The notes beneath the pieces are model-generated. The model saw only the letters and a program-made list of their open reading frames with translations. It was not told the origin of the DNA and did no database searches. A stretch of 64,000 nt of DNA from Streptomyces humi. GTDB lineage: Bacteria; Actinomycetota; Actinomycetes; Streptomycetales; Streptomycetaceae. Positions 1-64,000 of the stretch are shown here, piece after piece (position 1 is the stretch's first letter; every line of letters begins with the position of its first letter). Location of the stretch: the NCBI RefSeq assembly GCF_001005085.2, contig NZ_LBMU02000011.1, positions 57,073 to 121,072 on the forward strand, written 5' to 3'. A program made the position numbers and the translations under genes.

Positions 1-2
1 TG

Positions 3-743
3 GGCTTCACCCGGTTCGCGGCGCTGATGGTGCTGCCCTGGCTGGTCGCGATCGGCGCCGAGTACCTGGTGTTCCGGCGGTTCTTCGCCCGTGACCTGTC
101 CTCGGCGGCCCCGGGTTCGAAGGACACCGGCGAGCCGCCCAGGCTGCCGCTGTTCGCGCTGGTCACGGTCGGCTGCACGCTCGCGGGGTTCGTGCTCACC
201 TCGGCGGTGGGCGTCGACCCGGCGTGGGCCGCGTGCGCGGGCGCGCTGGTGCTGGCCGGGCGGGCGCTGGCACGGCGCCAGGCGACCGCGCTGACGGTCG
301 TGAAAGCCGCGGCGCCCGCGTTCCTTGCGTTCGTGCTGGCGCTCGGGATCGTGGTGCGGGCGGTCGTCGACAACGGCCTCGCCGACGCGCTCGGGCACGT
401 CCTGCCGAGCGGGACCGGGCTGCCGGCGCTGCTCGGGATCGCGGCGCTCGCCGCCGTACTGGCCAACCTGATCAACAACCTGCCGGCGGTGCTGGTGCTG
501 CTGCCGCTGGCCACGGCCGACGGTCCCGGCGCGGTGCTCGCGGTGCTGCTCGGGGTGAACATCGGGCCGAACCTCACCTACGCCGGGTCGCTCGCGACGC
601 TGCTGTGGCGCAGGATCGTGCACCAGCACGACCACGGCGTGGACATCGGCGAGTTCACCCGGCTGGGGCTGCTCGCCGTGCCGGTCGCGCTGGGCGGTGC
701 GGTGGTGGCACTGTGGGGGTCGCTCCAGGTGATCGGCATCTAG
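3..743 (+). CDS. ArsB/NhaD/CitM-type permease, C-terminal part
   Basis: The frame is already open at the window edge, so the N-terminal part is missing; about 246 residues are visible. The protein is almost entirely hydrophobic segments joined by short loops, with the paired motifs LINNLPAVLVLLPLA and GVNIGPNLTYAGSLATLLW that mark the ion transporter superfamily (ArsB arsenite exporters, NhaD antiporters, CitM citrate carriers). It should be a plasma-membrane carrier. The visible half does not fix the substrate, and no arsR or arsC follows. The stop is followed by a repeat-rich gap and a universal stress protein gene. Confidence 0.8.
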   Translation, partial: GFTRFAALMVLPWLVAIGAEYLVFRRFFARDLSSAAPGSKDTGEPPRLPLFALVTVGCTLAGFVLTSAVGVDPAWAACAGALVLAGRALARRQATALTVVKAAAPAFLAFVLALGIVVRAVVDNGLADALGHVLPSGTGLPALLGIAALAAVLANLINNLPAVLVLLPLATADGPGAVLAVLLGVNIGPNLTYAGSLATLLWRRIVHQHDHGVDIGEFTRLGLLAVPVALGGAVVALWGSLQVIGI

Positions 744-841
744 TCGGATTCGTCGGATCCACATCTGGTCGGAGTAGTCGGATCTGGTCGGGAGCCGGTC
801 GGGGCCTGGTCAGGATCCGGTCGGGCGCTGGACGGGAGGCC
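744..841. repeat. degenerate GGTCGG-type direct repeats
   Basis: The gap between the permease and the stress-protein gene is built of imperfect repeats of about 8-14 bp around the core GGTCGG followed by A or G, seven or eight times in a row. It ends in the GGGAGG ribosome binding site of the next gene. I see no promoter or terminator in it; slippage-type expansion is the simplest explanation. Confidence 0.6.
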
Positions 842-847
842 ATGGAC

Positions 848-1339
848 ATGCGGGTGATCGTCTGGCTGGTCGAGGGGACCTGGCCGGCCTGTGTGGACGC
901 GGTGCGTACGCACGCGCGGGACGCGTCCGAGGTGACGCTGCTGCACGTGACCGAGCCGGGGACGGCCGGGCTCGCGCACGGCGCGTTCGCGGGGCTGCTG
1001 GGCCGGGCGGGCTCGGAACCGGACCCGGAGCGGCGGCTGGTGGAACTCGGCGGCACGTCGGCGGCGGAGCTGCTCGACGCGGCCGGGGCGCGGCTGGGGC
1101 GGCCGTGCACTCGGCTGGAGCGGACCGGACGGGTCGAGCGGGAGGTGGTGGCCGCCGCCGAGGGGGCCGGTCTGCTGATCGTCGCCCGGGACGGCGACCG
1201 GTCCCGGCTCGGACCGCACAGCCTGGGCCGGGCGGCGCGCTTCGTCGTCGACCACGCGCCCTGCCCGGTGCTGCTGGTGTGGCCGGAGGGAGCGCCGGAG
1301 CTGACCACCATGCCGCCACCGCCGCCGCACCACCGCTGA
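848..1339 (+). CDS. universal stress protein (UspA) family
   Basis: A 163-residue soluble protein starting MRVIVWLVEG. It has the single UspA-type fold pattern: N-terminal beta strand, a variable middle, and the C-terminal HAPCPVLLVW strand typical of the family. Two ATG codons lie six bases apart; the second is chosen because GGGAGG ends 8 bases before it, while the first is only 2 bases away. The glycine-rich ATP loop (GxxGxxGS) is only partly visible (SRLGPHSLGRAARFV), so nucleotide binding is uncertain. The C-terminus is a proline/histidine tail. Role is probably general stress tolerance; its partner is unknown. Confidence 0.75.
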   Translation: MRVIVWLVEGTWPACVDAVRTHARDASEVTLLHVTEPGTAGLAHGAFAGLLGRAGSEPDPERRLVELGGTSAAELLDAAGARLGRPCTRLERTGRVEREVVAAAEGAGLLIVARDGDRSRLGPHSLGRAARFVVDHAPCPVLLVWPEGAPELTTMPPPPPHHR

Positions 1340-1352
1340 GACCGCGGCGGCC

Positions 1353-3200
1353 TCAGCGGTGGCGGCCGCCGCCGTAGCCGCCGCCGTAGCCACCGCCCCA
1401 GCCGTCGCCGTACTGACCGCCGCCGTACTGACCGCCGCCGTAGCAGTAGCCGGGGTACTCCTCGCACGGGTTGTAGCCGGTCGCGCCGCTCGACGGTGCC
1501 GGCTGCGCGGTCGTGCTCGACGCCGACGGGGAGGGCGTCGGCGTGGGGGTCCGCGCCGCCTTGACCGACGGGGCGGCGGTCGGGGGCGGGGTGGGCGACG
1601 GCGTGGTCTCGGCGTCCCAGTTGACGATCTGCATCTGGAGGTCGGGCTGGGAGGTGTCCATCACCCAGCGTTGCGCGCTGACGTCGGCCCGGGTCTTGAC
1701 GACCAGGGAACCGCCGCCGTCGGTCGCCGCCGGGGCGAGCGCCAGGTCCTGGTCCCAGCGGGGCACCAGGGCGCCCTGGAGGGTGAAGTCGTAGCGGATG
1801 CTCCGGCCGCCGGTCCCGGTGGCCGAGCACGGCGACAGCCGGACGGAGTAGCCGAGGTGCGAGTCCAGGCACAGGCCGGGGTCCGCGCCGTTGCGCAGCA
1901 GTCCGTCGGCGTCGTACGTCCACTGCTGGCCGGCGGCCGACGAGCACTCCGCGAGTTCGGTCTCGGCGCCCTTGACGGCCTCCTTGCCGACCACGCCGAT
2001 GCACAGGCCCGAGGCGATGTTGTGCAGGCGGCCGCGCAGGGTGCCCTGGGTGGTCCGGTTGCTGCCGATCCAGGAGGGGCCGGAGGTGGCGCTGCCGGCG
2101 CCGGGCTTGGCGGAGGGCTTGGCGGCGGCCGTCCCGGAGTCGTCACCGGTGCCGAGCACCGCCCACAGCACCAGCGGCAGTACGACCAGACCGCTCACGG
2201 TGCCCACGGCCACCGTGAGGTTACGGCGGCGCGCCCGGCGGGCGGCGCGCTGCTCGGCGCGCCGGGAGGCGGCGGGGTGCACCACCAGGTCCTTGCCCGG
2301 CCCCGCCGGCGCGAAGGCCTCGCCGCCGGTGAAACCGCCGGCGGGCACGGGCGCCGGTTCGGCGGGCACCTCGGTGAGACCCGCGCGGGACTCCAGGTAG
2401 CCGCGGGCACCCCAGCCGAGCACGGCCTCCGCCAGGGCGAGGCCGAGGCCGCCGTTGAACTGGTGGAGCTGGTCGGCGGTGAACCGGCAGTGCCTGCACC
2501 CGTTCAGGTGCTGCTGGAGGTCCCGGTCGATGTCGCTGCCGCCACGCCGGAAGGTCACGTCGATCATCCGGACGTACCGCTGGCACTCGTCCTCGTGGGC
2601 GAGTTCACGGTGCACCTGGAGGCACTCCTCGCGCAGCCGCTCGCGGGACCGGCGCAGTTCGACCCGCGCGTCCTGTTCGTCGAGGCCCAGCAGCGCGGCG
2701 GGGGTCGACAGCGGCTCCGACTCGACCTCGATGTGCCACAGGACGGCACGCGAGGACTGGGTCAGGCGCTGGAAGGCGCGGGAGAGCAGCCGCCGGTTCG
2801 CGGGCGGCAGCAGCCGGGCGGCAGCCCGCTCCCCGGTGCCGGCGCGCAGTTCGGGGTGCAGGAGTTCGCCACGCCCGTCGTTGTCCCATTCGGCGGCGAT
2901 ACGGCGGACCGTCACCAGCAGTTGGGGGCGCCAGGCGGCGGTGGGGCCGGTCTGGCGCAGGGACTCTCCGAAGAGCCGGGTGAACGCGGCGGTGGTGAGC
3001 ATTCCCGCGCCGCGCGTCCCGTCCGTACACAGACGGGCGTAGGCGAAGGCCGCTTCCCAGTGCCGGTCGAGCAGTTCACCGACGGGGTGCAGGGCGGGCG
3101 CGGTGCCCGTCCACTGCTTCAGCTCGGCGCTGAGCTGTTCGTCGGTGACGTCGAACGGCCGGGCGGGGGTAGGGGAATTCCCCAGGCCTGCGTCATTCAC
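1353..3200 (-). CDS. sigma-like/ZAS/transmembrane protein with external ricin lectin domain
   Basis: A 615-residue mosaic. Residues 20-200 are alpha-helical and resemble a sigma-70 region 2/4 architecture (LTQSSRAVLWHIEVE, then an arginine-rich helix). Residues 231-238 read HLNGCRHC, the H-x3-C-x2-C zinc motif of ZAS anti-sigma factors. A basic stretch precedes one membrane helix (about 327-349), so the N-terminus is cytoplasmic. Outside are a ricin-B/QxW-like domain (about 385-530, with paired cysteines and QQWTYD), a Pro/Thr linker and a Gly/Tyr tail of GGGQY/GGGY repeats. The GTG start at 3200 is chosen for GGAAGGA 8 bases upstream; earlier in-frame starts lack one. Target sigma factor and ligand are unknown. 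Confidence 0.7.
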   Translation of the reverse strand: MNDAGLGNSPTPARPFDVTDEQLSAELKQWTGTAPALHPVGELLDRHWEAAFAYARLCTDGTRGAGMLTTAAFTRLFGESLRQTGPTAAWRPQLLVTVRRIAAEWDNDGRGELLHPELRAGTGERAAARLLPPANRRLLSRAFQRLTQSSRAVLWHIEVESEPLSTPAALLGLDEQDARVELRRSRERLREECLQVHRELAHEDECQRYVRMIDVTFRRGGSDIDRDLQQHLNGCRHCRFTADQLHQFNGGLGLALAEAVLGWGARGYLESRAGLTEVPAEPAPVPAGGFTGGEAFAPAGPGKDLVVHPAASRRAEQRAARRARRRNLTVAVGTVSGLVVLPLVLWAVLGTGDDSGTAAAKPSAKPGAGSATSGPSWIGSNRTTQGTLRGRLHNIASGLCIGVVGKEAVKGAETELAECSSAAGQQWTYDADGLLRNGADPGLCLDSHLGYSVRLSPCSATGTGGRSIRYDFTLQGALVPRWDQDLALAPAATDGGGSLVVKTRADVSAQRWVMDTSQPDLQMQIVNWDAETTPSPTPPPTAAPSVKAARTPTPTPSPSASSTTAQPAPSSGATGYNPCEEYPGYCYGGGQYGGGQYGDGWGGGYGGGYGGGRHR

Positions 3201-3657
3201 GACTGCATTCCTTCCAGACGCAACGCGGGATTCGGTCCATACCAACGGGTATGCGACCGGCATGCGACCCGGCCGACAGCATGACGGGACGGGCCTGTTG
3301 GGGGGTTCGGCACGGAACGTCCGCCGTCGGCAGCTCTTTTGAAGCGTGGGGGGCGAACGGGAGCGGCCTCGCGCATGCAGGGGGTGAAAACAATTACCCG
3401 CCTGCCGGCACGGCACACCTTTGCACAGGCCAGCAGGGCAGAACAAGGGATGCCGGGGTTTTGCGCAATACCCGGACGCGGCCTTTGTTTGACGAATCGT
3501 CAATGAGTGAGTTCGTGCTGTGTCGCCGTATCGACATCGTAATTACCGGGGGGATTCACAGCCGACCGCCGTGACCTCGACCCCAACCATTGGACCATGG
3601 CCCGACCTGCGCAGGTCGCCCGCCCGGCGGCGTGAGGTGAACCAATGGCGCCTGCTT
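3201..3657. other. 457-bp intergenic region with two palindromes
   Basis: No convincing gene. It separates the ricin-domain gene (reading left) from the end of an AraC gene. It holds a perfect 15-bp palindrome TTGACGAATCGTCAA at 3489-3503 and a 16-bp palindrome CGACCTGCGCAGGTCG at 3603-3618. The first lies about 290 bp before the ricin-domain start and could be an operator or part of its promoter; the second may be a hairpin for transcripts ending there. The region is less GC-rich than its surroundings. Confidence 0.5.
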
Positions 3658-4644
3658 TCAGGGGCGTTCACCGGAGCGGTAGGCGCCGGGCGGGACACCG
3701 TGGCTTTCGCGGAAGACCCGGTTGAAGTGGAACGGGCTGGGAAATCCGGACGCGGCGGCGACCCGCTCGACGGTCAGGTCGGTGCTCTCCAGCAGCCGGG
3801 CGGCGTGCCGCAGCCGCGCCTCGCGCAGCGCACGCATCGGGGGCACCCCGGTCTGGCGGGTGAAGAGGTGGGCGAACCTGGACGGCGACAGCGCGACACG
3901 CGCGGCGAGCGTGCCGACGGTGTGCGGGGCGCCCGGGTCGGCGGCGATCAGTTCCTCGGCGCGCCGCACCCGCTCGTCCCGGGCGTCCGGACCGGCCGGC
4001 GCCCGGTGCGCGCCGGCCGCGGCGAGCAGGACGACCTCCTCCAGCGCACACAGGGCGAGTTCCCGCGCCGCACTGACGTGCGCCACGGCCACCCGCCCCT
4101 CACCCGGCACGGGGGCAGCCGCTTCGCACGGTTCGGCCGCCGCGGTTCCGTCCGGCGCGCGGGTGGCGGCTTCACCCGCTCCAGGGGTGGCGGGCTCGTC
4201 GGGCGGGGGTGGCGCGCCGGTGCCGGACCAGCGGGAGTCGGTGAGTATGCGGTGGAAGGCCGCCTCGATCCGCGGGTGGGCGCCGGCCGGGGCGCCGACG
4301 GCGTACATGCCGTCACCCAGGGCGCACGGGCCCAGCCAGCGGGCCCACGCGGGGCGGGCCTGGCAATGGGTCCACCAGAAGCGCCAGCGGTCCACGCCGG
4401 GTTCGACCGAGTAGCTGTGCGGGACCCCGGGGCCGAGGACGACCAGGTCACCGGGGCGCGCCCGGGTCCGGGCGGCCCCCTGCCGGATCAGGCCGCCGCC
4501 GTGCGTGGTCCAGATGAGCAGCCAACTGCCGGAACCCTGGGACCGGTTGATCCGGTAGCCGGGCCCCTGGTCGTAGCGGCCGGTGACGACCATGCCCGGC
4601 GGCGGAGCCGGGACAGCGGTCTCGGGCAATCCCTCAGCGTTCAT
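3658..4644 (-). CDS. AraC-family transcriptional regulator
   Basis: A 328-residue one-component regulator. The N-terminal half is a cupin-like ligand-binding fold (PGDLVVLGPGVPHSY, about residues 66-80). The C-terminal 100 residues hold two helix-turn-helix motifs (TLAARVALSPSRFAHLF and RVAAASGFPSPFHFNRVFRE) ending in GVPPGAYR, the AraC/XylS signature. Middle residues 155-190 are a Pro/Ala-rich insert. The second of two ATG codons is preferred because GAGAGG sits 6 bases before it. The gene is divergent from a phytanoyl-CoA dioxygenase family gene 69 bp away, its likely target; such pairs usually link a sensed small molecule to its oxidation. Confidence 0.9.
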   Translation of the reverse strand: MNAEGLPETAVPAPPPGMVVTGRYDQGPGYRINRSQGSGSWLLIWTTHGGGLIRQGAARTRARPGDLVVLGPGVPHSYSVEPGVDRWRFWWTHCQARPAWARWLGPCALGDGMYAVGAPAGAHPRIEAAFHRILTDSRWSGTGAPPPPDEPATPGAGEAATRAPDGTAAAEPCEAAAPVPGEGRVAVAHVSAARELALCALEEVVLLAAAGAHRAPAGPDARDERVRRAEELIAADPGAPHTVGTLAARVALSPSRFAHLFTRQTGVPPMRALREARLRHAARLLESTDLTVERVAAASGFPSPFHFNRVFRESHGVPPGAYRSGERP

Positions 4645-4713
4645 GGACATCCTCTCGGCCGGCCCGTCGGCCTAGCGTGACAGGTCCAGGACGACGGATC
4701 GAGGAGCGAGGGT

Positions 4714-5496
4714 ATGACAGTCACGGGCATCGACGCCGGCATGCTGCGGCGGTTCGAGGAGGACGGGTTCACCGTCGTACGCGGGTTGTTCGGGTACGAC
4801 GAGATCGACCGCCTGTGTGCGGAGTTCGCGGCGCTGCACGCGGCCGGGCTGCCGGTGCCGGGGCACTTCGAGCCGGGGCCGACGGCGGATCCGCTGCACC
4901 GGTACCCCCGGGTGATGCAGCCGCACGAGATCAGCGCGCTCGCCCGGCGGTTCCTGCTGGACACGCGGTTGCGGGTGGTCCTGGAGGGGCTGTTCGGGGA
5001 GGAGGTGCTGGCCGCACAGAGCATGTTCTACTTCAAGCCGCCGGGCGCCCGGGGGCAGGCGCTGCACCAGGACAACTTCTATCTGCGGGTGGAGCCGGGG
5101 ACCTGTGTCGCGGCGTGGGTCGCCTGTGAGGCGATCGACCGGGAGAACGGCGGGCTGGAAGTGGTGCCGGGGACGCACCGGATGGACCTGTTCTGCCCGG
5201 AGGAGTCGGACGAGGACCTGTCGTTCGCCCGGGAGTACGTGGCACCGCCGCAGGGGCTCGCGGCGGTGCCGGTCGACCTGGCCCCCGGGGATGTCCTGTT
5301 CTTCAACGGGAGCCTGGTGCACGGGTCACAGCCGAACCGCTCGGGCGAGCGGTTCCGGCGCTCGTTCATCGGGCACTACGTGGGACGGTCGGCGGAGCGG
5401 ATCGGCGCCTACTACCGGACGCTGACCATGAGCGGGGAGCGGGTCCCCCTGCTGGAGAGCGAGGGAGCCGGTCCGTGCGGTACGTCGCGGTTGTGA
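4714..5496 (+). CDS. phytanoyl-CoA dioxygenase (PhyH) family oxygenase
   Basis: A 260-residue non-haem iron(II)/2-oxoglutarate oxygenase. The facial triad is visible: H and D of ALHQDNFYL (about residues 112-118) and the distal histidine of SLVHGSQPNRSGERFRRS (about 200), with the arginine that binds 2-oxoglutarate in the same stretch. The family hydroxylates acyl-CoA or small secondary-metabolite substrates; the substrate is not deducible here. The ATG follows GAGGAGCGAGGGT. It diverges from the AraC gene and is probably activated by it. Its stop lies 16 bp from the stop of the convergent aldo/keto reductase. Confidence 0.88.
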   Translation: MTVTGIDAGMLRRFEEDGFTVVRGLFGYDEIDRLCAEFAALHAAGLPVPGHFEPGPTADPLHRYPRVMQPHEISALARRFLLDTRLRVVLEGLFGEEVLAAQSMFYFKPPGARGQALHQDNFYLRVEPGTCVAAWVACEAIDRENGGLEVVPGTHRMDLFCPEESDEDLSFAREYVAPPQGLAAVPVDLAPGDVLFFNGSLVHGSQPNRSGERFRRSFIGHYVGRSAERIGAYYRTLTMSGERVPLLESEGAGPCGTSRL

Positions 5497-5512
5497 CGCA
5501 CCCCCGGAACTC

Positions 5513-6481
5513 TCAGTGGCCGGAGACGGGACGGGGGCCGTAGGGCCGCTCCAGTTCCTCCAACTCCTTTTCGCTGAGGCGGAGTCCGACCGCGGCCACC
5601 GCGTCCTCGAGATGGTTCGGCTTGGACGCGCCGATGATCGGGGCCGTCACCGTGCTCTGGTGCAGGAGCCAGGACAGGGCCACCTGGGCGCGGGGGACGC
5701 CCCGGTCGTCCGCGATGCGGGTGACCGCCTCGACGATCGCGCGGTCGCCCTCCTGGTAGAGGGTGCTGCCGAAGTTGTCGCTGGAGCTGCGCTCGGTGAC
5801 CGTGCCCCAGTCGCGGGTGAGGCGGCCCCGGGCCAGCGGACTCCAGGGCAGCACGCCCACGCCCTGGTCGGCGCAGAGCGGCAGCATCTCGCGCTCCTCC
5901 TCGCGGTAGAGGAGGTTGTAGTGGTCCTGCATGGAGACGAACTTGGTCCAGCCGCCCCGCTCGGCGGTGTACTGCGCCTTGGAGAACTCCCAGGCGTACA
6001 TCGAACTCGCCCCGATGTACCGGGCCTTGCCGGCCTTGACGACGTCGTTCAGGGCCTCCATCGTCTCCTCGACGGGAGTCCCGTGGTCGAAGCGGTGGAT
6101 CTGGTAGAGGTCGACGTAGTCGGTGCCGAGGCGGCTGAGGCTGTGGTCGATCTCGGAGAGGATCGCCTTGCGGGACAGGCCGCCGCCGTTGGGGCCGGGG
6201 CGCATCCGGCCGTGCACCTTGGTGGCGAGGACGATCTCGTCGCGGCGTGCGAAGTCGCGCAGTGCCCTGCCGACGATCTCCTCACTGGTGCCGTCGGAGT
6301 AGACGTTCGCGGTGTCGAAGAAGTTGATGCCCGACTCCAGTGCCTGCCGGATGAGCGGGCGGGACGCCTCCTCGTCGAGGGTCCACTCGTGGTTGCCGCG
6401 GTCGGGAAGGCCGTAGGTCATGCAGCCGAGGCAGATCCGGGACACGTCCAGGCCGGTGCGGCCGAGCTTCACGTACTCCAT
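5513..6481 (-). CDS. aldo/keto reductase
   Basis: A 322-residue cytosolic NADPH-dependent oxidoreductase of the TIM-barrel AKR family. The tetrad residues are visible: D and Y of FFDTANVYSDG (about 56-66), K of LATKVHG (about 90) and H of YQIHRFD (about 134). The C-terminal cofactor-binding segment reads GASKPNHLEDAV. Length and motifs fit the YajO/AKR11-12 type that reduces small carbonyls. GGGAGA is 6 bases from the ATG. It converges with the dioxygenase and is followed upstream by a flavoprotein gene on the same strand, but the 94-bp gap argues against tight coupling. Confidence 0.93.
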   Translation of the reverse strand: MEYVKLGRTGLDVSRICLGCMTYGLPDRGNHEWTLDEEASRPLIRQALESGINFFDTANVYSDGTSEEIVGRALRDFARRDEIVLATKVHGRMRPGPNGGGLSRKAILSEIDHSLSRLGTDYVDLYQIHRFDHGTPVEETMEALNDVVKAGKARYIGASSMYAWEFSKAQYTAERGGWTKFVSMQDHYNLLYREEEREMLPLCADQGVGVLPWSPLARGRLTRDWGTVTERSSSDNFGSTLYQEGDRAIVEAVTRIADDRGVPRAQVALSWLLHQSTVTAPIIGASKPNHLEDAVAAVGLRLSEKELEELERPYGPRPVSGH

Positions 6482-6575
6482 CGTTGTCTCCCGCCGTCGA
6501 GATCACTCCGTACACAGGCGAGCGTACGTCGGCCGGCTGTCCGGTCTCCTGCCGAGGCGGGGCGGTGGGTCGCCG

Positions 6576-7109
6576 TCAGCCGTGCTCCAGCAGGTCGAGC
6601 ACCCGCTCCCAGGCGAACTCGGGGCGCCCGCCGCCCGCTTCGGGCGCCCCGGTGTACGGGTCGCCGAAGCGGACGCCCAGCCCGCGCAGCCGCGTCAGGC
6701 TCTCCTGGTAGGCGGGGTGCGCGGCCAGCGCGTCGGCGACACAGGGCAGGACCCCGATGGGAACGCCGAGGCCGAGCGCCTCGCACAGGGTCCCGACGGC
6801 GAGGGTGTCGGCGAACCCGGCGGCCCACTTGTTGACGGTGTTGAAGGTGGCGGGGGCGACGGCCACCGCGTCCGGCGGCGGGAAGGGCCGCGGGTCGGCG
6901 GGGCCGCGCCAGGCCGAGCGGATCGGGCGGCCGGTGCACGCCTCCGCCTCCGCCGTGTCGAAGAAGCCGTTCATGGCGACGGGTGTGGCGATGACACCGA
7001 CCTCCCAGCCGCGTTCCCGGGCCGCGGTGATGAGCCTGCCGACGCCCGCGGCGACACCGGCGGCGCAGACGACCAGGTAGAGGAAGGGCTTGCGGGGCTC
7101 GTCGGTCAT
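6576..7109 (-). CDS. flavoprotein (PPC-decarboxylase-like fold)
   Basis: A 177-residue protein of the flavoprotein/HFCD family. The motif APATFNTVNKWAAGFADTL (about 99-117) is the FMN-binding signature shared with phosphopantothenoylcysteine decarboxylases and EpiD-type lantibiotic decarboxylases, and an N-terminal VVCAAGVAA loop supports the Rossmann-like fold. It is a stand-alone paralogue, not the housekeeping CoaBC. There is no ribosome binding site; instead TAGGGT lies 6 bases before the ATG (7116-7121 on the complement), suggesting a leaderless mRNA. The reaction is unknown. Confidence 0.8.
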   Translation of the reverse strand: MTDEPRKPFLYLVVCAAGVAAGVGRLITAARERGWEVGVIATPVAMNGFFDTAEAEACTGRPIRSAWRGPADPRPFPPPDAVAVAPATFNTVNKWAAGFADTLAVGTLCEALGLGVPIGVLPCVADALAAHPAYQESLTRLRGLGVRFGDPYTGAPEAGGGRPEFAWERVLDLLEHG

Positions 7110-7129
7110 CCGGGAACCCTATGCGGGGG

Positions 7130-7588
7130 CTACCGGAGCGGGAAGGACAGGCCCCGCTCGGAGGCCGGGCGCGGGCCGTGGAGGCGGCGCTCGTGCTCCT
7201 CGATCGGGACGTCGTTGATGCTCGCCTCACGCCGGGTCATCAGCCCGTGCGCGTCGAACTCCCACAGTTCGTTGCCGTACGACCGCCACCAGCGGCCTTC
7301 CGCGTCGTGGCACTCGTACTGGAAGCGGACCGCGATGCGGTCGCCGTCGAAGGCCCACAGGTCCTTGCGGAGGGCGTAGTCGAGTTCCCTGGCCCATTTC
7401 GCGGTGAGGAACTCGACGATCTCGGCTCGGCCGGTGACGAAGGTGCCGCGGTTGCGCCAGACCGAGTCCTCGGAGTAGGCGAGCGCCACCCGCTCGGGGT
7501 CTCGGGTGTTCCAGGCGTCCTCGGCCGCCTGGACCTTCTGCACCGCGGTCTCGTGGGTGAAGGGGGGCAGGGGCGGGCGATCGGCCAT
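7130..7588 (-). CDS. NTF2-like protein (DUF1348 family)
   Basis: A 152-residue cytosolic protein with the SnoaL/NTF2 cone fold: [27 protein letters not shown] at the N-terminus (shortened here to its first helix and strand), then [12 protein letters not shown] and a C-terminal [10 protein letters not shown] strand typical of DUF1348. The start at 7588 is chosen because GAGGAG lies 5 bases upstream; an earlier in-frame ATG at 7624 would place the coding region over the operator palindrome. It is divergent from a TetR gene with two matching palindromes between them, so it is probably the TetR target. The family has no assigned reaction. Confidence 0.85.
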
Positions 7589-7605
7589 GGTCTCCTCCTC
7601 GCTTT

Positions 7606-7656
7606 GAGAACGTGCGTTCTCCATCTCGCTGCTACGGTAGGAGAACGTTGGTTCTC
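7606..7656. promoter_or_regulatory. twin 16-bp TetR operators
   Basis: Two near-identical perfect inverted repeats, GAGAACGTGCGTTCTC (7606-7621) and GAGAACGTTGGTTCTC (7641-7656), with GAGAAC/GTTCTC arms and 4-bp spacers. Their starts are 35 bp apart. They fill the gap between the divergent DUF1348 and TetR genes, so the TetR protein very likely represses both directions. Confidence 0.85.
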
Positions 7657-7688
7657 ACGTCAAGGAAAGGTGTGGTCCGGGAGTGGTC

Positions 7689-8240
7689 ATGGACAGCGCG
7701 GTCGCCCGGGAACAGGCCCTGGACGCCGCGGAGCGGCTGTTCTACGGGCGTGGGGTGCAGTCCGTCGGCATGGACGACATACGCGGCGCCTCCGGCGTCT
7801 CCCTGAAACGGCTCTACCAGCTCTTCCCGGCGAAGGAGCAGCTGGTGGTGGCCTACCTGGAGCGCCGGGACGCGCGCTGGCGGCAGCGGCTCGCCGAACA
7901 CGTCGAGCGGCGGCGGGACCCGCGGGAGCGGCCGCTCGCCGTGTTCGACTGGCTGGAGACCTGGTTCGGCGAGCCGGACTTCCGGGGCTGCGCCTGGATC
8001 AACGCGTACGGCGAGCTGGGCGCCACCTCCGAGCGGGTGGCGGCCCGGGTGCGGGACCACAAGCAGGCGTTCCGGGACTACCTCGCGGGGCTGGTGGCCG
8101 GCGCCGGACTGGACACCGCGCTCACCGGCCCGCTGTTCCTGCTGGCGGAGGGGGCGATGGTCACCGCCGGGATCACCGGCGGCACGGCGCCGGCGGCCGA
8201 GGCCCGGGAGGCGGCCCGGATGCTGTTGCGGGCCGCCTGA
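7689..8240 (+). CDS. TetR-family transcriptional regulator
   Basis: A 183-residue regulator. Residues 5-50 form the TetR DNA-binding domain (ALDAAERLFYGRGVQSVGMDD, then GVSLKRLYQLFPAKEQLV), and the C-terminal part is an all-helical ligand domain with AWINAYGELG in its centre, as in the TetR_C_16/LmrA-like group. ATG at 7689 follows GGGAG by 9 bases; a GTG six bases upstream is possible. The two palindromes just upstream point to autoregulation and control of the divergent DUF1348 gene. The ligand is unknown. Confidence 0.9.
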   Translation: MDSAVAREQALDAAERLFYGRGVQSVGMDDIRGASGVSLKRLYQLFPAKEQLVVAYLERRDARWRQRLAEHVERRRDPRERPLAVFDWLETWFGEPDFRGCAWINAYGELGATSERVAARVRDHKQAFRDYLAGLVAGAGLDTALTGPLFLLAEGAMVTAGITGGTAPAAEAREAARMLLRAA

Positions 8241-8299
8241 GCTCGCGGCTGCGGGGCGGTCGCCGAGGGCCCGGTACTGCCGCGCGGGCGCGCCGGTGG

Positions 8300-8500
8300 C
8301 TAGCCCGTCGGTTCCTTGACGGTGATGGCGTGGACCGGGCAGGCCCGGGCGGCCTCCTTGACCAGGGGGTCGCCGCCCCCGTCCTCCTTTCCGGGGAGCA
8401 GGGCGCTGAAGCCGTCGTCGTCCTGGGTGAACACGTTCGGGGCGGTCAACGCGCACTGGCCGGCGCCGACGCAGACGTCCGTGTCGATCTCGATGTGCAT
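8300..8500 (-). CDS. [3Fe-4S]-type ferredoxin
   Basis: A 66-residue ferredoxin. The cluster ligands are Cys10 and Cys16 (CVGAGQC) and a third cysteine at about 54 (ACPVHAI). The usual middle cysteine is alanine (AL), which is the pattern of 3Fe-4S ferredoxins that feed actinobacterial CYP105 enzymes. It starts 12 bp after the stop of the P450 gene, in the same operon, so it should pass electrons from a ferredoxin reductase encoded elsewhere to that P450. Confidence 0.93.
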   Translation of the reverse strand: MHIEIDTDVCVGAGQCALTAPNVFTQDDDGFSALLPGKEDGGGDPLVKEAARACPVHAITVKEPTG

Positions 8501-8512
8501 GGCAGGAGCCTC

Positions 8513-9751
8513 TTACCAGGTCACGGGGAGTTCCAGCATCCCCTGGATCGTGTCGCCGGGTTTGCAGGGGATCGTCTCCGGCGGCGCGGCGAGCCGCAGG
8601 CCGGGGAGCCGCTCCCACAGGGTGCGCAGAACGATCTCCAGCTCGGTGCGGGCCAGGTTCTGGCCGAGGCACTGGTGGATGCCGAAGCCGAAGGCCACGT
8701 GGTGGCGGGCCGGGCGGTGCCAGTCGACGGTGTCGGGGTCGTCGTACACGGACTCGTCGCGGTTGATGACCGAGGTCGCGAAGAGCACGCCGTCACCCTT
8801 CCGGATCGTGGCGCCGGCCACCTCGATGTCCTCCAGGGCGACGCGCAGCAGTCCGTCCGCGATGGACAGCATCCGCATCAGCTCCTCGACGGCGGCGGGC
8901 ACCAGCGCGGGATCGGCGCGCAGTTCGGCCAGCCGCTCGGGCTGCTGGAGCAGGGTGAAGGTGCCGAGCGAGATCATGTTCGCGGTGGTCTCGTGCCCGG
9001 CGACCAGCAGGATGAGGGCGAGTGAGACGACCTCGTCGCGGTCCAGGGCGCCCTCGCGCAGCCGTTCGTGGACGAGGTCGTCGAGGACGCCGTCGCCGGG
9101 CGCCTCGTCCTTGCTCTTGCGGTCGGCCAGGTCGCCCAGGTAGGCCTCCAGCTTGTCGCGCGCGTCCAGGGAGTCCGCGGGCGCCGGGCCGCGCAGCAGC
9201 CGCCTGGACTGGGCCTCGAAGAACTCGTGGTCGGCGTACGGGACGCCGAGCAGGTCGCAGATGACCATGGACGGCACGGGCAGGGCGAAGGCGCTCACCA
9301 GGTCGGCCGGCGGCCCCTGGGCGATCATCCGGTCCAGCAGACCGTCGACGATCCGTTGGATGGCCGGCCGCATCGCGGTGGCGCGTTTGAGGGTGAAGTC
9401 CGGGATCAGCATCCGGCGCTGGATCTGGTGCTCGGGTCCGTCGAGGCCGAGCAGGGCCACCTTGCGGCGCTCCCGGGCCGCCGCGAACCGGGCGTTCGGC
9501 ATCGGGAAGTCGTCCCGGCGGCGGTCGCTGGAGAGCCGGGCGTCGGCGAGTAGCGCCCGGGCCGTGCCGTGGCCGGTGACCGCCCAGACGGTGCGGCCGT
9601 TGTAGAGCGTGACACGGGACAGCGGGGCCCCGTCGCGCAGCGGATCGTAGCCGGTGGGTGGGTGGTAGGGGCACGTGCGGTCCTGCGGCCAGGCCACGGG
9701 TTCGGCCGGCGCGGGGGTCGTGGGTTCCGTCAGGTCCGTCAGTTCGTTCAT
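8513..9751 (-). CDS. cytochrome P450, CYP105-like
   Basis: A 412-residue soluble haem monooxygenase. Motifs: I-helix AGHETT (251-256), K-helix ELMR (290-293, ExxR intact) and haem loop FGFGIHQCLG with Cys361 as thiolate ligand. The N-terminal TCPYHPPTGYDPLRDGAPL and TVWAVTGHGTARALLADARLS segments resemble CYP105 enzymes, which oxidise secondary metabolites, fatty acids and xenobiotics. ATG at 9751 follows GAGGTCTT. The ferredoxin gene lies directly downstream. No substrate-forming biosynthetic gene is adjacent, so the natural substrate is open. Confidence 0.93.
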   Translation of the reverse strand: MNELTDLTEPTTPAPAEPVAWPQDRTCPYHPPTGYDPLRDGAPLSRVTLYNGRTVWAVTGHGTARALLADARLSSDRRRDDFPMPNARFAAARERRKVALLGLDGPEHQIQRRMLIPDFTLKRATAMRPAIQRIVDGLLDRMIAQGPPADLVSAFALPVPSMVICDLLGVPYADHEFFEAQSRRLLRGPAPADSLDARDKLEAYLGDLADRKSKDEAPGDGVLDDLVHERLREGALDRDEVVSLALILLVAGHETTANMISLGTFTLLQQPERLAELRADPALVPAAVEELMRMLSIADGLLRVALEDIEVAGATIRKGDGVLFATSVINRDESVYDDPDTVDWHRPARHHVAFGFGIHQCLGQNLARTELEIVLRTLWERLPGLRLAAPPETIPCKPGDTIQGMLELPVTW

Positions 9752-9940
9752 GGAAGACCTCGCAGACGAATGTCGTACGTCGTGCCGATCTTCATTAGAT
9801 GCCCGGGGCACCTATGGGGCGACCGCAAGTTCAGCCAGATCGGTGAATCCGGTGATCTGGCCGAACCGCACCGGGTCGGGGGACGGTTCCGCGCCGAAAT
9901 TTGCTTGCCGGGACGGCGGCGCGGGCCACAGGATCTGCGC

Positions 9941-10048
9941 ATGAACACTCCTGACGCCCGTATGCCGCTGACCGCCGCGACCGCCGGTGCGGTGCGGGTC
10001 AAGCAGCAGCCGCGGCGCCCCTGGAGGCCCGAGCCCGCACGCCCGTGA
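9941..10048 (+). CDS. possible 35-residue leader ORF before the LysE-type gene
   Basis: A short frame starts with ATG 6 bases after CAGGA and ends in a TGA that overlaps the GTG start of the LysE-type transporter (GTGA). The product is Arg/Pro-rich and resembles nothing I recognise. The overlap suggests translational coupling, so it may be a leader or simply an upstream open frame. Base composition gives no decisive coding signal over so short a length. Confidence 0.3.
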   Translation: MNTPDARMPLTAATAGAVRVKQQPRRPWRPEPARP

Positions 10049-10677
10049 CGGCCGCGCTCGTCGCCGGCCTGCTCGCCGGGTACGGGATCGCCGTCCCGGT
10101 CGGCGCGGTCGGCACATACCTAGTGTCCCTCACGGCCCGCACGTCACTGCGGACCGGCGCCTGCGCCGCGCTCGGCGTCGCCAGCGCGGACGGCCTGTAC
10201 GCCCTGCTCGCCACGGTCGGCGGCGCCGCGCTGGCGGCCGCGCTGCTGCCGGTGCTCGGACCGCTGCGCTGGGTCTCGGCGCTGGTCCTGGTGGCCCTCG
10301 CGGTGCGCGGGGCGGCCGTCGCCGTGCGCCAGTACCGGGAGCGGCGCCTCGCGACCCGGGCCGAGCGGCCGGTACCCGGCCCTGGACGGGCGTATCTCGG
10401 GCTCCTCGGGATCACTCTGCTCAACCCCACCACGGTGATCTACTTCGCGGCCCTGGTGGTCGGCACCCGTTCGGCCGCCGCGGTACGGCCGCTCGAACAG
10501 GGCCTGTTCGTCCTCGCGGCCTTCGCCGCGTCGGCGAGCTGGCAGCTGCTGCTGGCGGGCGGCGGGGCCCTCCTCGGCCGGGGGCTGACCGGGCACCGGG
10601 GGCGGCTGGTCACGGCGCTCGTGTCGAGCTGCGTGATGCTCGGCCTCGCGACCCGGGTGGTACTGGCGCCCGGCTGA
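10045..10677 (+). CDS. LysE-family amino-acid exporter
   Basis: A 210-residue inner-membrane protein with six predicted helices, the size of the LysE/RhtB family. The N-terminal PVGAVGTYLVSLTARTSL and the mid-protein ITLLNPTTVIYFAAL are family hallmarks (GP and NP motifs). It should export an amino acid or derivative; the substrate is unknown. The GTG start has no own strong ribosome site and overlaps the stop of a possible leader frame. Downstream is an F420-type reductase gene 116 bp away. Confidence 0.85.
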   Translation: MTAALVAGLLAGYGIAVPVGAVGTYLVSLTARTSLRTGACAALGVASADGLYALLATVGGAALAAALLPVLGPLRWVSALVLVALAVRGAAVAVRQYRERRLATRAERPVPGPGRAYLGLLGITLLNPTTVIYFAALVVGTRSAAAVRPLEQGLFVLAAFAASASWQLLLAGGGALLGRGLTGHRGRLVTALVSSCVMLGLATRVVLAPG

Positions 10678-10793
10678 GGAACCCGGCGCGCGCACCCGTG
10701 GCGCGCGGGGCCGGTGTCGTGCGGATGAAACCTGGGCACTCCCGGTGTTGAATCATGACGTCAAGCGACGGAAGCGACGAGGGGACGGACCTC

Positions 10794-11234
10794 ATGCCTC
10801 TTGAGGGCGAGTACGAGCCCAGCCCGACCGCCTGGGTGCGGGAGCAGGTCGAGTTGTACGAGAGCTCGGGTGGGAAGGAGGGCAACACGCTGATGGACAC
10901 GGGCCTGCCCGTCATCGTGCTGACCACCCTGGGCGCGAAGAGCGGGAAGATCCGCAAGACCCCGCTGATGCGGGTGGAGCACGACGGGAAGTACGCCGTG
11001 GTCGCCTCGCAGGGCGGCGCGCCCAAGCACCCCGTCTGGTACTTCAACGTGAAGTCCCAGCCGCATGTCGAGCTCCAGGACGGGCAGTCCAAGCAGGACA
11101 TGACCGCCCGGGAGGTCACCGGCGCGGAGAAGGCCGAGTGGTGGGAGCGCGCCGTCGCGGCGTACCCGCCGTACGCGGACTACCAGGAGAAGACGGACCG
11201 GCAGATCCCGGTGTTCGTGCTGGAGCCGCAGTAG
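10794..11234 (+). CDS. deazaflavin (F420)-dependent nitroreductase-family protein
   Basis: A 146-residue split-barrel protein of the Ddn/DUF385 family, which reduce quinones or nitro compounds with reduced F420 in actinobacteria. Signature stretches are [19 protein letters not shown] and [16 protein letters not shown] (about 37-55 and 68-83). The ATG at 10794 is chosen because GAGGGGAC lies upstream and the family starts at about this point; an in-frame ATG at 10755 would add 13 unrelated residues. It is probably monocistronic, ending at the hairpins beyond 11247. Confidence 0.9.
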
Positions 11235-11420
11235 TCGGTCCCGGTGACCCGGCTCCGTGCGGAGCCGGGCCGGGGAACTGACGGTTCCGGGAATCCTTTC
11301 CGGCCGGGGACCGTCGGAATTTAGAAAAATCTGTTTCCAGGAGGCATGATCCGGCTTCGGGCCGGGCAGCCGACTGTCAGGCCCCGCCGCGTTCCCCCGT
11401 CGCGGCGGGGCTTTCCCTTG
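11235..11420 (+). terminator. structured intergenic region ending in a terminator hairpin
   Basis: After the F420 gene come a 9-bp perfect hairpin (CCCGGCTCC/GGAGCCGGG, 11248-11269), an AT-rich island TTTAGAAAAATCTG near 11322, a TTCG-capped hairpin (11351-11366), then an 11-bp perfect stem GCCCCGCCGCG/CGCGGCGGGGC (11381-11411) with a C-rich loop and a following CTTTCCCTT. The last hairpin is a credible rightward terminator and overlaps the 3' end of the convergent CDF gene. The whole could be a small RNA. Confidence 0.6.
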
Positions 11421-12429
11421 CCTCCTGCGCCGAGCGGTCGGTGACGTCCAGGAAGACCTGGTCGGTCTCGGTGAACGCCTCGGCGAGCGATCCCTTGATG
11501 CGCACCAGGACGTCCTCCACCCGCTCGCTGTCCAGCCCCGGCATCAGGTCGATCCGGGCCGCGACCAGGGTGGAGTCCAGGCCCAGTTGCATGGTGAAGA
11601 GGGCTTCCACGGTGTCGATCTCGGGCTCCCCCTCCAGTTGTTCCCTGATCCGGTCGCTCAGCTCCGGGTCGGCCGCCTCGCCGATCAGCCGGGCGCGGGC
11701 GTCGGCGCCGAGCCGGTAGGCCACGTACACCAGCAGGACTCCGATGGCCAGCGAGGCCGAGGCCTCCCAGGCGACCTGTCCGGTGACCATGTGCAGGACC
11801 ATGCCGACGATCGCCAGGAGGACGCCGATCACCGCGGTGCCGTCCTCGGCGACCACCGTGCGCAGCGCCGGGTCGCTCAGTCCGCGGTCCTCCCGGCGGG
11901 CCTGGTGCAGGGCCCGGATCAGGGACGCGCCCTCGGCGAGCAGCGCGACACCGAGCACGACCAGTCCCGCCACATAGCCGCTCAGCTTCTCGTCGGCGCC
12001 GTCGCGCAGCGCCTCGACGCCCTGGAAGACGGAGAAGCAGCCGCCCATGACGAAGATCCCGACGGCCGCGAGCAGGGACCAGAAGAAGCGCTCCTTGCCG
12101 TAGCCGAAGGGGTGCCGGGCGTCGGGCGGACGGCGGCTGCGCCGGAGGGCGGCCAGCAGGAACACCTCGTTGAGGCTGTCGGCGACGGAGTGCGCGGCCT
12201 CCGAGAGCAGCGCGGGCGAGCCGGCGACGACCCCGCCCACGGCCTTGGCGGCGGCGATCACCAGGTTCGCGGCGAGCGCCACGAACACCGTCAGGCGCGT
12301 CCTCCGGTCGGACGCCGGCTGCTCCTTCGACGCCTCCTGCCGGCTCGACTTCTCCTGCTGGCTCGACATCTCCTGCCGGCTCGACGGATCCCGCTGATTC
12401 GAATGTTCTTTCGACGAAGTCCCACTCAC
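11377..12429 (-). CDS. cation diffusion facilitator (CDF) transporter
   Basis: A 350-residue membrane protein. After a hydrophilic N-terminus come helices starting LTVFVALAANLVIAAAK, with the metal-site pairs HSVADSLNE (helix 2) and EDGTAVIGV (helix 5), and a C-terminal cytosolic ferredoxin-like domain from about residue 245. CDF proteins export Zn, Mn, Co or Fe by proton antiport; metal choice cannot be read here. Residues about 8-33 are a low-complexity run of SSRQE/SSQQE encoded by an 18-bp near-repeat at 12339-12393. The GTG start at 12429 is tentative: no strong ribosome site is visible. Confidence 0.87.
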   Translation of the reverse strand: MSGTSSKEHSNQRDPSSRQEMSSQQEKSSRQEASKEQPASDRRTRLTVFVALAANLVIAAAKAVGGVVAGSPALLSEAAHSVADSLNEVFLLAALRRSRRPPDARHPFGYGKERFFWSLLAAVGIFVMGGCFSVFQGVEALRDGADEKLSGYVAGLVVLGVALLAEGASLIRALHQARREDRGLSDPALRTVVAEDGTAVIGVLLAIVGMVLHMVTGQVAWEASASLAIGVLLVYVAYRLGADARARLIGEAADPELSDRIREQLEGEPEIDTVEALFTMQLGLDSTLVAARIDLMPGLDSERVEDVLVRIKGSLAEAFTETDQVFLDVTDRSAQEARESPAATGERGGA

Positions 12430-12555
12430 GACCGCCGACTGCCCCGGTGGGGGCTGATCACACCGAGCGGGCGGTGGAAAACGGGCCACAACGGGGAACG
12501 CGACCCAACGGGCTCATTTCAGCCCTCGCCACACCCCGCCGGCAAGGAGGATTCA

Positions 12556-13569
12556 ATGAGCGGTGACGGCAACAGCTCGCTCGGGCACAAGGCGTTCTCC
12601 CGGTCCCGCAGTCACTTCGCGGACCGGATCACCGCGGACGGCCGGGACGGCTGGCCGGTGGCGGCCGGACGCTACCGGCTGGTGGTCAGCCGCGCCTGCC
12701 CATGGGCAAGCCGGTCCCTGGTGGTACGGCGGCTGCTCGGTCTCGAGGACGCCCTCTCGCTCGCCGTCGCCGACCCGATCCAGGACGACCGCAGCTGGCG
12801 TTTCACCCTCGACCCGGACGGCCGTGACCCGGTGCTCGGCATCCGGTACCTCAGCGAGGCCTACGACCGGCGGGAGACCGGCTACCCGGGCGGGGTGAGC
12901 GTGCCGGCGGTCGTGGACGTACCGAGCGGACAGCTGGTCACCAACGACTACCAGCGGCTGACCCTGGACCTGGCCACCGAGTGGACGGCACTGCACCGGC
13001 CGGGGGCGCCCGACCTGTACCCGGAGAAGCACCGGGACGAGATCGACACGGTGATGGCGGAGGTGTACGAGGACGTCAACAACGGCGTGTACCGGGCCGG
13101 GTTCGCGAACGGACAGCAGGCCTACGAGGAGGCGTGCGCGGGGGTGTTCCGGCGGCTCGAAGTGCTGGCCGGGCGGCTGGCCGGACAGCGCTACCTGGTC
13201 GGGGACACCCTCACGGAGGCCGATGTCCGGCTGTTCACCACGCTGGTACGGTTCGACGCCGTCTACCACGGCCACTTCAAGTGCAACCGCTGGAAGCTGG
13301 CTGAGCAGCCGGTGCTCTGGGCGTACGCGAGGGACCTCTACCAGACGCCGGGGTTCGGTGACACCGTCGACTTCGACCACATCAAACGGCACTACTACCA
13401 GGTCCACACCGGGATCAACCCGACCCGTGTCGTGCCGCTCGGCCCGGACACCGCCGGGTGGCTGACGCCCCATCACCGGGAGGAGCTCGGGGGCCGGCCC
13501 TTCGGGGACGGCACGCCGCCCGGCCCGGTGCCGGCGGGCGAGGAGATCCCGGTCGCGGGACGGCCCTGA
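12556..13569 (+). CDS. glutathione S-transferase family protein, glutathionyl-hydroquinone reductase-like
   Basis: A 337-residue soluble protein of the ECM4/YqjG type. The catalytic cysteine motif is RACPWASR (about 51-58), the counterpart of CPWAHR in glutathionyl-hydroquinone reductases, followed by the family strand GVSVPAVVDVPSG and a helical C-terminal domain with YLVGDTLTEADVRLF. Actinobacteria lack glutathione and use mycothiol, so the thiol cofactor probably differs. AAGGAGG lies 7 bases before the ATG, a near-perfect site. A DUF4235 gene follows 16 bp later, probably in the same unit. Confidence 0.9.
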   Translation: MSGDGNSSLGHKAFSRSRSHFADRITADGRDGWPVAAGRYRLVVSRACPWASRSLVVRRLLGLEDALSLAVADPIQDDRSWRFTLDPDGRDPVLGIRYLSEAYDRRETGYPGGVSVPAVVDVPSGQLVTNDYQRLTLDLATEWTALHRPGAPDLYPEKHRDEIDTVMAEVYEDVNNGVYRAGFANGQQAYEEACAGVFRRLEVLAGRLAGQRYLVGDTLTEADVRLFTTLVRFDAVYHGHFKCNRWKLAEQPVLWAYARDLYQTPGFGDTVDFDHIKRHYYQVHTGINPTRVVPLGPDTAGWLTPHHREELGGRPFGDGTPPGPVPAGEEIPVAGRP

Positions 13570-13585
13570 CAACGCGGAGGCAGGC

Positions 13586-13891
13586 ATGGCCAGGAGCAGG
13601 AAGAAGCTGAAACTCCCCCTCGTCTACGCCCCGCTCGGCTTCGTGCTGAGCTGGGCCGGCGGGGCGCTGGGCGCGTTGGTCTTCCGGCGCACCTGGATGG
13701 CGGTGCGCGGCGAGGCGGACGCGCCGGACGCCCTGGACCGGGACCGCGGCTGGGGCGAGGTGCTGCTGGCCGCCGCGGTCCAGGGCGCCGTGTTCGCGGT
13801 GGTGCGCAGTGCCGTGGACCGGACCGGCGCGACGGCCATCGAGCGCTCCACGGGTGTGTGGCCGACGGCCGGCAAGGGCGGCCGGGACTGA
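13586..13891 (+). CDS. DUF4235 small membrane protein
   Basis: A 101-residue protein with two hydrophobic stretches (PLGFVLSWAGGALGALVFRR and VLLAAAVQGAVFAVVRSAVD) separated by a charged loop, the pattern of actinobacterial DUF4235. GGAGG lies 7 bases upstream of the ATG. It follows the GST-like gene by 16 bp and converges with a VOC gene whose stop is 6 bp away. Function unknown; these proteins are often stress-induced integral membrane proteins. Confidence 0.85.
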   Translation: MARSRKKLKLPLVYAPLGFVLSWAGGALGALVFRRTWMAVRGEADAPDALDRDRGWGEVLLAAAVQGAVFAVVRSAVDRTGATAIERSTGVWPTAGKGGRD

Positions 13892-13897
13892 GCGGGT

Positions 13898-14290
13898 TCA
13901 GCCCTGCTTGGGTGCGGTGGGCGGCACCAGGCGCAGGGTGAAGGAGTGTCCGGCCGGGTCGGCGTAACCGCGTTCCTCGTACGGCCCGGCCGCGTCCTTC
14001 GTCTCGATGGGGCGGCCGCCCAGACCGACCACCCGGAGCTCGGCCTCGTCCAGGTCCTTGACGAGGAAGTCGAGATGCGCCTGGAGCGAGTTCTCCGGCC
14101 GCGGCCAGCTCGGCGGGGTCGCGTTGACGTCACGCCGGAACGCGATCCGAAAGCCGTCGGCGGCCCGGATCTCGACCAGGTTGGCCGAGGCCTCACCGTC
14201 CTCGGCGTCCAGGAACTCCCGGTAGAACTCGGCGAGTTTCTCGGGTTCGGCGCAGTCGAGCACTACGACGGCCGCGGTCACCAGTGCCAT
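13898..14290 (-). CDS. VOC (glyoxalase/bleomycin-resistance) family protein
   Basis: A 130-residue protein with two beta-alpha-beta-beta-beta halves: AVVVLDCAEPEKLAEFYREFL at the N-terminus (first 20 residues of the half shown) and LDFLVKDLDEAELRVV in the middle, ending ADPAGHSFTLRLV. This is the vicinal-oxygen-chelate fold of glyoxalases, dioxygenases and antibiotic-binding proteins. GGGAGG precedes the ATG. Metal ligands are not secure, so it may be a binding protein rather than an enzyme. Confidence 0.87.
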   Translation of the reverse strand: MALVTAAVVVLDCAEPEKLAEFYREFLDAEDGEASANLVEIRAADGFRIAFRRDVNATPPSWPRPENSLQAHLDFLVKDLDEAELRVVGLGGRPIETKDAAGPYEERGYADPAGHSFTLRLVPPTAPKQG

Positions 14291-14352
14291 GTTTCCTCCC
14301 TGGACGGGTCCTTGAGGTGTCCTTGGAGTGCGGATGTCCCCGCCCGCCGGTT

Positions 14353-15066
14353 TCAGTCCCCGGCGCGGATCTCCGCGAGCCGGGTGGCGGCCGCGGTCAG
14401 CAGGAGGTCGAGGGCGGCCGGGTAGGAGCTGCCGCGCATCGAGGCCACCAGGTGGCGGGCGGTGGCCGCGATGTGCGGGTGGGTGGCGGCGGACAGGCCC
14501 GCGTAGGTCGTCCGCCAGACGTCCGCCTCGGCGTCGCGGGCGGGCCGGGGCAGGGCGGTGTTCGCGGAGTCGAGGGCGCCGTAGGCGAGGGCCTGGTCGA
14601 CGAAGGCGTGGTACACGCGCACGGCCTCGGCGTCCGGGAACCCGGCCCCGCGCAGCACGCCGAGGATGGTCTCCACGGCCTGGATCTCGTACGTCCGCCC
14701 GGTCACCCGGTGGGCGCTCAGCACCGCCGCCCGGGGGTGCGCGAGGGCGCCGGCGTGCATCCGCAGCCCCAGGTCGCGCAGGTCGGCGCGCCAGTGACCG
14801 GTGGGCCGCCAGGCCCGCAGGGTGCGCCCAATCAGCTCGTCGGCGATGGCCAGCATCAGGTCGTCGGTGTGCCGGAAGTAGCGGTAGAGGGAGCTGGGGT
14901 CGGCGCCCAGGGCGCGGCCCAGCCGGCGCACGGACAGCGCCTCGGCGCCGTGCTCCTCGATCAGCCGGAGCGCGGTCTCGACGATCAGCTCCTCGGAGAG
15001 GACCACGCCCTCCTTGGTGGGGCGCCGGCGCCGGCGGGCGGCGGCCGGGACGACGCGTTCGCTCAT
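14353..15066 (-). CDS. TetR/AcrR-family regulator
   Basis: A 237-residue regulator with an Arg-rich N-terminus, a TetR helix-turn-helix (LIVETALRLIEEHGAEAL, then SVRRLGRALGADPSSLYRYF) and a TetR_C ligand domain. The start at 15066 has GGAG upstream; an ATG at 15138 in frame would run through the operator. It is divergent from an APC-type permease and amidohydrolase, with ACGGTGT/ACACCGT inverted sites in the 129-bp gap, so it probably represses that pair and itself. Confidence 0.88.
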   Translation of the reverse strand: MSERVVPAAARRRRRPTKEGVVLSEELIVETALRLIEEHGAEALSVRRLGRALGADPSSLYRYFRHTDDLMLAIADELIGRTLRAWRPTGHWRADLRDLGLRMHAGALAHPRAAVLSAHRVTGRTYEIQAVETILGVLRGAGFPDAEAVRVYHAFVDQALAYGALDSANTALPRPARDAEADVWRTTYAGLSAATHPHIAATARHLVASMRGSSYPAALDLLLTAAATRLAEIRAGD

Positions 15067-15078
15067 GAGGACTCCTCC

Positions 15079-15109
15079 ACGGTGTGCGGGCACCTTATGA
15101 CAACACCGT
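15079..15109. promoter_or_regulatory. spaced inverted repeat, probable TetR operator
   Basis: ACGGTGT at 15079-15085 and its exact reverse complement ACACCGT at 15103-15109 lie between the divergent TetR and permease genes, just upstream of the TetR ribosome site. Wide spacing (17 bp) is larger than typical TetR half-site spacing, so two separate sites are also possible. Confidence 0.5.
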
Positions 15110-15195
15110 TGACCTGTGAAGGCCACCGGCAGTTTCATGACCGGTCACCGGGGCCGGTCGGGCCGGCCCCCAGGTGCGAGCGGAGTGTGCCGGCC

Positions 15196-16689
15196 ATGAC
15201 CGACCAGCCCTACACGGCGGACCCCCCGGAGTTGCGCAGATCCCTGTCCGTCCTGGACGGCGTGGCGGTGGCCGCGTCCAGTACGGCCGCCACCACCAGC
15301 ATCGGCATCGGCCTGGGCGTGACGGCCGGAGTGGTCGGGCTGCATCTGCCGGCCATCATGCTGCTGGCGTTCCTGCCCGTCCTGGGTATCGCGGGCGCCT
15401 ACTCACGGCTGAACCGGGTGGAGCCGAACGCGGGCAACGGCTATGTGTGGGTGGGCCGTTCGCTCAACCCCTGGCTCGGCTTCACGGTCGGCTGGGTGAA
15501 CATCGTGGCGACGGTCGCCTTCCTCGCGTACACCACCGCGGTGACCGGATCCGCGATGCTCCAGCTCGCCGGTGAGGCCGGGCTGCACCGCGTCGGCCCG
15601 CTCGCCCTCGACCCGGGTTCCACGGCGCAGACCACGGCGGTCGGCATCGTCGTCCTGGTCGCCGTCACCCTGACCGCCGTGACCGGCATCCGCACCGCCG
15701 CCCGCCTCCAGACCGGACTGCTGGTCTTCGAGTACGTGGTGCTGCTCGGGTTCTGCGGCTACGGCATCGTGGCCGGCCCGCACCCCTTCAGTCTGAGCTG
15801 GTTCGACCCGTTCGCGATCCCGTCGGCCTCCGCGCTGGCCCAGGGCCTGCTGCTCTCGGTGTTCTGCTACTGGGGCTTCGAGGCCGCGTTCAGCGTCAAC
15901 GAGGAGGTGCGCGACCCCCGGGACGCCTCCCGGGCCGGGCTGATCACCCTGGTGACGATGCTGGGGCTGTTCCTGCTGGGCTCGGTGGCGTTCCAGCGGG
16001 TGCTGTCCGAGCGGGAGCTGGCCGGGCACGGGGCCGAGGGGCTGGCGTTCTTCGGCGACCGGCTCGCCGCCCAGCCGTGGGCGGCGCTGCCGCTGGTGGC
16101 GCTGATGTTCTCGGCGGTGGCCTCGCTCCAGGCGGGGGTGATCCCGACCGCCCGTGGCATGTTCGCGATGAGCCGGGACCGTACCCTCGGGCCGGTGTGG
16201 TCCAGGGTCAGCTCCCGGTACGGCACCCCGGCGGCCGGGACCCTGCTGATCGGCGCCCTCGCCACGGCGGTCGCGGCGCTGGCACTGGTGATCCCCAGGC
16301 TGGCCGACATGATCATGGCGACGGTGAACGCGGTCGGCATCGTCGTCGCCGTGTCGTACGCGCTCACCGCGCTGGCCGCCGCGGCGCGGTTCCGCTCGCT
16401 GCTGCGGGAGGACTGGCGGCAGGGCGTACGGGCCGTGGTGCTCCCGGCGCTGAGCGCCCTGGCGCTGCTGGGCCTCGGCGGCTACCTCGGCTGGTCCTTC
16501 TACACCTCCGCCGACCACTTCGAGGTCAGCGCGGACAACGGCTGGTTCCTGCTGACCACTCCGCTGGTGATGATCGCGTCCGGCTTCGTCGCGGCCGCCT
16601 GGGCGAAGTACGTGCGCCGGTCGCCGTACTTCCGCACCGGCGAGGGCACCGACGCCGACGCGCCCCAGCTGCTCACGACCCCCAACTGA
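15196..16689 (+). CDS. APC-family amino-acid/amine permease
   Basis: A 497-residue integral membrane protein with about twelve helices. The N-terminal unwound helix motif SIGIGLGVTAG and the following LPVLGIAGAYSRLNRVEPNAG are characteristic of the APC superfamily, as is CYWGFEAAFSVNEEVRDP in the middle. It should be a proton-coupled importer of an amino acid or amine. It is followed after 12 bp by an amidohydrolase, suggesting import of an amide or N-acyl compound that is then hydrolysed. The divergent TetR is the likely controller. Confidence 0.9.
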   Translation: MTDQPYTADPPELRRSLSVLDGVAVAASSTAATTSIGIGLGVTAGVVGLHLPAIMLLAFLPVLGIAGAYSRLNRVEPNAGNGYVWVGRSLNPWLGFTVGWVNIVATVAFLAYTTAVTGSAMLQLAGEAGLHRVGPLALDPGSTAQTTAVGIVVLVAVTLTAVTGIRTAARLQTGLLVFEYVVLLGFCGYGIVAGPHPFSLSWFDPFAIPSASALAQGLLLSVFCYWGFEAAFSVNEEVRDPRDASRAGLITLVTMLGLFLLGSVAFQRVLSERELAGHGAEGLAFFGDRLAAQPWAALPLVALMFSAVASLQAGVIPTARGMFAMSRDRTLGPVWSRVSSRYGTPAAGTLLIGALATAVAALALVIPRLADMIMATVNAVGIVVAVSYALTALAAAARFRSLLREDWRQGVRAVVLPALSALALLGLGGYLGWSFYTSADHFEVSADNGWFLLTTPLVMIASGFVAAAWAKYVRRSPYFRTGEGTDADAPQLLTTPN

Positions 16690-16701
16690 GGAAAAGGAAA
16701 C

Positions 16702-18333
16702 ATGCACGCAGATCTGCTCTTCACCGGCGGGCCCGTCCTCACCCCGGAGGGCCCGACGGCGACCGCCGTGGCCGTCACCGGCGACCGTGTCACGGCCGTC
16801 GGGCACGACGAGGTGCGGGCCCTCGCGGGGCCCCGCACCGAGGTGGTCGACCTCGCCGGACGGCTGCTGCTGCCCGGGTTCCAGGACGCGCACGTCCATC
16901 CGGTGCCGGCCGGGCTGGAACTGGCCCAGTGCGATCTCACCGGGCTGCGGACCGCCGAGGAGAGCGTGGCGGCCGTACGGGCCTACGCCGAGGCCCGTCC
17001 GGAGCGGGAGTGGATCCTCGGCGGCGGCTGGTCGATGGAGGCGTTCGAGGGCGGTACGCCGACGAAAGAGCTGCTGGACGCCGTCGTACCGGACCGGCCG
17101 GTGTACCTGCCCAACCGGGACCATCACGGCGCCTGGGTGAACAGCCGGGCGCTGGAGCTGGCCGGGATCGGCCGCGACACGCCGGACCCGGCCGACGGGC
17201 GGATCGAGCGGGACGCCTCCGGCGCGCCGAGCGGCACCCTCCAGGAGGGAGCCATGCAGCTGGTCGGCCGGCTCGCCCCGGCGGCCACCGCGGCGGACCG
17301 GCTCGCGGCGCTGCTGCACGCCCAGCGGTATCTGCACGCGCTCGGCATCACGGCCTGGCAGGACGCGCTGATCGGTGACTTCCTCGGCATGGACGACCCG
17401 GCCGGGGCGTATCTCGCGGCGGCCCGGGACGGTTCGCTGACCGCGCGGGTGGTCGGGGCGCTGTGGTGGGACCGGGAGCGTGGCGCCGAGCAGATTCCCG
17501 AACTCGTCGAGAAGCGGGCCGCGTTCAGCCACGGCCGGTTCCGGGCGGGCACGGTGAAGCTGATGCTGGACGGGGTCGCGGAGAACGGCACGGCCGCACT
17601 GCTCGACCCCTACCTCGACGCGTGCGGCTGCGCCACCCGCAACCGGGGCAAGAGCTTCATCGATCCGAAGCGGCTTCCCGAGTACGTCACCGAGCTGGAC
17701 GCGCTCGGCTTCCAGTGTCACTTCCATGCGCTGGGCGACCGGGCGGTACGCGACGCGCTGGACGCCGTCGAGGCGGCGCGGACCGCCAACGGCCTCCGCG
17801 ACACGCGGCCCCACCTGGCACATCTCCAGGTCGTGCACCCGGCCGACGTGCCGCGTTTCGCCCAACTCGGCGCCACCGCCAACATCCAGCCGCTGTGGGC
17901 CGCGCACGAGCCGCAGATGGACGAGCTGACCATTCCCTTCCTGGGCTCCGAACGGGCCGGGTGGCAGTACCCGTTCGGGTCGCTGCTGCGCTCCGGGGCG
18001 CGGCTCGCGGCCGGCAGCGACTGGCCGGTGAGCAGCCCCGACCCGCTCCAGGGCGTCCATGTGGCGGTGAACCGGGTCGAACCGGGCGGCGCCGCGCCGG
18101 TGTTCCTGCCGGAGCAGCGGCTGAGCCTGACGGCGGCGCTCACGGCGTACACGGCCGGATCGGCGTACGTGAACCACCTCGACGACACCGGCCGGGTGGC
18201 GGCCGGGGCGCTCGCGGACCTGGTGGTCCTGGACCGCGATCCGTTCGCCGGGCCCCCGGAGGACCTCGCGGACACACGCGTCGCGCACACATACGTCGGG
18301 GGCGCGCGAGTGTACTCGGCTCAGGAGGCGTGA
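16702..18333 (+). CDS. amidohydrolase, YtcJ/AepA type
   Basis: A 543-residue metal-dependent hydrolase with an N-terminal beta-sandwich, the metal motif DAHVHP (His64 and His66), a mid-barrel FHALGDRAV and HLQVVHP, and the C-terminal GSDWPVSSPDPL aspartate, then TAGSAYVNH and a closing LADLVVLDRDPF strand. This is the amidohydrolase_3 (YtcJ) family; substrates include N-acyl amino acids and formamides. AAAAGGAAA precedes the ATG. It is the second gene of the permease unit, so its substrate is probably what the permease brings in. Confidence 0.9.
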   Translation: MHADLLFTGGPVLTPEGPTATAVAVTGDRVTAVGHDEVRALAGPRTEVVDLAGRLLLPGFQDAHVHPVPAGLELAQCDLTGLRTAEESVAAVRAYAEARPEREWILGGGWSMEAFEGGTPTKELLDAVVPDRPVYLPNRDHHGAWVNSRALELAGIGRDTPDPADGRIERDASGAPSGTLQEGAMQLVGRLAPAATAADRLAALLHAQRYLHALGITAWQDALIGDFLGMDDPAGAYLAAARDGSLTARVVGALWWDRERGAEQIPELVEKRAAFSHGRFRAGTVKLMLDGVAENGTAALLDPYLDACGCATRNRGKSFIDPKRLPEYVTELDALGFQCHFHALGDRAVRDALDAVEAARTANGLRDTRPHLAHLQVVHPADVPRFAQLGATANIQPLWAAHEPQMDELTIPFLGSERAGWQYPFGSLLRSGARLAAGSDWPVSSPDPLQGVHVAVNRVEPGGAAPVFLPEQRLSLTAALTAYTAGSAYVNHLDDTGRVAAGALADLVVLDRDPFAGPPEDLADTRVAHTYVGGARVYSAQEA

Positions 18334-18440
18334 GCAGTAACACACATCACGGTGGGGTCACGCGTAGATCATTTACGCTCTGGGCAGCCTCGTAGCGCTT
18401 CACGGCTCAACTTTCGAGCCACGAAGGCCAGTTCGAGTGC

Positions 18441-18464
18441 ACGGGTGGCCGACAGGCCACCCGT
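18441..18464 (+). promoter_or_regulatory. leader hairpin before the terpene synthase
   Basis: A perfect 10-bp stem ACGGGTGGCC/GGCCACCCGT with loop GACA stands 48 bp before the terpene synthase ATG, in a 178-bp gap after the amidohydrolase. No T tract follows, so it is more likely a 5' leader structure or operator than a terminator. No clear -35/-10 pair was found around it. Confidence 0.45.
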
Positions 18465-18511
18465 ACGCAGGGACGGGGGGACTCTGCGCTCTGTCTCCCG
18501 AAAGGAAACAC

Positions 18512-19543
18512 ATGCCTCAGGACGTCACCTTCGACCTGCCCTTCGACACCCCCGTGAGCGAGCATCTGGAGCACGCGCGCGCCCGTCACCTGCGCTGGAT
18601 CTGGGACATGGACCTGGTGCGGAGCAAAGCCGGGTTCGAGGAGTACAAGTCGTGGGACCTGCCGCAGGCGGCCGCCCGGACCTACCCGCACGCCTCGGCC
18701 GAGGACATGGTCGTCCTGATGAACTGGTTCTCGCTGGCCTTCCTGTTCGACGACCAGTTCGACGCGAATCGGCCGGACCGCGCTGACCGGATCGCCGACG
18801 TCGCCCGTGAGCTGATCGTCACCCCGCTGCGCCCGGCCGGGATCCGGCCCCGCGTGGTCTGCCCGATCACGCTGGCGTGGGCGGAGGTCTGGCAGCATCT
18901 CTCGGATGGCATGTCCTTGACATGGCGGACGCGGTTCGCGGCCTCCTGGGGCCGGTTCCTCGTCGCACACTGCGAGGAGGTCGACCTGGCGGCCCGCGGG
19001 CTGGCGGGAACGCTCGACCTGGACGAGTACGCGGCGTTCCGGCGCCGTACCGTCGGCATCCACCACAGCATCGACGCGGGCGAGCGCAGCCGCGGCTTCG
19101 AGGTGCCGGCCCAGGTGCAGGCGCATCCGCTGATGGAGCGGATGCGGGATCTGGCCGCGGACACCATCGGGTTCATGAACGACATCCACTCCTTCGAGCG
19201 CGAGCGGCGCCGCGGCGACGGCCACAACCTGATAGCGGTGCTGCACCGGGAGCGGGGCGGCTCCTGGGAGGACGCCATGAAGGAGGCGTACCGGATGACC
19301 ACGGCCTGCCTCGACGAGTACGTCGAGCTGGAGGGGCGGGTGCCGCGCATGTGCGACGAACTCGGTCTCGACGAGAAGCAGCGGGACGACGTGCGGATGG
19401 GGGTGGAGGCCATCCAGCACTGGATCAACGGCAACTACGTCTGGGCGCTGACCTCGGGCCGGTACGCGGCGGCCAAGGAGGGGCCGGCGGTCGCGGCGGA
19501 GCGGGCCGGGCAGGGCTCGGTGGACGACCTGCTCGCCGTGTGA
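18512..19543 (+). CDS. class I sesquiterpene synthase
   Basis: A 343-residue terpene cyclase. It has the aspartate-rich motif DDQFD (80-84), the NSE triad N223/S227/E231 in NDIHSFERE, and the C-terminal RY pair R317-Y318, all in the usual places, so ionisation of farnesyl diphosphate with three Mg ions is expected. Length and the MPQDV start resemble the pentalenene/avermitilol synthase group of Streptomyces. The product cannot be predicted. AAAGGAAA precedes the ATG. It converges with a conservon P450 beyond a strong terminator; that P450 could act on the product but is not co-transcribed. Confidence 0.93.
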   Translation: MPQDVTFDLPFDTPVSEHLEHARARHLRWIWDMDLVRSKAGFEEYKSWDLPQAAARTYPHASAEDMVVLMNWFSLAFLFDDQFDANRPDRADRIADVARELIVTPLRPAGIRPRVVCPITLAWAEVWQHLSDGMSLTWRTRFAASWGRFLVAHCEEVDLAARGLAGTLDLDEYAAFRRRTVGIHHSIDAGERSRGFEVPAQVQAHPLMERMRDLAADTIGFMNDIHSFERERRRGDGHNLIAVLHRERGGSWEDAMKEAYRMTTACLDEYVELEGRVPRMCDELGLDEKQRDDVRMGVEAIQHWINGNYVWALTSGRYAAAKEGPAVAAERAGQGSVDDLLAV

Positions 19544-19630
19544 GGCACCGACGGCCCACCGGCCTGTCAGGCCCCGGACGGCCCCCGCCGGCCTGTGAGG
19601 CCCGACAGTCCGCCGGCCTGTGAGGCACCG
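19540..19630. repeat. four imperfect about 26-bp direct repeats
   Basis: Directly after the terpene synthase, and starting in its last codon, the segment with core GCCTGTGAGGC plus CCGACGGCCC is repeated four times (about 19541, 19561, 19592 and 19616). The repeats include the stop codon, so the gene end could slide without loss. They abut the terminator hairpin. Confidence 0.6.
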
Positions 19631-19676
19631 AACGGCCTGGGGCCGCCGTCCCCGCGGACGGCGGCCCCAGGCCGTT
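19631..19676. terminator. 21-bp perfect bidirectional terminator hairpin
   Basis: A perfect inverted repeat with 21-bp arms (19631-19651 and 19656-19676) and the 4-base loop CCGC lies between the convergent terpene synthase and conservon P450. The arm ends are AA/TT and the flanks carry little T, as common for high-GC hairpin terminators. It should stop transcription from both sides. Confidence 0.85.
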
Positions 19677-19696
19677 CTGCTGCCGCTTCCCGAGGC

Positions 19697-20938
19697 TCAG
19701 GCGGCGAACTCCACCGGCAGGCTGTCCAGCCGGGACTCCCAGGTGGAGGCCGTCGAGGTGAGTTCGTCGGCGGGGACGGCGAGGCGCAGTCCGGGCAGCC
19801 GGTGCAGCAGGACGTCCACGGCCGTCTCGATGATGCCCTGTCCGATGTTCTGCCCCGGGCATTCGTGCGGTCCGGCGCTGAACGCCAGGTGTGACTGGTT
19901 GCCGGCCACGGAGGCCGCGATGTCCGGGCGGATCACCGGGTCCACGTTGCCGGCGGCGAGACCGAGGAGCAGCATGTCGCCCTCCTTGATGGCCCGTCCG
20001 CCGAGCTCCAGGTCGGAGGTGGCGAACCGGCCCGGCAGCACGGCCAGCGGCGGGGTGTTCCACATGACCTCCTCCACCACGGAGGACATGTTCAGCTGGC
20101 CGCTGACCAGACCCGAGCGCAGGGCGTCGTCGGTCAGGACGATCTCCAGCACCCGGGCCAGCAGGTTGCTGGTGGTGGTGTGGGCGGTGATCAGCACCAG
20201 CCGCAGGTGCTGGACGATCTCGTCGTCGTCCAGGCCCGAGTGGTGGTCGATGAGCCCGGAGGCGAAGTCGGAGCCGGGCTCCGCGCGCTTGCGGGCGGCC
20301 AGTTCGGCGAGGATCGAGACGATCTTCTCGTTGTGCGCGAGGGCGTCCGCACCGCCCTTGATGACCTGCGCGCTGGACTCGGCGAGCGTGCGCCCCTCGC
20401 TCTCGGCGAGTCCGAAGACCCGGGTGAGCACCAGCATCGGCAGGTACTCGGCGAAGTCCGTGACCAGGTCGGCCCGGCCGCTGTCGGCGAAGGCGTCGAT
20501 CTGCTTGTTGGCGAAGTGCGTGACGTGGCGGCGGATGCCGCGGCCGGCCACCTTCAGCAGGTTGTCGGTGACCGCACCGCGCAGCCGGCGGTGCGGTTCG
20601 CCGTCCTGGGAGACGCAGTCGGGGCGCCAGCCCACCATCTGGATCAGGGGCGAGGTCTCGGAGACCTTGCCGTCCAGCCAGTCCCGCCAGATCCGCGAGT
20701 CACGGCTGAACTGGAGCGGGTTGTCGAGGACGCGCCGGTTCTCCCGGTACCCGAGCACCAGCCAGGCGGGCACGTCGCCCTCGACCAGGATGGGCGCGAC
20801 GGTGCCGTACACGTCCCGCAGCCGCTCGTAGATGCCGTGCGGGTCCTTCTCCGCGTCCGGCCCGTACAGGCGGGTGACGCCGGTGCCGTGGGCCACCGGG
20901 CAGCCGCCCCCGGCGCCCGGATCGTGCGGCGCGCTCAT
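19697..20938 (-). CDS. conservon cytochrome P450 lacking the ExxR arginine (CYP157-like)
   Basis: A 413-residue P450. The haem loop FSAGPHECPG with Cys360 is intact. The K-helix, which reads ExxR in nearly all P450s, is EVMW at 290-293: Trp replaces Arg. The I-helix is TAHTTT (251-256) with no acidic residue before the threonine. Loss of ExxR is the known peculiarity of the CYP157 family, found in Streptomyces conservons. The start overlaps the GTPase stop by 4 bp (ATGA), so it is the last gene of the conservon operon. Its activity is unknown; it may act on a terpenoid or be regulatory. Confidence 0.9.
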   Translation of the reverse strand: MSAPHDPGAGGGCPVAHGTGVTRLYGPDAEKDPHGIYERLRDVYGTVAPILVEGDVPAWLVLGYRENRRVLDNPLQFSRDSRIWRDWLDGKVSETSPLIQMVGWRPDCVSQDGEPHRRLRGAVTDNLLKVAGRGIRRHVTHFANKQIDAFADSGRADLVTDFAEYLPMLVLTRVFGLAESEGRTLAESSAQVIKGGADALAHNEKIVSILAELAARKRAEPGSDFASGLIDHHSGLDDDEIVQHLRLVLITAHTTTSNLLARVLEIVLTDDALRSGLVSGQLNMSSVVEEVMWNTPPLAVLPGRFATSDLELGGRAIKEGDMLLLGLAAGNVDPVIRPDIAASVAGNQSHLAFSAGPHECPGQNIGQGIIETAVDVLLHRLPGLRLAVPADELTSTASTWESRLDSLPVEFAA

Positions 20939-21540
20939 CGGGACTCCAGGGCCACGGCCGAGCGCTCCTGAAGGTGCTGGATGAGCGCGACGAGCACGTC
21001 CCGGCTGGAGGCCCGGTCCCGGGCGTCGCAGGCCACGATCGGGGTGTGCGGGGAGATGTCGAGGGCGTCCCGGATCTCCTCGACGGGGTGCTGCGCGGAG
21101 TCCGGGAAGACGTTCAGGGCGATGACGAAGGGCACGTTCTGCCGCTCCATCTCCTCGATCGCCCGGAAGCTGGAGGCCAGCCGGCGGGTGTCCACCAGGA
21201 CGATCGCGCCGAGCGCCCCCTTGAACAGCCCGTTCCACAGGAACCAGAACCGTTCCTGCCCGGGGGTGCCGAACAGGTACAGCATCAGGCTCTCGTTGAG
21301 GCTGATCTTGCCGAAGTCGAGGCTGACCGTGGTCTCGGCCTTGTCCGCGACACCGATGAGGTTGTCGACGCCGACGGTCGCCTGGGTGAGCGTCTCCTCG
21401 GTGGTGAGCGGCTTGATGTCGCTGACGGAGCGGACCATCGTGGTCTTCCCGGTGCCGAACCCCCCGGCGATCATCACCTTGACCGAACGGGTCCCCCCGG
21501 CACCGGGGTCGCCGGGATGGTCAAAGCCTTTCAAGTCCAC
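20935..21540 (-). CDS. cvnD: conservon GTPase CvnD
   Basis: A 201-residue small GTPase. P-loop GGFGTGKTT (26-34), switch-II motif FGTPGQERFWFLW (about 90-102) and an NKxD-equivalent region around IALNVF, where the usual Asn-Lys-x-Asp is not conserved, as in the family. It is the G-protein-like part of the CvnA-D complex thought to work at the membrane like eukaryotic GPCR-G-protein assemblies. GTG at 21540 has GGAGG upstream and overlaps the DUF742 gene by 20 bp. Longer in-frame starts would lie inside the DUF742 gene. Confidence 0.95.
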   Translation of the reverse strand: MDLKGFDHPGDPGAGGTRSVKVMIAGGFGTGKTTMVRSVSDIKPLTTEETLTQATVGVDNLIGVADKAETTVSLDFGKISLNESLMLYLFGTPGQERFWFLWNGLFKGALGAIVLVDTRRLASSFRAIEEMERQNVPFVIALNVFPDSAQHPVEEIRDALDISPHTPIVACDARDRASSRDVLVALIQHLQERSAVALESR

Positions 21541-21892
21541 TGAGTACCTCCTGGAGGAGCGCGAGGTCGGGCCCGCGTCCGGCGTGGTGCGCCGGAATGG
21601 GATCACGGGCTTCAATACGGCCTGCGTCCAGCAGATCCGCCAACAGCACCGCGAGAATGTTGAAGGGCAATCCGAGATGAGCGGTGAGTTCGGCCACCGA
21701 GAGCGGATCGCGGCAGCGCCGGACTATCTCCTCGTGCTCGTGCTGCATCCCCGGGACCGGGGCGGCGCGGGAGACGACGAGGGTGGCCACGTCGAGGCTC
21801 GACGCCGCCCCGCCCGGTCCGCTGCGCCCCCCGGTGAGGACGTAGTAACGCTCGAGACCGGAGGGGTCCGTGGGCCGGCGGGGAGCACTCAT
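21521..21892 (-). CDS. cvnC: conservon DUF742 protein CvnC
   Basis: A 123-residue protein with the DUF742 pattern: YYVLTGGRS near residue 16, a middle EEIVRRCRDPLSVAELTAHL with winged-helix character, and LPFNILAVLLADLLDAG. The family member acts as a partner of the conservon kinase-like protein and GTPase. It overlaps the roadblock gene by 4 bp (ATGA) and the GTPase gene by 20 bp, so translation is coupled. Confidence 0.93.
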   Translation of the reverse strand: MSAPRRPTDPSGLERYYVLTGGRSGPGGAASSLDVATLVVSRAAPVPGMQHEHEEIVRRCRDPLSVAELTAHLGLPFNILAVLLADLLDAGRIEARDPIPAHHAGRGPDLALLQEVLSGLERL

Positions 21893-22299
21893 CCAGAGTG
21901 CTCCTCCAGGCGCGGAGAGGTGCCGAGCAGCTCGCCCATCCGCCGGGACAGGTCCCTCATCTGGTGGCCGAGCAGCCCCTGGTCGAGCCCTTCACGGGCG
22001 AGGACCCCGAGATACGTCTCCACACCGGCCCGCACGACGAAGAGGTGACCGCCGTCGACCTCGATCATCGCCAGCCGCAGCTGCCCCGCGTACTTGGGGA
22101 ACTGCTCGGCGACGGGCTGGGCGAGCGCCTGGAGCCCTGCCACCACGGCCGCGAAGCGGTCCACGTCGTCGGGGTCCTCGGCGCCGAAGGAGGTGATGGC
22201 CTTGCCGTCGCTGGAGGCCACGAGGGCGAAGCGGATCTCCGGGATGCTCTCCACGAGATCGCGGAGCGCCCAGCTCACGTCGGTTCCCTGTTGCGTCAT
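21889..22299 (-). CDS. cvnB: conservon roadblock/LC7 protein CvnB
   Basis: A 136-residue roadblock/LC7-domain protein, with SIPEIRFALVASSDGKAI at the N-terminus and a central GQLRLAMIEVDGGHLFVV strand pair. Roadblock proteins dimerise and regulate small GTPases; here the partner is the CvnD protein two genes downstream. The stop of the histidine-kinase-like gene lies 5 bp upstream, and its own stop overlaps CvnC. Confidence 0.95.
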   Translation of the reverse strand: MTQQGTDVSWALRDLVESIPEIRFALVASSDGKAITSFGAEDPDDVDRFAAVVAGLQALAQPVAEQFPKYAGQLRLAMIEVDGGHLFVVRAGVETYLGVLAREGLDQGLLGHQMRDLSRRMGELLGTSPRLEEHSG

Positions 22300-22304
22300 G
22301 TGGA

Positions 22305-24095
22305 CTAGTCGCTCTCTTCAGTGCGGTGCTCCGTGGCCTCGCGTCCGGCGGCGGCGTCATCGGCGCCGGCCGGGGTCGCGGGTGCCACGACGTCTTGGTC
22401 TCCGGTCAACTCGGCCTCGCTGTCCGCCTCTTCGTCGGCCACGGGCACCCGGCCCGCGGTGGCGAAGGCGGCCAGACCCGCGAAGGACTCCTCGGGCGGG
22501 ACCGCGGTGAACGCGGCGCCCTCCGTACGGACGGCGCGCGCCTCGGGCTGCTCCTCCTCCGCGCGGCGCCGGCTGCGCCGCCGGGGCAGTCCGCCCGGGG
22601 TGGTGTCCAGGGCCTCGCCGGACTCCGGCTGGCTGACGGGTTCGACGACGACCGGGCCCTGCGCCTGCACCGGGGACGCGGCGGCGGGGGCGGCCGCCAC
22701 GGGTGCCGGGGCGGCGGGGGCCACGGGCAGCGGGCTGAAGTACTTGTGGGGGACCACGACGACCACCGAGGTGCCGAGCCAGGGCGAGTCCGCGAAGGTG
22801 ACCCGGATGCCGTAGCGGCGGGCGAGGATGCCGACGACCCGCAGGCCGATGTTGGCGTCCTCGGAGATGCCGCCGATACCGGGTCCGGCCGCGGTGCCGG
22901 CCAGGGAGTGCTCGGCCTCGCGCTTCTTCTCCTCGCTCAGGCCCTTGCCGGAGTCCTGGATCTCGATGCCGACACCGTTGGGCACCTCCTTGCCGGAGAC
23001 GAGGACCGGCTCGGTGGGCGGCGAGTAGCGGGCCGCGTTGTCCAGGAGGTGCGAGAAGATCAGCGTGAGGTGGTCCACCAGACCGCCGTCGACGCCGAGT
23101 TCGGGCAGGTGCCGGACCTCGACGCGGTGGAAGTCCTTGATCCGGCCGATGCCACCGCGCACCACGCTGAGCAGCCGCTGGGGCTCCTGCCACTGCCGGC
23201 CCGGGCGGTCCGAGCCGCCGAGCACACCGATACTCGCCGCGAGCGAGTCGGCGGGGCCGAGCTCCTGGTCGAGCTCCATGAGCCCGCGGGCCACGGCGGG
23301 CAGCCGGCCGTGCTCGCCCTGCATCTCGTGCAGCCGGCCGCGCAGCTTGCTGGTGAGGACGTGGATGCGGTTGCCGATGCTGATGACGGCCTGTTCGGCG
23401 GAGGTCGAGCGGTTGAACTCCTCCTCCACACCGATCAGCGAGGTGCGCAGGATCCGGCGCAGGTCGGCCTGGAGGTCCTTGTCGACCTTGGCGCACTGCT
23501 CGGTCACCGGCAGCAGGTCGTCGATGGCGTCGCCGTCGCGCAGCCGCTTCAGCGCCTCGGGCAGCTGCTCGTCGGCGAGCCGGGAGATCGCGGCGCGCTG
23601 GTGCCCGACCTGCTCCTGCCAGACCTCGGCCTGGTCGGCGAGCCGGCCCTCGGCGGCCTTCAGCTGGTCGGCGAGCCGCTCCTCGTACGCCCGTGCCTGC
23701 TCGGCCAGTTGGGTGTCGTAGTGGGCGGTCTGCTCGTCGAGCCGGGACTCGAACGCGGCCGCCTGCTCGTTCAGCTGGCCCTCCAGCGTGGCGCGCTCGG
23801 CCGAGAACTTCCGTTCCAGACCGGATACGTGCTGCTGCCACTGCTGGGAGTGCTCGGCCTGCGAGCTGCGGAACGATCCCTCGGCGCTGCGCAGTTGACG
23901 CTGCGAGCGGATCAGTAGTCGTACACACACGAAGCTGGCGGCGGTGGCCGCGGCACCGGCGACGGCCGCGGTTATTCGCTCGGAGCTCATGAACGTGGCG
24001 GCGACCGTCCCTCCCCCTAAGGCCAGCGGCATCAGCCACCAGCTGTACCAGGCGACAGGGGCCCGCGCCGCCGGCGGCGGAGTGGCGAGTTCCAT
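22305..24095 (-). CDS. cvnA: conservon sensor histidine-kinase-like protein CvnA
   Basis: A 596-residue membrane protein. Two membrane helices (about 13-32 and 39-60) lead into a long glutamine/alanine-rich coiled coil (about 65-165), then an HATPase_c domain with N-box HLLDNAARYSPP, G1 box QDSGKGL and G2 GIGG..NIGLRVV. No phospho-accepting H-box is obvious, as for nitrate/sulphonate-type conservon kinases. A Pro/Ala- and acid-rich tail of about 170 residues follows. The second of two ATGs (24095) has GAAGG 6 bases upstream. It heads the conservon operon cvnA-B-C-D-P450. Confidence 0.92.
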   Translation of the reverse strand: MELATPPPAARAPVAWYSWWLMPLALGGGTVAATFMSSERITAAVAGAAATAASFVCVRLLIRSQRQLRSAEGSFRSSQAEHSQQWQQHVSGLERKFSAERATLEGQLNEQAAAFESRLDEQTAHYDTQLAEQARAYEERLADQLKAAEGRLADQAEVWQEQVGHQRAAISRLADEQLPEALKRLRDGDAIDDLLPVTEQCAKVDKDLQADLRRILRTSLIGVEEEFNRSTSAEQAVISIGNRIHVLTSKLRGRLHEMQGEHGRLPAVARGLMELDQELGPADSLAASIGVLGGSDRPGRQWQEPQRLLSVVRGGIGRIKDFHRVEVRHLPELGVDGGLVDHLTLIFSHLLDNAARYSPPTEPVLVSGKEVPNGVGIEIQDSGKGLSEEKKREAEHSLAGTAAGPGIGGISEDANIGLRVVGILARRYGIRVTFADSPWLGTSVVVVVPHKYFSPLPVAPAAPAPVAAAPAAASPVQAQGPVVVEPVSQPESGEALDTTPGGLPRRRSRRRAEEEQPEARAVRTEGAAFTAVPPEESFAGLAAFATAGRVPVADEEADSEAELTGDQDVVAPATPAGADDAAAGREATEHRTEESD

Positions 24096-24209
24096 CTGCA
24101 TCCTTCGAAGCAACACAATCGAACAACAGCGAACAGGGGCAGTGTGCGAAGGCCGCACTCATGAGCACGCACAGCGGGACGGACCCTCCGTGGGGTGCGT
24201 CAACTCGCT

Positions 24210-24286
24210 GTGACGGAATGGAGCTTATCGGGTTTGAACCCGAAAGGATCAACCTCGGCAAGCAGAGGAAGTGAGGGTTCCGTCAC
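24210..24286. promoter_or_regulatory. palindrome flanked by inverted GTGACGGAA sites upstream of the conservon
   Basis: A perfect palindrome TCGGGTTTGAACCCGA (24228-24243) lies 133 bp before the cvnA start. It is flanked by GTGACGGAA (24210-24218) and its inverse TTCCGTCAC (24278-24286). The surroundings (24100-24380) are less GC-rich than coding DNA and hold no gene, so this is the likely conservon promoter region. Confidence 0.55.
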
Positions 24287-24384
24287 GCTCCGACAGTTGG
24301 CAGCAAAGCAACAAATACCCATCCCCGAACGGGACTTGTCGACTTGTACACCCTCGACCCCCGACTTGGGGCCACCGGGATCCA

Positions 24385-24420
24385 CTGGACACCTGTCCAG
24401 CTATAGTGGACACCCGTTCA
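24385..24420. promoter_or_regulatory. operator and -10 box before DUF1304/TetR
   Basis: CTGGACACCTGTCCAG (24385-24400) is a perfect 7-bp inverted repeat with CC centre. After TATAGT (24402-24407, a good -10 box) comes a half-matching second copy TGGACACCCGTTCA (24407-24420). The TetR protein encoded at the end of this unit is the likely binder, giving negative feedback. No convincing -35 box is visible. Confidence 0.7.
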
Positions 24421-24443
24421 AGAGTGGGGAGGGTCCGCCGATC

Positions 24444-24806
24444 ATGGAAGTCCTGGCGAACGTGCTGGTCGGGCTGGTGGCCGCGTTGCACGCGTACATC
24501 CTGGTGATGGAGATGTTCCTGTGGCAGAAGACGCCCGGGATGCGGTTCCACGGCTTCGACGCCGAACTGGCCCGGCGGACCGCGCCGTTGGCCGCCAACC
24601 AGGGGCTCTACAACGGCTTCCTGGCAGCCGGCCTGGTGTGGGGACTGGTGGCGGCCGACCCGACGGGCTTCGCGGCGCAGGTGTTCTTCCTGTCGTGCGT
24701 GGTGGTCGCGGGGGTGTACGGCGCGGCCACCGCCAGCCGGCGGATCCTGTTCGCGCAGGCGCTGCCCGGCGCGCTCGCCCTGGCCGCCGTGCTCGCCGCC
24801 CGGTGA
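24444..24806 (+). CDS. DUF1304 small membrane protein
   Basis: A 120-residue protein with four hydrophobic helices, beginning EVLANVLVGLVAALHAYILV and containing AANQGLYNGFLAAGLVW, the DUF1304 signature. Family function is unknown; it may be a small transporter or resistance protein. GGGAGGG lies upstream of the ATG. The TGA overlaps the GTG of the downstream TetR gene (GTGA), so both are translated from one mRNA. Confidence 0.87.
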   Translation: MEVLANVLVGLVAALHAYILVMEMFLWQKTPGMRFHGFDAELARRTAPLAANQGLYNGFLAAGLVWGLVAADPTGFAAQVFFLSCVVVAGVYGAATASRRILFAQALPGALALAAVLAAR

Positions 24807-25369
24807 CCGGCCGGCCGGCCGCGGAGGACCCGCGGGCCGCCCGCACCCGGGCGCGGCTGCGGACGGCCCTCCTGGCGGAGTGCGCCGAACGGCCGCTCGC
24901 GGAGGTGGGCGTGACCGCGCTGGTACGCCGGGCCGGCGTCGGGCGCGCCACGTTCTACGTCCACTACGACGGCCTGGAGGCGCTGGCGGTCGACGCCTGC
25001 GCGGACGTCGTACGGGAGGCCGTGGACGCGCTGCACGCCTGGCGGGGGCGGCCCGATCCGGTGCACGCTCCCCCGGCGCTGCGGGAGTTCTTCGGGGGAC
25101 TGGTTCCGCACGCGGCTCTGTACCGGGAGCTGCTCACGCCCGGTGGCGGCGGCCCGCTCGGCCGGGTGCTGCACCAGGACCTGCGGGCACGCAGCCTCGC
25201 CGAGCGGGAGCTGGTGGGGGCGGCGGACGCCCCGCTGGTGGCGTCGGCGGTGGCCGCCACCTTCGCCGGGGTGCTGGCCGACTGGCTGCACGGCCTGCTG
25301 GAGGCCGGCCCCGGCGAGGTGGCGGACCAGGTGTGGCAGTTGCTGGTGGCCCTGCACATGAGCCGTTGA
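24803..25369 (+). CDS. TetR-family regulator
   Basis: A 188-residue TetR-type protein. The N-terminal domain reads RARLRTALLAECAERPLAEV then GVTALVRRAGVGRATFYVHY, a standard helix-turn-helix. The ligand domain is all-helical and ends ADQVWQLLVALHMS. The GTG start is set by the 4-bp overlap with the DUF1304 gene. It probably represses its own operon through the palindrome at 24385. Confidence 0.88.
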   Translation: MTGRPAAEDPRAARTRARLRTALLAECAERPLAEVGVTALVRRAGVGRATFYVHYDGLEALAVDACADVVREAVDALHAWRGRPDPVHAPPALREFFGGLVPHAALYRELLTPGGGGPLGRVLHQDLRARSLAERELVGAADAPLVASAVAATFAGVLADWLHGLLEAGPGEVADQVWQLLVALHMSR

Positions 25370-25438
25370 CCGGTACCGGGGCCCGCGGTCGGCTGGTCCC
25401 GGCGGCCGGTGGGACGGTGTACCAGGTCCGGGTCCGGG

Positions 25439-26545
25439 TCAGAAGGTGAGCACGGGCTTGATCGCCTTGCCCGTGGTCATGTCCTGAACGGCCCGGTCGA
25501 TCTCGGCGAACGGGTAGGTGGCGATCAGCCGGTGCAGCGGCAGCCGCCCCTCGCCGACCAGCCGGACCAGGGCCGGGATGAACGCCTGGGTCTCGCTGTC
25601 GCCCAGCGTCAGGCCGACGATCCGCTTGCCGGCCAGCAACCCGTTGACGTCCAGGGGCACTTCGGTGCCGAAGGGCGGGGCGCCCACGACGACCAGGGTG
25701 CCGCGGGCGGCGAGGGCGTCGACGCCCTGGCGGAGCACGCCGGTGTTGCCGGTGGTCTCCACGACGCCGTCGGCGCCGGCACCGTCGGAGATCCGCCGGA
25801 CGGCGTCCGATATGTCCTCCCGGGTGGCGTCGACGGTGTGGGTCGCGCCCAACTCCCTTGCCAGTTCGAGCCGTTCGGCCACCCGGTCGACGGCGACGAT
25901 CGTGGTGGCGGGGGTGATCGCGGCCGCCATGACCGCCGAGAGGCCCACCGCCCCGGCGCCGAGTACGACGACCGTGCTGCCGGTGGCCGGCTCCAGCACG
26001 TTCCACACGGCACCGACCCCGGTCTGCACCCCGCAGCCGAGCGGGGCGACCGACTCCAGCGGGACGTCCGGGTCGACCTTGACGAGGCTGCGCTCGTCCA
26101 CCAGCGCCCGCTCGGCGAAGGAGGACTGGCCGAAGAAGTGCCCGCCGAGCGGCTCGCCGTCCCGGCTGACGGTGGCGGTGCCGTCGGCGCGCCGGCCGCC
26201 GATCAGGTTGAGCGGCAGCCAGGTGGCGCAGTAGGCGGGATGGCCGCCGTGACAGTTGCGGCAGTCACCGCAGGAGGTGAAGGACAGCACCACGTGGTCG
26301 CCGGGGGCGACGGAGGTGACGGCGGAGCCGACGGCCTCCACGACACCGGCGCCCTCGTGGCCGAGGACTCCCGGCAGCGGGAAGGGCAGTCCGCCGCTCG
26401 CCACGCCGAGGTCGGTGTGGCACAGACCGGTGGCCACCATCCGGACCAGCGCCTCGCGGGGCCCCGGTGCGTCGAGTTCGACGTCGGTGAGGGTGAAGGG
26501 TGCGCCGCCGGACTCGACCACGGCGGCTCGGGTGGTGATGGGCAT
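25439..26545 (-). CDS. zinc-dependent NAD(P) alcohol dehydrogenase
   Basis: A 368-residue medium-chain dehydrogenase. Catalytic zinc ligands: C of GLCHTDL (about 44), H of GHEGAG (about 66), C of LGCGVQTG (about 170). The structural-zinc lobe SCGDCRNCHGGHPAYC is complete. The coenzyme loop is VLGAGAVGLSAV, with D of VAVDR indicating NAD preference. It resembles aryl-alcohol (benzyl alcohol) dehydrogenases. AGGAG is 8 bases from the ATG. It lies 25 bp after the aldehyde dehydrogenase in the same operon, forming an alcohol-to-acid route. Confidence 0.93.
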   Translation of the reverse strand: MPITTRAAVVESGGAPFTLTDVELDAPGPREALVRMVATGLCHTDLGVASGGLPFPLPGVLGHEGAGVVEAVGSAVTSVAPGDHVVLSFTSCGDCRNCHGGHPAYCATWLPLNLIGGRRADGTATVSRDGEPLGGHFFGQSSFAERALVDERSLVKVDPDVPLESVAPLGCGVQTGVGAVWNVLEPATGSTVVVLGAGAVGLSAVMAAAITPATTIVAVDRVAERLELARELGATHTVDATREDISDAVRRISDGAGADGVVETTGNTGVLRQGVDALAARGTLVVVGAPPFGTEVPLDVNGLLAGKRIVGLTLGDSETQAFIPALVRLVGEGRLPLHRLIATYPFAEIDRAVQDMTTGKAIKPVLTF

Positions 26546-26570
26546 CGTACGAACTCCTGGTCTGCGGGGC

Positions 26571-28028
26571 TCAGTCGAGCGCGACGACGACGGACTTGAC
26601 CTTGGTGTAGGCCGCCAGGGCCTCGGGGCCGTACTCACGGCCGAAGCCGGAGGCCTTGACGCCGCCGAAGGGGACGGCGGGGTCGAGCAGCGCCCAGTCG
26701 TTCACCCAGACGATCCCGGCCTGGAGACGGGCGGCGACCCGGTGGGCGCGGCCGAGGCTGCCGGTCTGGATGCCCGAGGCCAGGCCGTACGGTGTGGAGT
26801 TGGCGAGGGCGACGGCCTCGTCCTCGGTGTCGAAGGGCTGCACCGTGAGGACCGGGCCGAAGATCTCGTCCTGGATCACCCTGGAGTCGTTCGGCAGGTC
26901 GGCGACGACGGTCGGCCGGTAGTAGAAACCGCCGTTCAGGTCGAGGCGTTCGCCGCCGCAGACGATCCGGCCGCCCTCCTTGCGGGCGAGTTCGACGTAC
27001 TCCTCGACCTTGCGCAGGTGCTTCTCCCCCGCCATCGGGCCGACCACGGTGGCCGGGTCGCGCGGGTCGCCGACGGGGACGCCGGGGACGGCCTCGGCGA
27101 GGATGCCGAGCAGGGTGGCGTAGACCGGGCGGGCGACCAGGAGCCGGGGGCCGCCCATGCAGAACTGGCCGGTGTTGAAGACGAAGGCCTTGATCACCGC
27201 GCCGACGGCCTTCTCCAGGTCGGCGTCCTCGAAGACCAGGTGGGCCGCGTTGCCGCCGAGTTCCACGGTGACCGGCTTGAGGGCCTGGCCCGCCGTGCCC
27301 GCCACGTGCCGGCCGATGGCGGTGGAGCCGGTGAACGCGACCTTGTCGATGCCCGGGTGGCGCAGCAGGGCCTCGCCCGCGACCGGTCCGGCGCCGGTGA
27401 CGACGTTGACCACCCCGTCCGGGACGCCCGCCTCCTTGAACAGGCGGGCCATGTACAGGGCGCTGAGCGGGGTCTCGTCGGCCGGCTTGTGGACGACCGT
27501 GTTGCCGGCGGCGAGGGCCGGCCCGATCTTCGAACCGGCCAGGATCAGCGGGAAGTTGAAGGGTGTGATGGCCGCGACCACGCCGACCGGTTCGTGCCGG
27601 GTGTAGGCGAGGGCATTGAGCGGGACGTCGCGGACGGCGCCGTCGAGGGAGTGCGCGAGGGCCGCGAAGTGCTCGTAGTCGTTGGCCGCGTTGGTGACGT
27701 CGACCGCCGTGGCCAGGGTGATCGGCTTGCCGACGTCCAGGCTCTCCAGGGCCGCGATCTCCTCGGCGTTCTCCCGGATCAGCTCGGCGATCCGGTGCAG
27801 CACCCGGCCGCGCTCCCGGCCGCTGAGCCCCGACCACTCCCCCGCGTCGAAGGCCTCCCGTGCGGCGCGCACGGCGGCGTCGACGTCGGAGGCGCCTGCC
27901 TCCGCGACCGTGGTGACCACCCGGCCGGTGGCCGGGTCGGTCACCTCCGTCCGGCCCCCGTCGGCGGCCTCCCGCCACTGTCCGCCGATGAACAGCCGCC
28001 CCGGGCCGGTCTCGAAGGTGGTCGTCAT
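26571..28028 (-). CDS. NAD(P)-dependent aldehyde dehydrogenase
   Basis: A 485-residue aldehyde dehydrogenase. General base Glu in VTVELGGNAAHLV (about 252) and catalytic Cys in NTGQFCMGGPRLLV (about 287) are in place, plus the oxyanion Asn in FNFPLILAGSK and the C-terminal EIFGPVLTV. Length is standard. The nearest described type is benzaldehyde/salicylaldehyde-like. GGGAG lies before the ATG. It is divergent from a MarR gene with two palindromes between, so an aldehyde or aromatic acid may be the inducer. Confidence 0.93.
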   Translation of the reverse strand: MTTTFETGPGRLFIGGQWREAADGGRTEVTDPATGRVVTTVAEAGASDVDAAVRAAREAFDAGEWSGLSGRERGRVLHRIAELIRENAEEIAALESLDVGKPITLATAVDVTNAANDYEHFAALAHSLDGAVRDVPLNALAYTRHEPVGVVAAITPFNFPLILAGSKIGPALAAGNTVVHKPADETPLSALYMARLFKEAGVPDGVVNVVTGAGPVAGEALLRHPGIDKVAFTGSTAIGRHVAGTAGQALKPVTVELGGNAAHLVFEDADLEKAVGAVIKAFVFNTGQFCMGGPRLLVARPVYATLLGILAEAVPGVPVGDPRDPATVVGPMAGEKHLRKVEEYVELARKEGGRIVCGGERLDLNGGFYYRPTVVADLPNDSRVIQDEIFGPVLTVQPFDTEDEAVALANSTPYGLASGIQTGSLGRAHRVAARLQAGIVWVNDWALLDPAVPFGGVKASGFGREYGPEALAAYTKVKSVVVALD

Positions 28029-28064
28029 TGCCCACTCCCAGCGTTGGTCGCTTAGTGTTCAACA

Positions 28065-28113
28065 AACAGGATTCCTGTTGGTCCGCAGTCTGATTACAGA
28101 CAGGATTCCTGTC
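28065..28113. promoter_or_regulatory. twin 15-bp MarR operators
   Basis: AACAGGATTCCTGTT (28065-28079) and GACAGGATTCCTGTC (28099-28113) are both perfect palindromes around a central T, 34 bp apart centre to centre. They sit between the divergent aldehyde dehydrogenase and MarR genes. The second lies 7 bp before the TAGGGT box of the MarR gene, so binding would block both promoters. Confidence 0.88.
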
Positions 28114-28132
28114 AATGGTCTAGGGTGCACGC

Positions 28133-28561
28133 ATGGTCGGTACAAAGACACGCCCCTCGCTGCTGTACATGGTCAAGCAGGTGGAGCTGGTGGTGCGCTC
28201 ACGCCTCGACGAGCTGGTGAAGCCCGCCGGGATCACGGCGTTGCAGTACACGGCCCTGACCGTCCTGGAGCGCCACGACGGCCTCTCGGCCGCCCAGCTG
28301 GCCCGGGACTCGTTCGTGACCGCCCAGTCGATGGCCGACCTCGTACGGTCGCTGGAGAGCCGGGGGCTCGTCCGACGGGAACGCAATCCGCGCAACCGGC
28401 GGGAGCTGCTGATCCTGCTCACCGACGCCGGGCGCGAACTGCTCGCCGGGGTCGCCGGGCAGGTGCGGGAGCTGGAGGAGCGGATGGTCCGGGACCTCAC
28501 CGCGCATCAGGAGGAGCAGTTCCGCCAGGCGCTCGGCAAGGCGTGGCACGCGCTCTCGTAG
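28133..28561 (+). CDS. MarR-family transcriptional regulator
   Basis: A 142-residue winged-helix dimeric regulator. The DNA-reading segment is LSAAQLARDSFVTAQSMADLV, followed by the wing SRGLVRRERNPRNRRE (about 85-100). There is no ribosome binding site; TAGGGT (28121-28126) ends 6 bases before the ATG, so the mRNA is probably leaderless. It should repress itself and the divergent ALDH-ADH operon via the two operators upstream. Confidence 0.93.
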   Translation: MVGTKTRPSLLYMVKQVELVVRSRLDELVKPAGITALQYTALTVLERHDGLSAAQLARDSFVTAQSMADLVRSLESRGLVRRERNPRNRRELLILLTDAGRELLAGVAGQVRELEERMVRDLTAHQEEQFRQALGKAWHALS

Positions 28562-28753
28562 CCGAAGAGGCCGGACCAGGCCGCGCGGTACCGCTCCCAC
28601 GTGCGGTTTCTCCGACTGTCGCGCACGCCACAGAAAATGGCATGCCGAAGCAGCAGACATATGTCAATCGAACATGCTCAAATTCCCTCCATCGAGGGTA
28701 ACTTGCAAGGCGGGGAACGGAATTGACCGGCAGGGGTGGGAGGTGATGCCGTC

Positions 28754-29146
28754 GTGCGCCAGGAACCCCGGCAGGATCCCGCGCCGCTCACCCGGCACCT
28801 GCGCGTCCACCAGGACCACGGCCACACGGTGCTGGAGTTCCGGGGCGAGATCGACATCGCGGCGGCCACGGAGATCGCGCCCTACCTGGACCTGGTGACC
28901 GCGCGGAACGGTTCCCGGGTGGTGATCGACCTGCGGCACGTCGAGTTCTTCGACTGCTCCGGGCTGCGACTGCTGTACCGGGCCCGCAGCCGGGTGCTGG
29001 AGCGCGGCGGACAGCTCCGGCTGGTGTGCGCGCACCCGCTGACCCTGCGGGTGCTGAAGGTGACGGGCCTGTCCGGGCTGCTGCCGCCGCTGGCGACGCT
29101 GGACGCGGCCCTGGGCCTGCCCGAGGCCACGTCCGGCACCCTGTGA
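28754..29146 (+). CDS. STAS-domain anti-sigma-factor antagonist
   Basis: A 130-residue STAS protein. The core reads HTVLEFRGEIDIAAATEI, and the phosphoserine loop is FFDCSGLRLLYRA, with Ser after Cys where classical SpoIIAA/RsbV has D-S-S-G; the phosphorylatable Ser is therefore present. It should bind an anti-sigma kinase. GTG at 28754 is preferred since GGAGGTGA (28739-28746) is a near-perfect ribosome site 7 bases before it. A weak SigB-like -10 GGGTAA (28696-28701) lies upstream without a convincing -35. Confidence 0.88.
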   Translation: MRQEPRQDPAPLTRHLRVHQDHGHTVLEFRGEIDIAAATEIAPYLDLVTARNGSRVVIDLRHVEFFDCSGLRLLYRARSRVLERGGQLRLVCAHPLTLRVLKVTGLSGLLPPLATLDAALGLPEATSGTL

Positions 29147-29164
29147 ACGCCCCCGTGACCGGCT

Positions 29165-30358
29165 CTACTTGAGGATCCTCGTGACCTGACCGGCGCCGAC
29201 CGTCCGGCCGCCCTCGCGGATCGCGAACTTCAGTCCCTCCTCCATGGCGATCGGCTGGATCAGCTGGACGTTCATGGTGGTGTTGTCACCCGGCATGACC
29301 ATCTCGGTGCCCGGCGGCAGGGTGACGATCCCGGTCACGTCGGTGGTGCGGAAGTAGAACTGGGGGCGGTAGTTCTGGAAGAACGGGGTGTGCCGGCCGC
29401 CCTCGTCCTTGGCGAGGATGTACGCACGGGCCTCGAACTCCGTGTGCGGGGTGACCGATCCGGGTTTGATGACGACCTGCCCGCGCTCGACCTCGTCCCG
29501 CTTCACCCCGCGCAGCAGCAGCCCCACGTTCTCCCCGGCCCGGCCCTCGTCCAGCAGCTTGCGGAACATCTCGACGCCGGTGACCGTCGTCCTCGTCTTC
29601 TGCGGGTGGATGCCGATGATCTCGATCTCGCTGTTGACCCGCAGTACCCCGCGCTCGATCCGGCCGGTGACGACCGTGCCCCGGCCGGTGATGGTGAAGA
29701 CGTCCTCGATCGGCATCAGGAACGGCCGGTCCACGTCCCGCACCGGCTCCGGTACGAACTCGTCCACGGCGTCGAGGAGTTCGAGCAGGGCCGCGGTCCA
29801 CTGCGGATCGCCCTCCAGGGCTCGGAGCGCGGAGACCTTGACCACCGGGACGTCGTCGCCGGGGAACTCGTACTCGGTGAGCAGTTCGCGCACCTCCAGC
29901 TCCACGAGTTCCAGGATCTCCTCGTCGTCCACCATGTCGGTCTTGTTCAGGGCGACGACGATGTACGGCACGCCCACCTGCCGGGCCAGCAGGACGTGTT
30001 CCTTGGTCTGGGGCATCGGCCCGTCGGTGGCCGCGACCACCAGGATCGCCCCGTCCATCTGGGCGGCCCCGGTGATCATGTTCTTGATGTAGTCGGCGTG
30101 CCCCGGGCAGTCGACGTGCGCGTAGTGCCGGCGCTCGGTCTGGTACTCGACGTGCGCGATGGAGATGGTGATGCCGCGCTGCCGCTCCTCGGGCGCCTTG
30201 TCGATCTGGTCGAACGGCGTGAACGGGTTGAGCTGGGGGTACTTGTCGTGCAGCACCTTGGTGATGGCCGCGGTGAGTGTGGTCTTGCCGTGGTCGATGT
30301 GCCCGATGGTGCCGATGTTCACATGCGGTTTCGTCCGCTCGAACCTGGCCTTCGCCAC
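29165..30358 (-). CDS. tuf: elongation factor Tu (probably a paralogue)
   Basis: A 397-residue EF-Tu with all three domains: GTPase motifs GHIDHGKT (about 19-26; most EF-Tu have GHVDHGKT), DCPGH and NKTD, then the beta-barrel domains ending [12 protein letters not shown]. Several positions differ from the abundant actinobacterial EF-Tu1, for example NPFTPFDQ after DKYPQL. It does not sit in the str operon (rpsL-rpsG-fus-tuf) but behind prs, so it is most likely a secondary, conditionally expressed EF-Tu such as tuf3 of S. coelicolor. GTG start with CAGGAGG upstream. Residues I recognise as elfamycin-contact sites look unchanged. Confidence 0.93.
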
Positions 30359-30423
30359 TGGGGGCCTCCTGATCGCCTCGGTGCCGCCGAGCGCGGGTCA
30401 GCGCTACAACTCCTCCCTCCTGT

Positions 30424-31380
30424 CTAGAGGTTGCGCGGCTCTTCGAACAGGGCGCTCACGGACTCGCCGTTGTGAATACGGCGTACGGCCTCGGCCAGCG
30501 CCGGGGCGATGGACAGGATCCGCAGCTTGTCGGTGTGCTCTTCGACGGGCACCGGCACCGTGTTGGTGCAGACGATCTCCAGCACGTCGGGCTGCTCGGT
30601 CAGCCGCTTCAGGGCGCCCGCCGCGAACAGCCCGTGCGTGCAGGCGATCCGGATCGACCGCGGCGGGCCCAGCTCCCTCAGCCGCTCCAGGAGTTCGATG
30701 ACCGTGCTGCCCTTGGCGATCTCGTCGTCGAGCACGATCACGTCCCGGTCCGCGACCTCGCCGATGACCGAGCTGATGACGACCCGGTCGTCGGCGAACC
30801 GCTGCTTGGCGCCGGCCGCCACCTGCGCGCCGATCAGCCGGGCGAAGGCGGCGGCCTCCTTGGCGTTGCCGAGGTCCGGCGAGACGACGGTGGTGCGGGT
30901 GAGGTCGTACCGCCGGAAGTGCGCGGCCAGCTCCCGCAGCGCGTGCAGATGGTCGACGGGCACCGAGAAGAACCCGTGCACCTGCGGGGCGTGCAGGGTC
31001 ATCGCGAGCACCCGGCTCGCACCCGCGGCCACCATCAGGTCGGCGACCAGCCGGCCGCCGAGCGAGATGCGCGGGGCGTCCTTCTTGTCGGAGCGGGCGT
31101 AGGAGTAGTGCGGCATGACGACGGTGATCCGGCCCGCCGAGGCGCCCCGGGCCGCGTCGCACATCAGCAGCAGCTCCACCAGGTGCTCCTGCACCGGCCG
31201 GACCAGGGGCTGGATCAGGAAGACGTCCCGCTCCCGGCAGTTGGCCTGGAGCTGCACCTCCAGACAGTCGTTGGCGAACCTGCTGACCCGGGTCGGGCTG
31301 AGCGGCACCCCGAGGTGCGCGCAGACCTCCTCGGCCAGCTCGGGGTGGGCGCTGCCGCTGAAGACGGCGATGTCTCGCAC
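30424..31380 (-). CDS. prs: ribose-phosphate pyrophosphokinase
   Basis: A 318-residue PRPP synthetase. It has the N-terminal FSGSAHPELAEEV fold, the flexible catalytic stretch PHYSYARSDKKDAPRISLGG (about 98-117) and the PRPP loop VIVLDDEIAKGSTV (about 218-231). That loop departs from the DDMIDTAGT usual in the housekeeping enzyme, so this is a divergent paralogue. It makes PRPP from ribose 5-phosphate and ATP for nucleotide, His, Trp or NAD synthesis. AGGAG precedes the GTG. The EF-Tu gene follows 65 bp later on the same strand, probably co-transcribed. Confidence 0.9.
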   Translation of the reverse strand: MRDIAVFSGSAHPELAEEVCAHLGVPLSPTRVSRFANDCLEVQLQANCRERDVFLIQPLVRPVQEHLVELLLMCDAARGASAGRITVVMPHYSYARSDKKDAPRISLGGRLVADLMVAAGASRVLAMTLHAPQVHGFFSVPVDHLHALRELAAHFRRYDLTRTTVVSPDLGNAKEAAAFARLIGAQVAAGAKQRFADDRVVISSVIGEVADRDVIVLDDEIAKGSTVIELLERLRELGPPRSIRIACTHGLFAAGALKRLTEQPDVLEIVCTNTVPVPVEEHTDKLRILSIAPALAEAVRRIHNGESVSALFEEPRNL

Positions 31381-31440
31381 GATCCGCTCCTCGCATGATC
31401 AATACGGGCCTACGGCCTCATGCTACGGACCGTGGCGCTC

Positions 31441-32157
31441 TCACCACGGCACGGGTGTGCCGTCCCAGGAGAAGAACCCGCCGGTCGGACCGTCGTCGGG
31501 CAGCAGCGCCAGCCGTACGGCACCGCGGGCGCCCTCGGCCGGATCGCCGCCCCGGCCGGCCAGACCGGGGACCAGGTCGGTGGCCCGCGCCCCCGGGGCC
31601 AGGGCGTTGACCTTGATGCCGTCCGCGGCCAGTTCCTGGGCGTACAGGACGGTCAGCGCGTTGAGGGCGGCCTTGGCGGAGCGGTAGGCGGCGGACCTGG
31701 GGCTGCCGTGCGCGAACTGCGGATTGGGGTGGGTACTCCAGGTGAGGGAGGCGGCGCCGCTGGAGACGTTGACGACGCGCGGGTGGGCGGAGCGGCGCAG
31801 GACGGGCAGGAAGGCGTTGGTGACCGCGACGACGCCGAAGACGTCGGTCTCGTACGTCCGCCGGAAGTCGGCGACGGCGGTCTCGCCGGGCGGGCCGACG
31901 ACCGGCTGCACGCCCGCGTTGTTGACCAGGACGTCCAGGCGGTCCACGGCGGCCGCGGCCCGCTCGACGCTGCCGGGATCGGTGACGTCGAGGACGAGGA
32001 GCCGCGCGCCGGAACCGATCTCGGCGACGGCCCGCGCGCCCCGCCCGGCGTCCCGGGAACCCAGGTGGACGAGGAAGCCCTCCGCCGCGAGCAGCCGGGC
32101 CACATGGAAGCCGATGCCCTTGTTGGCACCGGTGACGAGTGCTGTGCGATCGTTCAT
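31441..32157 (-). CDS. short-chain dehydrogenase/reductase
   Basis: A 238-residue classical SDR. Cofactor loop TGANKGIGFHVA (residues 9-20), NNAG motif in LVNNAGVQP, serine in VNVSSGAASL and the catalytic YRSAK. Basic residues after the second strand (GSRDAGRGAR) suggest NADPH. The ATG at 32157 has only a weak ribosome site; a GTG 9 bases earlier is possible. It diverges from a helix-turn-helix regulator whose gene starts 76 bp away, a common SDR/MmyB-type pairing. Confidence 0.92.
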   Translation of the reverse strand: MNDRTALVTGANKGIGFHVARLLAAEGFLVHLGSRDAGRGARAVAEIGSGARLLVLDVTDPGSVERAAAAVDRLDVLVNNAGVQPVVGPPGETAVADFRRTYETDVFGVVAVTNAFLPVLRRSAHPRVVNVSSGAASLTWSTHPNPQFAHGSPRSAAYRSAKAALNALTVLYAQELAADGIKVNALAPGARATDLVPGLAGRGGDPAEGARGAVRLALLPDDGPTGGFFSWDGTPVPW

Positions 32158-32233
32158 GACAGCCACGGTTCCCCGGCCGCGTCCGCCCTGCCAGGGACCA
32201 CCTGTACCAGGCGGACCGGGAAGGCGGCGCTCG

Positions 32234-33058
32234 GTGGCACGGCAGGAGCTGGCCCGCTTCCTGCGGGAGCGCCGGGCGGGTCTGCGCCCGCAGACGGTGG
32301 GCCTGCCGGCCGGCACCGCCCCGCGCCGGACTCCGGGGCTGCGGCGCGAGGAGGTCGCCGAGCTGGCCCACATGTCGGTCGACTACTACACCCGTCTCGA
32401 ACAGGCCCGCGGTCCCCGCCCCTCCCCGCGCGTGCTGGACGCCCTGGCCGGCGCGCTGCGGCTGGCCCCCGCCGAACGCAGCCACCTCTTCCGGCTGGCG
32501 GGCTCGGCGGCGCCGCCGACGGGCACCCCGGCGGTGGGGCGGGTGCGCCCGCACGTGGCCGGGCTGCTGGAACGGCTGCCCGGCACCGCGGCGATCGTCA
32601 CCGACGCGGCCTACGGCCTGGTGGCCTGGAACCCCCTCGCCCAGCTTTTGCTCGGCGGTGACCTGGGACGCGGGACGACCAACCTGGCCCGGCGCCGCTT
32701 CCTCGGCCAGGGCCTGATGCCCGTGAGCTCCACCGCCGAGGAGTTCGGCCACGTGGTGGTGGCCCGGCTGCGGCGGGCCGCCGACCGCTATCCGAACGAC
32801 GCGCGGCTGACCGCGCTGCTCGCCGAACTGCACGCGGGCAGCGAGGAGTTCCGGTCGATCTGGGCGACACACCCGGTGCACGCCCCGGGTCACCGCGCCA
32901 AGGTCCTGGACCATCCGGAGCTGGGGCGGCTGCTGTTGAACTGCGATGTGCTGCTGGTACCGGAGGACGACCAGGAGGTCGTCCTCGTGACGGCCGACCC
33001 GGGCTCGCCGTCGGCGCGCCGGATCGCGGAGCTGGCGGCACGCGCAGGGGTCCGGTGA
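32234..33058 (+). CDS. helix-turn-helix regulator with MmyB-like ligand domain
   Basis: A 274-residue regulator: N-terminal XRE helix-turn-helix (TPGLRREEVAELAHMSVDYY, then TRLEQARG) followed by an MmyB-type PAS-like ligand domain (VTDAAYGLVAWNPLAQLLLG, about 130-149). This family binds a hydrophobic ligand and usually controls the neighbouring SDR, here the divergent gene. The GTG at 32234 is chosen for GGAAGG 10 bases upstream; longer in-frame frames have no support and overlap the SDR. Confidence 0.9.
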   Translation: MARQELARFLRERRAGLRPQTVGLPAGTAPRRTPGLRREEVAELAHMSVDYYTRLEQARGPRPSPRVLDALAGALRLAPAERSHLFRLAGSAAPPTGTPAVGRVRPHVAGLLERLPGTAAIVTDAAYGLVAWNPLAQLLLGGDLGRGTTNLARRRFLGQGLMPVSSTAEEFGHVVVARLRRAADRYPNDARLTALLAELHAGSEEFRSIWATHPVHAPGHRAKVLDHPELGRLLLNCDVLLVPEDDQEVVLVTADPGSPSARRIAELAARAGVR

Positions 33059-33183
33059 CGTCCGTCCGGTCACTTCACGCACACGCGTGTACCAGTACTG
33101 CGTCAGCTGTCTCAATCAGCCGACAACACGGTCTGGCACGGTGTTCGGCGGGCATTCGTGTCCTTGGAAAGGAGGACCGTCAC

Positions 33184-33888
33184 ATGGCGAGTTCCACCAA
33201 GGAGAGCAAGGCGAGCTCCACGAAGGAGACGCCCGTCAAGGCCCGGCCCCGGCGCATGCCCGGCTGGGCGAAGCTGCTGAGCGCGTTCGTGCTGGTGCTT
33301 GTGGTGCTGTTCGCCGGGATCAAACTGGCGGTGCTGCCGGGCATCAAGGACCTGTTCGGCACGGAGACCCGCGACAACACGGGCCCCGCGCTCCTGAAGT
33401 CCATCCAGGACATGAACCGTTACGACGCCGCCTCGGGCAACTTCCAGGTCGTGGTGGACCTGGAGAAGGACGCGAAGTACCTGCCCAGCGCGATCCGCGG
33501 CACCCGCACCCTGTACGTCGGCGCGGGCACGGTCGACGCCTATGTCGACCTCGGGCAGCTCGGCCAGAAGGACGTGACGGTCAACGGCGACCGTACCGAG
33601 GCCACCATCCGGCTGCCGCACGCGCAGCTCGGCAAGGCCGCGCTGGACGCCGACCACTCCTACGCCGTGTCCAAGCAGCGTGGTCTGCTGGACCGGCTGG
33701 GCGACCTGTTCTCGGACAACCCCAACAGCGAACAGGCGGTGCAGAAGCTCGCGGTGAAGCACATCTCGGCGGCTGCCAAGGACAGCGGCCTGACCAAGCG
33801 CGCCGAGACCAACACCACCGGCATGCTGGAAGGACTGCTGCACTCGCTCGGGTTCACGGAGGTGCACGTGTCCTACGGGACGGTGTGA
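33184..33888 (+). CDS. DUF4230 membrane-anchored protein
   Basis: A 234-residue protein with a basic Ser/Lys-rich cytosolic N-terminus, one membrane helix (about 30-50, KLLSAFVLVLVVLFAGIKLA) and an extracytoplasmic DUF4230 domain with KYLPSAIRGTRTLYVGAGTV. Function is unknown. AAAGGAGG lies before the ATG. The 125-bp gap upstream contains the palindrome ACACGCGTGT. Its stop is 22 bp from the stop of the convergent antiporter operon. Confidence 0.85.
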   Translation: MASSTKESKASSTKETPVKARPRRMPGWAKLLSAFVLVLVVLFAGIKLAVLPGIKDLFGTETRDNTGPALLKSIQDMNRYDAASGNFQVVVDLEKDAKYLPSAIRGTRTLYVGAGTVDAYVDLGQLGQKDVTVNGDRTEATIRLPHAQLGKAALDADHSYAVSKQRGLLDRLGDLFSDNPNSEQAVQKLAVKHISAAAKDSGLTKRAETNTTGMLEGLLHSLGFTEVHVSYGTV

Positions 33889-33910
33889 CGGTCCGTCCGG
33901 CGCCCCCGGC

Positions 33911-35671
33911 TCAGCCGCCCAGCACCCCCGGCAGGGCCAGTGCGCCGAGCACCGTGGCGCCGACCAGCAGCCAGGCCACGTAGTCCCCGACGTGCCCGGA
34001 CTGGAGCCGGCGCAGCGGCAGCGCCCAGCTCGGGGCCGTCAGGAGTCCGGGGCGGACGACGGCGACCGCGGCGAGGCCCACGGCGAGGAGGCTGGAGAGG
34101 CAGCCCAGCAGGACCCCGGTGGACGTCCAGTGGACGTCCACCGGGGTCCTGCCCGTTCCGGCCGCGGCGACCGCGCGGGACACCACCGTGGGGAAGCCGG
34201 GGGCGACACCGACAGCGAGGGCGCCGGCCAGCAGGACGGCGGGTACGAAGATCATGGTGCCCGGGATCCGGTCCAGTCTGCCCGACGTCTCCGGCTCCTC
34301 GTCGGCACCGGTGGTCTCGTACGCGGCGCCCTTGGGCGGCGGGGCTCCGAGGCCGAGGAAGACCCGGGCGGCCACCCGCAGCACCGCGCCCGACGTCACC
34401 GCGGACGCCAGGACGAACAGCACCGTGAGCGGTCCGCCGACCGCCTCCTCGGACACCGCTTTGCCGATCCCGGTGCCGAACGGCGGCAGACCGGCGAGGG
34501 CCAGCCCGCCGATGGCGAACAGGACACCCACCGTGCGCAGGTCGCGTCCGCGTCCGTGCAGCGCGCGTTCGTCGACGTTGCCGTAGCGGTCCAGGAGGAT
34601 GCCCGTGCAGGCGAACAGGGCGGCCTTCACACCCGCGTGGCCGAGGATGTAGAGGGCGGCCCCGTCGTCGCCCTCCGGGGTGAGGACGCCCAGGGCGGCG
34701 AGGAACAGCCCGGTGTGGGCGATGGTGGAGTTGGCCAGCAGCCGTTTGATGTGCCGCTGGTGCCAGCACATGACCGCGCCGACCACGGCCGTGAGCACTC
34801 CGAGGGCGACGAGGGCCCGCTCCAGGTCGGCCGCCGGGATGCCACCGGGTCCGGCGAAGATCGTGCCGTACACCCGCCACACGCCGTACGCGCCGAGTTC
34901 GACCATGACCCCGGAGAGCAGCATGCACACCGGGGTGGGGGCGACGGCGTGGGCGTCGGGGAGCCAGAGGTGGAAGGGGACGGCGGCGGCCTTGACCAGC
35001 AGCGCGGTGAGCACCAGCACGAACGCGGCCAGGACCAGCGCGTCGGGGCGGCCGTACGCGTCCAGACCGCGGCCGATCCTGGACATGGCCAGTTCGCCGG
35101 TGCGGGCGTACAGCAGTCCGATGCCCGTCAGCATCGCGTACGCGCCCAGGGAGTTGACCACGCCGAAGGTCAGCGCGCCCTGCACCGCCTTCGCCTCGTC
35201 GATGCGGAAGCCGGTCAGCGCGTAGGCGACCACGCTCATCAGCTCGAAGAACACGAACATGTTGAACAGGTCGCCGGCGATCGCGAACCCGCACATGCCG
35301 GCCTGGAAGGCCAGCATCAGCGCCGGGTAGGAACCGGCGTGGCCGCGTGGCGGCTCCTCGAAGTAGTGCCAGGAGTACACCAGGGCGGCGAGCGTCAGCA
35401 GGGAGACGAGCACGGCCATGCCGAGGGACGGCCCGTCGCCGATCACCACGATCCCCACACTCTCCCCGTGGACCGGCCGCCAGCCGCCCACCCACTCGGT
35501 CAGCGGGGGCGAGGAGTTCAGCAGCAGGACCAGGGCGAGGACACCGGTGGCCGCGCAGACCGCGCAGGCGAAACTCTCGGCGACGACCCTGGGCAGCCGG
35601 CGGCCGGCCGCCACCAGCAGGGTGGCGCCGAGCAGCGGGCCGGCCGCGAGCAGCGGAAGCAGGTGGTGCAT
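33911..35671 (-). CDS. MrpD/MbhH-type antiporter subunit
   Basis: A 586-residue membrane protein of the NuoL/M/N-MrpD family with about fourteen helices. The proton-path landmarks are visible: the helix-5 glutamate in FFELMSVVAYALTG, the helix-7 lysine in ALLVKAAAVPFHLWLPDAH, and GHAGVKAALFACTGILL. It should be the ion-translocating subunit of the complex. It is the last gene of the operon; its ATG overlaps the MrpC stop by one base (TGATG). No MrpA-like subunit is present nearby, so this is the only large antiporter-like subunit. Confidence 0.92.
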   Translation of the reverse strand: MHHLLPLLAAGPLLGATLLVAAGRRLPRVVAESFACAVCAATGVLALVLLLNSSPPLTEWVGGWRPVHGESVGIVVIGDGPSLGMAVLVSLLTLAALVYSWHYFEEPPRGHAGSYPALMLAFQAGMCGFAIAGDLFNMFVFFELMSVVAYALTGFRIDEAKAVQGALTFGVVNSLGAYAMLTGIGLLYARTGELAMSRIGRGLDAYGRPDALVLAAFVLVLTALLVKAAAVPFHLWLPDAHAVAPTPVCMLLSGVMVELGAYGVWRVYGTIFAGPGGIPAADLERALVALGVLTAVVGAVMCWHQRHIKRLLANSTIAHTGLFLAALGVLTPEGDDGAALYILGHAGVKAALFACTGILLDRYGNVDERALHGRGRDLRTVGVLFAIGGLALAGLPPFGTGIGKAVSEEAVGGPLTVLFVLASAVTSGAVLRVAARVFLGLGAPPPKGAAYETTGADEEPETSGRLDRIPGTMIFVPAVLLAGALAVGVAPGFPTVVSRAVAAAGTGRTPVDVHWTSTGVLLGCLSSLLAVGLAAVAVVRPGLLTAPSWALPLRRLQSGHVGDYVAWLLVGATVLGALALPGVLGG

Positions 35672-36033
35672 CAGCCGCGCAGCTCCGTCAGTTCGTCGGG
35701 GTCGACCGTGCCGTGCCGCTTGGCGATCTGGAGAACGAGCGCGAGCAGCAGCGCGGTGACGGTCGCGCCCACCACCACGTCGGTGAGGGCGAGGGCCTGC
35801 ACGACCGGGTCGACCAGCGGCCGGGCGCCCGGCTTCAGGTCGGAGAAGACGGGCGCGGTGCCGCCGTCGCGGTAGCCGACGGCGAGCAGCAGGACGTACG
35901 TCGACGACTGGACGACGGCCAGACAGCCGACGGCATGGATCAGGTTCCGGCTGGTGGCGAGGCCGTAACAACCCGTCAGGAAGATCCAGACGGCGACCAG
36001 GTACGGGAAGACGTGCATCACGGAGTGCGTCAC
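35671..36033 (-). CDS. MrpC/MbhG-type subunit (NuoK-like)
   Basis: A 120-residue protein with three helices, matching MnhC/NuoK: first helix YLVAVWIFLTGCYGLATSRN, then NLIHAVGCLAVVQSSTYVL and a last helix after DPVVQALALTDVVVGATVTA, the conserved D-P-x-x-Q-A-L-x-L-T motif of MrpC. GTG start with a weak ribosome site, 7 bp after the previous gene. Partner of MrpD in the membrane arm. Confidence 0.92.
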   Translation of the reverse strand: MTHSVMHVFPYLVAVWIFLTGCYGLATSRNLIHAVGCLAVVQSSTYVLLLAVGYRDGGTAPVFSDLKPGARPLVDPVVQALALTDVVVGATVTALLLALVLQIAKRHGTVDPDELTELRG

Positions 36034-36040
36034 TGCGGGC

Positions 36041-36781
36041 TCAACTCCCCTTCTCCTCCTCGATCTCGACGGCCTGGTCGAGGAAGCGGGCGAGCAGCAC
36101 CACGACCGCGCTCGCCACCTCCATGCCGATGGCCGCGTTCAGCAGGGGGACCGTGCCGCCGGAGGACAGCGTGTTGAAGGTGCCGTACGGCAGCAGGGTG
36201 TTGGCGAGGAAGGCGGTGCCGGCCAGCACTCCGGCGAGGCCGAGGACCAGGTAGGAACAGGCCGCGAGGGAGTCGGTGACCTCGAAGACGCCGATGGGCC
36301 GGACGCGTTCCAGGGCGCCGTAGTCGGCGCCGAGGTACAGCAGGTGCAGCGCGGTCGCGGCGACGACCCCGCCCTGGAAGCCGCCGCCGGGGCTGAGCTG
36401 GCCGTGCGCGATGACGTACAGGCCGGTGACCAGGGCGACGGGCAGCACCAGGAGGGCGTACCGGCGGACCGGCAGGGCCACTTCGGTGGGCTCCGGGCGA
36501 TCCCGGTGTTCGTCCCGGTTCTGCCGGAGCAGGACCACGCAGCCGAGGACGGCGGCGAACAGGATGCTCATCTCGCCGAGGGTGTCGTAGGCCCGCTGGT
36601 CGAAGTTGACGGAGGAGATGACGTTGGCGGTCCGCCGGGCGAGGGAGGCGCGCACGGCGCGGTCCCCGTACGGGTGGCTGCCGCCGCCGAAGCCGGGCAG
36701 GTCGAAGCAGGCGGCGACCAGCAGCGCCGCCAGCCCCGCCCCGCCGAACGCCAGCACCCGGAGTCTGAAGAAACGGCTCAC
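36041..36781 (-). CDS. MbhE-MrpB fusion subunit
   Basis: A 246-residue membrane protein. Residues 50-85 (NFDQRAYDTLGEMSILFAAV) match the MbhE segment that forms part of the MrpA C-terminus in full Mrp systems. From about 110 the MrpB domain follows, with GQLSPGGGFQGGVVAATAL, its hallmark. Joining MbhE and MrpB in one chain places it as the counterpart of mbhE plus mbhF in archaeal membrane-bound hydrogenase antiporter arms. GTG start overlaps the MbhD-like stop by 4 bp. Confidence 0.87.
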   Translation of the reverse strand: MSRFFRLRVLAFGGAGLAALLVAACFDLPGFGGGSHPYGDRAVRASLARRTANVISSVNFDQRAYDTLGEMSILFAAVLGCVVLLRQNRDEHRDRPEPTEVALPVRRYALLVLPVALVTGLYVIAHGQLSPGGGFQGGVVAATALHLLYLGADYGALERVRPIGVFEVTDSLAACSYLVLGLAGVLAGTAFLANTLLPYGTFNTLSSGGTVPLLNAAIGMEVASAVVVLLARFLDQAVEIEEEKGS

Positions 36782-37032
36782 TTCCCGCCTTCCTTCCCGC
36801 GCCGTCGCACCTTGCGCACCGACAGCATGATCAGCAGCGGGGTCAGCGCCGAGCCGACGGCGAGCTGGGAGAGGCCCACGTCCGGGGCCTGGAGCACGGT
36901 GAACACGACGCCGAGGAACAGGCCGAGCAGGGACAGGACCAGAGCCTGGCGAGCCGGGTCCCGGACCGCCACGGCCGCGGTCGCCGCGCCCGCGGTGAGC
37001 AGCAGCGCGACGACGATCACCGCGTCAGCCAC
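36778..37032 (-). CDS. MbhD-like subunit (DUF4040)
   Basis: An 84-residue protein with three helices; LGVVFTVLQAPDVGLSQLAV is the DUF4040/MbhD signature, elsewhere found inside the MrpA C-terminus. As a separate gene it is typical of Mbh/Mbx-type complexes. GTG at 37032 overlaps the stop of the upstream MrpF/G-like gene by 8 bp. It should bridge the small subunits and MrpC/D. Confidence 0.85.
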   Translation of the reverse strand: MADAVIVVALLLTAGAATAAVAVRDPARQALVLSLLGLFLGVVFTVLQAPDVGLSQLAVGSALTPLLIMLSVRKVRRRGKEGGK

Positions 37033-37477
37033 CGCGCACCCCCTGGAATCCGCCGGACAGCGCCCGGGAGGCGACCAGGTTCCCACCGATCAGCAGCGCC
37101 CCGACGACCAGGAGTTTCACCATCGCCCGGCCCGGCCCGGCCGCCACGCACAGGGCGACCACGACGGCCGCGTCCACGCCGACCGTCGTCCAGGTCAGGC
37201 CCCAGGCGGCGGCCCGGTCGTCCGTCAGGTCCTCGGCGAGCAGCCGGGCGAAGACGAGGGTGCCGACCGGGCCCAGCACGGCCAGCAGCAGGCCGAGGTC
37301 GACATAGGCCGTACGGTCGTAGCCCTGGGCGAGCAGCAGCAGGCTCGCGCAGACCACCGAGGTGGACAGGTTCTGGGCGACCACGCGGCGGCTCAACGGG
37401 CCGGTGGCCACCCCCCACAGGGCGGTACCCGCTCCCCCGGCCAGCAGCACGGTCGCCGCGAGGATCCAGCCGTTCAC
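37025..37477 (-). CDS. MrpF-MrpG fusion-like subunit
   Basis: A 150-residue membrane protein with five helices. The first about 85 residues (GPLSRRVVAQNLSTSVVCAS, then YVDLGLLLAVLGPVGTLVFA) match MrpF, including the buried Asp of the third helix. The rest, TTVGVDAAVVVALCV and AMVKLLVVGALLIGGNLVA, resembles the C-terminal half of MrpG without its first helix. A single chain thus replaces two small subunits. GTG start overlaps the MrpE-like stop (GTGA). Confidence 0.75.
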   Translation of the reverse strand: MNGWILAATVLLAGGAGTALWGVATGPLSRRVVAQNLSTSVVCASLLLLAQGYDRTAYVDLGLLLAVLGPVGTLVFARLLAEDLTDDRAAAWGLTWTTVGVDAAVVVALCVAAGPGRAMVKLLVVGALLIGGNLVASRALSGGFQGVRGG

Positions 37478-37656
37478 CGCCAGGTCACCGCCCGCCGGCC
37501 GGCCCGCGCCACCAGCGCGCCGATCGCCGCCACGCTCGCACCGACGATCCGCTCCAGGGTGTCGACGGTGCTGATGAACACCAGCCAGAGCAGGGCCAGC
37601 GCCACCCACCAGGCCAGTAGTTCGGCCGCGGCGGCGAGCGCCGTACGTCCGGTCAT
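37474..37656 (-). CDS. short MrpE-like subunit
   Basis: A 60-residue protein with two helices (LLAWWVALALLWLVFIST and IVGASVAAIGALVARAG), about 40% of the usual MrpE length and equal to its membrane part; the soluble C-terminal domain is missing. GAGGAGG lies 7 bases before the ATG. It heads the antiporter operon; no promoter is obvious in the 240-bp gap to the divergent VanZ gene. Confidence 0.75.
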   Translation of the reverse strand: MTGRTALAAAAELLAWWVALALLWLVFISTVDTLERIVGASVAAIGALVARAGRRAVTWR

Positions 37657-37895
37657 ACGCCGCCTCCTCACCGGCCGCGCGACGCGATGTCCGATTCGTC
37701 GCTTCTTCGCCGCTTGTGCATCCAAGCATCGTGACCGTCGCCGACCGCGGCGGCACGCGGGAACGCACCCGGAGTGCCCAGGGAGCGCACCCGGAAACCA
37801 GCGGTCTGCTCCGGCCGCCGCCGGGCCTCCGGCATCGCCGCGCGTTTCGGGGGTAACTGGCTTACCACGCCGGAAGGTTGGAGAGTGGAGGACTG

Positions 37896-38834
37896 ATGGC
37901 CAGCGCCGCCTCGCGCCTGCGCGGTACCAAGGGCGAGACCACCGAGGAGACGAAGAGGAACGGGGACACGGGTACGAGGGCGGGGCTGTTCACCAGGGCC
38001 GCACGCGTCGTCGGCGGCCACGGCACCGGGCCGGGCGCCGCCTCGAAGGGGGCCGCGCCCGCCAAGGCGGCGAGCCCCGGGAAGCGGACGCTCCTCGACA
38101 GATTGCGCGGTACCGGCCCAGCGGCGGGCACCGCCGGGGCCGCCGGGTCCACCCGGAAGACCACCGCGGCCGGCAAGGGCACGGCAGCCGGGAAGAACAC
38201 CGCGGCCGGGAAGGGCGCGGCGGGCAAGAAGACGGCCGCCGGCTGGAGGGGCGCGTTCGGCAGGAAGAGCGCCGGCGAGGAGACTGCCGCCGGGAAGACC
38301 ACCGGCAGGAAGAGCGCCGGAGAGAAGGCTGCCGCCGGGAAGGACGCCAAGGCGGCCAAGGCCGGCACCGAGCGCCGCCCGCTCCCCCTCCCCCTGCGGT
38401 TGCTGGCCATGACGCTCGCCTTCGCCGCGATGGTGGCGTTCGCCGTCGTGCTGGCCGACCTGACGCTGGATCCGTCCCCGGCGTCCGTGTCGATCGCCCA
38501 CACCAATCTGCATCCCGGCGCGACCCTCAAGCTCTATCTGGACCAGCCCGCGTTCCGTGACGCCGTCAAGCAGATCGGTGGGAACGTCCTGCTCGGCGTC
38601 CCGTTCGGGATCCTCGTGCCGGTGCTCGCGCCGGGCGCCCGGGGCGTCCTGCGGGTGCTGCTGCTCACCGCCGTCGTGATGCTGCTGGTGGAGCTGGCGC
38701 AGGGCGCGCTGGTCACCGGACGGGCCTTCGACGTGGACGACGTCATCCTCAACACCGCCGGGGCGCTGCTGGGTTGGCTGCTCCTCGGCCGGCTGCTCGG
38801 TCGCGCGGTGCATGCCCGCAGGCGCAAGGCGTGA
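37896..38834 (+). CDS. VanZ-family membrane protein with lysine/alanine-rich N-terminus
   Basis: A 312-residue protein. Residues 1-165 are soluble, basic and repetitive (AAGKGTAAGKNTAAGK, GRKSAGE units), resembling histone H1-like tails. The C-terminal half is a VanZ domain of four helices with NVLLGVPFGILVPVLAP and DVDDVILNTAGALLGWLLLG. VanZ proteins affect glycopeptide susceptibility or anchor in the membrane; this one has no vanRS/HAX near. ATG at 37896 has GGAGG 4 bases upstream. A strong hairpin follows the stop. Confidence 0.85.
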   Translation: MASAASRLRGTKGETTEETKRNGDTGTRAGLFTRAARVVGGHGTGPGAASKGAAPAKAASPGKRTLLDRLRGTGPAAGTAGAAGSTRKTTAAGKGTAAGKNTAAGKGAAGKKTAAGWRGAFGRKSAGEETAAGKTTGRKSAGEKAAAGKDAKAAKAGTERRPLPLPLRLLAMTLAFAAMVAFAVVLADLTLDPSPASVSIAHTNLHPGATLKLYLDQPAFRDAVKQIGGNVLLGVPFGILVPVLAPGARGVLRVLLLTAVVMLLVELAQGALVTGRAFDVDDVILNTAGALLGWLLLGRLLGRAVHARRRKA

Positions 38835-38847
38835 CGACATCCCGATC

Positions 38848-38883
38848 GACCGGTACCGGCGGCCACGGCCGCCGGTACCGGTC
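38848..38883 (+). terminator. 16-bp perfect hairpin terminator
   Basis: Perfect arms 38848-38863 and 38868-38883 (GACCGGTACCGGCGGC and its complement) with loop CACG lie 13 bp after the VanZ stop. There is no long T run, but stem stability fits a high-GC terminator separating VanZ from the GH16 promoter that starts 12 bp later. Confidence 0.8.
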
Positions 38884-38895
38884 TGTACCAGGGTA

Positions 38896-38924
38896 TTGAC
38901 GCCCACTTATCTCACTCCTTAAAT
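38896..38924 (+). promoter_or_regulatory. -35/-10 promoter of the GH16 gene
   Basis: TTGACG (38896-38901), 17 bp, TTAAAT (38919-38924): a good vegetative-type promoter, 77 bp before the GH16 GTG. The stretch between is unusually AT-rich for this DNA. The leader downstream is C-rich without obvious structure. Confidence 0.65.
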
Positions 38925-39000
38925 CAAGAGGCGACGCCTTCACCCCCCACCCTCGGCCGGCCGCCTCCCCGCGCCCGGCCGCCGTACGGAAGGAAGAGCC

Positions 39001-40245
39001 GTGGCCTCCCCACGCCTGCTCCGCAGATGTCTCTTCGCCGCGCTGTCCGCGGCACTGGTCGCGACGGCCGCCGTCGGGCCCGCGCGGGCCGCGTCCGCGT
39101 CCACCGACGCCGGCGCGGCCGCCGTGACCTTCTCCGACAACTTCGACGGCGCCGCCGGTTCGGCGGTCGACTCCTCGAAGTGGACGCAGGAGACCGGCGA
39201 CAACGTCAACAACCACGAACGGGAGTACTACACCTCGGGCACCGACAACGCGGCCCTCGACGGCCAGGGGCATCTGGTCATCACGGCCAGGAAGGAGAAC
39301 CCCGCCAACTACCAGTGCTGGTACGGCACCTGCCAGTACACCTCGGCACGGCTGAACACCTCGGGGAAGTTCAGCGCCCAGTACGGGCACGTCGAGGCCC
39401 GGATGAAGATCCCGCGCGGGCAGGGCATGTGGCCGGCGTTCTGGATGCTCGGCACCGACATCGGCTCGGTCGGCTGGCCCAACTCCGGCGAGATCGACGT
39501 GATGGAGAACGTCGGCTTCGAGCCCTCGACCGTGCACGGCACCATCCACGGCCCCGGCTACTCGGGTTCGAACGGCATCGGCGCGGCCTACTCGCTGCCC
39601 AACGGCCAGGCCTTCGCGGACGCCTTCCACACCTTCGCGGTCGACTGGGCGCCCAACTCGGTCAAGTGGTCCGTCGACGGCACCGTCTACGAGACGCGGA
39701 CGCCCGCCGACGTGGGCGGCAACACCTGGGCGTTCAACAAGCCGTTCTTCCTGATCCTGAACCTCGCCGTGGGCGGGTACTGGCCGGGCGACCCGAACAG
39801 TTCCACCGCCTTCCCGGCCCAGCTGGTGGTGGACTCGGTGTCGGTGACCACGAGCGACACGGCCACCGGCGCGGCCATCAAGGGCCTGGCCGGCAAGTGC
39901 GTGGACGTCGCCGGGGCGAACTCCGCCAACGGGACGCCCGTACAGCTCTACGACTGCAACGGCTCCGCGGCCCAGCAGTGGACCGTGGGCTCGGACGGCA
40001 CGATCCGCGCGCTCGGCAAGTGCCTGGACGTGACCAGCGGCGGCACCGCGGACGGCACACCGGTCCAGCTCTACGACTGCAACGGCTCCGCGGCCCAGAA
40101 GTGGGCCGTCAGCTCGGCCCACGACATCGTCAACCCCCAGGCCAACAAGTGCCTGGACGTCACCGGCAACAACTCGGCCAACGGCACCCGGCTCCAGATA
40201 TGGACCTGCTCGGGCGGCGCCAACCAGAAGTGGACGGTCGGCTGA
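39001..40245 (+). CDS. secreted GH16 glucanase with ricin-B lectin domain
   Basis: A 414-residue exported enzyme. Signal peptide 1-30 ends PARA. The GH16 domain carries the catalytic GEIDVMEN (nucleophile E164, D166, acid/base E169) and WPAFWML, matching bacterial laminarinases (endo-beta-1,3-glucanases). From about 288 a ricin-type trefoil has three QxW repeats (QQWTV, QKWAV, QKWTV), probably for carbohydrate binding. GTG start after GGAAGGAAG. It should hydrolyse fungal or algal beta-glucan outside the cell. A vegetative-type promoter lies upstream. Confidence 0.94.
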   Translation: MASPRLLRRCLFAALSAALVATAAVGPARAASASTDAGAAAVTFSDNFDGAAGSAVDSSKWTQETGDNVNNHEREYYTSGTDNAALDGQGHLVITARKENPANYQCWYGTCQYTSARLNTSGKFSAQYGHVEARMKIPRGQGMWPAFWMLGTDIGSVGWPNSGEIDVMENVGFEPSTVHGTIHGPGYSGSNGIGAAYSLPNGQAFADAFHTFAVDWAPNSVKWSVDGTVYETRTPADVGGNTWAFNKPFFLILNLAVGGYWPGDPNSSTAFPAQLVVDSVSVTTSDTATGAAIKGLAGKCVDVAGANSANGTPVQLYDCNGSAAQQWTVGSDGTIRALGKCLDVTSGGTADGTPVQLYDCNGSAAQKWAVSSAHDIVNPQANKCLDVTGNNSANGTRLQIWTCSGGANQKWTVG

Positions 40246-40261
40246 ACACCCGGCCCACCCG

Positions 40262-40519
40262 CTAGCGGCGCGGTGGGCGGGGGGTCCAGGTGAACTTGTC
40301 CCCGCCCACCCAGCACACCACGCCGGGGTCGTCGAGGTCGTGGACCGTGATGCCGTAGGCCGCCGCGACCGACAGCACCTCGGTGATGTCCCTCGCCTCG
40401 GCGACCACCTCGCCGTCGATCTCCACGATGCGGAAGGGCAAGGTGCCCGGCCTGCCGGTCATGACCCCGAGCACCAGGATCCGTGGCTGGGAGATGTGAG
40501 GGCTCGCTATCTCGGTCAT
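40262..40519 (-). CDS. small conserved-type hypothetical protein
   Basis: An 85-residue protein, not recognised. It is largely beta-strand/loop with RILVLGVMTGRPGTLPFRIVEI, a mixed acidic middle and a C-terminal VVCWVGGDKFTWTPRP. Codon use (GC third positions) supports coding. The start at ATG 40519 has no clear ribosome site. It converges with the GH16 gene (16 bp between stops) and diverges from the PHP gene. Confidence 0.6.
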   Translation of the reverse strand: MTEIASPHISQPRILVLGVMTGRPGTLPFRIVEIDGEVVAEARDITEVLSVAAAYGITVHDLDDPGVVCWVGGDKFTWTPRPPRR

Positions 40520-40586
40520 GCAATCGAGGGTAGATCTCCGCGGGCGGAAGTGACCTGCCTGGGTCACCCTGTCGGTGGAGGTGGCC

Positions 40587-41639
40587 ATGGACCCCGTCGA
40601 GGCGCTGGAACGGATCGCCTTCCTGCTGGAACGGGCCTCGGCCCCGACCTACCGGGTCCGCGCCTTCCGCACCGCCGCCCAGGTGCTGGGGGCCCTGCCC
40701 GCCGGGGAGACGGCCGCGCGGGCGCGGGCCGGGACCCTGGAATCACTCAAGGGCGTGGGCCCCAAGACCGCCCAGGTGGTCCGGGAAGCGCTGGCGGGAG
40801 ATTTGCCCGGATATTTGCGCCGGCTTGAGGAAGCCGCGGGCGAGCCTTTGACCGGTCCTGGCTCCGGGCTGCGCGCCCTGCTGCGCGGCGACTGCCATCT
40901 GCACTCGGACTGGTCCGACGGGGGCAGCCCGATCGAGGAGATGGGGCGTACCGCGGCCGCGCTCGGCCACGAGTGGGCGGTGCTCACCGACCACTCCCCC
41001 CGGCTCACGGTGGCCCGCGGGCTGTCCCCGGAGCGGCTGCGCGAGCAGCTGGAGGTGGTGGCCGGGCTCAACGCGGGCTGGGCGCCGTTCCGGCTGCTCA
41101 CCGGCATCGAGTGCGACATCCTGGAGGACGGCTCGCTGGACCAGGAGCCGGAGTTGCTGGCGCGCCTCGACGTGGTCGTCGTCTCGGTCCACTCCAAGCT
41201 GCGGATGGACGCGCGCTCGATGACCCGGCGGATGGTGCGGGCGGTCCGCGATCCGCACGCCGACGTCCTCGGTCACTGCACGGGCCGCCTGGTCACGGGG
41301 CGCGGTCGTCCGGAGTCCGAGTTCGACGCGGACGAGGTGTTCGCCGCGTGCGCCGCCTCGGGTACGGCCGTGGAGATCAACAGCCGTCCCGAGCGCCTGG
41401 ACCCGCCCCGCAGGCTGCTGCGCCGGGCCGTCGACGCGGGGGTGCTGTTCTCGGTCGACACCGACGCCCATGCCCCCGGCCAGCTGGACTGGCAGATCCG
41501 CGGCTGCGCCCGGGCGGAGGAGTGCGGGGTGCCCGCCGAGCGCGTGGTGACCACCTGGTCCGCCGACGAACTGCTGGCCTGGACCCGGGAGGGGCGGCTG
41601 CCGGCCCGCGTGGCCGACGGCCCGGCCACCCGTGGGTGA
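40587..41639 (+). CDS. PHP-domain phosphoesterase with helix-hairpin-helix (PolX C-terminal type)
   Basis: A 350-residue protein. The N-terminal third holds the HhH DNA-binding motif LKGVGPKTAQVVREAL (about 53-68), then the PHP domain from 100 with metal ligands in DCHLHSDWSDG, LTDHS, GIECDI, SVHSK, GHCTGR and DTDAH. This matches the non-polymerase half of family-X DNA polymerases, which has exonuclease or AP-lyase-like activity. No polymerase Asp triad is present. GGAGGTG precedes the ATG. A role in DNA repair is likely. Confidence 0.9.
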   Translation: MDPVEALERIAFLLERASAPTYRVRAFRTAAQVLGALPAGETAARARAGTLESLKGVGPKTAQVVREALAGDLPGYLRRLEEAAGEPLTGPGSGLRALLRGDCHLHSDWSDGGSPIEEMGRTAAALGHEWAVLTDHSPRLTVARGLSPERLREQLEVVAGLNAGWAPFRLLTGIECDILEDGSLDQEPELLARLDVVVVSVHSKLRMDARSMTRRMVRAVRDPHADVLGHCTGRLVTGRGRPESEFDADEVFAACAASGTAVEINSRPERLDPPRRLLRRAVDAGVLFSVDTDAHAPGQLDWQIRGCARAEECGVPAERVVTTWSADELLAWTREGRLPARVADGPATRG

Positions 41640-41860
41640 CACGCATCACGCACCGCCCCGGAACAGCGGGGGGAGGTTGTCCGTTGAACCATCCGTGGGA
41701 GCGGACGGGACAGTGTCCCCGGGCCTCACCTTCCGCCCACAGGGACGATCGTTCGGCTGAAGCCCTGTGGAGCATCTCGCCGAGAGGCGACCGCCGTCCG
41801 CGCCCACCATTGGCCGCCCCGGCCGCGAATCCCCCGTCGCGGCCGGGGCTTTCCGCTGTT
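41640..41860 (+). ncRNA. candidate small RNA ending in a terminator
   Basis: A 300-bp gene-free stretch after the PHP gene. It ends with a perfect 12-bp stem CCCCGGCCGCGA/TCGCGGCCGGGG (41817-41848) with a C-rich loop ATCCCCCG and trailing CTTTCCGC. The same stem-loop architecture, including the CCCCCGTCGCGGC core, recurs at 11381-11411. Upstream are further small inverted repeats around 41760-41795. Either a long 3' UTR or an independent small RNA; no promoter box is clear. Confidence 0.4.
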
Positions 41861-41904
41861 CGGAGCCGGTTCGCGGACGCCCGTGGCGCGCGGCGGGTCG
41901 TCGC

Positions 41905-41935
41905 TTGACTTCGAGCGCACTCGAATTCGTAGCGT
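41905..41935 (+). promoter_or_regulatory. SDR promoter with embedded palindrome, leaderless
   Basis: TTGACT (41905-41910) and TAGCGT (41930-41935) are 19 bp apart, with the ATG 7 bases after the -10 box, so the mRNA is probably leaderless. Between the boxes lies TTCGAGCGCACTCGAA (41910-41925), a perfect inverted repeat of TetR-operator type. No TetR gene is adjacent, so the binder is encoded elsewhere. Confidence 0.7.
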
Positions 41936-41942
41936 GCGGTCC

Positions 41943-42905
41943 ATGAGCACTACGACTCCTCAGCACAAGATCGGTTCCGGCTTCGGCGCGCACAGCACGG
42001 CCGACGACGTCCTCGCGGGCCTGGACCTCGACGGCCGGCTCGCGATCGTCACCGGCGGCTACTCCGGGCTCGGCCTGGAGACCACCAAGGCCCTCAGCAA
42101 GGCGGGCGCCCGTGTCGTGGTGCCCGCGCGGCGCGCCGCGACCGCCCGCGAGGCGCTGGCCGGCCTGGAGCGGGTCGAGGTGGACGAGCTGGACCTCGGC
42201 GACCTGGACAGCGTGCGCGGCTTCGCCGAGCGGTTCCTGGCCTCCGGACGGACCGTCGACTTCATGATCGACAACGCCGGGATCATGGCCTGCCCGGAGA
42301 CCCGGGTGGGGCCCGGCTGGGAGGCCCAGTTCGCCACCAACCACCTCGGGCACTTCGCGCTCGTCAACCGGCTCTGGCCGGCCCTGGCGCCCGGCGGCGC
42401 CCGGGTCGTGTCGGTCTCCTCGCGCGCCCACCACTTCTCCGGGATCCGCTGGGACGACGTCCAGTGGGAGCGCGGCTACGACAAGTGGGAGGCGTACGGC
42501 CAGGCCAAGACGGCCAACGTGCTGTTCGCGGTGCACCTGGACCGGCTCGGCCGGGATGCCGGCGTACGGGCCTTCGCACTGCACCCCGGCGGCATCATGA
42601 CCCCGCTCCAGCGGCACATCCCCCGTGCGGAGATGGTCGAGCGCGGCTGGATCGACGAGCAGGGCACCGTGCTGAACCCGCAGGGCTTCAAGTCGCCCGC
42701 GCAGGGTGCGGCGACCCAGACCTGGGCGGCGACCTCCCCGCAGCTGGAGGGCATGGGCGGGGTGTACCTGGAGGACTGCGACATCGCCGAACCCGCCGTG
42801 GCGGGCGAACCGACCGGCGTGCGGGACTGGGCGGTCGACCGGGACCAGGCGGCCCGCCTGTGGGACCTCTCGGCCCGCCTCACCGGCGTGAACGCGTTCG
42901 CCTGA
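41943..42905 (+). CDS. short-chain dehydrogenase (atypical/extended SDR)
   Basis: A 320-residue SDR of the WWOX/retinol-dehydrogenase-like group. NAD(P) loop TGGYSGLGLETTK (about 36-48), NAG motif MIDNAGIMACPE, ATNHLGHF, catalytic serine in SVSSRAHHF and YGQAK for Tyr/Lys. The C-terminal portion includes CDIAEPAV, common in these proteins. No ribosome site; the promoter indicates a leaderless transcript controlled through a palindrome. A 40-bp minisatellite begins at its stop codon. Confidence 0.93.
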   Translation: MSTTTPQHKIGSGFGAHSTADDVLAGLDLDGRLAIVTGGYSGLGLETTKALSKAGARVVVPARRAATAREALAGLERVEVDELDLGDLDSVRGFAERFLASGRTVDFMIDNAGIMACPETRVGPGWEAQFATNHLGHFALVNRLWPALAPGGARVVSVSSRAHHFSGIRWDDVQWERGYDKWEAYGQAKTANVLFAVHLDRLGRDAGVRAFALHPGGIMTPLQRHIPRAEMVERGWIDEQGTVLNPQGFKSPAQGAATQTWAATSPQLEGMGGVYLEDCDIAEPAVAGEPTGVRDWAVDRDQAARLWDLSARLTGVNAFA

Positions 42906-43062
42906 GACACCGTCCCGAGCCGCGGGAAGATGGCCGCACCCCCGAGACGACCGTCCTGAGCCGCGGGAACACGGCCGCACCCCCGAGACGACCGTCCTGA
43001 GCCGCGGGAACGTCGCCGCGCCCGAGACGCCGTCCGGAGCCAGGGGAACATGCCGCGTCCCT
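42904..43062. repeat. 40-bp tandem repeat (minisatellite), four units
   Basis: Four units of 40, 41, 39 and 39 bp (42904-42943, 42944-42984, 42985-43023, 43024-43062), each starting GAGAC and containing CCGTCC, GAGCC and GGGAA. Units 2 and 3 are identical over the first 27 bases; the last is most diverged. It starts at the SDR stop codon region and fills the gap before a convergent small gene. Confidence 0.85.
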
Positions 43063-43113
43063 GAGGCGGCGGCCGGACCGCCGGGGCGGGGGCGTGGCTG
43101 TGGTCGCGGGTGG

Positions 43114-43338
43114 TCAGGCCGAGGGCTCGTCGGGGGGTGGGGCCTCGGGGTGCACCGCCCCCGAGCTCGGTGCACCCCTGAGTCCGGTGCCCGCCTCGTC
43201 CGTGTCGGGGACAGCGGTGTCGCCGGCCTCCTGGTCGGGGTCGTGGCCCTCGGCCGCCTCCCACGGGTCCCGGCCGGCACCGGCCTGCTGGTCCGGCATG
43301 TCGCGGGGCACCGGCCTGCCACTCTGCTGCTCTCCCAC
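43114..43338 (-). CDS. small acidic hypothetical protein
   Basis: A 74-residue hydrophilic protein rich in Asp, Glu, Pro and Gly, with DPWEAAEGHDPDQEAGD in the middle and no predicted fold. Similar short acidic proteins are common in Streptomyces and unnamed. GTG start with AGGGGAG 7 bases upstream supports translation. It lies between a minisatellite and the ROK gene; function unknown. Confidence 0.6.
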   Translation of the reverse strand: MGEQQSGRPVPRDMPDQQAGAGRDPWEAAEGHDPDQEAGDTAVPDTDEAGTGLRGAPSSGAVHPEAPPPDEPSA

Positions 43339-43409
43339 GGCGTACTCCCCTCACGGCGTCGTTCCGGGCGCCCGGCGAGTACCTCGGCCGGGCGCGGCGA
43401 AACGCCGGG

Positions 43410-44699
43410 TCAGCGCGGGGTCCGCTCCTCCAGCGCGGTGCGCCAGGCGGGGAGGCGGTGCTCGCTCACCGGTTCCGCGCGCCGCCCGCCCCGGCTGAAG
43501 AAGTCGGCGAGGGGCAGGATGGCAGCGCCGACGGTGACCGCGTCCGGACCGAGCCGGCCCAGGTCGATGGTGACCTGCTCGGCCGGGTGGCGCAGCGCGT
43601 ACGTGGTCGCGTACCGGCGTACGGCGGGCAGGAAGCGGGCGCCGAGCTGGAGGCCTGCCCAGCCGCCGATCAGGATCCGCTCCGGCTGGAAGAGGTTGAT
43701 CAGGTCGGAGAGGCCGGCGCCCAGGTACTCCGCGGTCTCCTCCAGGACGGCGAGCGCGACCGGGTCGGGCTCGGTGCCCTCGGGCGGGTAGGCGGCGGCC
43801 AGCATCGCGGTGAGCGCGGTCTCCTCGTCGGTGCCCTCGGCGGGCCGGCCGCCCTCCTCGCGCCAGCGGGCGAGCAGCGACTCGGCGCCGGCGTACGCCT
43901 CCAGGCAGCCGAGCGCGCCGCAACGGCACCGGCGGCCCCGCACCCGTACCGTCAGATGCCCCCACTCCACCGCCCGGCCGTGCTCCACCTCGGCGGAGAC
44001 CAGGCAGGCGCCGACGCCGGAGCCGAACAGCACCACGACCGCGTTGTCCGCGCCGCGTCCGGCTCCGAACCACATCTCGGCCTGGCCCAGGGTCTTGGCG
44101 CCGTTGTCGATGAAGTAGCGCACGGAATCGGGGAGTTGACTGCCGGAGCGGAGCAACTCCTCCAACGGTACGGCGTCCCAGCCGATGGTCTGGCCGTGCA
44201 CGACGGCGCCCCGGTCCGCGGTGTGCTCCACGATGCCGGGGACACCGACCCCGACGCCGAGCAGCAGTTCGGGCGAGGCTCCCTCGGTGGCGAGCACCTC
44301 GGCGATGCCGTCCCGGATGTGGCCGACGATCACCTCGACGTCGTAGCCCTGCTGCTCCAGGGGGCGCTCGGCACGGGCGAGTTCGGTGAGGGTGAGGTCG
44401 AACAGCTCGACGCGGACCCTGGTCTCACCGACGTCCACGCCGATCATGTGGCCGCTGTGCGGGGCCACGCGGAGCAGCGTGCGGGGGCGGCCGCCGTCGG
44501 AGTCGACGCTGCCGGCCTCCTCCACCAGGCCGTCCGCGACCAGGTCGGCGACCACGTTGCTCACCGAGCCCGAGCTCAGACCGGTGGCCGGGCCGAGCTC
44601 GAAGCGGCTGAGCGGGCCGTCGAAATAGAGACGCTGTAGTACGGCCGTGCGGTTGGCCCTCCTGAGGTCGCGTACCGTGCGCCCGTTCCGCCCCGCCAT
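43410..44699 (-). CDS. ROK-family transcriptional regulator
   Basis: A 429-residue sugar-responsive repressor. N-terminal winged helix (LSRFELGPATGLSSGSVSNV), then the ROK kinase-like fold with ATP-type loop GVDVGETRVRVELFD and GVGVGVPGIV. The ROK zinc motif CRCGALGCLEAYAG (about 255-268) is complete, preceded by EWGHLTV. No sugar transporter or hydrolase is next to it. The upstream palindrome at 44778 is of the XylR/NagC type and argues for autoregulation; other targets lie elsewhere. Confidence 0.92.
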   Translation of the reverse strand: MAGRNGRTVRDLRRANRTAVLQRLYFDGPLSRFELGPATGLSSGSVSNVVADLVADGLVEEAGSVDSDGGRPRTLLRVAPHSGHMIGVDVGETRVRVELFDLTLTELARAERPLEQQGYDVEVIVGHIRDGIAEVLATEGASPELLLGVGVGVPGIVEHTADRGAVVHGQTIGWDAVPLEELLRSGSQLPDSVRYFIDNGAKTLGQAEMWFGAGRGADNAVVVLFGSGVGACLVSAEVEHGRAVEWGHLTVRVRGRRCRCGALGCLEAYAGAESLLARWREEGGRPAEGTDEETALTAMLAAAYPPEGTEPDPVALAVLEETAEYLGAGLSDLINLFQPERILIGGWAGLQLGARFLPAVRRYATTYALRHPAEQVTIDLGRLGPDAVTVGAAILPLADFFSRGGRRAEPVSEHRLPAWRTALEERTPR

Positions 44700-44777
44700 G
44701 TGGCTCCGCTCCCTTCACGAACCCTGCCCGACCTGCAACATACTCCTTCGGGGGGTGAGAAAGCGATATTTTCCCAA

Positions 44778-44804
44778 CCCTTAGTTCACGATGTGAGCTA
44801 AGGG
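44778..44804. promoter_or_regulatory. ROK operator palindrome
   Basis: CCCTTAGTTCAC and GTGAGCTAAGGG are 12-bp arms with one mismatch around GAT. The TTAGTT-type half sites resemble XylR-class ROK operators. It lies 79 bp before the ROK start, in the 140-bp gap behind the end of the P450-reductase gene. Confidence 0.8.
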
Positions 44805-44839
44805 ATTCGGGAACCATGGGCCCAGGGGGTGCGGTGCGA

Positions 44840-47800
44840 TCAGGACGAGGCGTACACATCCTCCACGTAACGGCCCTCCCGCACCAGGGAGTTCAGCCAT
44901 TCCTCGGCGTCTCCTCCCGGTGTGCGGTCGCGGTACATCGTACGGAACGCCTCCCGGACCCCGGGGGCCATCCGGCCGCCGTCGCCGCAGACGTACACCT
45001 TCGCGCCCGCTGCCAGCAGGGCCCACACCTCGTCGGCCTCGGCTGTGACCCGGTGCTGGACGAAGGTGCCCGCCGTGCTGAAGGCCGGGCGCACCGAGAC
45101 GGCACCGGCGGCCTCCGCCGTGCGCAGTTCCCCGGCGTGCAGGAAGTCCTCGTCGGGCGCGTCGCAGCCGAAGTAGCAGAGCGCGGGCGGGAGTCCGGTG
45201 CCCGAGGCGAGGGCCGCCGTACGGTCGGCGACGGCGCCCCGGAAGGGGGCCAGGCCGGTGCCCGCGGCGATCATGACCACCGGGACGGTGTGGTCGACCC
45301 GGAAGGCCTCCCGGCAGGGCTGGACGCGGGCGAGCAGGGTGTCGCCGGGGCGGAGCGACGTCAGGTGGCCGGAGCCCGTGCCCCGGTAGCGGCCCGCGCC
45401 GGACCTGGCGGGGGCGTCCAGGAGGGAGATCATCAGCTCGGCGTGGCGGGGGTCGGCGGCCGGGGACGAGGAGATCGAGTAGTGGCGCGGCTTCAGCGGG
45501 GTCAGGAGGTCCAGGAGGCGGGGCCAGTCGAGGGCGCCGCGCAGGGCCGGGTGGCCCTCGAGGATCTCGACCAGGGTGCGCGGGTCGCCATCCTCCGAGG
45601 CCAGGGCGGCCAGGGCGGCCCGCTCCGGCGGGCAGGGGTTGGCGTCGGAGAGCAGGGACAGCTGCTCGGCGTTCGGGCGCTCCTGCAACTCGACGTGCCG
45701 GGTGAGCAGTTCACGCACCGTCAGCGGCCGGTCGACCGCCAGGCCGTCGCGTCGGGGGCGGGTGGAGCGGATGTCGAGGACGGTTTCCGGATCGACGCCG
45801 AGAGCGGTGGCGGCGCGCGTGACGAGGGCCGGGTCGTTGGCGGGGAGCACGGTCAGGTGGTCGGCGGTGCGGTAGGTGACGCCGGCGGGCAGGGCCACGC
45901 GCAGGAAACGCTTGGTGCGGGGGTGCCCGGCGGCGGTGAGGTCGTAGGCCTCGGTGACGGTCATCGGGACGAGTCCGTGGCGTTCGGCGAGGGCGTCGAG
46001 GGGACCGCCGGTCAGGGCCCGGACCTGGTACGCGGTGGTGGGCTCCGGGGCCGCCGAGGGGGTGGCGTCGGGGTCGCCGTACCGCTCCAGCAGGGCGGTG
46101 CGCAGCCCGGCGGTGAAGTCGCGGACCGTGCCGGTCAGGTCGCCGGAGGCGTCGGCGGCGGCGCGGCCGGTGAGGCGGGTGGCGCCGAGTTCGGCCAGTC
46201 GGGTGTCGATCCGGGTCGGGACGTGCTGGTAGGTGGCGGCCCAGTTGCGGTCGCCGACGCCGAGCACCGCGTAGGTCACGCCGGTGAGGTCGGGGGTGCT
46301 GTCGAGCCAGGCGGCGAAGGCGGTGGCGTCGTCGGTGGGACGCCCGTTGTAGGAGGCGGCGGTGATGACCACCGGCCGGTCGGTGGGCAGCCCGGCGGCG
46401 TACGCGTCCAGCGCCGCCACCTCGGTGTCGCAGCCGATGCCGGCCGCCTCGTCGGCGAGCCGGGCGGCGAAGTCCCGGCAGGTGCCGTAGTTGCTGCCGT
46501 GCAGCAGGAGGGCGCCGGTGCCGGTGCGGACCCGGGCCGGGAGGGCGGCCGTCGGCCGCGGGTCCTGGACGGCCGCCGGCCGGGCACCGGGCAACGGCGG
46601 GTGGAGGCGGTCGGCTGGGGTGCGCGGGGCGAGGGTCAGGGTGAAGCCCTCGGGCTTGAGGGTGAGGGTCTCCTTGACCGTGAGCGCGTACCGGTCGTGG
46701 TCCTGGATCCGGTAGCGGTGCACCAGCATGGCCAGCAGCATGGTTGCCTCGTGCAGGGCGAACTGCCTTCCGATGCAAGCGCGTTCACCGGTGCCGAAGG
46801 GCTTGAAGGCGTGCACCGGGCGGGCCGCCTCGGCCTCCGGGGTGAACCGGGAGGGGTCGAAGAGCTCGGGGTTGTCACCCCAGACCGGCTGCCGGTGCAG
46901 CATCGGCGCGAGCACCGTGACGGACTGGCCGGCCGTCAGCGGCACCCGTCCGCCGAGCAGGGTGTCGTCGAGGGCGTGCCGGCTGAACGCGGCGGCGGTC
47001 GGCCACAGCCGCAGTGCCTCGTTGAGCACCTGCCGGGTGTAGGTGAGGCGGCCGACCTCGTCGTAGCCGGGCTCCGGGTCCGGCGTGTCGCCCCAGAGCG
47101 CGTCCGTCTCGCGCTGTACGAGCCGGAGCGCGGTGGGGTGCTTGGCCAGGTAGTACAGGGCGAAGGACATCGCGCCGGAGGTGGTCTCGTGGCCGGCGAT
47201 GAGGAAGGTGATGACCTGGTTGCGGATGTTGGCCCGGTCCAGGGTGGTGCCGTCGTCGGGGTGCCGGGCGGACAGCATCAGGCCGAGCAGGTCCTCCGCC
47301 GTGCTCTGGTCGGTGCCGGTGCGGGAGGCGATGACGTCGTCCACGACCTGGGCGAGGTGGTCGGCGTCGGCCCGGAAGGCGGCGTCGGCCGCCGAGTGGT
47401 CGGTGCCGGGCCTGCGGGCCAGGCGGGTCATGCTCCACTCCAGGCAGCGGACCATGGACTCGACGAAGGGGTGGGGTTCGGTGCGCTCGAAGGAGCCGAA
47501 GTCGTAGCCGAAGCCGGCGAGGCCGATGGTGTCGAGGGTCATCCGGGTCATGTCGTCCGGTACGTCCACCGGCCGGCCGTCGCGGGCGGCCCGGTCCCAG
47601 GACGCGATCAGCCGGCGGGCGACCCTCAGCATCACCGGGTGGTAGGTGCGCATCGAGCCGAGCGCGAAGGCGGGCATCAGGATGTCGTGCGCCTTGGCCC
47701 AGTTGGGCTCGTCGTTGTAGGCGGTGAACAGTCCGTCGGCGGCGAACGCGCGGACGTTCTCCAGGGCGGGCCCGACGTGCTTGGCGAACCGCTGCTCGTC

Positions 47801-48004
47801 AGCGAGGTCGGCGACCAGGTCGGTGTCGGCGACGAACAGGGTGTCCCGTCCGTGCAGCCGACGTACCAGCACTGGGCCGTGCTCCCGCATCAGGCCCATG
47901 ACCTGCTGGATCGGGGTGCGGCCCGGTCCGGTGGCGGTGATGTCCACGACGGGGACGCCGGTCAGGGGCTCAGCGGTGCCGGGGTGCTGCGCGGTGGGGG
48001 GCAT
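44840..48004 (-). CDS. self-sufficient P450/NADPH-P450 reductase (CYP102 type)
   Basis: A 1054-residue fusion, the length of P450 BM3. Haem domain: I-helix AGHETTS (270-276), ExxR EALR (329-332), haem loop FGTGERACIG with Cys410. A linker leads to the FMN domain (ALLLHGSNYGTCRDFAARL at about 485, and GVGDRNWAATY), then the FAD/NADPH part with RHYSISSSP, GTGLAPFRG and CYFGCDAPDEDFLH. It should hydroxylate fatty acids or similar using NADPH alone. ATG at 48004 has a distant AAAGG. Divergent from a PAS-LuxR regulator gene. Confidence 0.95.
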   Translation of the reverse strand: MPPTAQHPGTAEPLTGVPVVDITATGPGRTPIQQVMGLMREHGPVLVRRLHGRDTLFVADTDLVADLADEQRFAKHVGPALENVRAFAADGLFTAYNDEPNWAKAHDILMPAFALGSMRTYHPVMLRVARRLIASWDRAARDGRPVDVPDDMTRMTLDTIGLAGFGYDFGSFERTEPHPFVESMVRCLEWSMTRLARRPGTDHSAADAAFRADADHLAQVVDDVIASRTGTDQSTAEDLLGLMLSARHPDDGTTLDRANIRNQVITFLIAGHETTSGAMSFALYYLAKHPTALRLVQRETDALWGDTPDPEPGYDEVGRLTYTRQVLNEALRLWPTAAAFSRHALDDTLLGGRVPLTAGQSVTVLAPMLHRQPVWGDNPELFDPSRFTPEAEAARPVHAFKPFGTGERACIGRQFALHEATMLLAMLVHRYRIQDHDRYALTVKETLTLKPEGFTLTLAPRTPADRLHPPLPGARPAAVQDPRPTAALPARVRTGTGALLLHGSNYGTCRDFAARLADEAAGIGCDTEVAALDAYAAGLPTDRPVVITAASYNGRPTDDATAFAAWLDSTPDLTGVTYAVLGVGDRNWAATYQHVPTRIDTRLAELGATRLTGRAAADASGDLTGTVRDFTAGLRTALLERYGDPDATPSAAPEPTTAYQVRALTGGPLDALAERHGLVPMTVTEAYDLTAAGHPRTKRFLRVALPAGVTYRTADHLTVLPANDPALVTRAATALGVDPETVLDIRSTRPRRDGLAVDRPLTVRELLTRHVELQERPNAEQLSLLSDANPCPPERAALAALASEDGDPRTLVEILEGHPALRGALDWPRLLDLLTPLKPRHYSISSSPAADPRHAELMISLLDAPARSGAGRYRGTGSGHLTSLRPGDTLLARVQPCREAFRVDHTVPVVMIAAGTGLAPFRGAVADRTAALASGTGLPPALCYFGCDAPDEDFLHAGELRTAEAAGAVSVRPAFSTAGTFVQHRVTAEADEVWALLAAGAKVYVCGDGGRMAPGVREAFRTMYRDRTPGGDAEEWLNSLVREGRYVEDVYASS

Positions 48005-48194
48005 GGCGCGACAACTGCCTTTCGCGGTACGGAAGTCCTGCGTTCCAGCGTGGTCCTCGGGGACCGCGGCGCGACGCCGTCGCACTACACGAACGTGCAG
48101 TCGGAAATCACCTCCGGGCCTTGCGCGGCGCCGGTGAAGTTGCCTCTGACCTGGCTGGTCGCCTTGGATGAGGGCGAGAGGAGCGGTGGTGGGC

Positions 48195-48914
48195 ATGGCG
48201 ACGGGCGGGCTCGACGGCGTGGTGTGGCGCAACCGCGCCCTGACCCTGTTCGACCGGGTGGCGGTTCCGGTCGCGGTGTGCGACGTGTACGGGCTGGTGG
48301 TGCTGGCCAACCCGGCGATGGCCGCCGAGTGCGGTACGACTCCGGGGCGGCTGCGCGGCCGGGACGTGCTGGACCTGTTCCGGCCGCAGGAGGAGGCCCA
48401 GGTGGAGCGGATCGCCGAGGCGCTGCGGCTGCGGCACCGCTCGCGCTACCAGGTGTCGGTACGGTGGCGGGCGCCCGACGGGGCCGAGCGGTACGGGGAG
48501 TTGACGGCTGATCCGGTGAGCGAGTCCGTGGGCGAGACGCCGTCACTGCTGGTGATGCTGCGGGTGGCCGGCGAGCGCACGGCGTCCGGGACGGAGCCCG
48601 CCCCGGTCAGCCCGGTCGAGGGCCGGGTCCTGGCGCTGCTGGCCCGGGGCGCCACCACCGCCCAGGCCGCCCGCGAGCTGGGCCTGACCCGGGACGGCGT
48701 CACCTACCACCTGCGCCGGCTGTCGGCCCGCTGGGCCGCGGCCAACCGCACCGAACTGGTGGCCCGCGCCTACGCCTTGGGCGTACTGAGTCCGGGCGTC
48801 TGGCCACCGGCCCCGGCCGGTTCGCGACCCTCGACCGAGTCGCGGGCACCGGCCGAGTCGCGGACCACGGCCGAGTCGCGACCCTCGACCGAGTCGCGGG
48901 CCGTGGCCGAGTAG
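48195..48914 (+). CDS. PAS-LuxR transcriptional regulator
   Basis: A 239-residue regulator with an N-terminal PAS domain (VPVAVCDVYGLVVLANPAM, about 28-46) and a C-terminal LuxR helix-turn-helix (LLARGATTAQAARELGLTRD, then GVTYHLRRLSARW). PAS-LuxR proteins often control secondary-metabolite or P450 genes. The start among ATG 48168, GTG 48186/48189 and ATG 48195 is uncertain; 48195 has GAGAGGAG upstream. The C-terminal about 30 residues are 18-bp-repeat encoded (ESR units), on DNA shared with the opposite gene. Likely controls the divergent CYP102 gene. Confidence 0.87.
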   Translation: MATGGLDGVVWRNRALTLFDRVAVPVAVCDVYGLVVLANPAMAAECGTTPGRLRGRDVLDLFRPQEEAQVERIAEALRLRHRSRYQVSVRWRAPDGAERYGELTADPVSESVGETPSLLVMLRVAGERTASGTEPAPVSPVEGRVLALLARGATTAQAARELGLTRDGVTYHLRRLSARWAAANRTELVARAYALGVLSPGVWPPAPAGSRPSTESRAPAESRTTAESRPSTESRAVAE

Positions 48915-49768
48915 GCCGTGCCCGCGCCCTCCGGAGCGCCGAAGCGGGCCAGGGTGTGCCACACCATCTTCAGATCCTGGATCGCGTACCGGCCGGTGCG
49001 GGCCGCGTCGCCGATGATCCGTGGGTCGACCACGCCCTGCTCGGCGATCCGGGCACCGAGTTCGGCGTACTCCGGGCCCCGGTAGTCGCCGTGGCGGCGC
49101 AGCTCCGGCACGGTGAGCCGGTAGCCGGGGTGCCATTCGACCGGGAACGGCAGCCGGCGGGCGGCCGACTCCACGTCGGTGCCCCGGTAGGCGGCGTCCA
49201 GGACCAGGGCCTCCACGTCCCGGTCCAGCCGGACCCCGCCGTGCACCTGGGCCTCGATGTAGTCGTTCAGCGCGTCCTGCTCGTCGGCCTCGGCCAGGGC
49301 GAGCAGGTGCGTGCCGGCGGCGACTCCGAAGTCCGTCGGCTCGGCCGCGCTGTCGGGGTAGCAGAAGGTGGCCCGGTCCAGGGCCGGACCGGTCAGCCTC
49401 AGGTGCGCGGAGCCGAACCGCGGAGCGGCGCCGACGACCTGCCGGCGGAAGTTCAGCGCGCCGTACACGGGCCGCTCGGCCGGCGCGGCGTCGTCGTAGC
49501 GGCCGCCGAAGATCCGGCTCTCCCAGCGCCAGCGATCGCCGCCCGGGTGCGCGGTGAGCCCGCCGTTGCCGGTACCCGTGACGAACTGCGAGTGGTAGAC
49601 GCCGTCGCGGGCCAGCGCCCGGAGGAGCGGCCGGCCGGCGGACAGCCGGTCGGGGTGGAAGTTCAGGGTGATCCGCAGACCGGGGTCCAGGACCGGTCCC
49701 GAGGACAGCGCGGCCACATGGCGCAGCGCCGCCACGGCCCGCCCCGACCCGACCTCCGCGAACCCCAT
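48770..49768 (-). CDS. DUF3626 protein
   Basis: A 332-residue soluble protein matching DUF3626: ITLNFHPDR (33-41), DGVYHSQFVTGTGNGGLTA, then HPGGDRWRWESRIFGG and PVYGALNFRR, with HPGYRLTVPEL later. The conserved His/Asp/Arg pattern hints at a nuclease- or phosphoesterase-like activity, but the family has no assigned function. GGGAGGG lies upstream of the ATG. Its last 48 codons overlap the oppositely coded PAS-LuxR gene, with a low-complexity tail (ARDSVEGRDSAVVRDS). Confidence 0.85.
   Translation of the reverse strand: MGFAEVGSGRAVAALRHVAALSSGPVLDPGLRITLNFHPDRLSAGRPLLRALARDGVYHSQFVTGTGNGGLTAHPGGDRWRWESRIFGGRYDDAAPAERPVYGALNFRRQVVGAAPRFGSAHLRLTGPALDRATFCYPDSAAEPTDFGVAAGTHLLALAEADEQDALNDYIEAQVHGGVRLDRDVEALVLDAAYRGTDVESAARRLPFPVEWHPGYRLTVPELRRHGDYRGPEYAELGARIAEQGVVDPRIIGDAARTGRYAIQDLKMVWHTLARFGAPEGAGTAYSATARDSVEGRDSAVVRDSAGARDSVEGREPAGAGGQTPGLSTPKA
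48822..48911. repeat. five 18-bp tandem repeats inside overlapping coding ends
   Basis: Units of TCGCG followed by ACC or GGx and GGCCGAG or GACCGAG (48822, 48840, 48858, 48876, 48894), in frame with both overlapping genes because 18 is a multiple of three. They encode the SRxxxE tail of the PAS-LuxR protein and the (S/G)xRDS(A/V) tail of the DUF3626 protein. Confidence 0.85.
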
Positions 49769-50082
49769 CAGATCGCCCTCCCCACCGCTGAACCCCCGCC
49801 GTCCGCCGACCGTATCCGATCACCTTCAGCCGGGTCGTGCCGATTTCGGAGACGGCACGGGGGTGGCCGCCGGGGGGCGGATTTCCGGTGTGGGGGTGGG
49901 TGGAGGCGGGGGTTCCAGTGTGGGAGCGGTGCGGGCGCGGCAAGTCCTGCGGTGGTCGGCCCCCGGGGGCCCGGTCTCCGGACACCCTCCGTAATCCGCT
50001 CTGGTCATCCAGCCACTAGCGCGCGTGAGTGATCTGCGGAGAATACGTTCGACGTGTCGTGCGAGTGGGAACAGGCCAAGGG
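49769..50082. other. 314-bp intergenic region, G-rich
   Basis: Divergent promoters of the DUF3626 and exporter genes should lie here. It holds a G-rich run on the + strand (49872-49912, with G6, G5, G3 and G5 blocks that could fold as a weak quadruplex) and a 14-bp palindrome GGCCCCCGGGGGCC (49958-49971). No gene and no clear -35/-10 pair was found. Confidence 0.5.
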
Positions 50083-51339
50083 ATGCAAGACGTACAGAAG
50101 TGGGCCGAGAGCCTGCCGCGAGTGCTGCGGCGGCATCGGGACCCGGTGGTCGTCCAGACGCTGCGATCGGCCACCGCGGCCACGATCGCCTACGTCGTCG
50201 CGCTCCGCCTGAGTCCGGAACCGGCGCCCCTCACCGCCCCCCTGACCGCGCTGCTGGTCGTGCAGGTCACCCTCTACGCCACGCTGACCAACGGTTTCCG
50301 CCGGGTGAACGCCGTGGTGGCCGGTGTGCTGGTCGCCATCGCCTTCAGCCAGTTGGTCGGGCTGACCTGGTGGAGCCTCGCGCTGCTGATCGTGGCCTCG
50401 CTGGGGGTGGGGCACCTGGTGCGCGTCGACGAGTACATCCCCGAGGTGGCGATCAGCGCCATGCTGGTGCTCGGGGTCACCACGATCAGCAGTACGGCCT
50501 GGGCGCGGATCGTGGAGACCCTGATCGGCGCGGTCGTCGGCATGGCCTGCAACCTGCTGCTCCCACCCCCGGTGTGGGTGGACGAGGCCGGTGAGTCCAT
50601 CGAGGGGCTGGCCCGCCGGCTGCGGCAGCTGATGCTGCGCATGGGCGACGAGGCGGCGGAACTCACCCCGTGGCAGCGGGCCGCCGAACGGCTGCACGAG
50701 GCCCGTCGGCTCGACCACGCGATCGTGGAGGTGGACGCGGCGCTGCGGCAGGCCGAGGACAGTCTGCGGCTCAATCCACGGGTCAGGGAGGGCCTGCTGC
50801 ACCGGGTGGTGCTGCGCACCGGCCTGGACACCCTGGAGATCTGCACGGTCGTGCTGCGTGTGCTGGCCCGGACCTTCACCGACCTGGCCAAGGCGCGTGA
50901 ACCCGAACCGCTGTTCGCGTCGGACGCGGGGGTGGTCGTGGAGCAGTTGCTGTCCCAGATCGCCGACGCCGTGGTCAGCTTCGCGGTGCTGGTGACGACC
51001 AGCATCAGCGAGAACGCGGAGTCGGCCGAGGCCCGGCTGGCCGCCGAGCTGCACACCGCGACGGGCACCCGTGACAAGCTCGCCGAACTGCTCCGGGACG
51101 AGATCCGCACCGACGACCGCGACTGGCAGCTGCTCGGTGCCGTGCTGACCGAGGTGAACCGGATGATCGACGAGCTGGACACCGAGCACCGCACCCGACG
51201 GCTGCTGGAGGAGCTGGACCGGGTCTCCAGCGAGCAGCGCGCCAAGCGGCCGCCGTGGCTGACCTGGCTGCGGGAGCGGGTGGGCGTGCCGGAGCAGCTG
51301 CGCCGGAACCGGGGCGGGGGCCCGGGGCGTTCTCTGTGA
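50083..51339 (+). CDS. FUSC/aromatic acid exporter-family membrane protein
   Basis: A 418-residue protein. Residues about 20-160 form six helices (TAATIAYVVALRL, TALLVVQVTLYATLTNGFRR, GVLVAIAFSQLVGL and so on), the FUSC/ArAE domain; the rest is a helical cytosolic part with coiled-coil character and a basic tail. Members export aromatic acids or are uncharacterised. ATG at 50083 follows CAAGGG closely; upstream GTG codons in frame are possible. A 15-bp minisatellite starts right after the stop. Confidence 0.85.
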   Translation: MQDVQKWAESLPRVLRRHRDPVVVQTLRSATAATIAYVVALRLSPEPAPLTAPLTALLVVQVTLYATLTNGFRRVNAVVAGVLVAIAFSQLVGLTWWSLALLIVASLGVGHLVRVDEYIPEVAISAMLVLGVTTISSTAWARIVETLIGAVVGMACNLLLPPPVWVDEAGESIEGLARRLRQLMLRMGDEAAELTPWQRAAERLHEARRLDHAIVEVDAALRQAEDSLRLNPRVREGLLHRVVLRTGLDTLEICTVVLRVLARTFTDLAKAREPEPLFASDAGVVVEQLLSQIADAVVSFAVLVTTSISENAESAEARLAAELHTATGTRDKLAELLRDEIRTDDRDWQLLGAVLTEVNRMIDELDTEHRTRRLLEELDRVSSEQRAKRPPWLTWLRERVGVPEQLRRNRGGGPGRSL

Positions 51340-51341
51340 AG

Positions 51342-51515
51342 GACGGGAAGGCACGGGACCGGGATGCACTGGCCGGGAAGGCACGGCGCGGGATGTGCTG
51401 GACGGGAAGGTACGCGACGGGAATGTGCGCGACGGGAAGGCACGGGACGGGAAGGTGCGCGACGGGAAGGCACGGGACGGGAAGGTGCGCGACGGGAATG
51501 TGCGGGACGGGGAAG
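51342..51515. repeat. 15-bp tandem repeat, about twelve units
   Basis: Tandem copies of GACGGGAAGGCACGG and GACGGGAAGGTGCGC, partly alternating in a 30-bp higher-order pattern, with decayed units at the left end. It runs from the exporter stop to the next gene and is in frame with it: read in that frame it encodes DGKVR/DGKAR/DGNVR pentapeptides from a GTG at 51395 into the gene. Confidence 0.9.
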
Positions 51516-51526
51516 GGGGCACGCCG

Positions 51527-52591
51527 ATGACCGACACGGCGGTGCGGATCGTCGGGAACACGCTGCGGCTGCCCGGCGGCGCGGCGGTGCGGTTCGTCCG
51601 CACGCTGCGGCTGCCGGAGACGGGCACGCACGCGCTGCCGCCGGGGCTCGGCGAGTTCCCGGTCCGGCGGGTGGCGGACTACCCGGACACGGCTCCCGCC
51701 GAGTGGCGGGCGCGGGGCGGTGTGATGCTGCCGGTGTATCTGCGCGAGGCGATGTGGCTGAGCTTCGCGGGTTCGGCGCGGCCGACGGCGCTTCAGGTCG
51801 GCGTGGGCAAGGTGTGCGCGGTGTCCGGCAAGCCGTGGAGCGACCGGCTCTCGCAGCGGCCGCAGAACTATCTGGTACTCCCCCGGCAGCCGTGGCTGGA
51901 CGGCATCAACTCCGGGAACGGCACGGTCCGCCAGTTCGTTTCGGTGCCGCTCGGTCTGGGCGCGACGGTCGAGGGGCAGGTGACCGGCGAGGAGGTGTGG
52001 GGCGGGGTGCAGCTCCAGTCCTTCCCGCTGTCCGAGGAGGCGCTCGCCGAGCACCACCGGCAGGAGCGGTTGCGGCGGGAGCGGCTGGGCCGGCAGCGGA
52101 TGCGCGGTTCACGGTCGGCCGGCGGGTTCGGCGCGGCACCGCCGATGATGTCCGCGGCCCCCGCGGCCCCCGCGGCGTCCGCGGCGCCCGCGCCCGGCGC
52201 CGCGCCCTCCCCGAGGATGGGTCTCGGCGTCGGCGGCTCGATGCGCCAGGAGGTCTACGAGGACGACCGGCCGCTGCGGGACTGGTCCGAGACCCCGGCC
52301 GGCCGGGTCTTCGTGCACCTGGTCACGCCCCCCGAGTGGCGCCGCGTCACGGGCGAGGCGCCCCCGCCGTCGCCGGTGGACCGGGCTGCCTACACCCGCG
52401 CGGGACTGCCCTGGTACGACTACTACGACGAGGACGCCCGGGATCTGGCTCCCACCGACGCCCTGGAGGCGGTGAAGCCGGTCGGCGACTGGCTCGGTGA
52501 GGACCTGGAACCCTGGCAGCAGCCGTCCCCGGAGCAGGTGATCCCGTTGAAGGACCCGCCGGGCAAGCCGGTGGAGGACGGCGACTGGTAG
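51527..52591 (+). CDS. hypothetical protein, not recognised
   Basis: A 354-residue protein of no family I recognise. The N-terminal 170 residues are globular (VMLPVYLREAMWLSFAG, QVGVGKVCAVSGKPWSDRL, QNYLVLPRQPWLDG), followed by a basic helix, an Ala/Pro-rich linker (about 200-235) and a C-terminal part with RDWSETPAGRVFVHLVTPPE and PWYDYYDEDARDL. No signal or membrane helix. ATG at 51527 after GGAAGGGGG is chosen; a GTG at 51395 in frame would add a 44-residue repetitive lead encoded by the minisatellite. Confidence 0.75.
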   Translation: MTDTAVRIVGNTLRLPGGAAVRFVRTLRLPETGTHALPPGLGEFPVRRVADYPDTAPAEWRARGGVMLPVYLREAMWLSFAGSARPTALQVGVGKVCAVSGKPWSDRLSQRPQNYLVLPRQPWLDGINSGNGTVRQFVSVPLGLGATVEGQVTGEEVWGGVQLQSFPLSEEALAEHHRQERLRRERLGRQRMRGSRSAGGFGAAPPMMSAAPAAPAASAAPAPGAAPSPRMGLGVGGSMRQEVYEDDRPLRDWSETPAGRVFVHLVTPPEWRRVTGEAPPPSPVDRAAYTRAGLPWYDYYDEDARDLAPTDALEAVKPVGDWLGEDLEPWQQPSPEQVIPLKDPPGKPVEDGDW

Positions 52592-52610
52592 CCCCTGACA
52601 CCCGATCGCA

Positions 52611-52625
52611 TTGCGGCATGCGCAA
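52611..52625. promoter_or_regulatory. TTGCG/CGCAA inverted repeat before the lactonase
   Basis: TTGCG GCATG CGCAA, with more TTGC motifs just downstream (GTTGCCG at 52631 and TTGCGTC at 52641). It lies 87 bp before the lactonase ATG and is the most regular element of that 120-bp gap, so it may be an operator. The binding protein is unknown. Confidence 0.4.
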
Positions 52626-52711
52626 CGCTCGTTGCCGTTCTTGCGTCAGGCCGCCGGTACACGTCAAGGTTGCCGTGACGACCGAGGCGACCGACGACCT
52701 GAGGTGCGGGC

Positions 52712-53914
52712 ATGGGCAGTGGTACGGAAGTGACGGGCGGCGGCTGGAGCAGGCGCCGGTTCGTCGGCGCGCTGGCGGGCGCCGCGGCGGTGGTGGCGGT
52801 CCCGGCACCGGCCGCGCCGCCCGCGGATGCGCCCCGCACCGCACCGCGGCCGGCGGCGAAGTCCCCGGCGAAACCGGCTTCCGGTCCCCGCCGGCTCTAC
52901 CTCGGCACCTACACCTCGGTGGCCGGCGGCGGCACCGGCATCGGCCTCGCCGACTACGACCCGGCGACCGGCGAGATCACCGGCACCGGCACGCTCACCG
53001 GCGTCACCGACCCGTCGTACCTGGCCGTCCACCCGGACGGGCGCACGCTGTACGCCGTGAACGAGCACGCGGCCGGGAGCGTCACCGCAGTCCGGCTCGC
53101 GGACCGGAAGGTCCTCGGCAGCCGCGGCACGGGCGGGGCGGGCCCCTGCCATCTCTCGGTGCATCCCACCGGCCGCTGGCTGCTGAGCGCCAACTACACC
53201 TCGGGCAGCGTGGCCGTGCACCCGATCGACGCCACGGGTGCCCTCGGTGAGCGCACGGCGCTGGTCACGCACTCCAGCCCGGCGCCCGGACCCGGCCAGC
53301 AGGGCCCGCACGCCCACCAGTTCGTCACCAGCCCGGACGGCGGTCACGTCCTCGCCGTCGACCTCGGCACGGACACCGTCTACACCTACCGCCTCGACCT
53401 CGCGAAGGGCACCCTCACCGAGCTCTCGCAGGCACACACCAAACCGGGGGCGGGTCCGCGCCATCTGACGTTCCACCCGGGCGGGCGGTACGCGTACCTG
53501 GCCGACGAGGTGGACGACACGGTCACCGTGTGCGGGTACGACCCGGCCACCGGAAGGCTCACCGTCGGCGAGCCGCAGTCCACCGGCAGCAGGGCGGGCA
53601 CCACCAACTACCCGGCCCAGATCCTGGTCACCGCGGACGGCTCCTACGCCTACCTCGCCAACCGCGGCGACAACACGCTGGCCAGGTACCAGATCGAGGC
53701 CGACGGGGCCCGGTTGCGGCTGCTGGACACGGTGCCGGTGCACGGGGACTTCCCCCGGCAGATCGCCTTCTCCCCGGACGGCGGGCTGCTGTTCGCCGCC
53801 AACCAGCGGTCCGGCACCGTGAGCGTCTTCACCGTCGACGCGGCCGACGGTGAACTCCGGCTCGCCGGCGAGCCGTTCGCGTCACCGGTCGCCGTCTGCG
53901 CGCTGCCGCTGTAG
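52712..53914 (+). CDS. Tat-exported lactonase (7-bladed beta-propeller)
   Basis: A 400-residue protein. Twin-arginine signal: WSRRRFVGAL (12-21) then a hydrophobic run and PAPAAPP, with export through Tat. The rest is a 6-phosphogluconolactonase-type (YbhE/3-carboxymuconate cyclase) propeller, with repeats such as DPSYLAVHPDGRTLYAVNE and GPRHLTFHPGGRYAYLADE. The real substrate outside the cell is unlikely to be 6-phosphogluconolactone. GAGGTG precedes the ATG. Its last 33 bases overlap the convergent DUF2470 gene. Confidence 0.9.
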   Translation: MGSGTEVTGGGWSRRRFVGALAGAAAVVAVPAPAAPPADAPRTAPRPAAKSPAKPASGPRRLYLGTYTSVAGGGTGIGLADYDPATGEITGTGTLTGVTDPSYLAVHPDGRTLYAVNEHAAGSVTAVRLADRKVLGSRGTGGAGPCHLSVHPTGRWLLSANYTSGSVAVHPIDATGALGERTALVTHSSPAPGPGQQGPHAHQFVTSPDGGHVLAVDLGTDTVYTYRLDLAKGTLTELSQAHTKPGAGPRHLTFHPGGRYAYLADEVDDTVTVCGYDPATGRLTVGEPQSTGSRAGTTNYPAQILVTADGSYAYLANRGDNTLARYQIEADGARLRLLDTVPVHGDFPRQIAFSPDGGLLFAANQRSGTVSVFTVDAADGELRLAGEPFASPVAVCALPL

Positions 53915-54610
53915 CGACCGCGGGCAGGACGCGGCGGCGGCCTGGGCCAGCAGGACGTGCACCCGCTCGGCGAGTTCGGCGACGCCGTCGGCGGGCGCGT
54001 GGAAGGTGAGCCGTACGTCGCCGTGGGCGCGGGCGCGTTCGATGCGCAGGGTCAGCCCGTGCCGGTCGACGGCCAGAGGCTGGACGCGGGTGGCGGCGTG
54101 CAGGCTCTCCGGCTCGACGAGCCGGGTGAGCCGCTCGACGGCGTCCGGGTGGGCGTCGGCGAGGTGGGTCAGCAGACCGGCCTCGGCGCCGGCCAGCGGG
54201 TCGGGGCGCGCGGCGGCGAACTCGTCGAGGTCGACGACCACCGCGCCGGAGGGCCGGCGCAGCACCACCCGGGTGGGGTGGAAGACGAGGTGCTCGTCGA
54301 TGGGGGCGAACCAGCCCGCCATCCAGAGCCGGGCCCGGATCCGGCCCCGCACCGGGACGGGCGCGACGTCGGCGAACTCCAGCACCGCGGCCGGCTCGCC
54401 GCGCGGGGCGCAGATCGCCGCCGTGAGCAGGGCGCTGTCCTCGGGCACGTGCAGCAGCACCCGGCCGTCGTCGGCGACGGCGTGCGCGCCGACGAACTCC
54501 TCGCGCCCACCGTCCGCGGTCACCATGCACGACCACGCGACGGCGAGCAGGGACCGGGCCTGCTCCGCCGCACCGGGTCCGGCCGCCCAGGCTGCCTGTT
54601 CGTCACCCAT
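53882..54610 (-). CDS. DUF2470/split-barrel protein, HugZ-like, iron regulated
   Basis: A 242-residue protein with an N-terminal FMN-binding-like split barrel (about 20-130) and a C-terminal DUF2470 domain starting GLLTHLADAHPDAVERL. This two-domain order is that of HugZ-type haem oxygenases and related haem-binding proteins. A near-consensus iron box lies 12 bp upstream of the start, so iron limitation should induce it. GGAGG is 7 bases before the ATG. Haem binding is inference; catalytic residues are not diagnosable here. Confidence 0.8.
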   Translation of the reverse strand: MGDEQAAWAAGPGAAEQARSLLAVAWSCMVTADGGREEFVGAHAVADDGRVLLHVPEDSALLTAAICAPRGEPAAVLEFADVAPVPVRGRIRARLWMAGWFAPIDEHLVFHPTRVVLRRPSGAVVVDLDEFAAARPDPLAGAEAGLLTHLADAHPDAVERLTRLVEPESLHAATRVQPLAVDRHGLTLRIERARAHGDVRLTFHAPADGVAELAERVHVLLAQAAAASCPRSLQRQRADGDR

Positions 54611-54622
54611 CCCGAAACCTCC

Positions 54623-54641
54623 TTAGGTAAGCCTCACCTAA
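54623..54641. promoter_or_regulatory. iron box (DmdR/IdeR-type operator)
   Basis: TTAGGTAAGCCTCACCTAA matches the 19-bp DtxR/IdeR/DmdR consensus TTAGGTTAGGCTCACCTAA at 17 of 19 positions. It lies 12 bp before the DUF2470 gene start, overlapping its likely promoter, so iron-loaded DmdR would repress. Confidence 0.9.
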
Positions 54642-54733
54642 CCTATCGAAGATCCAGGGGTACGCCAAGCACACGGCGCGTCACGCGCACGACGGACAAG
54701 GGCAAGGAAGCCGACCGCGGGGGGCAGGGCACA

Positions 54734-54840
54734 AGGATCAGGGCGCGAGGGCCAAGGCGCGGGATCAGGACGCGGGATCAGGACGCGAGGGCCAAGAGGG
54801 CGCAAGGTCAGGGCGCGAGGGTCAGGGCGCGAGGGTCAGG
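54734..54840. repeat. degenerate 13-14-bp tandem repeat
   Basis: About eight copies of GGATCAGGGCGCGA or GGGTCAGGGCGCGA, some with one base changed, ending exactly at the stop codon of the TetR gene. The last units enter the coding end only by a few bases. The rest of 54642-54733 is plain gene-free sequence. Confidence 0.8.
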
Positions 54841-55441
54841 AGAGGACGCCCAGCAGGGCCCGCGCGCAGAGGTCCCGCACCTGCTCCCGCGTCAGTTCCT
54901 CGGTGCGCAGCCACTCCAGGCAGACGTGCGTGGTGAAGGCGAGCCAGCCGCGCACCGCGAGGCGGGTGTCGGGGCGCCGGTCGAGAGCGGGACCGAACTC
55001 CGGGTCCGCGGCCAGGGCGGCGAGGATCTGACGCTCCTGCGCGGCCTGCGCCCGCCGGTAGACCCGGCGCACGGCCTGGTCCCCGGAGGCCTCGGCGCGG
55101 TGGAAGGCGCGGAAGCCGTGGGCGTGCCCGTGGACGTACTCGAGGTAGACGTCGAGACCGGCGGTGAGCTGCTCGCGGGCGGGGACACCGGGCTCGGCCG
55201 CCGTCATCCGCAGCATCCGCTCACTCTCTCGCTCCACCACGGCCGCGAAGAAATCATGCTTCGTCGGAAAATAGTGGTACAGCAGCCCCCGGGAGACACC
55301 CGCGATCTCGGCGACCTGCTCGATCCACACGTCGGCGTACGGGCTCTCGGAGAAGAGCCTGGCCCCGACCGAGAGGAGTTGCTCACGGCGCTCCGCGGTG
55401 CTCAGTCTGCGGCGGCTGCGCTCACCCTGGTTCGCGACCAT
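54836..55441 (-). CDS. TetR-family regulator
   Basis: A 201-residue TetR protein. DNA-binding domain: ERREQLLSVGARLFSESPYA, VWIEQVAEIAGVSRGLLYHY, FPTKHDFFAAVV. The ligand domain resembles regulators that sit next to CYP102-type P450s and long-chain fatty-acid enzymes. It is divergent from the P450 gene across a 108-bp gap holding GGTTCAA/TTGAACC sites. Start ATG 55441 has the dyad close upstream. Probable inducer: a fatty acid or similar P450 substrate. Confidence 0.9.
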   Translation of the reverse strand: MVANQGERSRRRLSTAERREQLLSVGARLFSESPYADVWIEQVAEIAGVSRGLLYHYFPTKHDFFAAVVERESERMLRMTAAEPGVPAREQLTAGLDVYLEYVHGHAHGFRAFHRAEASGDQAVRRVYRRAQAAQERQILAALAADPEFGPALDRRPDTRLAVRGWLAFTTHVCLEWLRTEELTREQVRDLCARALLGVLS

Positions 55442-55462
55442 GTCCGCACTTTACTTGACGCC

Positions 55463-55502
55463 GGTTCAACAACGGGTCGAGACTGAAAGCGCTTATTGAA
55501 CC
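55463..55502. promoter_or_regulatory. GGTTCAA/TTGAACC dyad, probable TetR operator
   Basis: GGTTCAA (55463-55469) and TTGAACC (55496-55502) form an inverted repeat with a 26-bp centre, between the divergent TetR and P450 genes. A second weaker dyad TTGACGCCGGTTCAA overlaps the left arm (55455-55469). Two operator sites, one per gene, is the simplest reading. Confidence 0.6.
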
Positions 55503-55549
55503 CACGTACAACTAGCTCAACCTGCCGCAGCATCGAGGGAGATCGCGTC

Positions 55550-57088
55550 ATGGCGGAGACGGTCACGCAGCCGGGGGCGGGGGCGGACGGCCCGCTGCCG
55601 AAGGGGTTCCGGGGCGCCGAGCAGGGCTGGCCCGAACTGCACCGGATACCGCACCCGCCGCGTCGGCTGCCGCTCCTCGGCGACGTCCTGGGCGTCGACC
55701 GGCGCACCCCCGTGCAGGACTCGATGCGGCTGGCCGGGCAGCTGGGCCCGGTCTTCCGGCGCAAGGCGTTCGGCAACGAGTTCGTGTTCGTGTGGGGCGC
55801 CGCGCTCGCCGCCGACATGGCCGACGAGTCCCGGTTCGCCAAGCACGTCGGCCTGGGCGTCGCCAACCTGCGCCCGGTCGCCGGGGACGGACTGTTCACG
55901 GCGTACAACCACGAGCCGAACTGGCAGCTCGCGCACGACGTCCTCGCCCCAGGGTTCAGCCGGGAGGCGATGGAGGGCTACCACGCGATGATGGTGTCGG
56001 TGGCGGGCCGGCTGACCGACCACTGGGACCGGGAGGAGGCGGCCGGGCGCTGGGTGGACGTGCCCGGGGACATGACCAAGCTGACCCTGGAGACGATCGC
56101 GCGCACCGGGTTCGGGCACGACTTCGGGTCGTTCGAACGGGACCGGCCGCATCCCTTCGTGACCGCGATGATCGGCACGCTCACCTACGCCCAGCGCCTC
56201 AACAGCGTGCCCTCTCCGCTGGCCCCGCTGCTGCTGCGGCAGGCCTCCCGGCGCAACGCGGCCGACATCGGCTTCCTCAACCGCACGGTCGACGAGCTGG
56301 TCGCCGAGCGGCGCCGCACCGGCCGCGGGGAGGGCGACCTGCTGGACCGGATGCTGGAGACGGCCCACCCGGAGACGGGCGAGCGGCTGTCCGCCGAGAA
56401 CGTCCGCCGCCAGGTGATCACCTTCCTGGTGGCCGGCCACGAGACCACCTCGGGCGCCCTCTCCTTCGCCCTGCACTACCTCGCCCTGCATCCCGGTGTC
56501 GCCGCCCGGGCCGCCGCCGAAGTGGACCGGGTCTGGGGCGACACCCCCGCGCCGGGCTACGACCAGGTGGCCAAGCTGCGCTATCTGCGCCGGGTCCTCG
56601 ACGAGTCGCTGCGGCTGTGGCCGACCGCCCCCGCCTTCGCCCGTGAGGCCCGCCGGGACACCGTGCTCGCCGGCGACCATCCGATGCGCCGGGGCGGCTG
56701 GGCGCTGGTCCTGACCCCGATGCTGCACCGCGACCCGGAGGTGTGGGGCCCGGACGCCGACCGCTTCGACCCGGACCGTTTCGAGGCGAAGGCCGCCCGG
56801 GGCCGGGCCCCGCACACCTTCAAGCCGTTCGGAACGGGCGCCCGCGCCTGCATCGGCCGCCAGTTCGCCCTGCACGAGGCGACCCTGGTCCTCGGTCTGC
56901 TGCTGCGCCGCTACGACCTGACGGCCGACCCCGGCTACCGGCTGACGGTGACCGAACGGCTGACGCTCATGCCGGAGAAGCTGCGGCTGCGACTCGAACG
57001 GCGCCGCCCCGCACCGGCACCGGTGCGGGTGGCGGACATGTCCGGCTCAGCGGACGGCGGCTGTCCAGTGCACGGGACGGGTGACTGA
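55550..57088 (+). CDS. cytochrome P450, CYP102-like haem domain without reductase
   Basis: A 512-residue P450. I-helix AGHETT (295-300), ExxR ESLR (352-355), haem loop FGTGARACIG with Cys434. The sequence lines up with the haem half of the CYP102 fusion in this window (FGxDFGSFERxxPHPFV and FKPFGTGxRACIGRQFALHEAT are shared) but ends 30 residues after the propeller-free C-terminus PEKLRLRLERR, with no FMN/FAD domains. It needs an external reductase. A Cys near the C-terminus (GGCPVHG) is unusual. GAGGGA precedes the ATG. Regulated by the divergent TetR gene. Confidence 0.93.
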   Translation: MAETVTQPGAGADGPLPKGFRGAEQGWPELHRIPHPPRRLPLLGDVLGVDRRTPVQDSMRLAGQLGPVFRRKAFGNEFVFVWGAALAADMADESRFAKHVGLGVANLRPVAGDGLFTAYNHEPNWQLAHDVLAPGFSREAMEGYHAMMVSVAGRLTDHWDREEAAGRWVDVPGDMTKLTLETIARTGFGHDFGSFERDRPHPFVTAMIGTLTYAQRLNSVPSPLAPLLLRQASRRNAADIGFLNRTVDELVAERRRTGRGEGDLLDRMLETAHPETGERLSAENVRRQVITFLVAGHETTSGALSFALHYLALHPGVAARAAAEVDRVWGDTPAPGYDQVAKLRYLRRVLDESLRLWPTAPAFAREARRDTVLAGDHPMRRGGWALVLTPMLHRDPEVWGPDADRFDPDRFEAKAARGRAPHTFKPFGTGARACIGRQFALHEATLVLGLLLRRYDLTADPGYRLTVTERLTLMPEKLRLRLERRRPAPAPVRVADMSGSADGGCPVHGTGD

Positions 57089-57886
57089 CTCCGGCAGCCG
57101 GGTCCCGGCGCTCCCCCGCGCCGCGTCGACCTGCGGCTGGGTCAGGAAGAACGCACCCGTCAGATCCGCGCCGGTGAGGTCGGCGTCCCGCAGGTCGGCC
57201 CCGATCAGGTCCGTGTCGCGCAGGTCGGCGCCGGTGAGGTCGGCGGCGATCAGGTAGGCCCCGCGCAGGCTCGCGCCCCGCAGGTCGGCGCCCCTGAGCC
57301 GGGCTCCCATCAGATCCGCGCCCCGGCGGTCCTTCGTCCGGCCCCGGCTCCGGACGCCCGCGCGGGCCAGCTCACTGGCGCGCAGCAACAGCGCGTTGAC
57401 GGCCTGCCGGTGGGCGGCCACGTCCAGGGCGGCGAGTTCCGCGGGCGTGCCGAGGGCGAGCGCCTCGGTCCTCTCCAGCAGCGCCCCGAGCTCGGCGTGC
57501 ACGGGACGTGCGGCGGGCAGGGCGAGCGCGGCCGTCAGATACCACAGCAGTTCGTGCAGCTGTCGTACGACGGGGAAGGCGTCCACCATCCGGCGGGCGT
57601 GCTCCGGGGAGCCGGTGCGCCAGTCCTGGCCGCCGAAGGTCACCTGGGAGACCCGCTGGCCCGCGCCGAAGCAGTCGTAGACCGTGCAGCCGGCGAACCC
57701 GCGCCCGCGCAGCTCGGTGTGGATCCGGCAGCGGTGGTCACCGCCGAGGTTCCGGCAGGGCGTCCCTGCGGGTTTGGTGACCGCGAAGTCGGCCGAGGCG
57801 GTGAACGGCAGGGCGACACAGCACAGGCCGAAGCAGCGGGAGCAGTCTCCGCGCAGCCGCGACGGTTCGGATATCTGTTCTTGCAT
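57047..57886 (-). CDS. pentapeptide-repeat protein with cysteine-rich N-terminus
   Basis: A 279-residue protein. Residues 14-75 have eight cysteines (DCSRCFGLCC, GTPCRNL, HRCRIH, GCTVYDCFGAG), a pattern for a metal or Fe-S site. A helical middle (about 95-180) precedes 12 or so pentapeptide repeats (A-D-L-x-G type: GADLMGARLRGADLRGAS and on), which form a right-handed beta-helix as in Qnr/MfpA gyrase-protecting proteins. No target is known. Its 3' end overlaps the P450 gene by 42 bp on the opposite strand. Confidence 0.85.
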   Translation of the reverse strand: MQEQISEPSRLRGDCSRCFGLCCVALPFTASADFAVTKPAGTPCRNLGGDHRCRIHTELRGRGFAGCTVYDCFGAGQRVSQVTFGGQDWRTGSPEHARRMVDAFPVVRQLHELLWYLTAALALPAARPVHAELGALLERTEALALGTPAELAALDVAAHRQAVNALLLRASELARAGVRSRGRTKDRRGADLMGARLRGADLRGASLRGAYLIAADLTGADLRDTDLIGADLRDADLTGADLTGAFFLTQPQVDAARGSAGTRLPESVTRPVHWTAAVR

Positions 57887-57895
57887 CGGTCCAGC

Positions 57896-58018
57896 CTACG
57901 GACCTGCGAGGACTTCGACCTCCGCGTTTCTCAGGCGGGCCGCGGCCGCGCCGGGCGGCCGGCCGAACCGCCGCCGGTACTCGCGGCCGAACCGGGAGGC
58001 GCGGCCCGCTGCTGACCG
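57896..58018 (-). pseudogene. AraC C-terminal remnant
   Basis: Reading leftwards from 58018 in one frame to the TAG at 57896-57898 gives an open stretch containing SRFGREYRRRFGRPPGAAAA then RLRN. This is the last helix-turn-helix helix and end of an AraC-family regulator (usual form SQFSREYRRxFGxPP). The rest of the HTH and any start are absent: upstream in frame is Gly/Asp/Arg low complexity. It lies 10 bp before the pentapeptide gene start, on the same strand. Best read as a decayed gene end. Confidence 0.6.
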
Positions 58019-58091
58019 GGCCGCGCCGTCCGGGACCCCGTCCCGTCCGGGCCCCCCGTCCCGTCCGCCCCTCCCGTCCGTCAGTCGTCCG

Positions 58092-58988
58092 TCAGTCGTC
58101 CTCGGCGGTGAACTCCAGGCGGGCCAGGCGTTCCGGGTCGGCGAGGATGTACATCCCGGTGATCCGGCCGTCGACGACGGTCACCGCCATGACCGAACGT
58201 GGGCCGTCGGCGGGCGTGTTGACCATGCCCACCGTGTCGTTGACCAGGGCGAGCCGGGCCGTCCCGGCGAACTGCCGGAAGGTGAAGGCCTGTTCGGCAA
58301 CCGACCGGGACCCGCGCACCAGCTTGGAGGCGGCGGCGCCCCGCACCAGGGCGCCCGAGTCGACGCGCAGCACCACGTCCGGGTGGAGCAGGGCGACCAG
58401 CGCCTCGAAGTCCCCGCCCCGGGAGGCGGCCAGGAAGGCGTCCAGGACCCGGCGCTGCCGGCCCAGGTCGGGGTCGGCCGACGGGGTGGCGCCCCGCACC
58501 CGGCGGCGGGCCCGGCTGGCCAGCTGCCTGGTCGCCGCCGGACTGCGCTCCACGATCGGGGCGATGTCGTCGAAGGGCACCGTGAACATGTCGTGCAGGA
58601 CGAACGTCAGCCGCTCGGCGGGTTCCAGCGTCTCCAGGACGATCAGCAGGGCGAGCCCGACGGAGTCGGCCTCAAGCACCTCCTGTTCCGGGTCGATGGT
58701 CGAGAGCGGCCTGATCACCGGGTCCGGCACGAAGGTCTCGTCCATCGGCTGCTCGCGGCGCGCGGTCCGGGAGCGCAGCATGTCGAGGCAGACCCGGCCG
58801 ACCACCGTGGTCAGCCAGCCGCCGAGGTTCCGGATCTCGTCCGGGTCGGTGCGGCCGAGCCTGAACCACGCCTCCTGGACGGCGTCCTCGGCCTCGGTGA
58901 GCGAGCCGAGCATCCGGTAGGCCACCGCGCGCAGGTGGTCGCGGTGCTCCTCGAAGCGGCCGGCCAGCAGTTCCGTGTCCATGGTCAT
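58092..58988 (-). CDS. ECF41-type RNA polymerase sigma factor
   Basis: A 298-residue sigma factor. Region 2 (HLRAVAYRMLGSLTEAEDAV, 17-36, then WFRL) and region 4 (LTFVLHDMFTVPFDDIAPIV, about 126-145) are followed by a SnoaL-like C-terminal domain from about 175 (FEALVALLHPDVVLRVD), the hallmark of ECF41/SigJ. The extension regulates the sigma factor without an anti-sigma protein. Usual partner COE genes (carboxymuconolactone decarboxylase, oxidoreductase or epimerase) are not adjacent. GGGGGAC precedes the ATG. A proline-iminopeptidase-like gene is upstream. Confidence 0.92.
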   Translation of the reverse strand: MTMDTELLAGRFEEHRDHLRAVAYRMLGSLTEAEDAVQEAWFRLGRTDPDEIRNLGGWLTTVVGRVCLDMLRSRTARREQPMDETFVPDPVIRPLSTIDPEQEVLEADSVGLALLIVLETLEPAERLTFVLHDMFTVPFDDIAPIVERSPAATRQLASRARRRVRGATPSADPDLGRQRRVLDAFLAASRGGDFEALVALLHPDVVLRVDSGALVRGAAASKLVRGSRSVAEQAFTFRQFAGTARLALVNDTVGMVNTPADGPRSVMAVTVVDGRITGMYILADPERLARLEFTAEDD

Positions 58989-59044
58989 GTCCCCCGTGTC
59001 TCCCGTGTCGGCCGAACGGTTCCCCGCGCCCCTTCGGGAGTGTT

Positions 59045-60346
59045 TCAGGCCTCGTCCCGTGCCAGGGCCAGCAGCCGGTCCAGCACCCGCGGTGCCCCGG
59101 CGCGCAGTCCGTCGTGCTCGAACTCGTCGGTGACCCAGGTGCGCAGGCCCCGCACGGCACGCGCGGTCCGCAGGGAGTGCACGGCGTCGACGTACATGTC
59201 GTCGTGGTAGACGGCGGCGACGACCGGCACCTCGTTGACGGCGAGGCGGGCCGGGTCGTACAGCGGCTGCCAGTCGGTGCGGGCGGCGAGCAGGTCCGCG
59301 GCCTCCTTCAGCGACCGCAGCGACGGGTCGGTCTCGAACACCCACGGGTGCACGGTCTCCCCGGTGAACAGCACCGGGGTGTCGCCCGCGAGCGCCTTCG
59401 CGGCGTCGAACTGCGGGAACTCGGCGCGCACCCGCTCGGCCGCCCAGGCGGTGGGGCGGGCGCCCTGACCGTAGACGGGCTCGTGGATCAGCGCGTACAG
59501 CGGGTTGGCCGCGTACGACAGGAGGCCCTGGACCTGTTCCTGGAAGGCGTCGGAGAGCTCGGCACCGGCCGGGGTGCGGACGAACGCTTCCTCCAGGAGG
59601 AAGTGCAGGCGGTGGCTGCCGTCGCTCATGCCCAGCATCAGGCCGAGGGACTGGAAGGCCTCGACGGTGAGCCGGTAGCCGTTCGGCAGCACGGTCTCAC
59701 GGTCGAGGAGGTGCTCGGCGATCCGGCGGACCCGCTCGACGTCCATCGGATAGCGGTCGTAGTGCGCGGCGACCTTGCGCTCGATGCGCGGGTAGGCGGC
59801 CCGGTAGACGTCGTCGGCGTGCGCGTCGAGGGAGGGCAGACCGCCGGTGATCACGGAGGTCTCCAGCCCCTCGGGGAAGAACGACAGGTAGGTCAGGGTG
59901 CAGAAGCCGCCGAAGCTCTGGCCGAGGGTCGTCCAGGGGGCGCCGCCGGTGAGCTGCGGGCGGATCGTCTCGCAGTCCCGGACGATCGAGTCGGCACGGA
60001 AACGGGCCAGGTGGTCGGCCTGCGCGGCCGGGCCGCCGCGCAGCGGGAGGGTCTGCCGGTTGACCGGGGTGGAGCGGCCGGTGCCGCGCTGGTCGAGGAG
60101 GAGGACGCGGTACTCCTGAAGAGCCCGGTCGAGCCACGCCTGTCGCCCGACGAAACGATTCGCCCCGAAACCGGGCCCGCCCTGGAGGTACAGCAGCCAG
60201 GGCAGCTCCTGGTCCGCCTTGTCGCTCGCGACCGCCTCCCGCGCGTAGAGCTCGATGGTCTCGCCACCGGGGTCGGCGTGGTCCAGCGGGACGGTGAAGT
60301 GGCGGTCGGTGAGGACGACGCCGGGCTGGCGGTAGCTGAGGCTCAA
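59045..60346 (-). CDS. alpha/beta hydrolase, proline iminopeptidase-like
   Basis: A 433-residue serine hydrolase. LQGGPGFG (54-61) is the oxyanion HGGPG-type loop of prolyl iminopeptidases, and GQSFGG (142-147) has the nucleophile Ser144. Asp and His partners fit the C-terminal VYHDDMYVDAV and EFEHDGLR. Length matches the longer tricorn-associated/PIP type. The TTG start at 60346 is chosen for GGGAGA upstream; the next in-frame ATG lies 75 bases earlier in unlike sequence. It may cleave N-terminal proline or other small substrates in the cytosol. Confidence 0.88.
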   Translation of the reverse strand: MSLSYRQPGVVLTDRHFTVPLDHADPGGETIELYAREAVASDKADQELPWLLYLQGGPGFGANRFVGRQAWLDRALQEYRVLLLDQRGTGRSTPVNRQTLPLRGGPAAQADHLARFRADSIVRDCETIRPQLTGGAPWTTLGQSFGGFCTLTYLSFFPEGLETSVITGGLPSLDAHADDVYRAAYPRIERKVAAHYDRYPMDVERVRRIAEHLLDRETVLPNGYRLTVEAFQSLGLMLGMSDGSHRLHFLLEEAFVRTPAGAELSDAFQEQVQGLLSYAANPLYALIHEPVYGQGARPTAWAAERVRAEFPQFDAAKALAGDTPVLFTGETVHPWVFETDPSLRSLKEAADLLAARTDWQPLYDPARLAVNEVPVVAAVYHDDMYVDAVHSLRTARAVRGLRTWVTDEFEHDGLRAGAPRVLDRLLALARDEA

Positions 60347-60443
60347 CGGTTCTCCCGGGACGGACGGACGGTCGCGTCCCAGTTCAGCACACGTCCGGGG
60401 GTGGGCCGCCCCCGGGATCATGCAATCGTTACTGAATCTCCGA

Positions 60444-61466
60444 TCAGCGGGCGCCGAGGCTGGAACGGCGGACCACGAGTTCCGGCTGGAGCACCACCCG
60501 GCGGTGCTCGTGTGTCGCGGCCGTGCGCTGCTCGGTCTCCTCCAGCAGGAGACCGGCGGCCATGGCGCCCATGGTGACGGCGGGCTGGCGTACGGAGGTC
60601 AGGGGGACGGCGGCCGCGGCGGCGAACTCGATGTCGTCGTAGCCGACGATGGCCAGGTCGTCGGGGACGACGACGCCGGCCGCGTACATGGCCTGGAGGA
60701 CGCCGAGGGCGAGCAGGTCGTTGGCGCAGAAGACGGCGGTGGGCCGGTCGGCGAGGCCGAGCAGGCGGGCGCCGGCGTCCCGTCCGGCGGCCACGTCCTG
60801 ACGCTCGGTGGGCAGTTCGCGCAGCGCGTCGGGGCCGAGTCCGGCCTCGGCGAGGGCGTTCAGGGCGCCGGTGCGGCGGTCGCGCACCTGGTTGAGGCCG
60901 GGGGGTCCGCTGACGTACGCGATGGAGCGGTGACCGGCGTCCACGAGATGACGGACGGCCAGCGCGCCGCCCGCCACGTCGTCCACGCTGACGGAGCACT
61001 CGGTGGTGCCCTCGGCGACCCGGTCGACCAGCACGAAGGGGGTGCCGCTGCGGCGGAAGGCGTTGATGTTGCGGCTGGTGGCGTCCGTGGGGGTGAGCAG
61101 GACACCGCGGACCCGCTGTTCGGCGAAGAGCGAGAGGTACTCCGCCTCCTCGCCGATGTCATGGTCGCTGTTGCAGACCATCACGCCGAGTCCGGCGTCC
61201 CGTGCCGCCCGCTCGGCGCCGCGGGCCACGTCCACGAAGAAGGGGTTGCCCATGTCGAGGACGAGCAGCCCCATGATCCGGCTGCGGCCCGCGCGCAGCT
61301 GGCGCGCGGACTCGCTGCGGACGTAGCCGAGCCGCTCTATCACGGACAGCACCCGGGCCCGCGTCTCGCCGGCGACGGTGTCCGGGCGGTTGATGACGTT
61401 GGAGACCGTGCCGACCGAGACTCCGGCGGCGCGGGCGACGTCCTTGATACCCACCGACGGGGCCAT
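60444..61466 (-). CDS. LacI-family transcriptional regulator
   Basis: A 340-residue sugar-responsive repressor. Helix-turn-helix IKDVARAAGVSVGTVSNVIN (7-26) and hinge RQLRAGRS, then a periplasmic-binding-protein-like domain (LLVLDMGNPFFVDVARGAE and others), with IVGYDDIEFA near the C-terminus. The neighbouring rhamnose genes suggest it senses rhamnose or a derivative. Two imperfect TGAAG-type sites lie before its start. It is on the same strand as the rhamnose genes, 111 bp downstream of the BNR gene. Confidence 0.93.
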   Translation of the reverse strand: MAPSVGIKDVARAAGVSVGTVSNVINRPDTVAGETRARVLSVIERLGYVRSESARQLRAGRSRIMGLLVLDMGNPFFVDVARGAERAARDAGLGVMVCNSDHDIGEEAEYLSLFAEQRVRGVLLTPTDATSRNINAFRRSGTPFVLVDRVAEGTTECSVSVDDVAGGALAVRHLVDAGHRSIAYVSGPPGLNQVRDRRTGALNALAEAGLGPDALRELPTERQDVAAGRDAGARLLGLADRPTAVFCANDLLALGVLQAMYAAGVVVPDDLAIVGYDDIEFAAAAAVPLTSVRQPAVTMGAMAAGLLLEETEQRTAATHEHRRVVLQPELVVRRSSLGAR

Positions 61467-61499
61467 CGGGCGGAGACCTCCAGGGACATACGGGCGGCG

Positions 61500-61546
61500 G
61501 GAAACCCTTCACACCTGGCGGGACGACCACCACGCGAAGGGCTTCA
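61500..61546. promoter_or_regulatory. two TGAAG-type LacI operator candidates
   Basis: On the complement TGAAGCCCTTCG (61535-61546) and TGAAGGGTTTCC (61500-61511) lie 35 bp apart, each an approximate 12-bp dyad of the kind bound by LacI-family proteins. They sit 34-80 bp before the LacI start, so autoregulation is likely. Confidence 0.45.
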
Positions 61547-61577
61547 CATTACGACATGACTCGCGCACGGAGCCGGG

Positions 61578-63002
61578 TCAGGCGGGCAGGGCGAAATCGA
61601 CGACATGGAGCGCCGAGGGTGTCGTACCGCTCGACGTCTCCTGATACATGAAGGACAGCACGCCGTCCGCCTTGACCCGCAGTTCGTCGATCACGACCTC
61701 GCCGAAGGCGTTGAGGTCGCTCCCGTCGTACAGCAGTGCCCAGTCGGTGTACCCGGAGGATCTGGACGCACCGGCGATCCGGCCGTAGGGGAACACCGCG
61801 TAGGCGTTGTCGTACTTGTCCAGGACCAGTTTGGTGCGCTGGCTGGAGTCGAGTGCGACGGGGATCTCCGTCTTCTGCCAGGTGCCTGCGGAGTTCTTGC
61901 GGACGTGGAAGGCACGGCCGTTGGCGGTGCGGTCGCTGACGTAGTTCGTCGTGCACTGCCCGAAACGGCCGGGGACATAGCTGATGATCGCGTGCGGGAG
62001 GCCGGCGGAGTCCGTCCACTGGCTCTCCTGGTTCATCAGGGAGTGGTCGGGGTTGAGGGAGTCGACGACCAGACCGGAGTCGGTGACGGCGACGGTGTCC
62101 GAGGTGCCGGTGGTGGCGACCAGGGCGCCCGCGTCGTTGCGCCAGGTGCGGCCGCGGTCGGTGGAGTAGACGTAGCCGGTGTCGTGGTTGGTGATGCCGC
62201 CGCTGTTGCACATCACGGACGCCGACTGCTCACGCCAGGTGAAGAACGCGTGCAGCCGTCCGCCGGCGTCGTAGTCGATGCCGTGCAGGTACATGTTGCG
62301 GGCGGTGCTGGAGCCGTGCGTGCTGGTGTACGTACCGGTGGAGCTGGTCCACTCCCCCAGCGCGGTCCAGCTCGAACCGTCGTACTCCGCGAGGGCGTTG
62401 CGGCCGTTGCCGGAGATCCCGACCCGGTAGCTGAGCTGGAGCCTGCCCTCGGGCGTGGCGATGAACTGCGGGTAGGTGAACTGCGTGGTGAGCGCCAGCC
62501 CGTCGAGGGACGTCTGGACGGCGCCGAAGACGGCCGAGGTCCAGGAAGTGGAGCCGGGGGCGTCGAGCAGCCCGGCGACCGACTTCACGTAGAAGAAGCC
62601 GTCGCTGTGGGAGTCCATGTTGATGTGGAGGCGGCCGTCGACCTTCGACACGCCCATGGAGATGACGTTGTGGGAATCGCTGGACTTGAGCTGGTGGGCG
62701 AGGGTGACGGTCGACCAGGAGGAACCTCCGAGCACCCGGCGGCCGATCACCGCGGAGCCGGTCGAGGTGTACCAGGCCGCGTACTGGTAGCCCTTGTACG
62801 TGAACAGGCCGTTCTTCTGGAAGGAGTTGTTGTTGACCAGCCCGTCGTAGGAGACGAAGAAGATCGCCTGGGCGTCGAGTCGCGTGCTCTGCTTCTTGTT
62901 CACCGACGGTCCGGGGTCGGCCGCGCGGGCGGTGCCGGCGGCGAGGGCGGGGGTGGCCACGGCTCCGAGGAGGGCGGCACCGAGCACGGTACGTCTTTTC
63001 AC
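61578..63002 (-). CDS. exported BNR-4 beta-propeller protein, possible rhamnose-releasing lyase
   Basis: A 474-residue exported protein. Signal: MKRRTVLGAALLGAVATPAL, with twin arginines (Tat is possible), cut near TARA. The rest matches the BNR_4 group: VSYDGLVNNNSFQ, KGYQYAAWYTS, VSKVDGRLHINMDSHSDGF, STHGSSTARNMYLHGIDYD. BNR_4 propellers include polysaccharide lyases (PL24, PL42) that act at glucuronate-rhamnose linkages. With rhamnose mutarotase and a rhamnose-binding protein upstream in the same operon, a lyase or hydrolase releasing L-rhamnose is a fair inference. Catalytic His/Tyr are not verified. Confidence 0.8.
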   Translation of the reverse strand: MKRRTVLGAALLGAVATPALAAGTARAADPGPSVNKKQSTRLDAQAIFFVSYDGLVNNNSFQKNGLFTYKGYQYAAWYTSTGSAVIGRRVLGGSSWSTVTLAHQLKSSDSHNVISMGVSKVDGRLHINMDSHSDGFFYVKSVAGLLDAPGSTSWTSAVFGAVQTSLDGLALTTQFTYPQFIATPEGRLQLSYRVGISGNGRNALAEYDGSSWTALGEWTSSTGTYTSTHGSSTARNMYLHGIDYDAGGRLHAFFTWREQSASVMCNSGGITNHDTGYVYSTDRGRTWRNDAGALVATTGTSDTVAVTDSGLVVDSLNPDHSLMNQESQWTDSAGLPHAIISYVPGRFGQCTTNYVSDRTANGRAFHVRKNSAGTWQKTEIPVALDSSQRTKLVLDKYDNAYAVFPYGRIAGASRSSGYTDWALLYDGSDLNAFGEVVIDELRVKADGVLSFMYQETSSGTTPSALHVVDFALPA

Positions 63003-63030
63003 GAGCGGCTCCTGAGGGGACGGAGGTGCG

Positions 63031-63351
63031 TCAGGCGAGGTGGAACACTTCGGTGAGGGGTTTCATGGCCTCGTCGGGGCGGGTGCCGTCGAGGGCTTCG
63101 AAGAGGGGGCCCATCTCGGTCTGCCAGCGGGTGTTGACGTCGGTGGCCTCCATGCCGGCGCGGGCGGCGGTGAAGTCCTCGGTCTCCAGGTAGCCGACGA
63201 GGAGGCCGTCGTCGCGGAGGAAGAGTGTGTAGTTGTGCCAGCCGGTGGCCGAGAGCGCGGCGCGCATCTCGGGCCACACGGCGGCGTGGCGTTCGCGGTA
63301 CTCGGCGATGCGGTCCTGGCGTACTTTGAGGAGGAAACAGACGCGCTGCAT
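63031..63351 (-). CDS. rhaM: L-rhamnose mutarotase
   Basis: A 106-residue ferredoxin-like-fold enzyme of the RhaM/YiiL family: QRVCFLLKVRQDRIAEYRERH, AVWPEMRAALSATGWHNYTL (H and Y near the active site), FLRDDGLLVGYLE, and EVFHL at the end. It interconverts the alpha and beta anomers of L-rhamnose. It lies between the rhamnose-binding protein gene (17 bp upstream) and the BNR gene (28 bp downstream), all on one strand. The ATG has a weak GGTACTTC context only. Confidence 0.93.
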   Translation of the reverse strand: MQRVCFLLKVRQDRIAEYRERHAAVWPEMRAALSATGWHNYTLFLRDDGLLVGYLETEDFTAARAGMEATDVNTRWQTEMGPLFEALDGTRPDEAMKPLTEVFHLA

Positions 63352-63368
63352 GAAGTACCGCTTTCGTG

Positions 63369-64000
63369 TCAGAAGTTGAACTGGTCGATGTTCTTGGCGT
63401 TGAAGACGGTGGGCTTGCCGAGGTTGATCACGCCGTCCTTGCCGATGGTGTAGGTGGTGTCGCCGGCCTTGAAGGTCTCGCCTTCCTTGCCGGTGATCTG
63501 TCCGGAGGCGAGGGCGACGGCGGTGCGGGCGGCGAGGTCGCCGAGCTTGGCCGGGTCCCACAGTTCGAAGGCGTCGACGGTGCCGTTCTTGACGTACTGG
63601 CGCATGTCGTTGGGGGTGCCGAGGCCGGTGAGCTTGACCTTGCCCTTGTACTTGGAGCCGGACAGGTACTGGGCGGCGGCCTTGATGCCGACGGTGGTCG
63701 GGGAGATGATCCCCTTGAGGTCGGGGTACTGCTGGAGCAGGCCCTGGGTCTGCTGGAAGGAGGCCTGGGCGTCGTCGTTGCCGTAGGCGACCTTGACGAG
63801 CTTGATGTTCTTGTACTTGGGGTCCTTCAGCTCGTCCTTCATGAACCCGATCCAGGTGTTCTGGTTCGTGGCGGTCTGGGCGGCGGACAGGACGGCGATC
63901 TCGCCCTTGTAGCCGATCTGCTCGGCGAGCAGCTGCACCTCGGTGCGGCCGAGGTCCTCGGCGGACGCCTGCGACACGAACGCGTTGCGGCAGCCCGCGT
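63369..64000 (-). CDS. rhaS: rhamnose ABC transporter substrate-binding protein, C-terminal part
   Basis: The C-terminal about 210 residues of a periplasmic-binding-protein-like lipoprotein; the N-terminus lies beyond the window. Visible features: LLAEQIGYKGEIAVLSAAQT, YGNDDAQASFQQTQGLLQQYP, PTTVGIKAAAQYL, GLGTPNDMRQYVKNGTVDAF, ending FNAKNIDQFNF. This is the RhaS-type of Carbohydrate Uptake Transporter family 2 rhamnose importers. The ATPase and permease genes should be upstream, outside the window. The frame runs open to the right edge. Confidence 0.9.
   Translation of the reverse strand, partial: AGCRNAFVSQASAEDLGRTEVQLLAEQIGYKGEIAVLSAAQTATNQNTWIGFMKDELKDPKYKNIKLVKVAYGNDDAQASFQQTQGLLQQYPDLKGIISPTTVGIKAAAQYLSGSKYKGKVKLTGLGTPNDMRQYVKNGTVDAFELWDPAKLGDLAARTAVALASGQITGKEGETFKAGDTTYTIGKDGVINLGKPTVFNAKNIDQFNF

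Follow-up and report, generated by a model that had tools for sequence, protein, structure and literature searches.

A degenerate cytochrome P450 in a Streptomyces conservon is recurrently paired with terpene synthase genes and may act as a terpenoid receptor

The cytochrome P450 encoded at the end of a Streptomyces humi conservon lacks the ExxR arginine, and its gene adjoins a terpene synthase gene, a pairing that recurs systematically among related loci. The P450 sequences and their gene neighborhoods lead us to propose, at slightly less than even probability, that this degenerate P450 serves as a receptor in the cytosol, binding the terpenoid made by its neighbor and feeding the histidine-kinase-like protein CvnA. 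The pairing bears on the input of conservons and on the role of P450s without ExxR. It also yields candidate ligands, which can be produced, and the receptor, substrate and scaffold models therefore become separable. If the proposal is true, it would suggest a function for the widespread streptomycete sesquiterpenes.

We analyzed a stretch of 64,000 nucleotides (the window; contig NZ_LBMU02000011.1), rechecking frames, coordinates and domains. The conservon is complete, running in the order cvnA-B-C-D-P450 on the minus strand (window 19697-24095), with HATPase, roadblock, DUF742 and small GTPase genes in succession on one strand, as in other actinobacterial G protein systems. The initial annotation described five overlapping genes. 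The complete set stands, but the overlaps are confined to cvnB-cvnC (4 nt), cvnC-cvnD (20 nt) and cvnD-P450 (4 nt), while cvnA and cvnB are 5 nt apart. The cvnD start is a GTG at 21540 preceded by AGGAGG, and this gene has 12 matches in its own genome, itself counted. By hydropathy, the CvnA N-terminus consists of two hydrophobic segments with few residues between them, and CvnA thus has no extracytoplasmic sensor domain. With its gene directly 3' of cvnD, the P450 is of the CvnE accessory type, and the window's CvnA fits the rule given in the available text of PMC13343842 that CvnE and CvnF proteins accompany CvnA proteins without a sensor domain.

Table 1. Positions of the conservon, its P450 motifs and the neighboring synthase within the window
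Feature	Position	Strand	Description
Terpene synthase	18512..19543	+	343 aa, convergent with P450; 7-epi-alpha-eudesmol synthase model
Inverted repeat	19631..19676	both	arms of about 21 bp, between convergent synthase and P450 genes; terminator-like
cvnE-type cytochrome P450	19697..20938	-	413 aa, PF00067, short meander
P450 codon 360	19859..19861	-	haem-ligand Cys
P450 codon 293	20060..20062	-	TGG, Trp at the ExxR Arg position of the K-helix
P450 I-helix residues 251-256	20171..20188	-	TAHTTT, without an acid before Thr
cvnD	20935..21540	-	201 aa, Ras-like GTPase, ATP_bind_1
cvnC	21521..21892	-	123 aa, DUF742
cvnB	21889..22299	-	136 aa, Robl_LC7 (roadblock/LC7)
cvnA	22305..24095	-	596 aa, histidine-kinase-like, HATPase_c

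The P450 matches PF00067 at 29.7 bits (cut-off 22.8) and keeps the haem cysteine and the I-helix threonine; the ExxR motif, the meander arginine and the I-helix acid of a catalytic P450 are missing. Codons and alignment agree on the three features reported initially, namely the retained Cys360, Trp293 in place of the K-helix arginine, and the I-helix TAHTTT. Only the arginine of ExxR is changed, since the glutamate persists in E290-V-M-W293. We searched for a frame or alignment slip at the K-helix and found none, as the segment aligns without gaps to the solved P450s 7cl9 and 6l69 (SSVVEETLR against SSVVEEVMW). Tryptophan occupies this position in all 81 rows of the ortholog alignment, which include the best 80 of 122 loci from a scan biased toward Trp by one of its six seeds, VVEEVMWN; it also occurs in all 60 of the more distant relatives, which were retrieved without using this seed. 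HEC, containing the haem cysteine, is likewise present in 81/81 rows (the same best 80 of 122 loci among them). Chance or sequencing error is therefore ruled out for Trp293. The median dN/dS of cvnE is 0.25, and the P450 is under purifying selection; together with the gap-free K-helix, the rechecked frames and the Trp-bearing orthologs, this rules out a pseudogene or frame error. The AlphaFold model of the P450 is poor (mean pLDDT 57) and lends no structural support.

The losses differ in their distribution. Both the ExxR and the meander arginine are missing from the CvnE rows examined (own-genome and distant relatives). The I-helix acid is absent from 80 of 81 ortholog rows, those listed, but 54 of 60 distant CvnE relatives retain a glutamate there. 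Its loss is thus special to the window's clade, a point that the initial annotation missed. That conservon CYP157 proteins have lost ExxR is established in the literature, and the available text of PMC3599690 gives the motifs EVLW, EQILW and EQSLW. The original filing of this P450 with the CYP157-type proteins is borne out by its Trp-bearing, Arg-less K-helix and by a 43% identical P450 of the same genome (locus C68) with the CYP157C motif EQSLW, a motif-matched relative rather than a named CYP157 member.

The neighboring gene encodes a group A terpene synthase that scores 701 bits against the 7-epi-alpha-eudesmol synthase model NF041564 (cut-off 680) and carries the class motifs DDQFD (DDxxD) and NDIHSFERE (NSE). 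The initial annotation had not included this gene, the informative part of the locus. Synthase and P450 do not form one operon; the P450 lies in the signaling operon behind cvnD, and a terminator-like hairpin stands between them (fold z = -5.5 for 19540-19700). Across 56 sequences from 5' of the synthase, no useful consensus RNA structure emerged, although many of them individually contained a hairpin.

We next consider the genus, where whole-genome searches scored the best few first-look candidates per genome, so that all counts refer to the strongest matches listed; the ortholog classes top both match lists, with a clear gap beneath them (75 to 35% and 67 to 57%). Among these matches, 47 of 246 genomes encode an ortholog of the P450 (67-100% identity). 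By the same matches, 27 of the 47 have the synthase ortholog (75-100%) and 20 have TS2, a 576-aa protein that replaces the synthase beside the P450; none of the 47 has both and none has neither. Neither ortholog was found among the matches listed for the remaining 199 genomes, which lack the P450 ortholog. The gene is convergent with the P450 and within 1 kb of it in 24/27 synthase and 17/20 TS2 genomes. At locus L222, TS2 occupies the synthase's place and a relic of the synthase is left behind, whereas in G087 and G137 it lies on the opposite side of the same operon. DNA upstream of 12 TS2 loci was no more identical to the synthase upstream region than shuffled sequence, indicating that the promoter was not kept at the replacement.

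TS2 matched nothing in Pfam or NCBIfam, and hhalign against terpene synthases returned a probability of 0.1%, so that no sequence-profile relationship was found. Gene replacement, along with weak structural hints, nevertheless marks this unannotated family as a possible new terpene synthase. An extended version of our proposal, which we regard as doubtful, is that conservon P450s without ExxR form a receptor family for terpenoids of their own cell, so that a bacterial G-protein-type system would use its own sesquiterpene as signal, the ligand changing when the neighboring synthase is exchanged, and that TS2 represents an unrecognized terpene synthase family.

Beyond the orthologs, we examined 60 distant CvnE loci (49-57% identity): a terpene synthase lies next door in 38 (36 convergent, 2 on the same strand) and was not found next door in the other 22 by a profile grown from the window's synthase, which very distant synthases may escape. 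When the loci shown to lack a conservon are set aside, 55 remain, and 17 of these are without a neighboring synthase. Another P450 family of the class has an adjoining synthase in 3/3 cases. Altogether, ten synthase groups adjoin such P450s; nine are less than 40% identical to each other (group means 17-36%), and the tenth is at most 29% identical to them. In the own genome, no terpene synthase was found within the 14-17 kb stretches around the CvnE conservons C68, C169, C19 and C214. Together with the 22 distant loci, these rule out a synthase beside every CvnE conservon. At C169, C19 and C214, the Arg-less P450 is paired with a second, ExxR-bearing P450, which is again a small-molecule enzyme and which we count in favor of a receptor.

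The linkage could reflect hitchhiking, that is, a stable neighborhood inherited together without a functional tie. Species share ancestry, so that the linkage counts are not independent events, and distances between synthases and P450s of different groups are uncorrelated (r = 0.125; 2132 of 9999 permutations as high), the high correlation over all rows (0.825) being due to relatedness within groups. However, hitchhiking leaves unexplained why ten strongly diverged synthase groups adjoin these P450s, nearly always convergently, and why TS2 took the synthase's very place in one locus and the operon's other side in two genomes. We consider it highly improbable.

The synthase groups largely follow the P450 tree. 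We labeled a CvnE tree of 96 rows, holding 17 of the 81 ortholog rows, by nine synthase groups, TS2, no synthase, ExxR and other own-genome P450s. The labels required 17 changes (minimum 12; shuffled mean 66; 0 of 200 shuffles as low), with one change each for B, E, F, G, H and TS2 and three for C and D. We then examined 47 P450s (12 of group A used; L172, L200 and L201 left out of the 38 synthase-linked rows) for positions that are invariant inside each synthase group yet vary from one group to another. Such positions were enriched in the substrate-recognition stretches, whose boundaries we set by general P450 landmarks: 17 of the top 40 without group A (pool 58/271, P = 0.0009) and 19/40 with it (P = 0.0002). 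In most P450s, however, these stretches vary from one subfamily to the next, so a catalytic P450 would show the same enrichment. At the exchange of synthase for TS2, the predicted pocket showed no unusual change (ratio 1.16; clade 9th of 31).

A catalytic tailoring P450 is the main rival: CvnE would be a working if unusual enzyme oxidizing the synthase product, the conservon would regulate or scaffold the two-step pathway, and the oxidized terpenoid would be the end product. Such an enzyme could account for the retained Cys360 and threonine, for the glutamate that most distant relatives share with working monooxygenases, and for recognition positions that track the synthase group; synthase-P450 neighbors also usually mark a terpenoid pathway, as in epi-isozizaene/albaflavenone (available text of PMC6604706). 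It sits poorly with the absence of both arginines and, in the window's clade, of the acid, and with a P450 gene that overlaps cvnD in a signaling operon while a hairpin separates it from the synthase. We judge this rival unlikely on balance, though a serious one.

Less probable still is that the synthase is the conservon's output, the system turning on terpene production, with CvnE serving as a structural adaptor or sensing something else such as O2, CO, NO or haem. Haem-thiolate proteins are able to sense gases, which is in keeping with this idea. So is the report, in the available text of PMC8510531, that the cvn8 conservon is a global regulator of specialized metabolism. By itself, however, an output role does not account for a synthase type and predicted pocket stretches that track the CvnE tree, unless all were co-inherited.

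Under the receptor proposal, loss of the two arginines and of the clade's I-helix acid would have converted a monooxygenase into a protein that chiefly binds a ligand. Haem and terpenoid would both occupy the old P450 pocket, the candidate ligand being 7-epi-alpha-eudesmol itself or a derivative. Binding would alter how the P450 contacts the ATPase domain of CvnA, a step modeled on the action of CvnF8 on CvnA8, and the altered contact would change the state of CvnB, CvnC and CvnD. The P450 is thereby predicted to let CvnA respond to the sesquiterpenoid of the adjoining synthase. A regulatory or structural role in the kinase/roadblock/GTPase complex had been suggested at the outset; a regulatory input function is plausible, and PMC13343842 has raised it for CvnE proteins, but the likely partner narrows from the whole complex to CvnA, because the available text of that study reports that CvnF8 stimulates CvnA8 and that AlphaFold predicts CvnE11 to touch the CvnA11 HATPase domains. 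The linkage counts, the ten synthase groups on the CvnE tree, the pocket positions, the sensorless CvnA and the dN/dS argue for the receptor. The quiet pocket at the TS2 exchange, the uncorrelated between-group distances, the glutamate in 54/60 relatives, the synthase-less loci and the non-independence of counts from species with common ancestry argue against it, and taken together they leave the proposal just under an even chance.

Among known systems, CYP157A/C of Streptomyces conservons resembles the window's P450 in its tryptophan for the K-helix arginine, its retained cysteine and its gene position behind cvnD. In contrast, the window's clade keeps the ExxR glutamate, lacks the I-helix acid and is paired with a eudesmol synthase gene or TS2, and no second P450 follows within the window. 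CvnF8-CvnA8, as described in the available text of PMC13343842, shares the fifth gene behind cvnA-D, a CvnA without an extracytoplasmic sensor and a suggested input; there, the accessory protein is a tested GAF protein, whereas CvnE is a P450-family protein with a predicted role. Judging by its title, a study of Nocardiopsis alpha-pyrone quorum sensing (Microbiol. Res. 2024) also has a bacterial small molecule acting through a conservon, although that signal is not a terpenoid. The epi-isozizaene synthase/albaflavenone system (PMC6604706, available text) likewise places a P450 beside a terpene synthase, but that P450 is catalytic and clustered with the synthase, and ours is Arg-less and lies in a convergent signaling operon. 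A further parallel is S. viridochromogenes DSM 40736, whose 7-epi-alpha-eudesmol synthase is described in the same source, with the product not seen in the strain; the available part of that description makes no mention of a conservon; locus L059 of this strain has the same conservon-P450-synthase layout as the window.

The five conservon genes, cvnA to cvnD and the P450 gene, lie where the initial annotation had placed them, as confirmed by rechecking coordinates and domains; its description of all five as overlapping had to be corrected, since cvnA and cvnB are separated by 5 nt. The preferred start of cvnD is GTG 21540, and the P450 gene starts at ATG 20938, with a 4-nt overlap with the cvnD stop. 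Codon 293 is TGG, in agreement with the reported tryptophan (Trp293) at the arginine position of the K-helix motif ExxR. We also considered a frame or alignment error at this helix, the objection raised with that report. The frame is secure: ATG 20938 overlaps the cvnD stop, codon 293 reads TGG, and alignment of the K-helix with solved P450s, which have Arg there, needs no gaps. The P450 is under purifying selection, with a median dN/dS of 0.25, compared with 0.21 for cvnD and 0.18 for the adjacent terpene synthase gene (best 80 of 122 orthologous loci). A genome-wide Pfam search did not list this P450, though its hmmscan score exceeds the cut-off, so Pfam-based P450 counts may miss such CvnE proteins.

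In an alignment of the window with the best 80 of 122 orthologous loci, all 81 rows have Trp at position 293 and HEC in the haem loop; the underlying scan is biased towards Trp because VVEEVMWN was one of its six seeds and the best 80 of 122 were kept. A second set, collected without this seed, comprised the 60 best-scoring non-orthologous matches from a whole-genome search of 246 genomes (distant CvnE; 49-57% identical to the window P450, three genomes represented twice). All 60 carry Trp at the Arg position; position 290, the Glu of ExxR in the window P450, is Gln or His, and the meander is short and lacks the PDRF-type Arg. Four other P450s behind cvnD in the window's own genome carry W, W, W and H at the Arg position, and three of these four are followed by second P450s that all retain ExxR. 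At C169, C19 and C214 of this genome (G000; L125-L129, L136), CvnE conservons combine an Arg-less P450 with a tandem ExxR-bearing one; the His belongs to C214. In a 96-row CvnE tree, the Arg-less proteins fall on one side of a branch (100/99), opposite 15 ExxR rows. The residue oddity is genuine, but already known for its family: passages of PMC3599690 describe CYP157 proteins without ExxR.

The window P450 gene converges on a terpene synthase gene across a strong terminator-like hairpin. Among the best 80 of 122 orthologous loci, 59 have this synthase (4.8 kb away in L032), and 14 have TS2, a 576-aa protein, in the same convergent position. Two hold only C-terminal synthase relics (L070, L079), two have neither gene (L037, L061), and three (L018, L038, L044) are undecidable, as the sequence ends too early. 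Other non-operon window genes have homologues in at most 53 of these 80 loci, the flank lengths reached being variable. Directly upstream of the synthase start is another strong hairpin (18441-18464); hairpins occur there in many of 56 loci with differing arm sequences, and aligning the 56 gave no useful consensus for a common fold. An amidohydrolase start very similar to that of the window also stands beside TS2 in L031 and L034.

Coordinates of the P450, its neighbours and representative TS2 genes (window positions unless a locus is named)
Feature	Position	Strand	Remarks
P450 (CvnE)	19697-20938	-	
Terpene synthase	18512-19543	+	faces P450 (convergent); NCBIfam equivalog 7-epi-alpha-eudesmol synthase, 701 vs cut-off 680 bits
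Amidohydrolase	16702-18333	+	
DUF1304 protein	24444-24806	+	
Zinc alcohol dehydrogenase	25439-26638	-	
Aldehyde dehydrogenase	26571-28028	-	
Further P450 match	46637-47914	-	
Further P450 match	55649-56956	+	
Further P450 match	about 8615-9088	-	
TS2	L034 8667-10394	-	
TS2	L222 2949-4676	+	
TS2	L218 8977-10626	+	

We then surveyed the genus in 246 genomes, one per species and including the present one. Orthologs of the P450 were found in 47 (67-100% identical; next match 57%), of the eudesmol synthase in 27 (75-100%; next 35%) and of TS2 in 20. By coordinates, the synthase and TS2 orthologs together account for exactly the 47 genomes that have the P450 ortholog: 27 have the synthase and 20 TS2, none has both and none neither. 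Shared ancestry means that they are not 47 independent events; unlike in this count, loci without either gene exist in the ortholog scan. No ortholog of synthase or TS2 was found in the other 199 genomes. The synthase is convergent with the P450 within 1 kb in 24 of 27 genomes and within 5 kb in 26; in G238, the P450 is 77 nt from a contig end. TS2 is convergent within 1 kb in 17 of 20, lies 3.5 kb from the P450 in G235, and in G087 and G137 flanks the operon at its other end, where it diverges from cvnA.

In G235 (L222), 24 residues from the start of the synthase (79% identical) survive as a relic about 240 nt before TS2, and a C-terminal TS2 fragment adjoins the P450. This relic, together with some TS2 proteins (P0087, P0088, P0095, P0098) whose starts closely resemble that of the synthase, points to in-place replacement of the synthase by TS2 beside the conservon. 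TS2 forms a streptomycete protein family of 560-580 aa that neither Pfam nor NCBIfam recognises and that lacks a meaningful sequence match in PDB; its relatives, where named, are hypothetical proteins and once a transposase (best 120 of 151). It has invariant Asp residues and an [ND]DMxDxRAD-like stretch that resembles class I motifs, and structural comparison weakly favours a terpene synthase. We hypothesize that TS2 is such an enzyme.

The synthase link is general. At 38 of the 60 distant CvnE loci a terpene synthase adjoins the P450 (36 convergent, two on the same strand). All four cvn genes lie upstream at 53; contig ends cut this region in L197 and L202, and five loci (L176, L196, L211, L212, L217) have no conservon. 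None of these five has an adjoining synthase. Each pairs a same-clade Trp P450 with another P450 nearby whose K-helix is ExxR-type, and in L212 a terpene synthase lies about 5 kb from the Arg-less P450. The synthases beside CvnE form nine groups with less than 40% mutual identity; the eight group representatives scanned are PF19086, as is the window synthase, and that of group G also exceeds the selinadiene synthase cut-off (579 vs 450 bits). A class-wide search of 197 genomes recovered CvnE-like proteins (E <= 1e-90) in 17, three of them outside the genus and from one other family; these three loci have cvnA-D and a Trp P450, and the PF19086 synthase that converges on it belongs to a tenth group. 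Neighbour labels on the CvnE tree (synthase groups, TS2, none, ExxR, other own-genome) need 17 changes (minimum 12, shuffled mean 66), a clustering that near-copies among the rows favour. Across 47 P450s, positions fixed within synthase groups and different between them were enriched in substrate-recognition stretches (17/40 vs 58/271 in the pool, P = 0.0009), the boundaries of which we placed ourselves from landmarks.

At its N-terminus, CvnA carries two hydrophobic segments that are only a few residues apart, and it lacks an outside domain. According to passages of PMC13343842 (2026), CvnE and CvnF accessory proteins accompany CvnA of that type, CvnF8 binds and stimulates CvnA8, and one CvnE is predicted to touch the CvnA ATPase domains. 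We infer that CvnE may be the ligand-binding input of the conservon, with a ligand supplied by the neighbouring synthase: it would bind haem and ligand, contact CvnA and signal. Gene content, linkage, residue changes and selection are the observed elements of this model. Its main rival is that CvnE is a catalytic P450, with which the retained haem Cys and an I-helix Thr are consistent, as is the I-helix acid of most distant CvnE (Glu in 54 of 60, Ser in five, Gln in one); this acid is absent in the ortholog rows (80 of 81 rows listed). Two tests weigh against the receptor model: synthase and P450 distances are uncorrelated between groups (r = 0.125), and the predicted pocket is not unusually altered where TS2 took the place of the synthase.

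We found no paper tying conservons to terpene synthases in an open-access library, subscription papers being mostly outside coverage. In the passages of open-access papers pairing “conservon” with “terpene” or “sesquiterpene”, at least one of the two words stood only in the references or an unrelated passage, and where “terpene synthase” met “roadblock” the latter had its everyday sense. Passages of PMC7369989 count CYP157 as one of the P450 families most often seen in biosynthetic clusters, and name terpene as the most frequent type of cluster with P450s; they do not join CYP157 to terpene. The conserved terpene-synthase partner is the new part, and it provides a candidate ligand for these signalling systems that experiments can test. 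Reportedly, from the title of a 2024 paper, alpha-pyrone quorum sensing operates through a conservon, which offers a precedent for a small-molecule signal.
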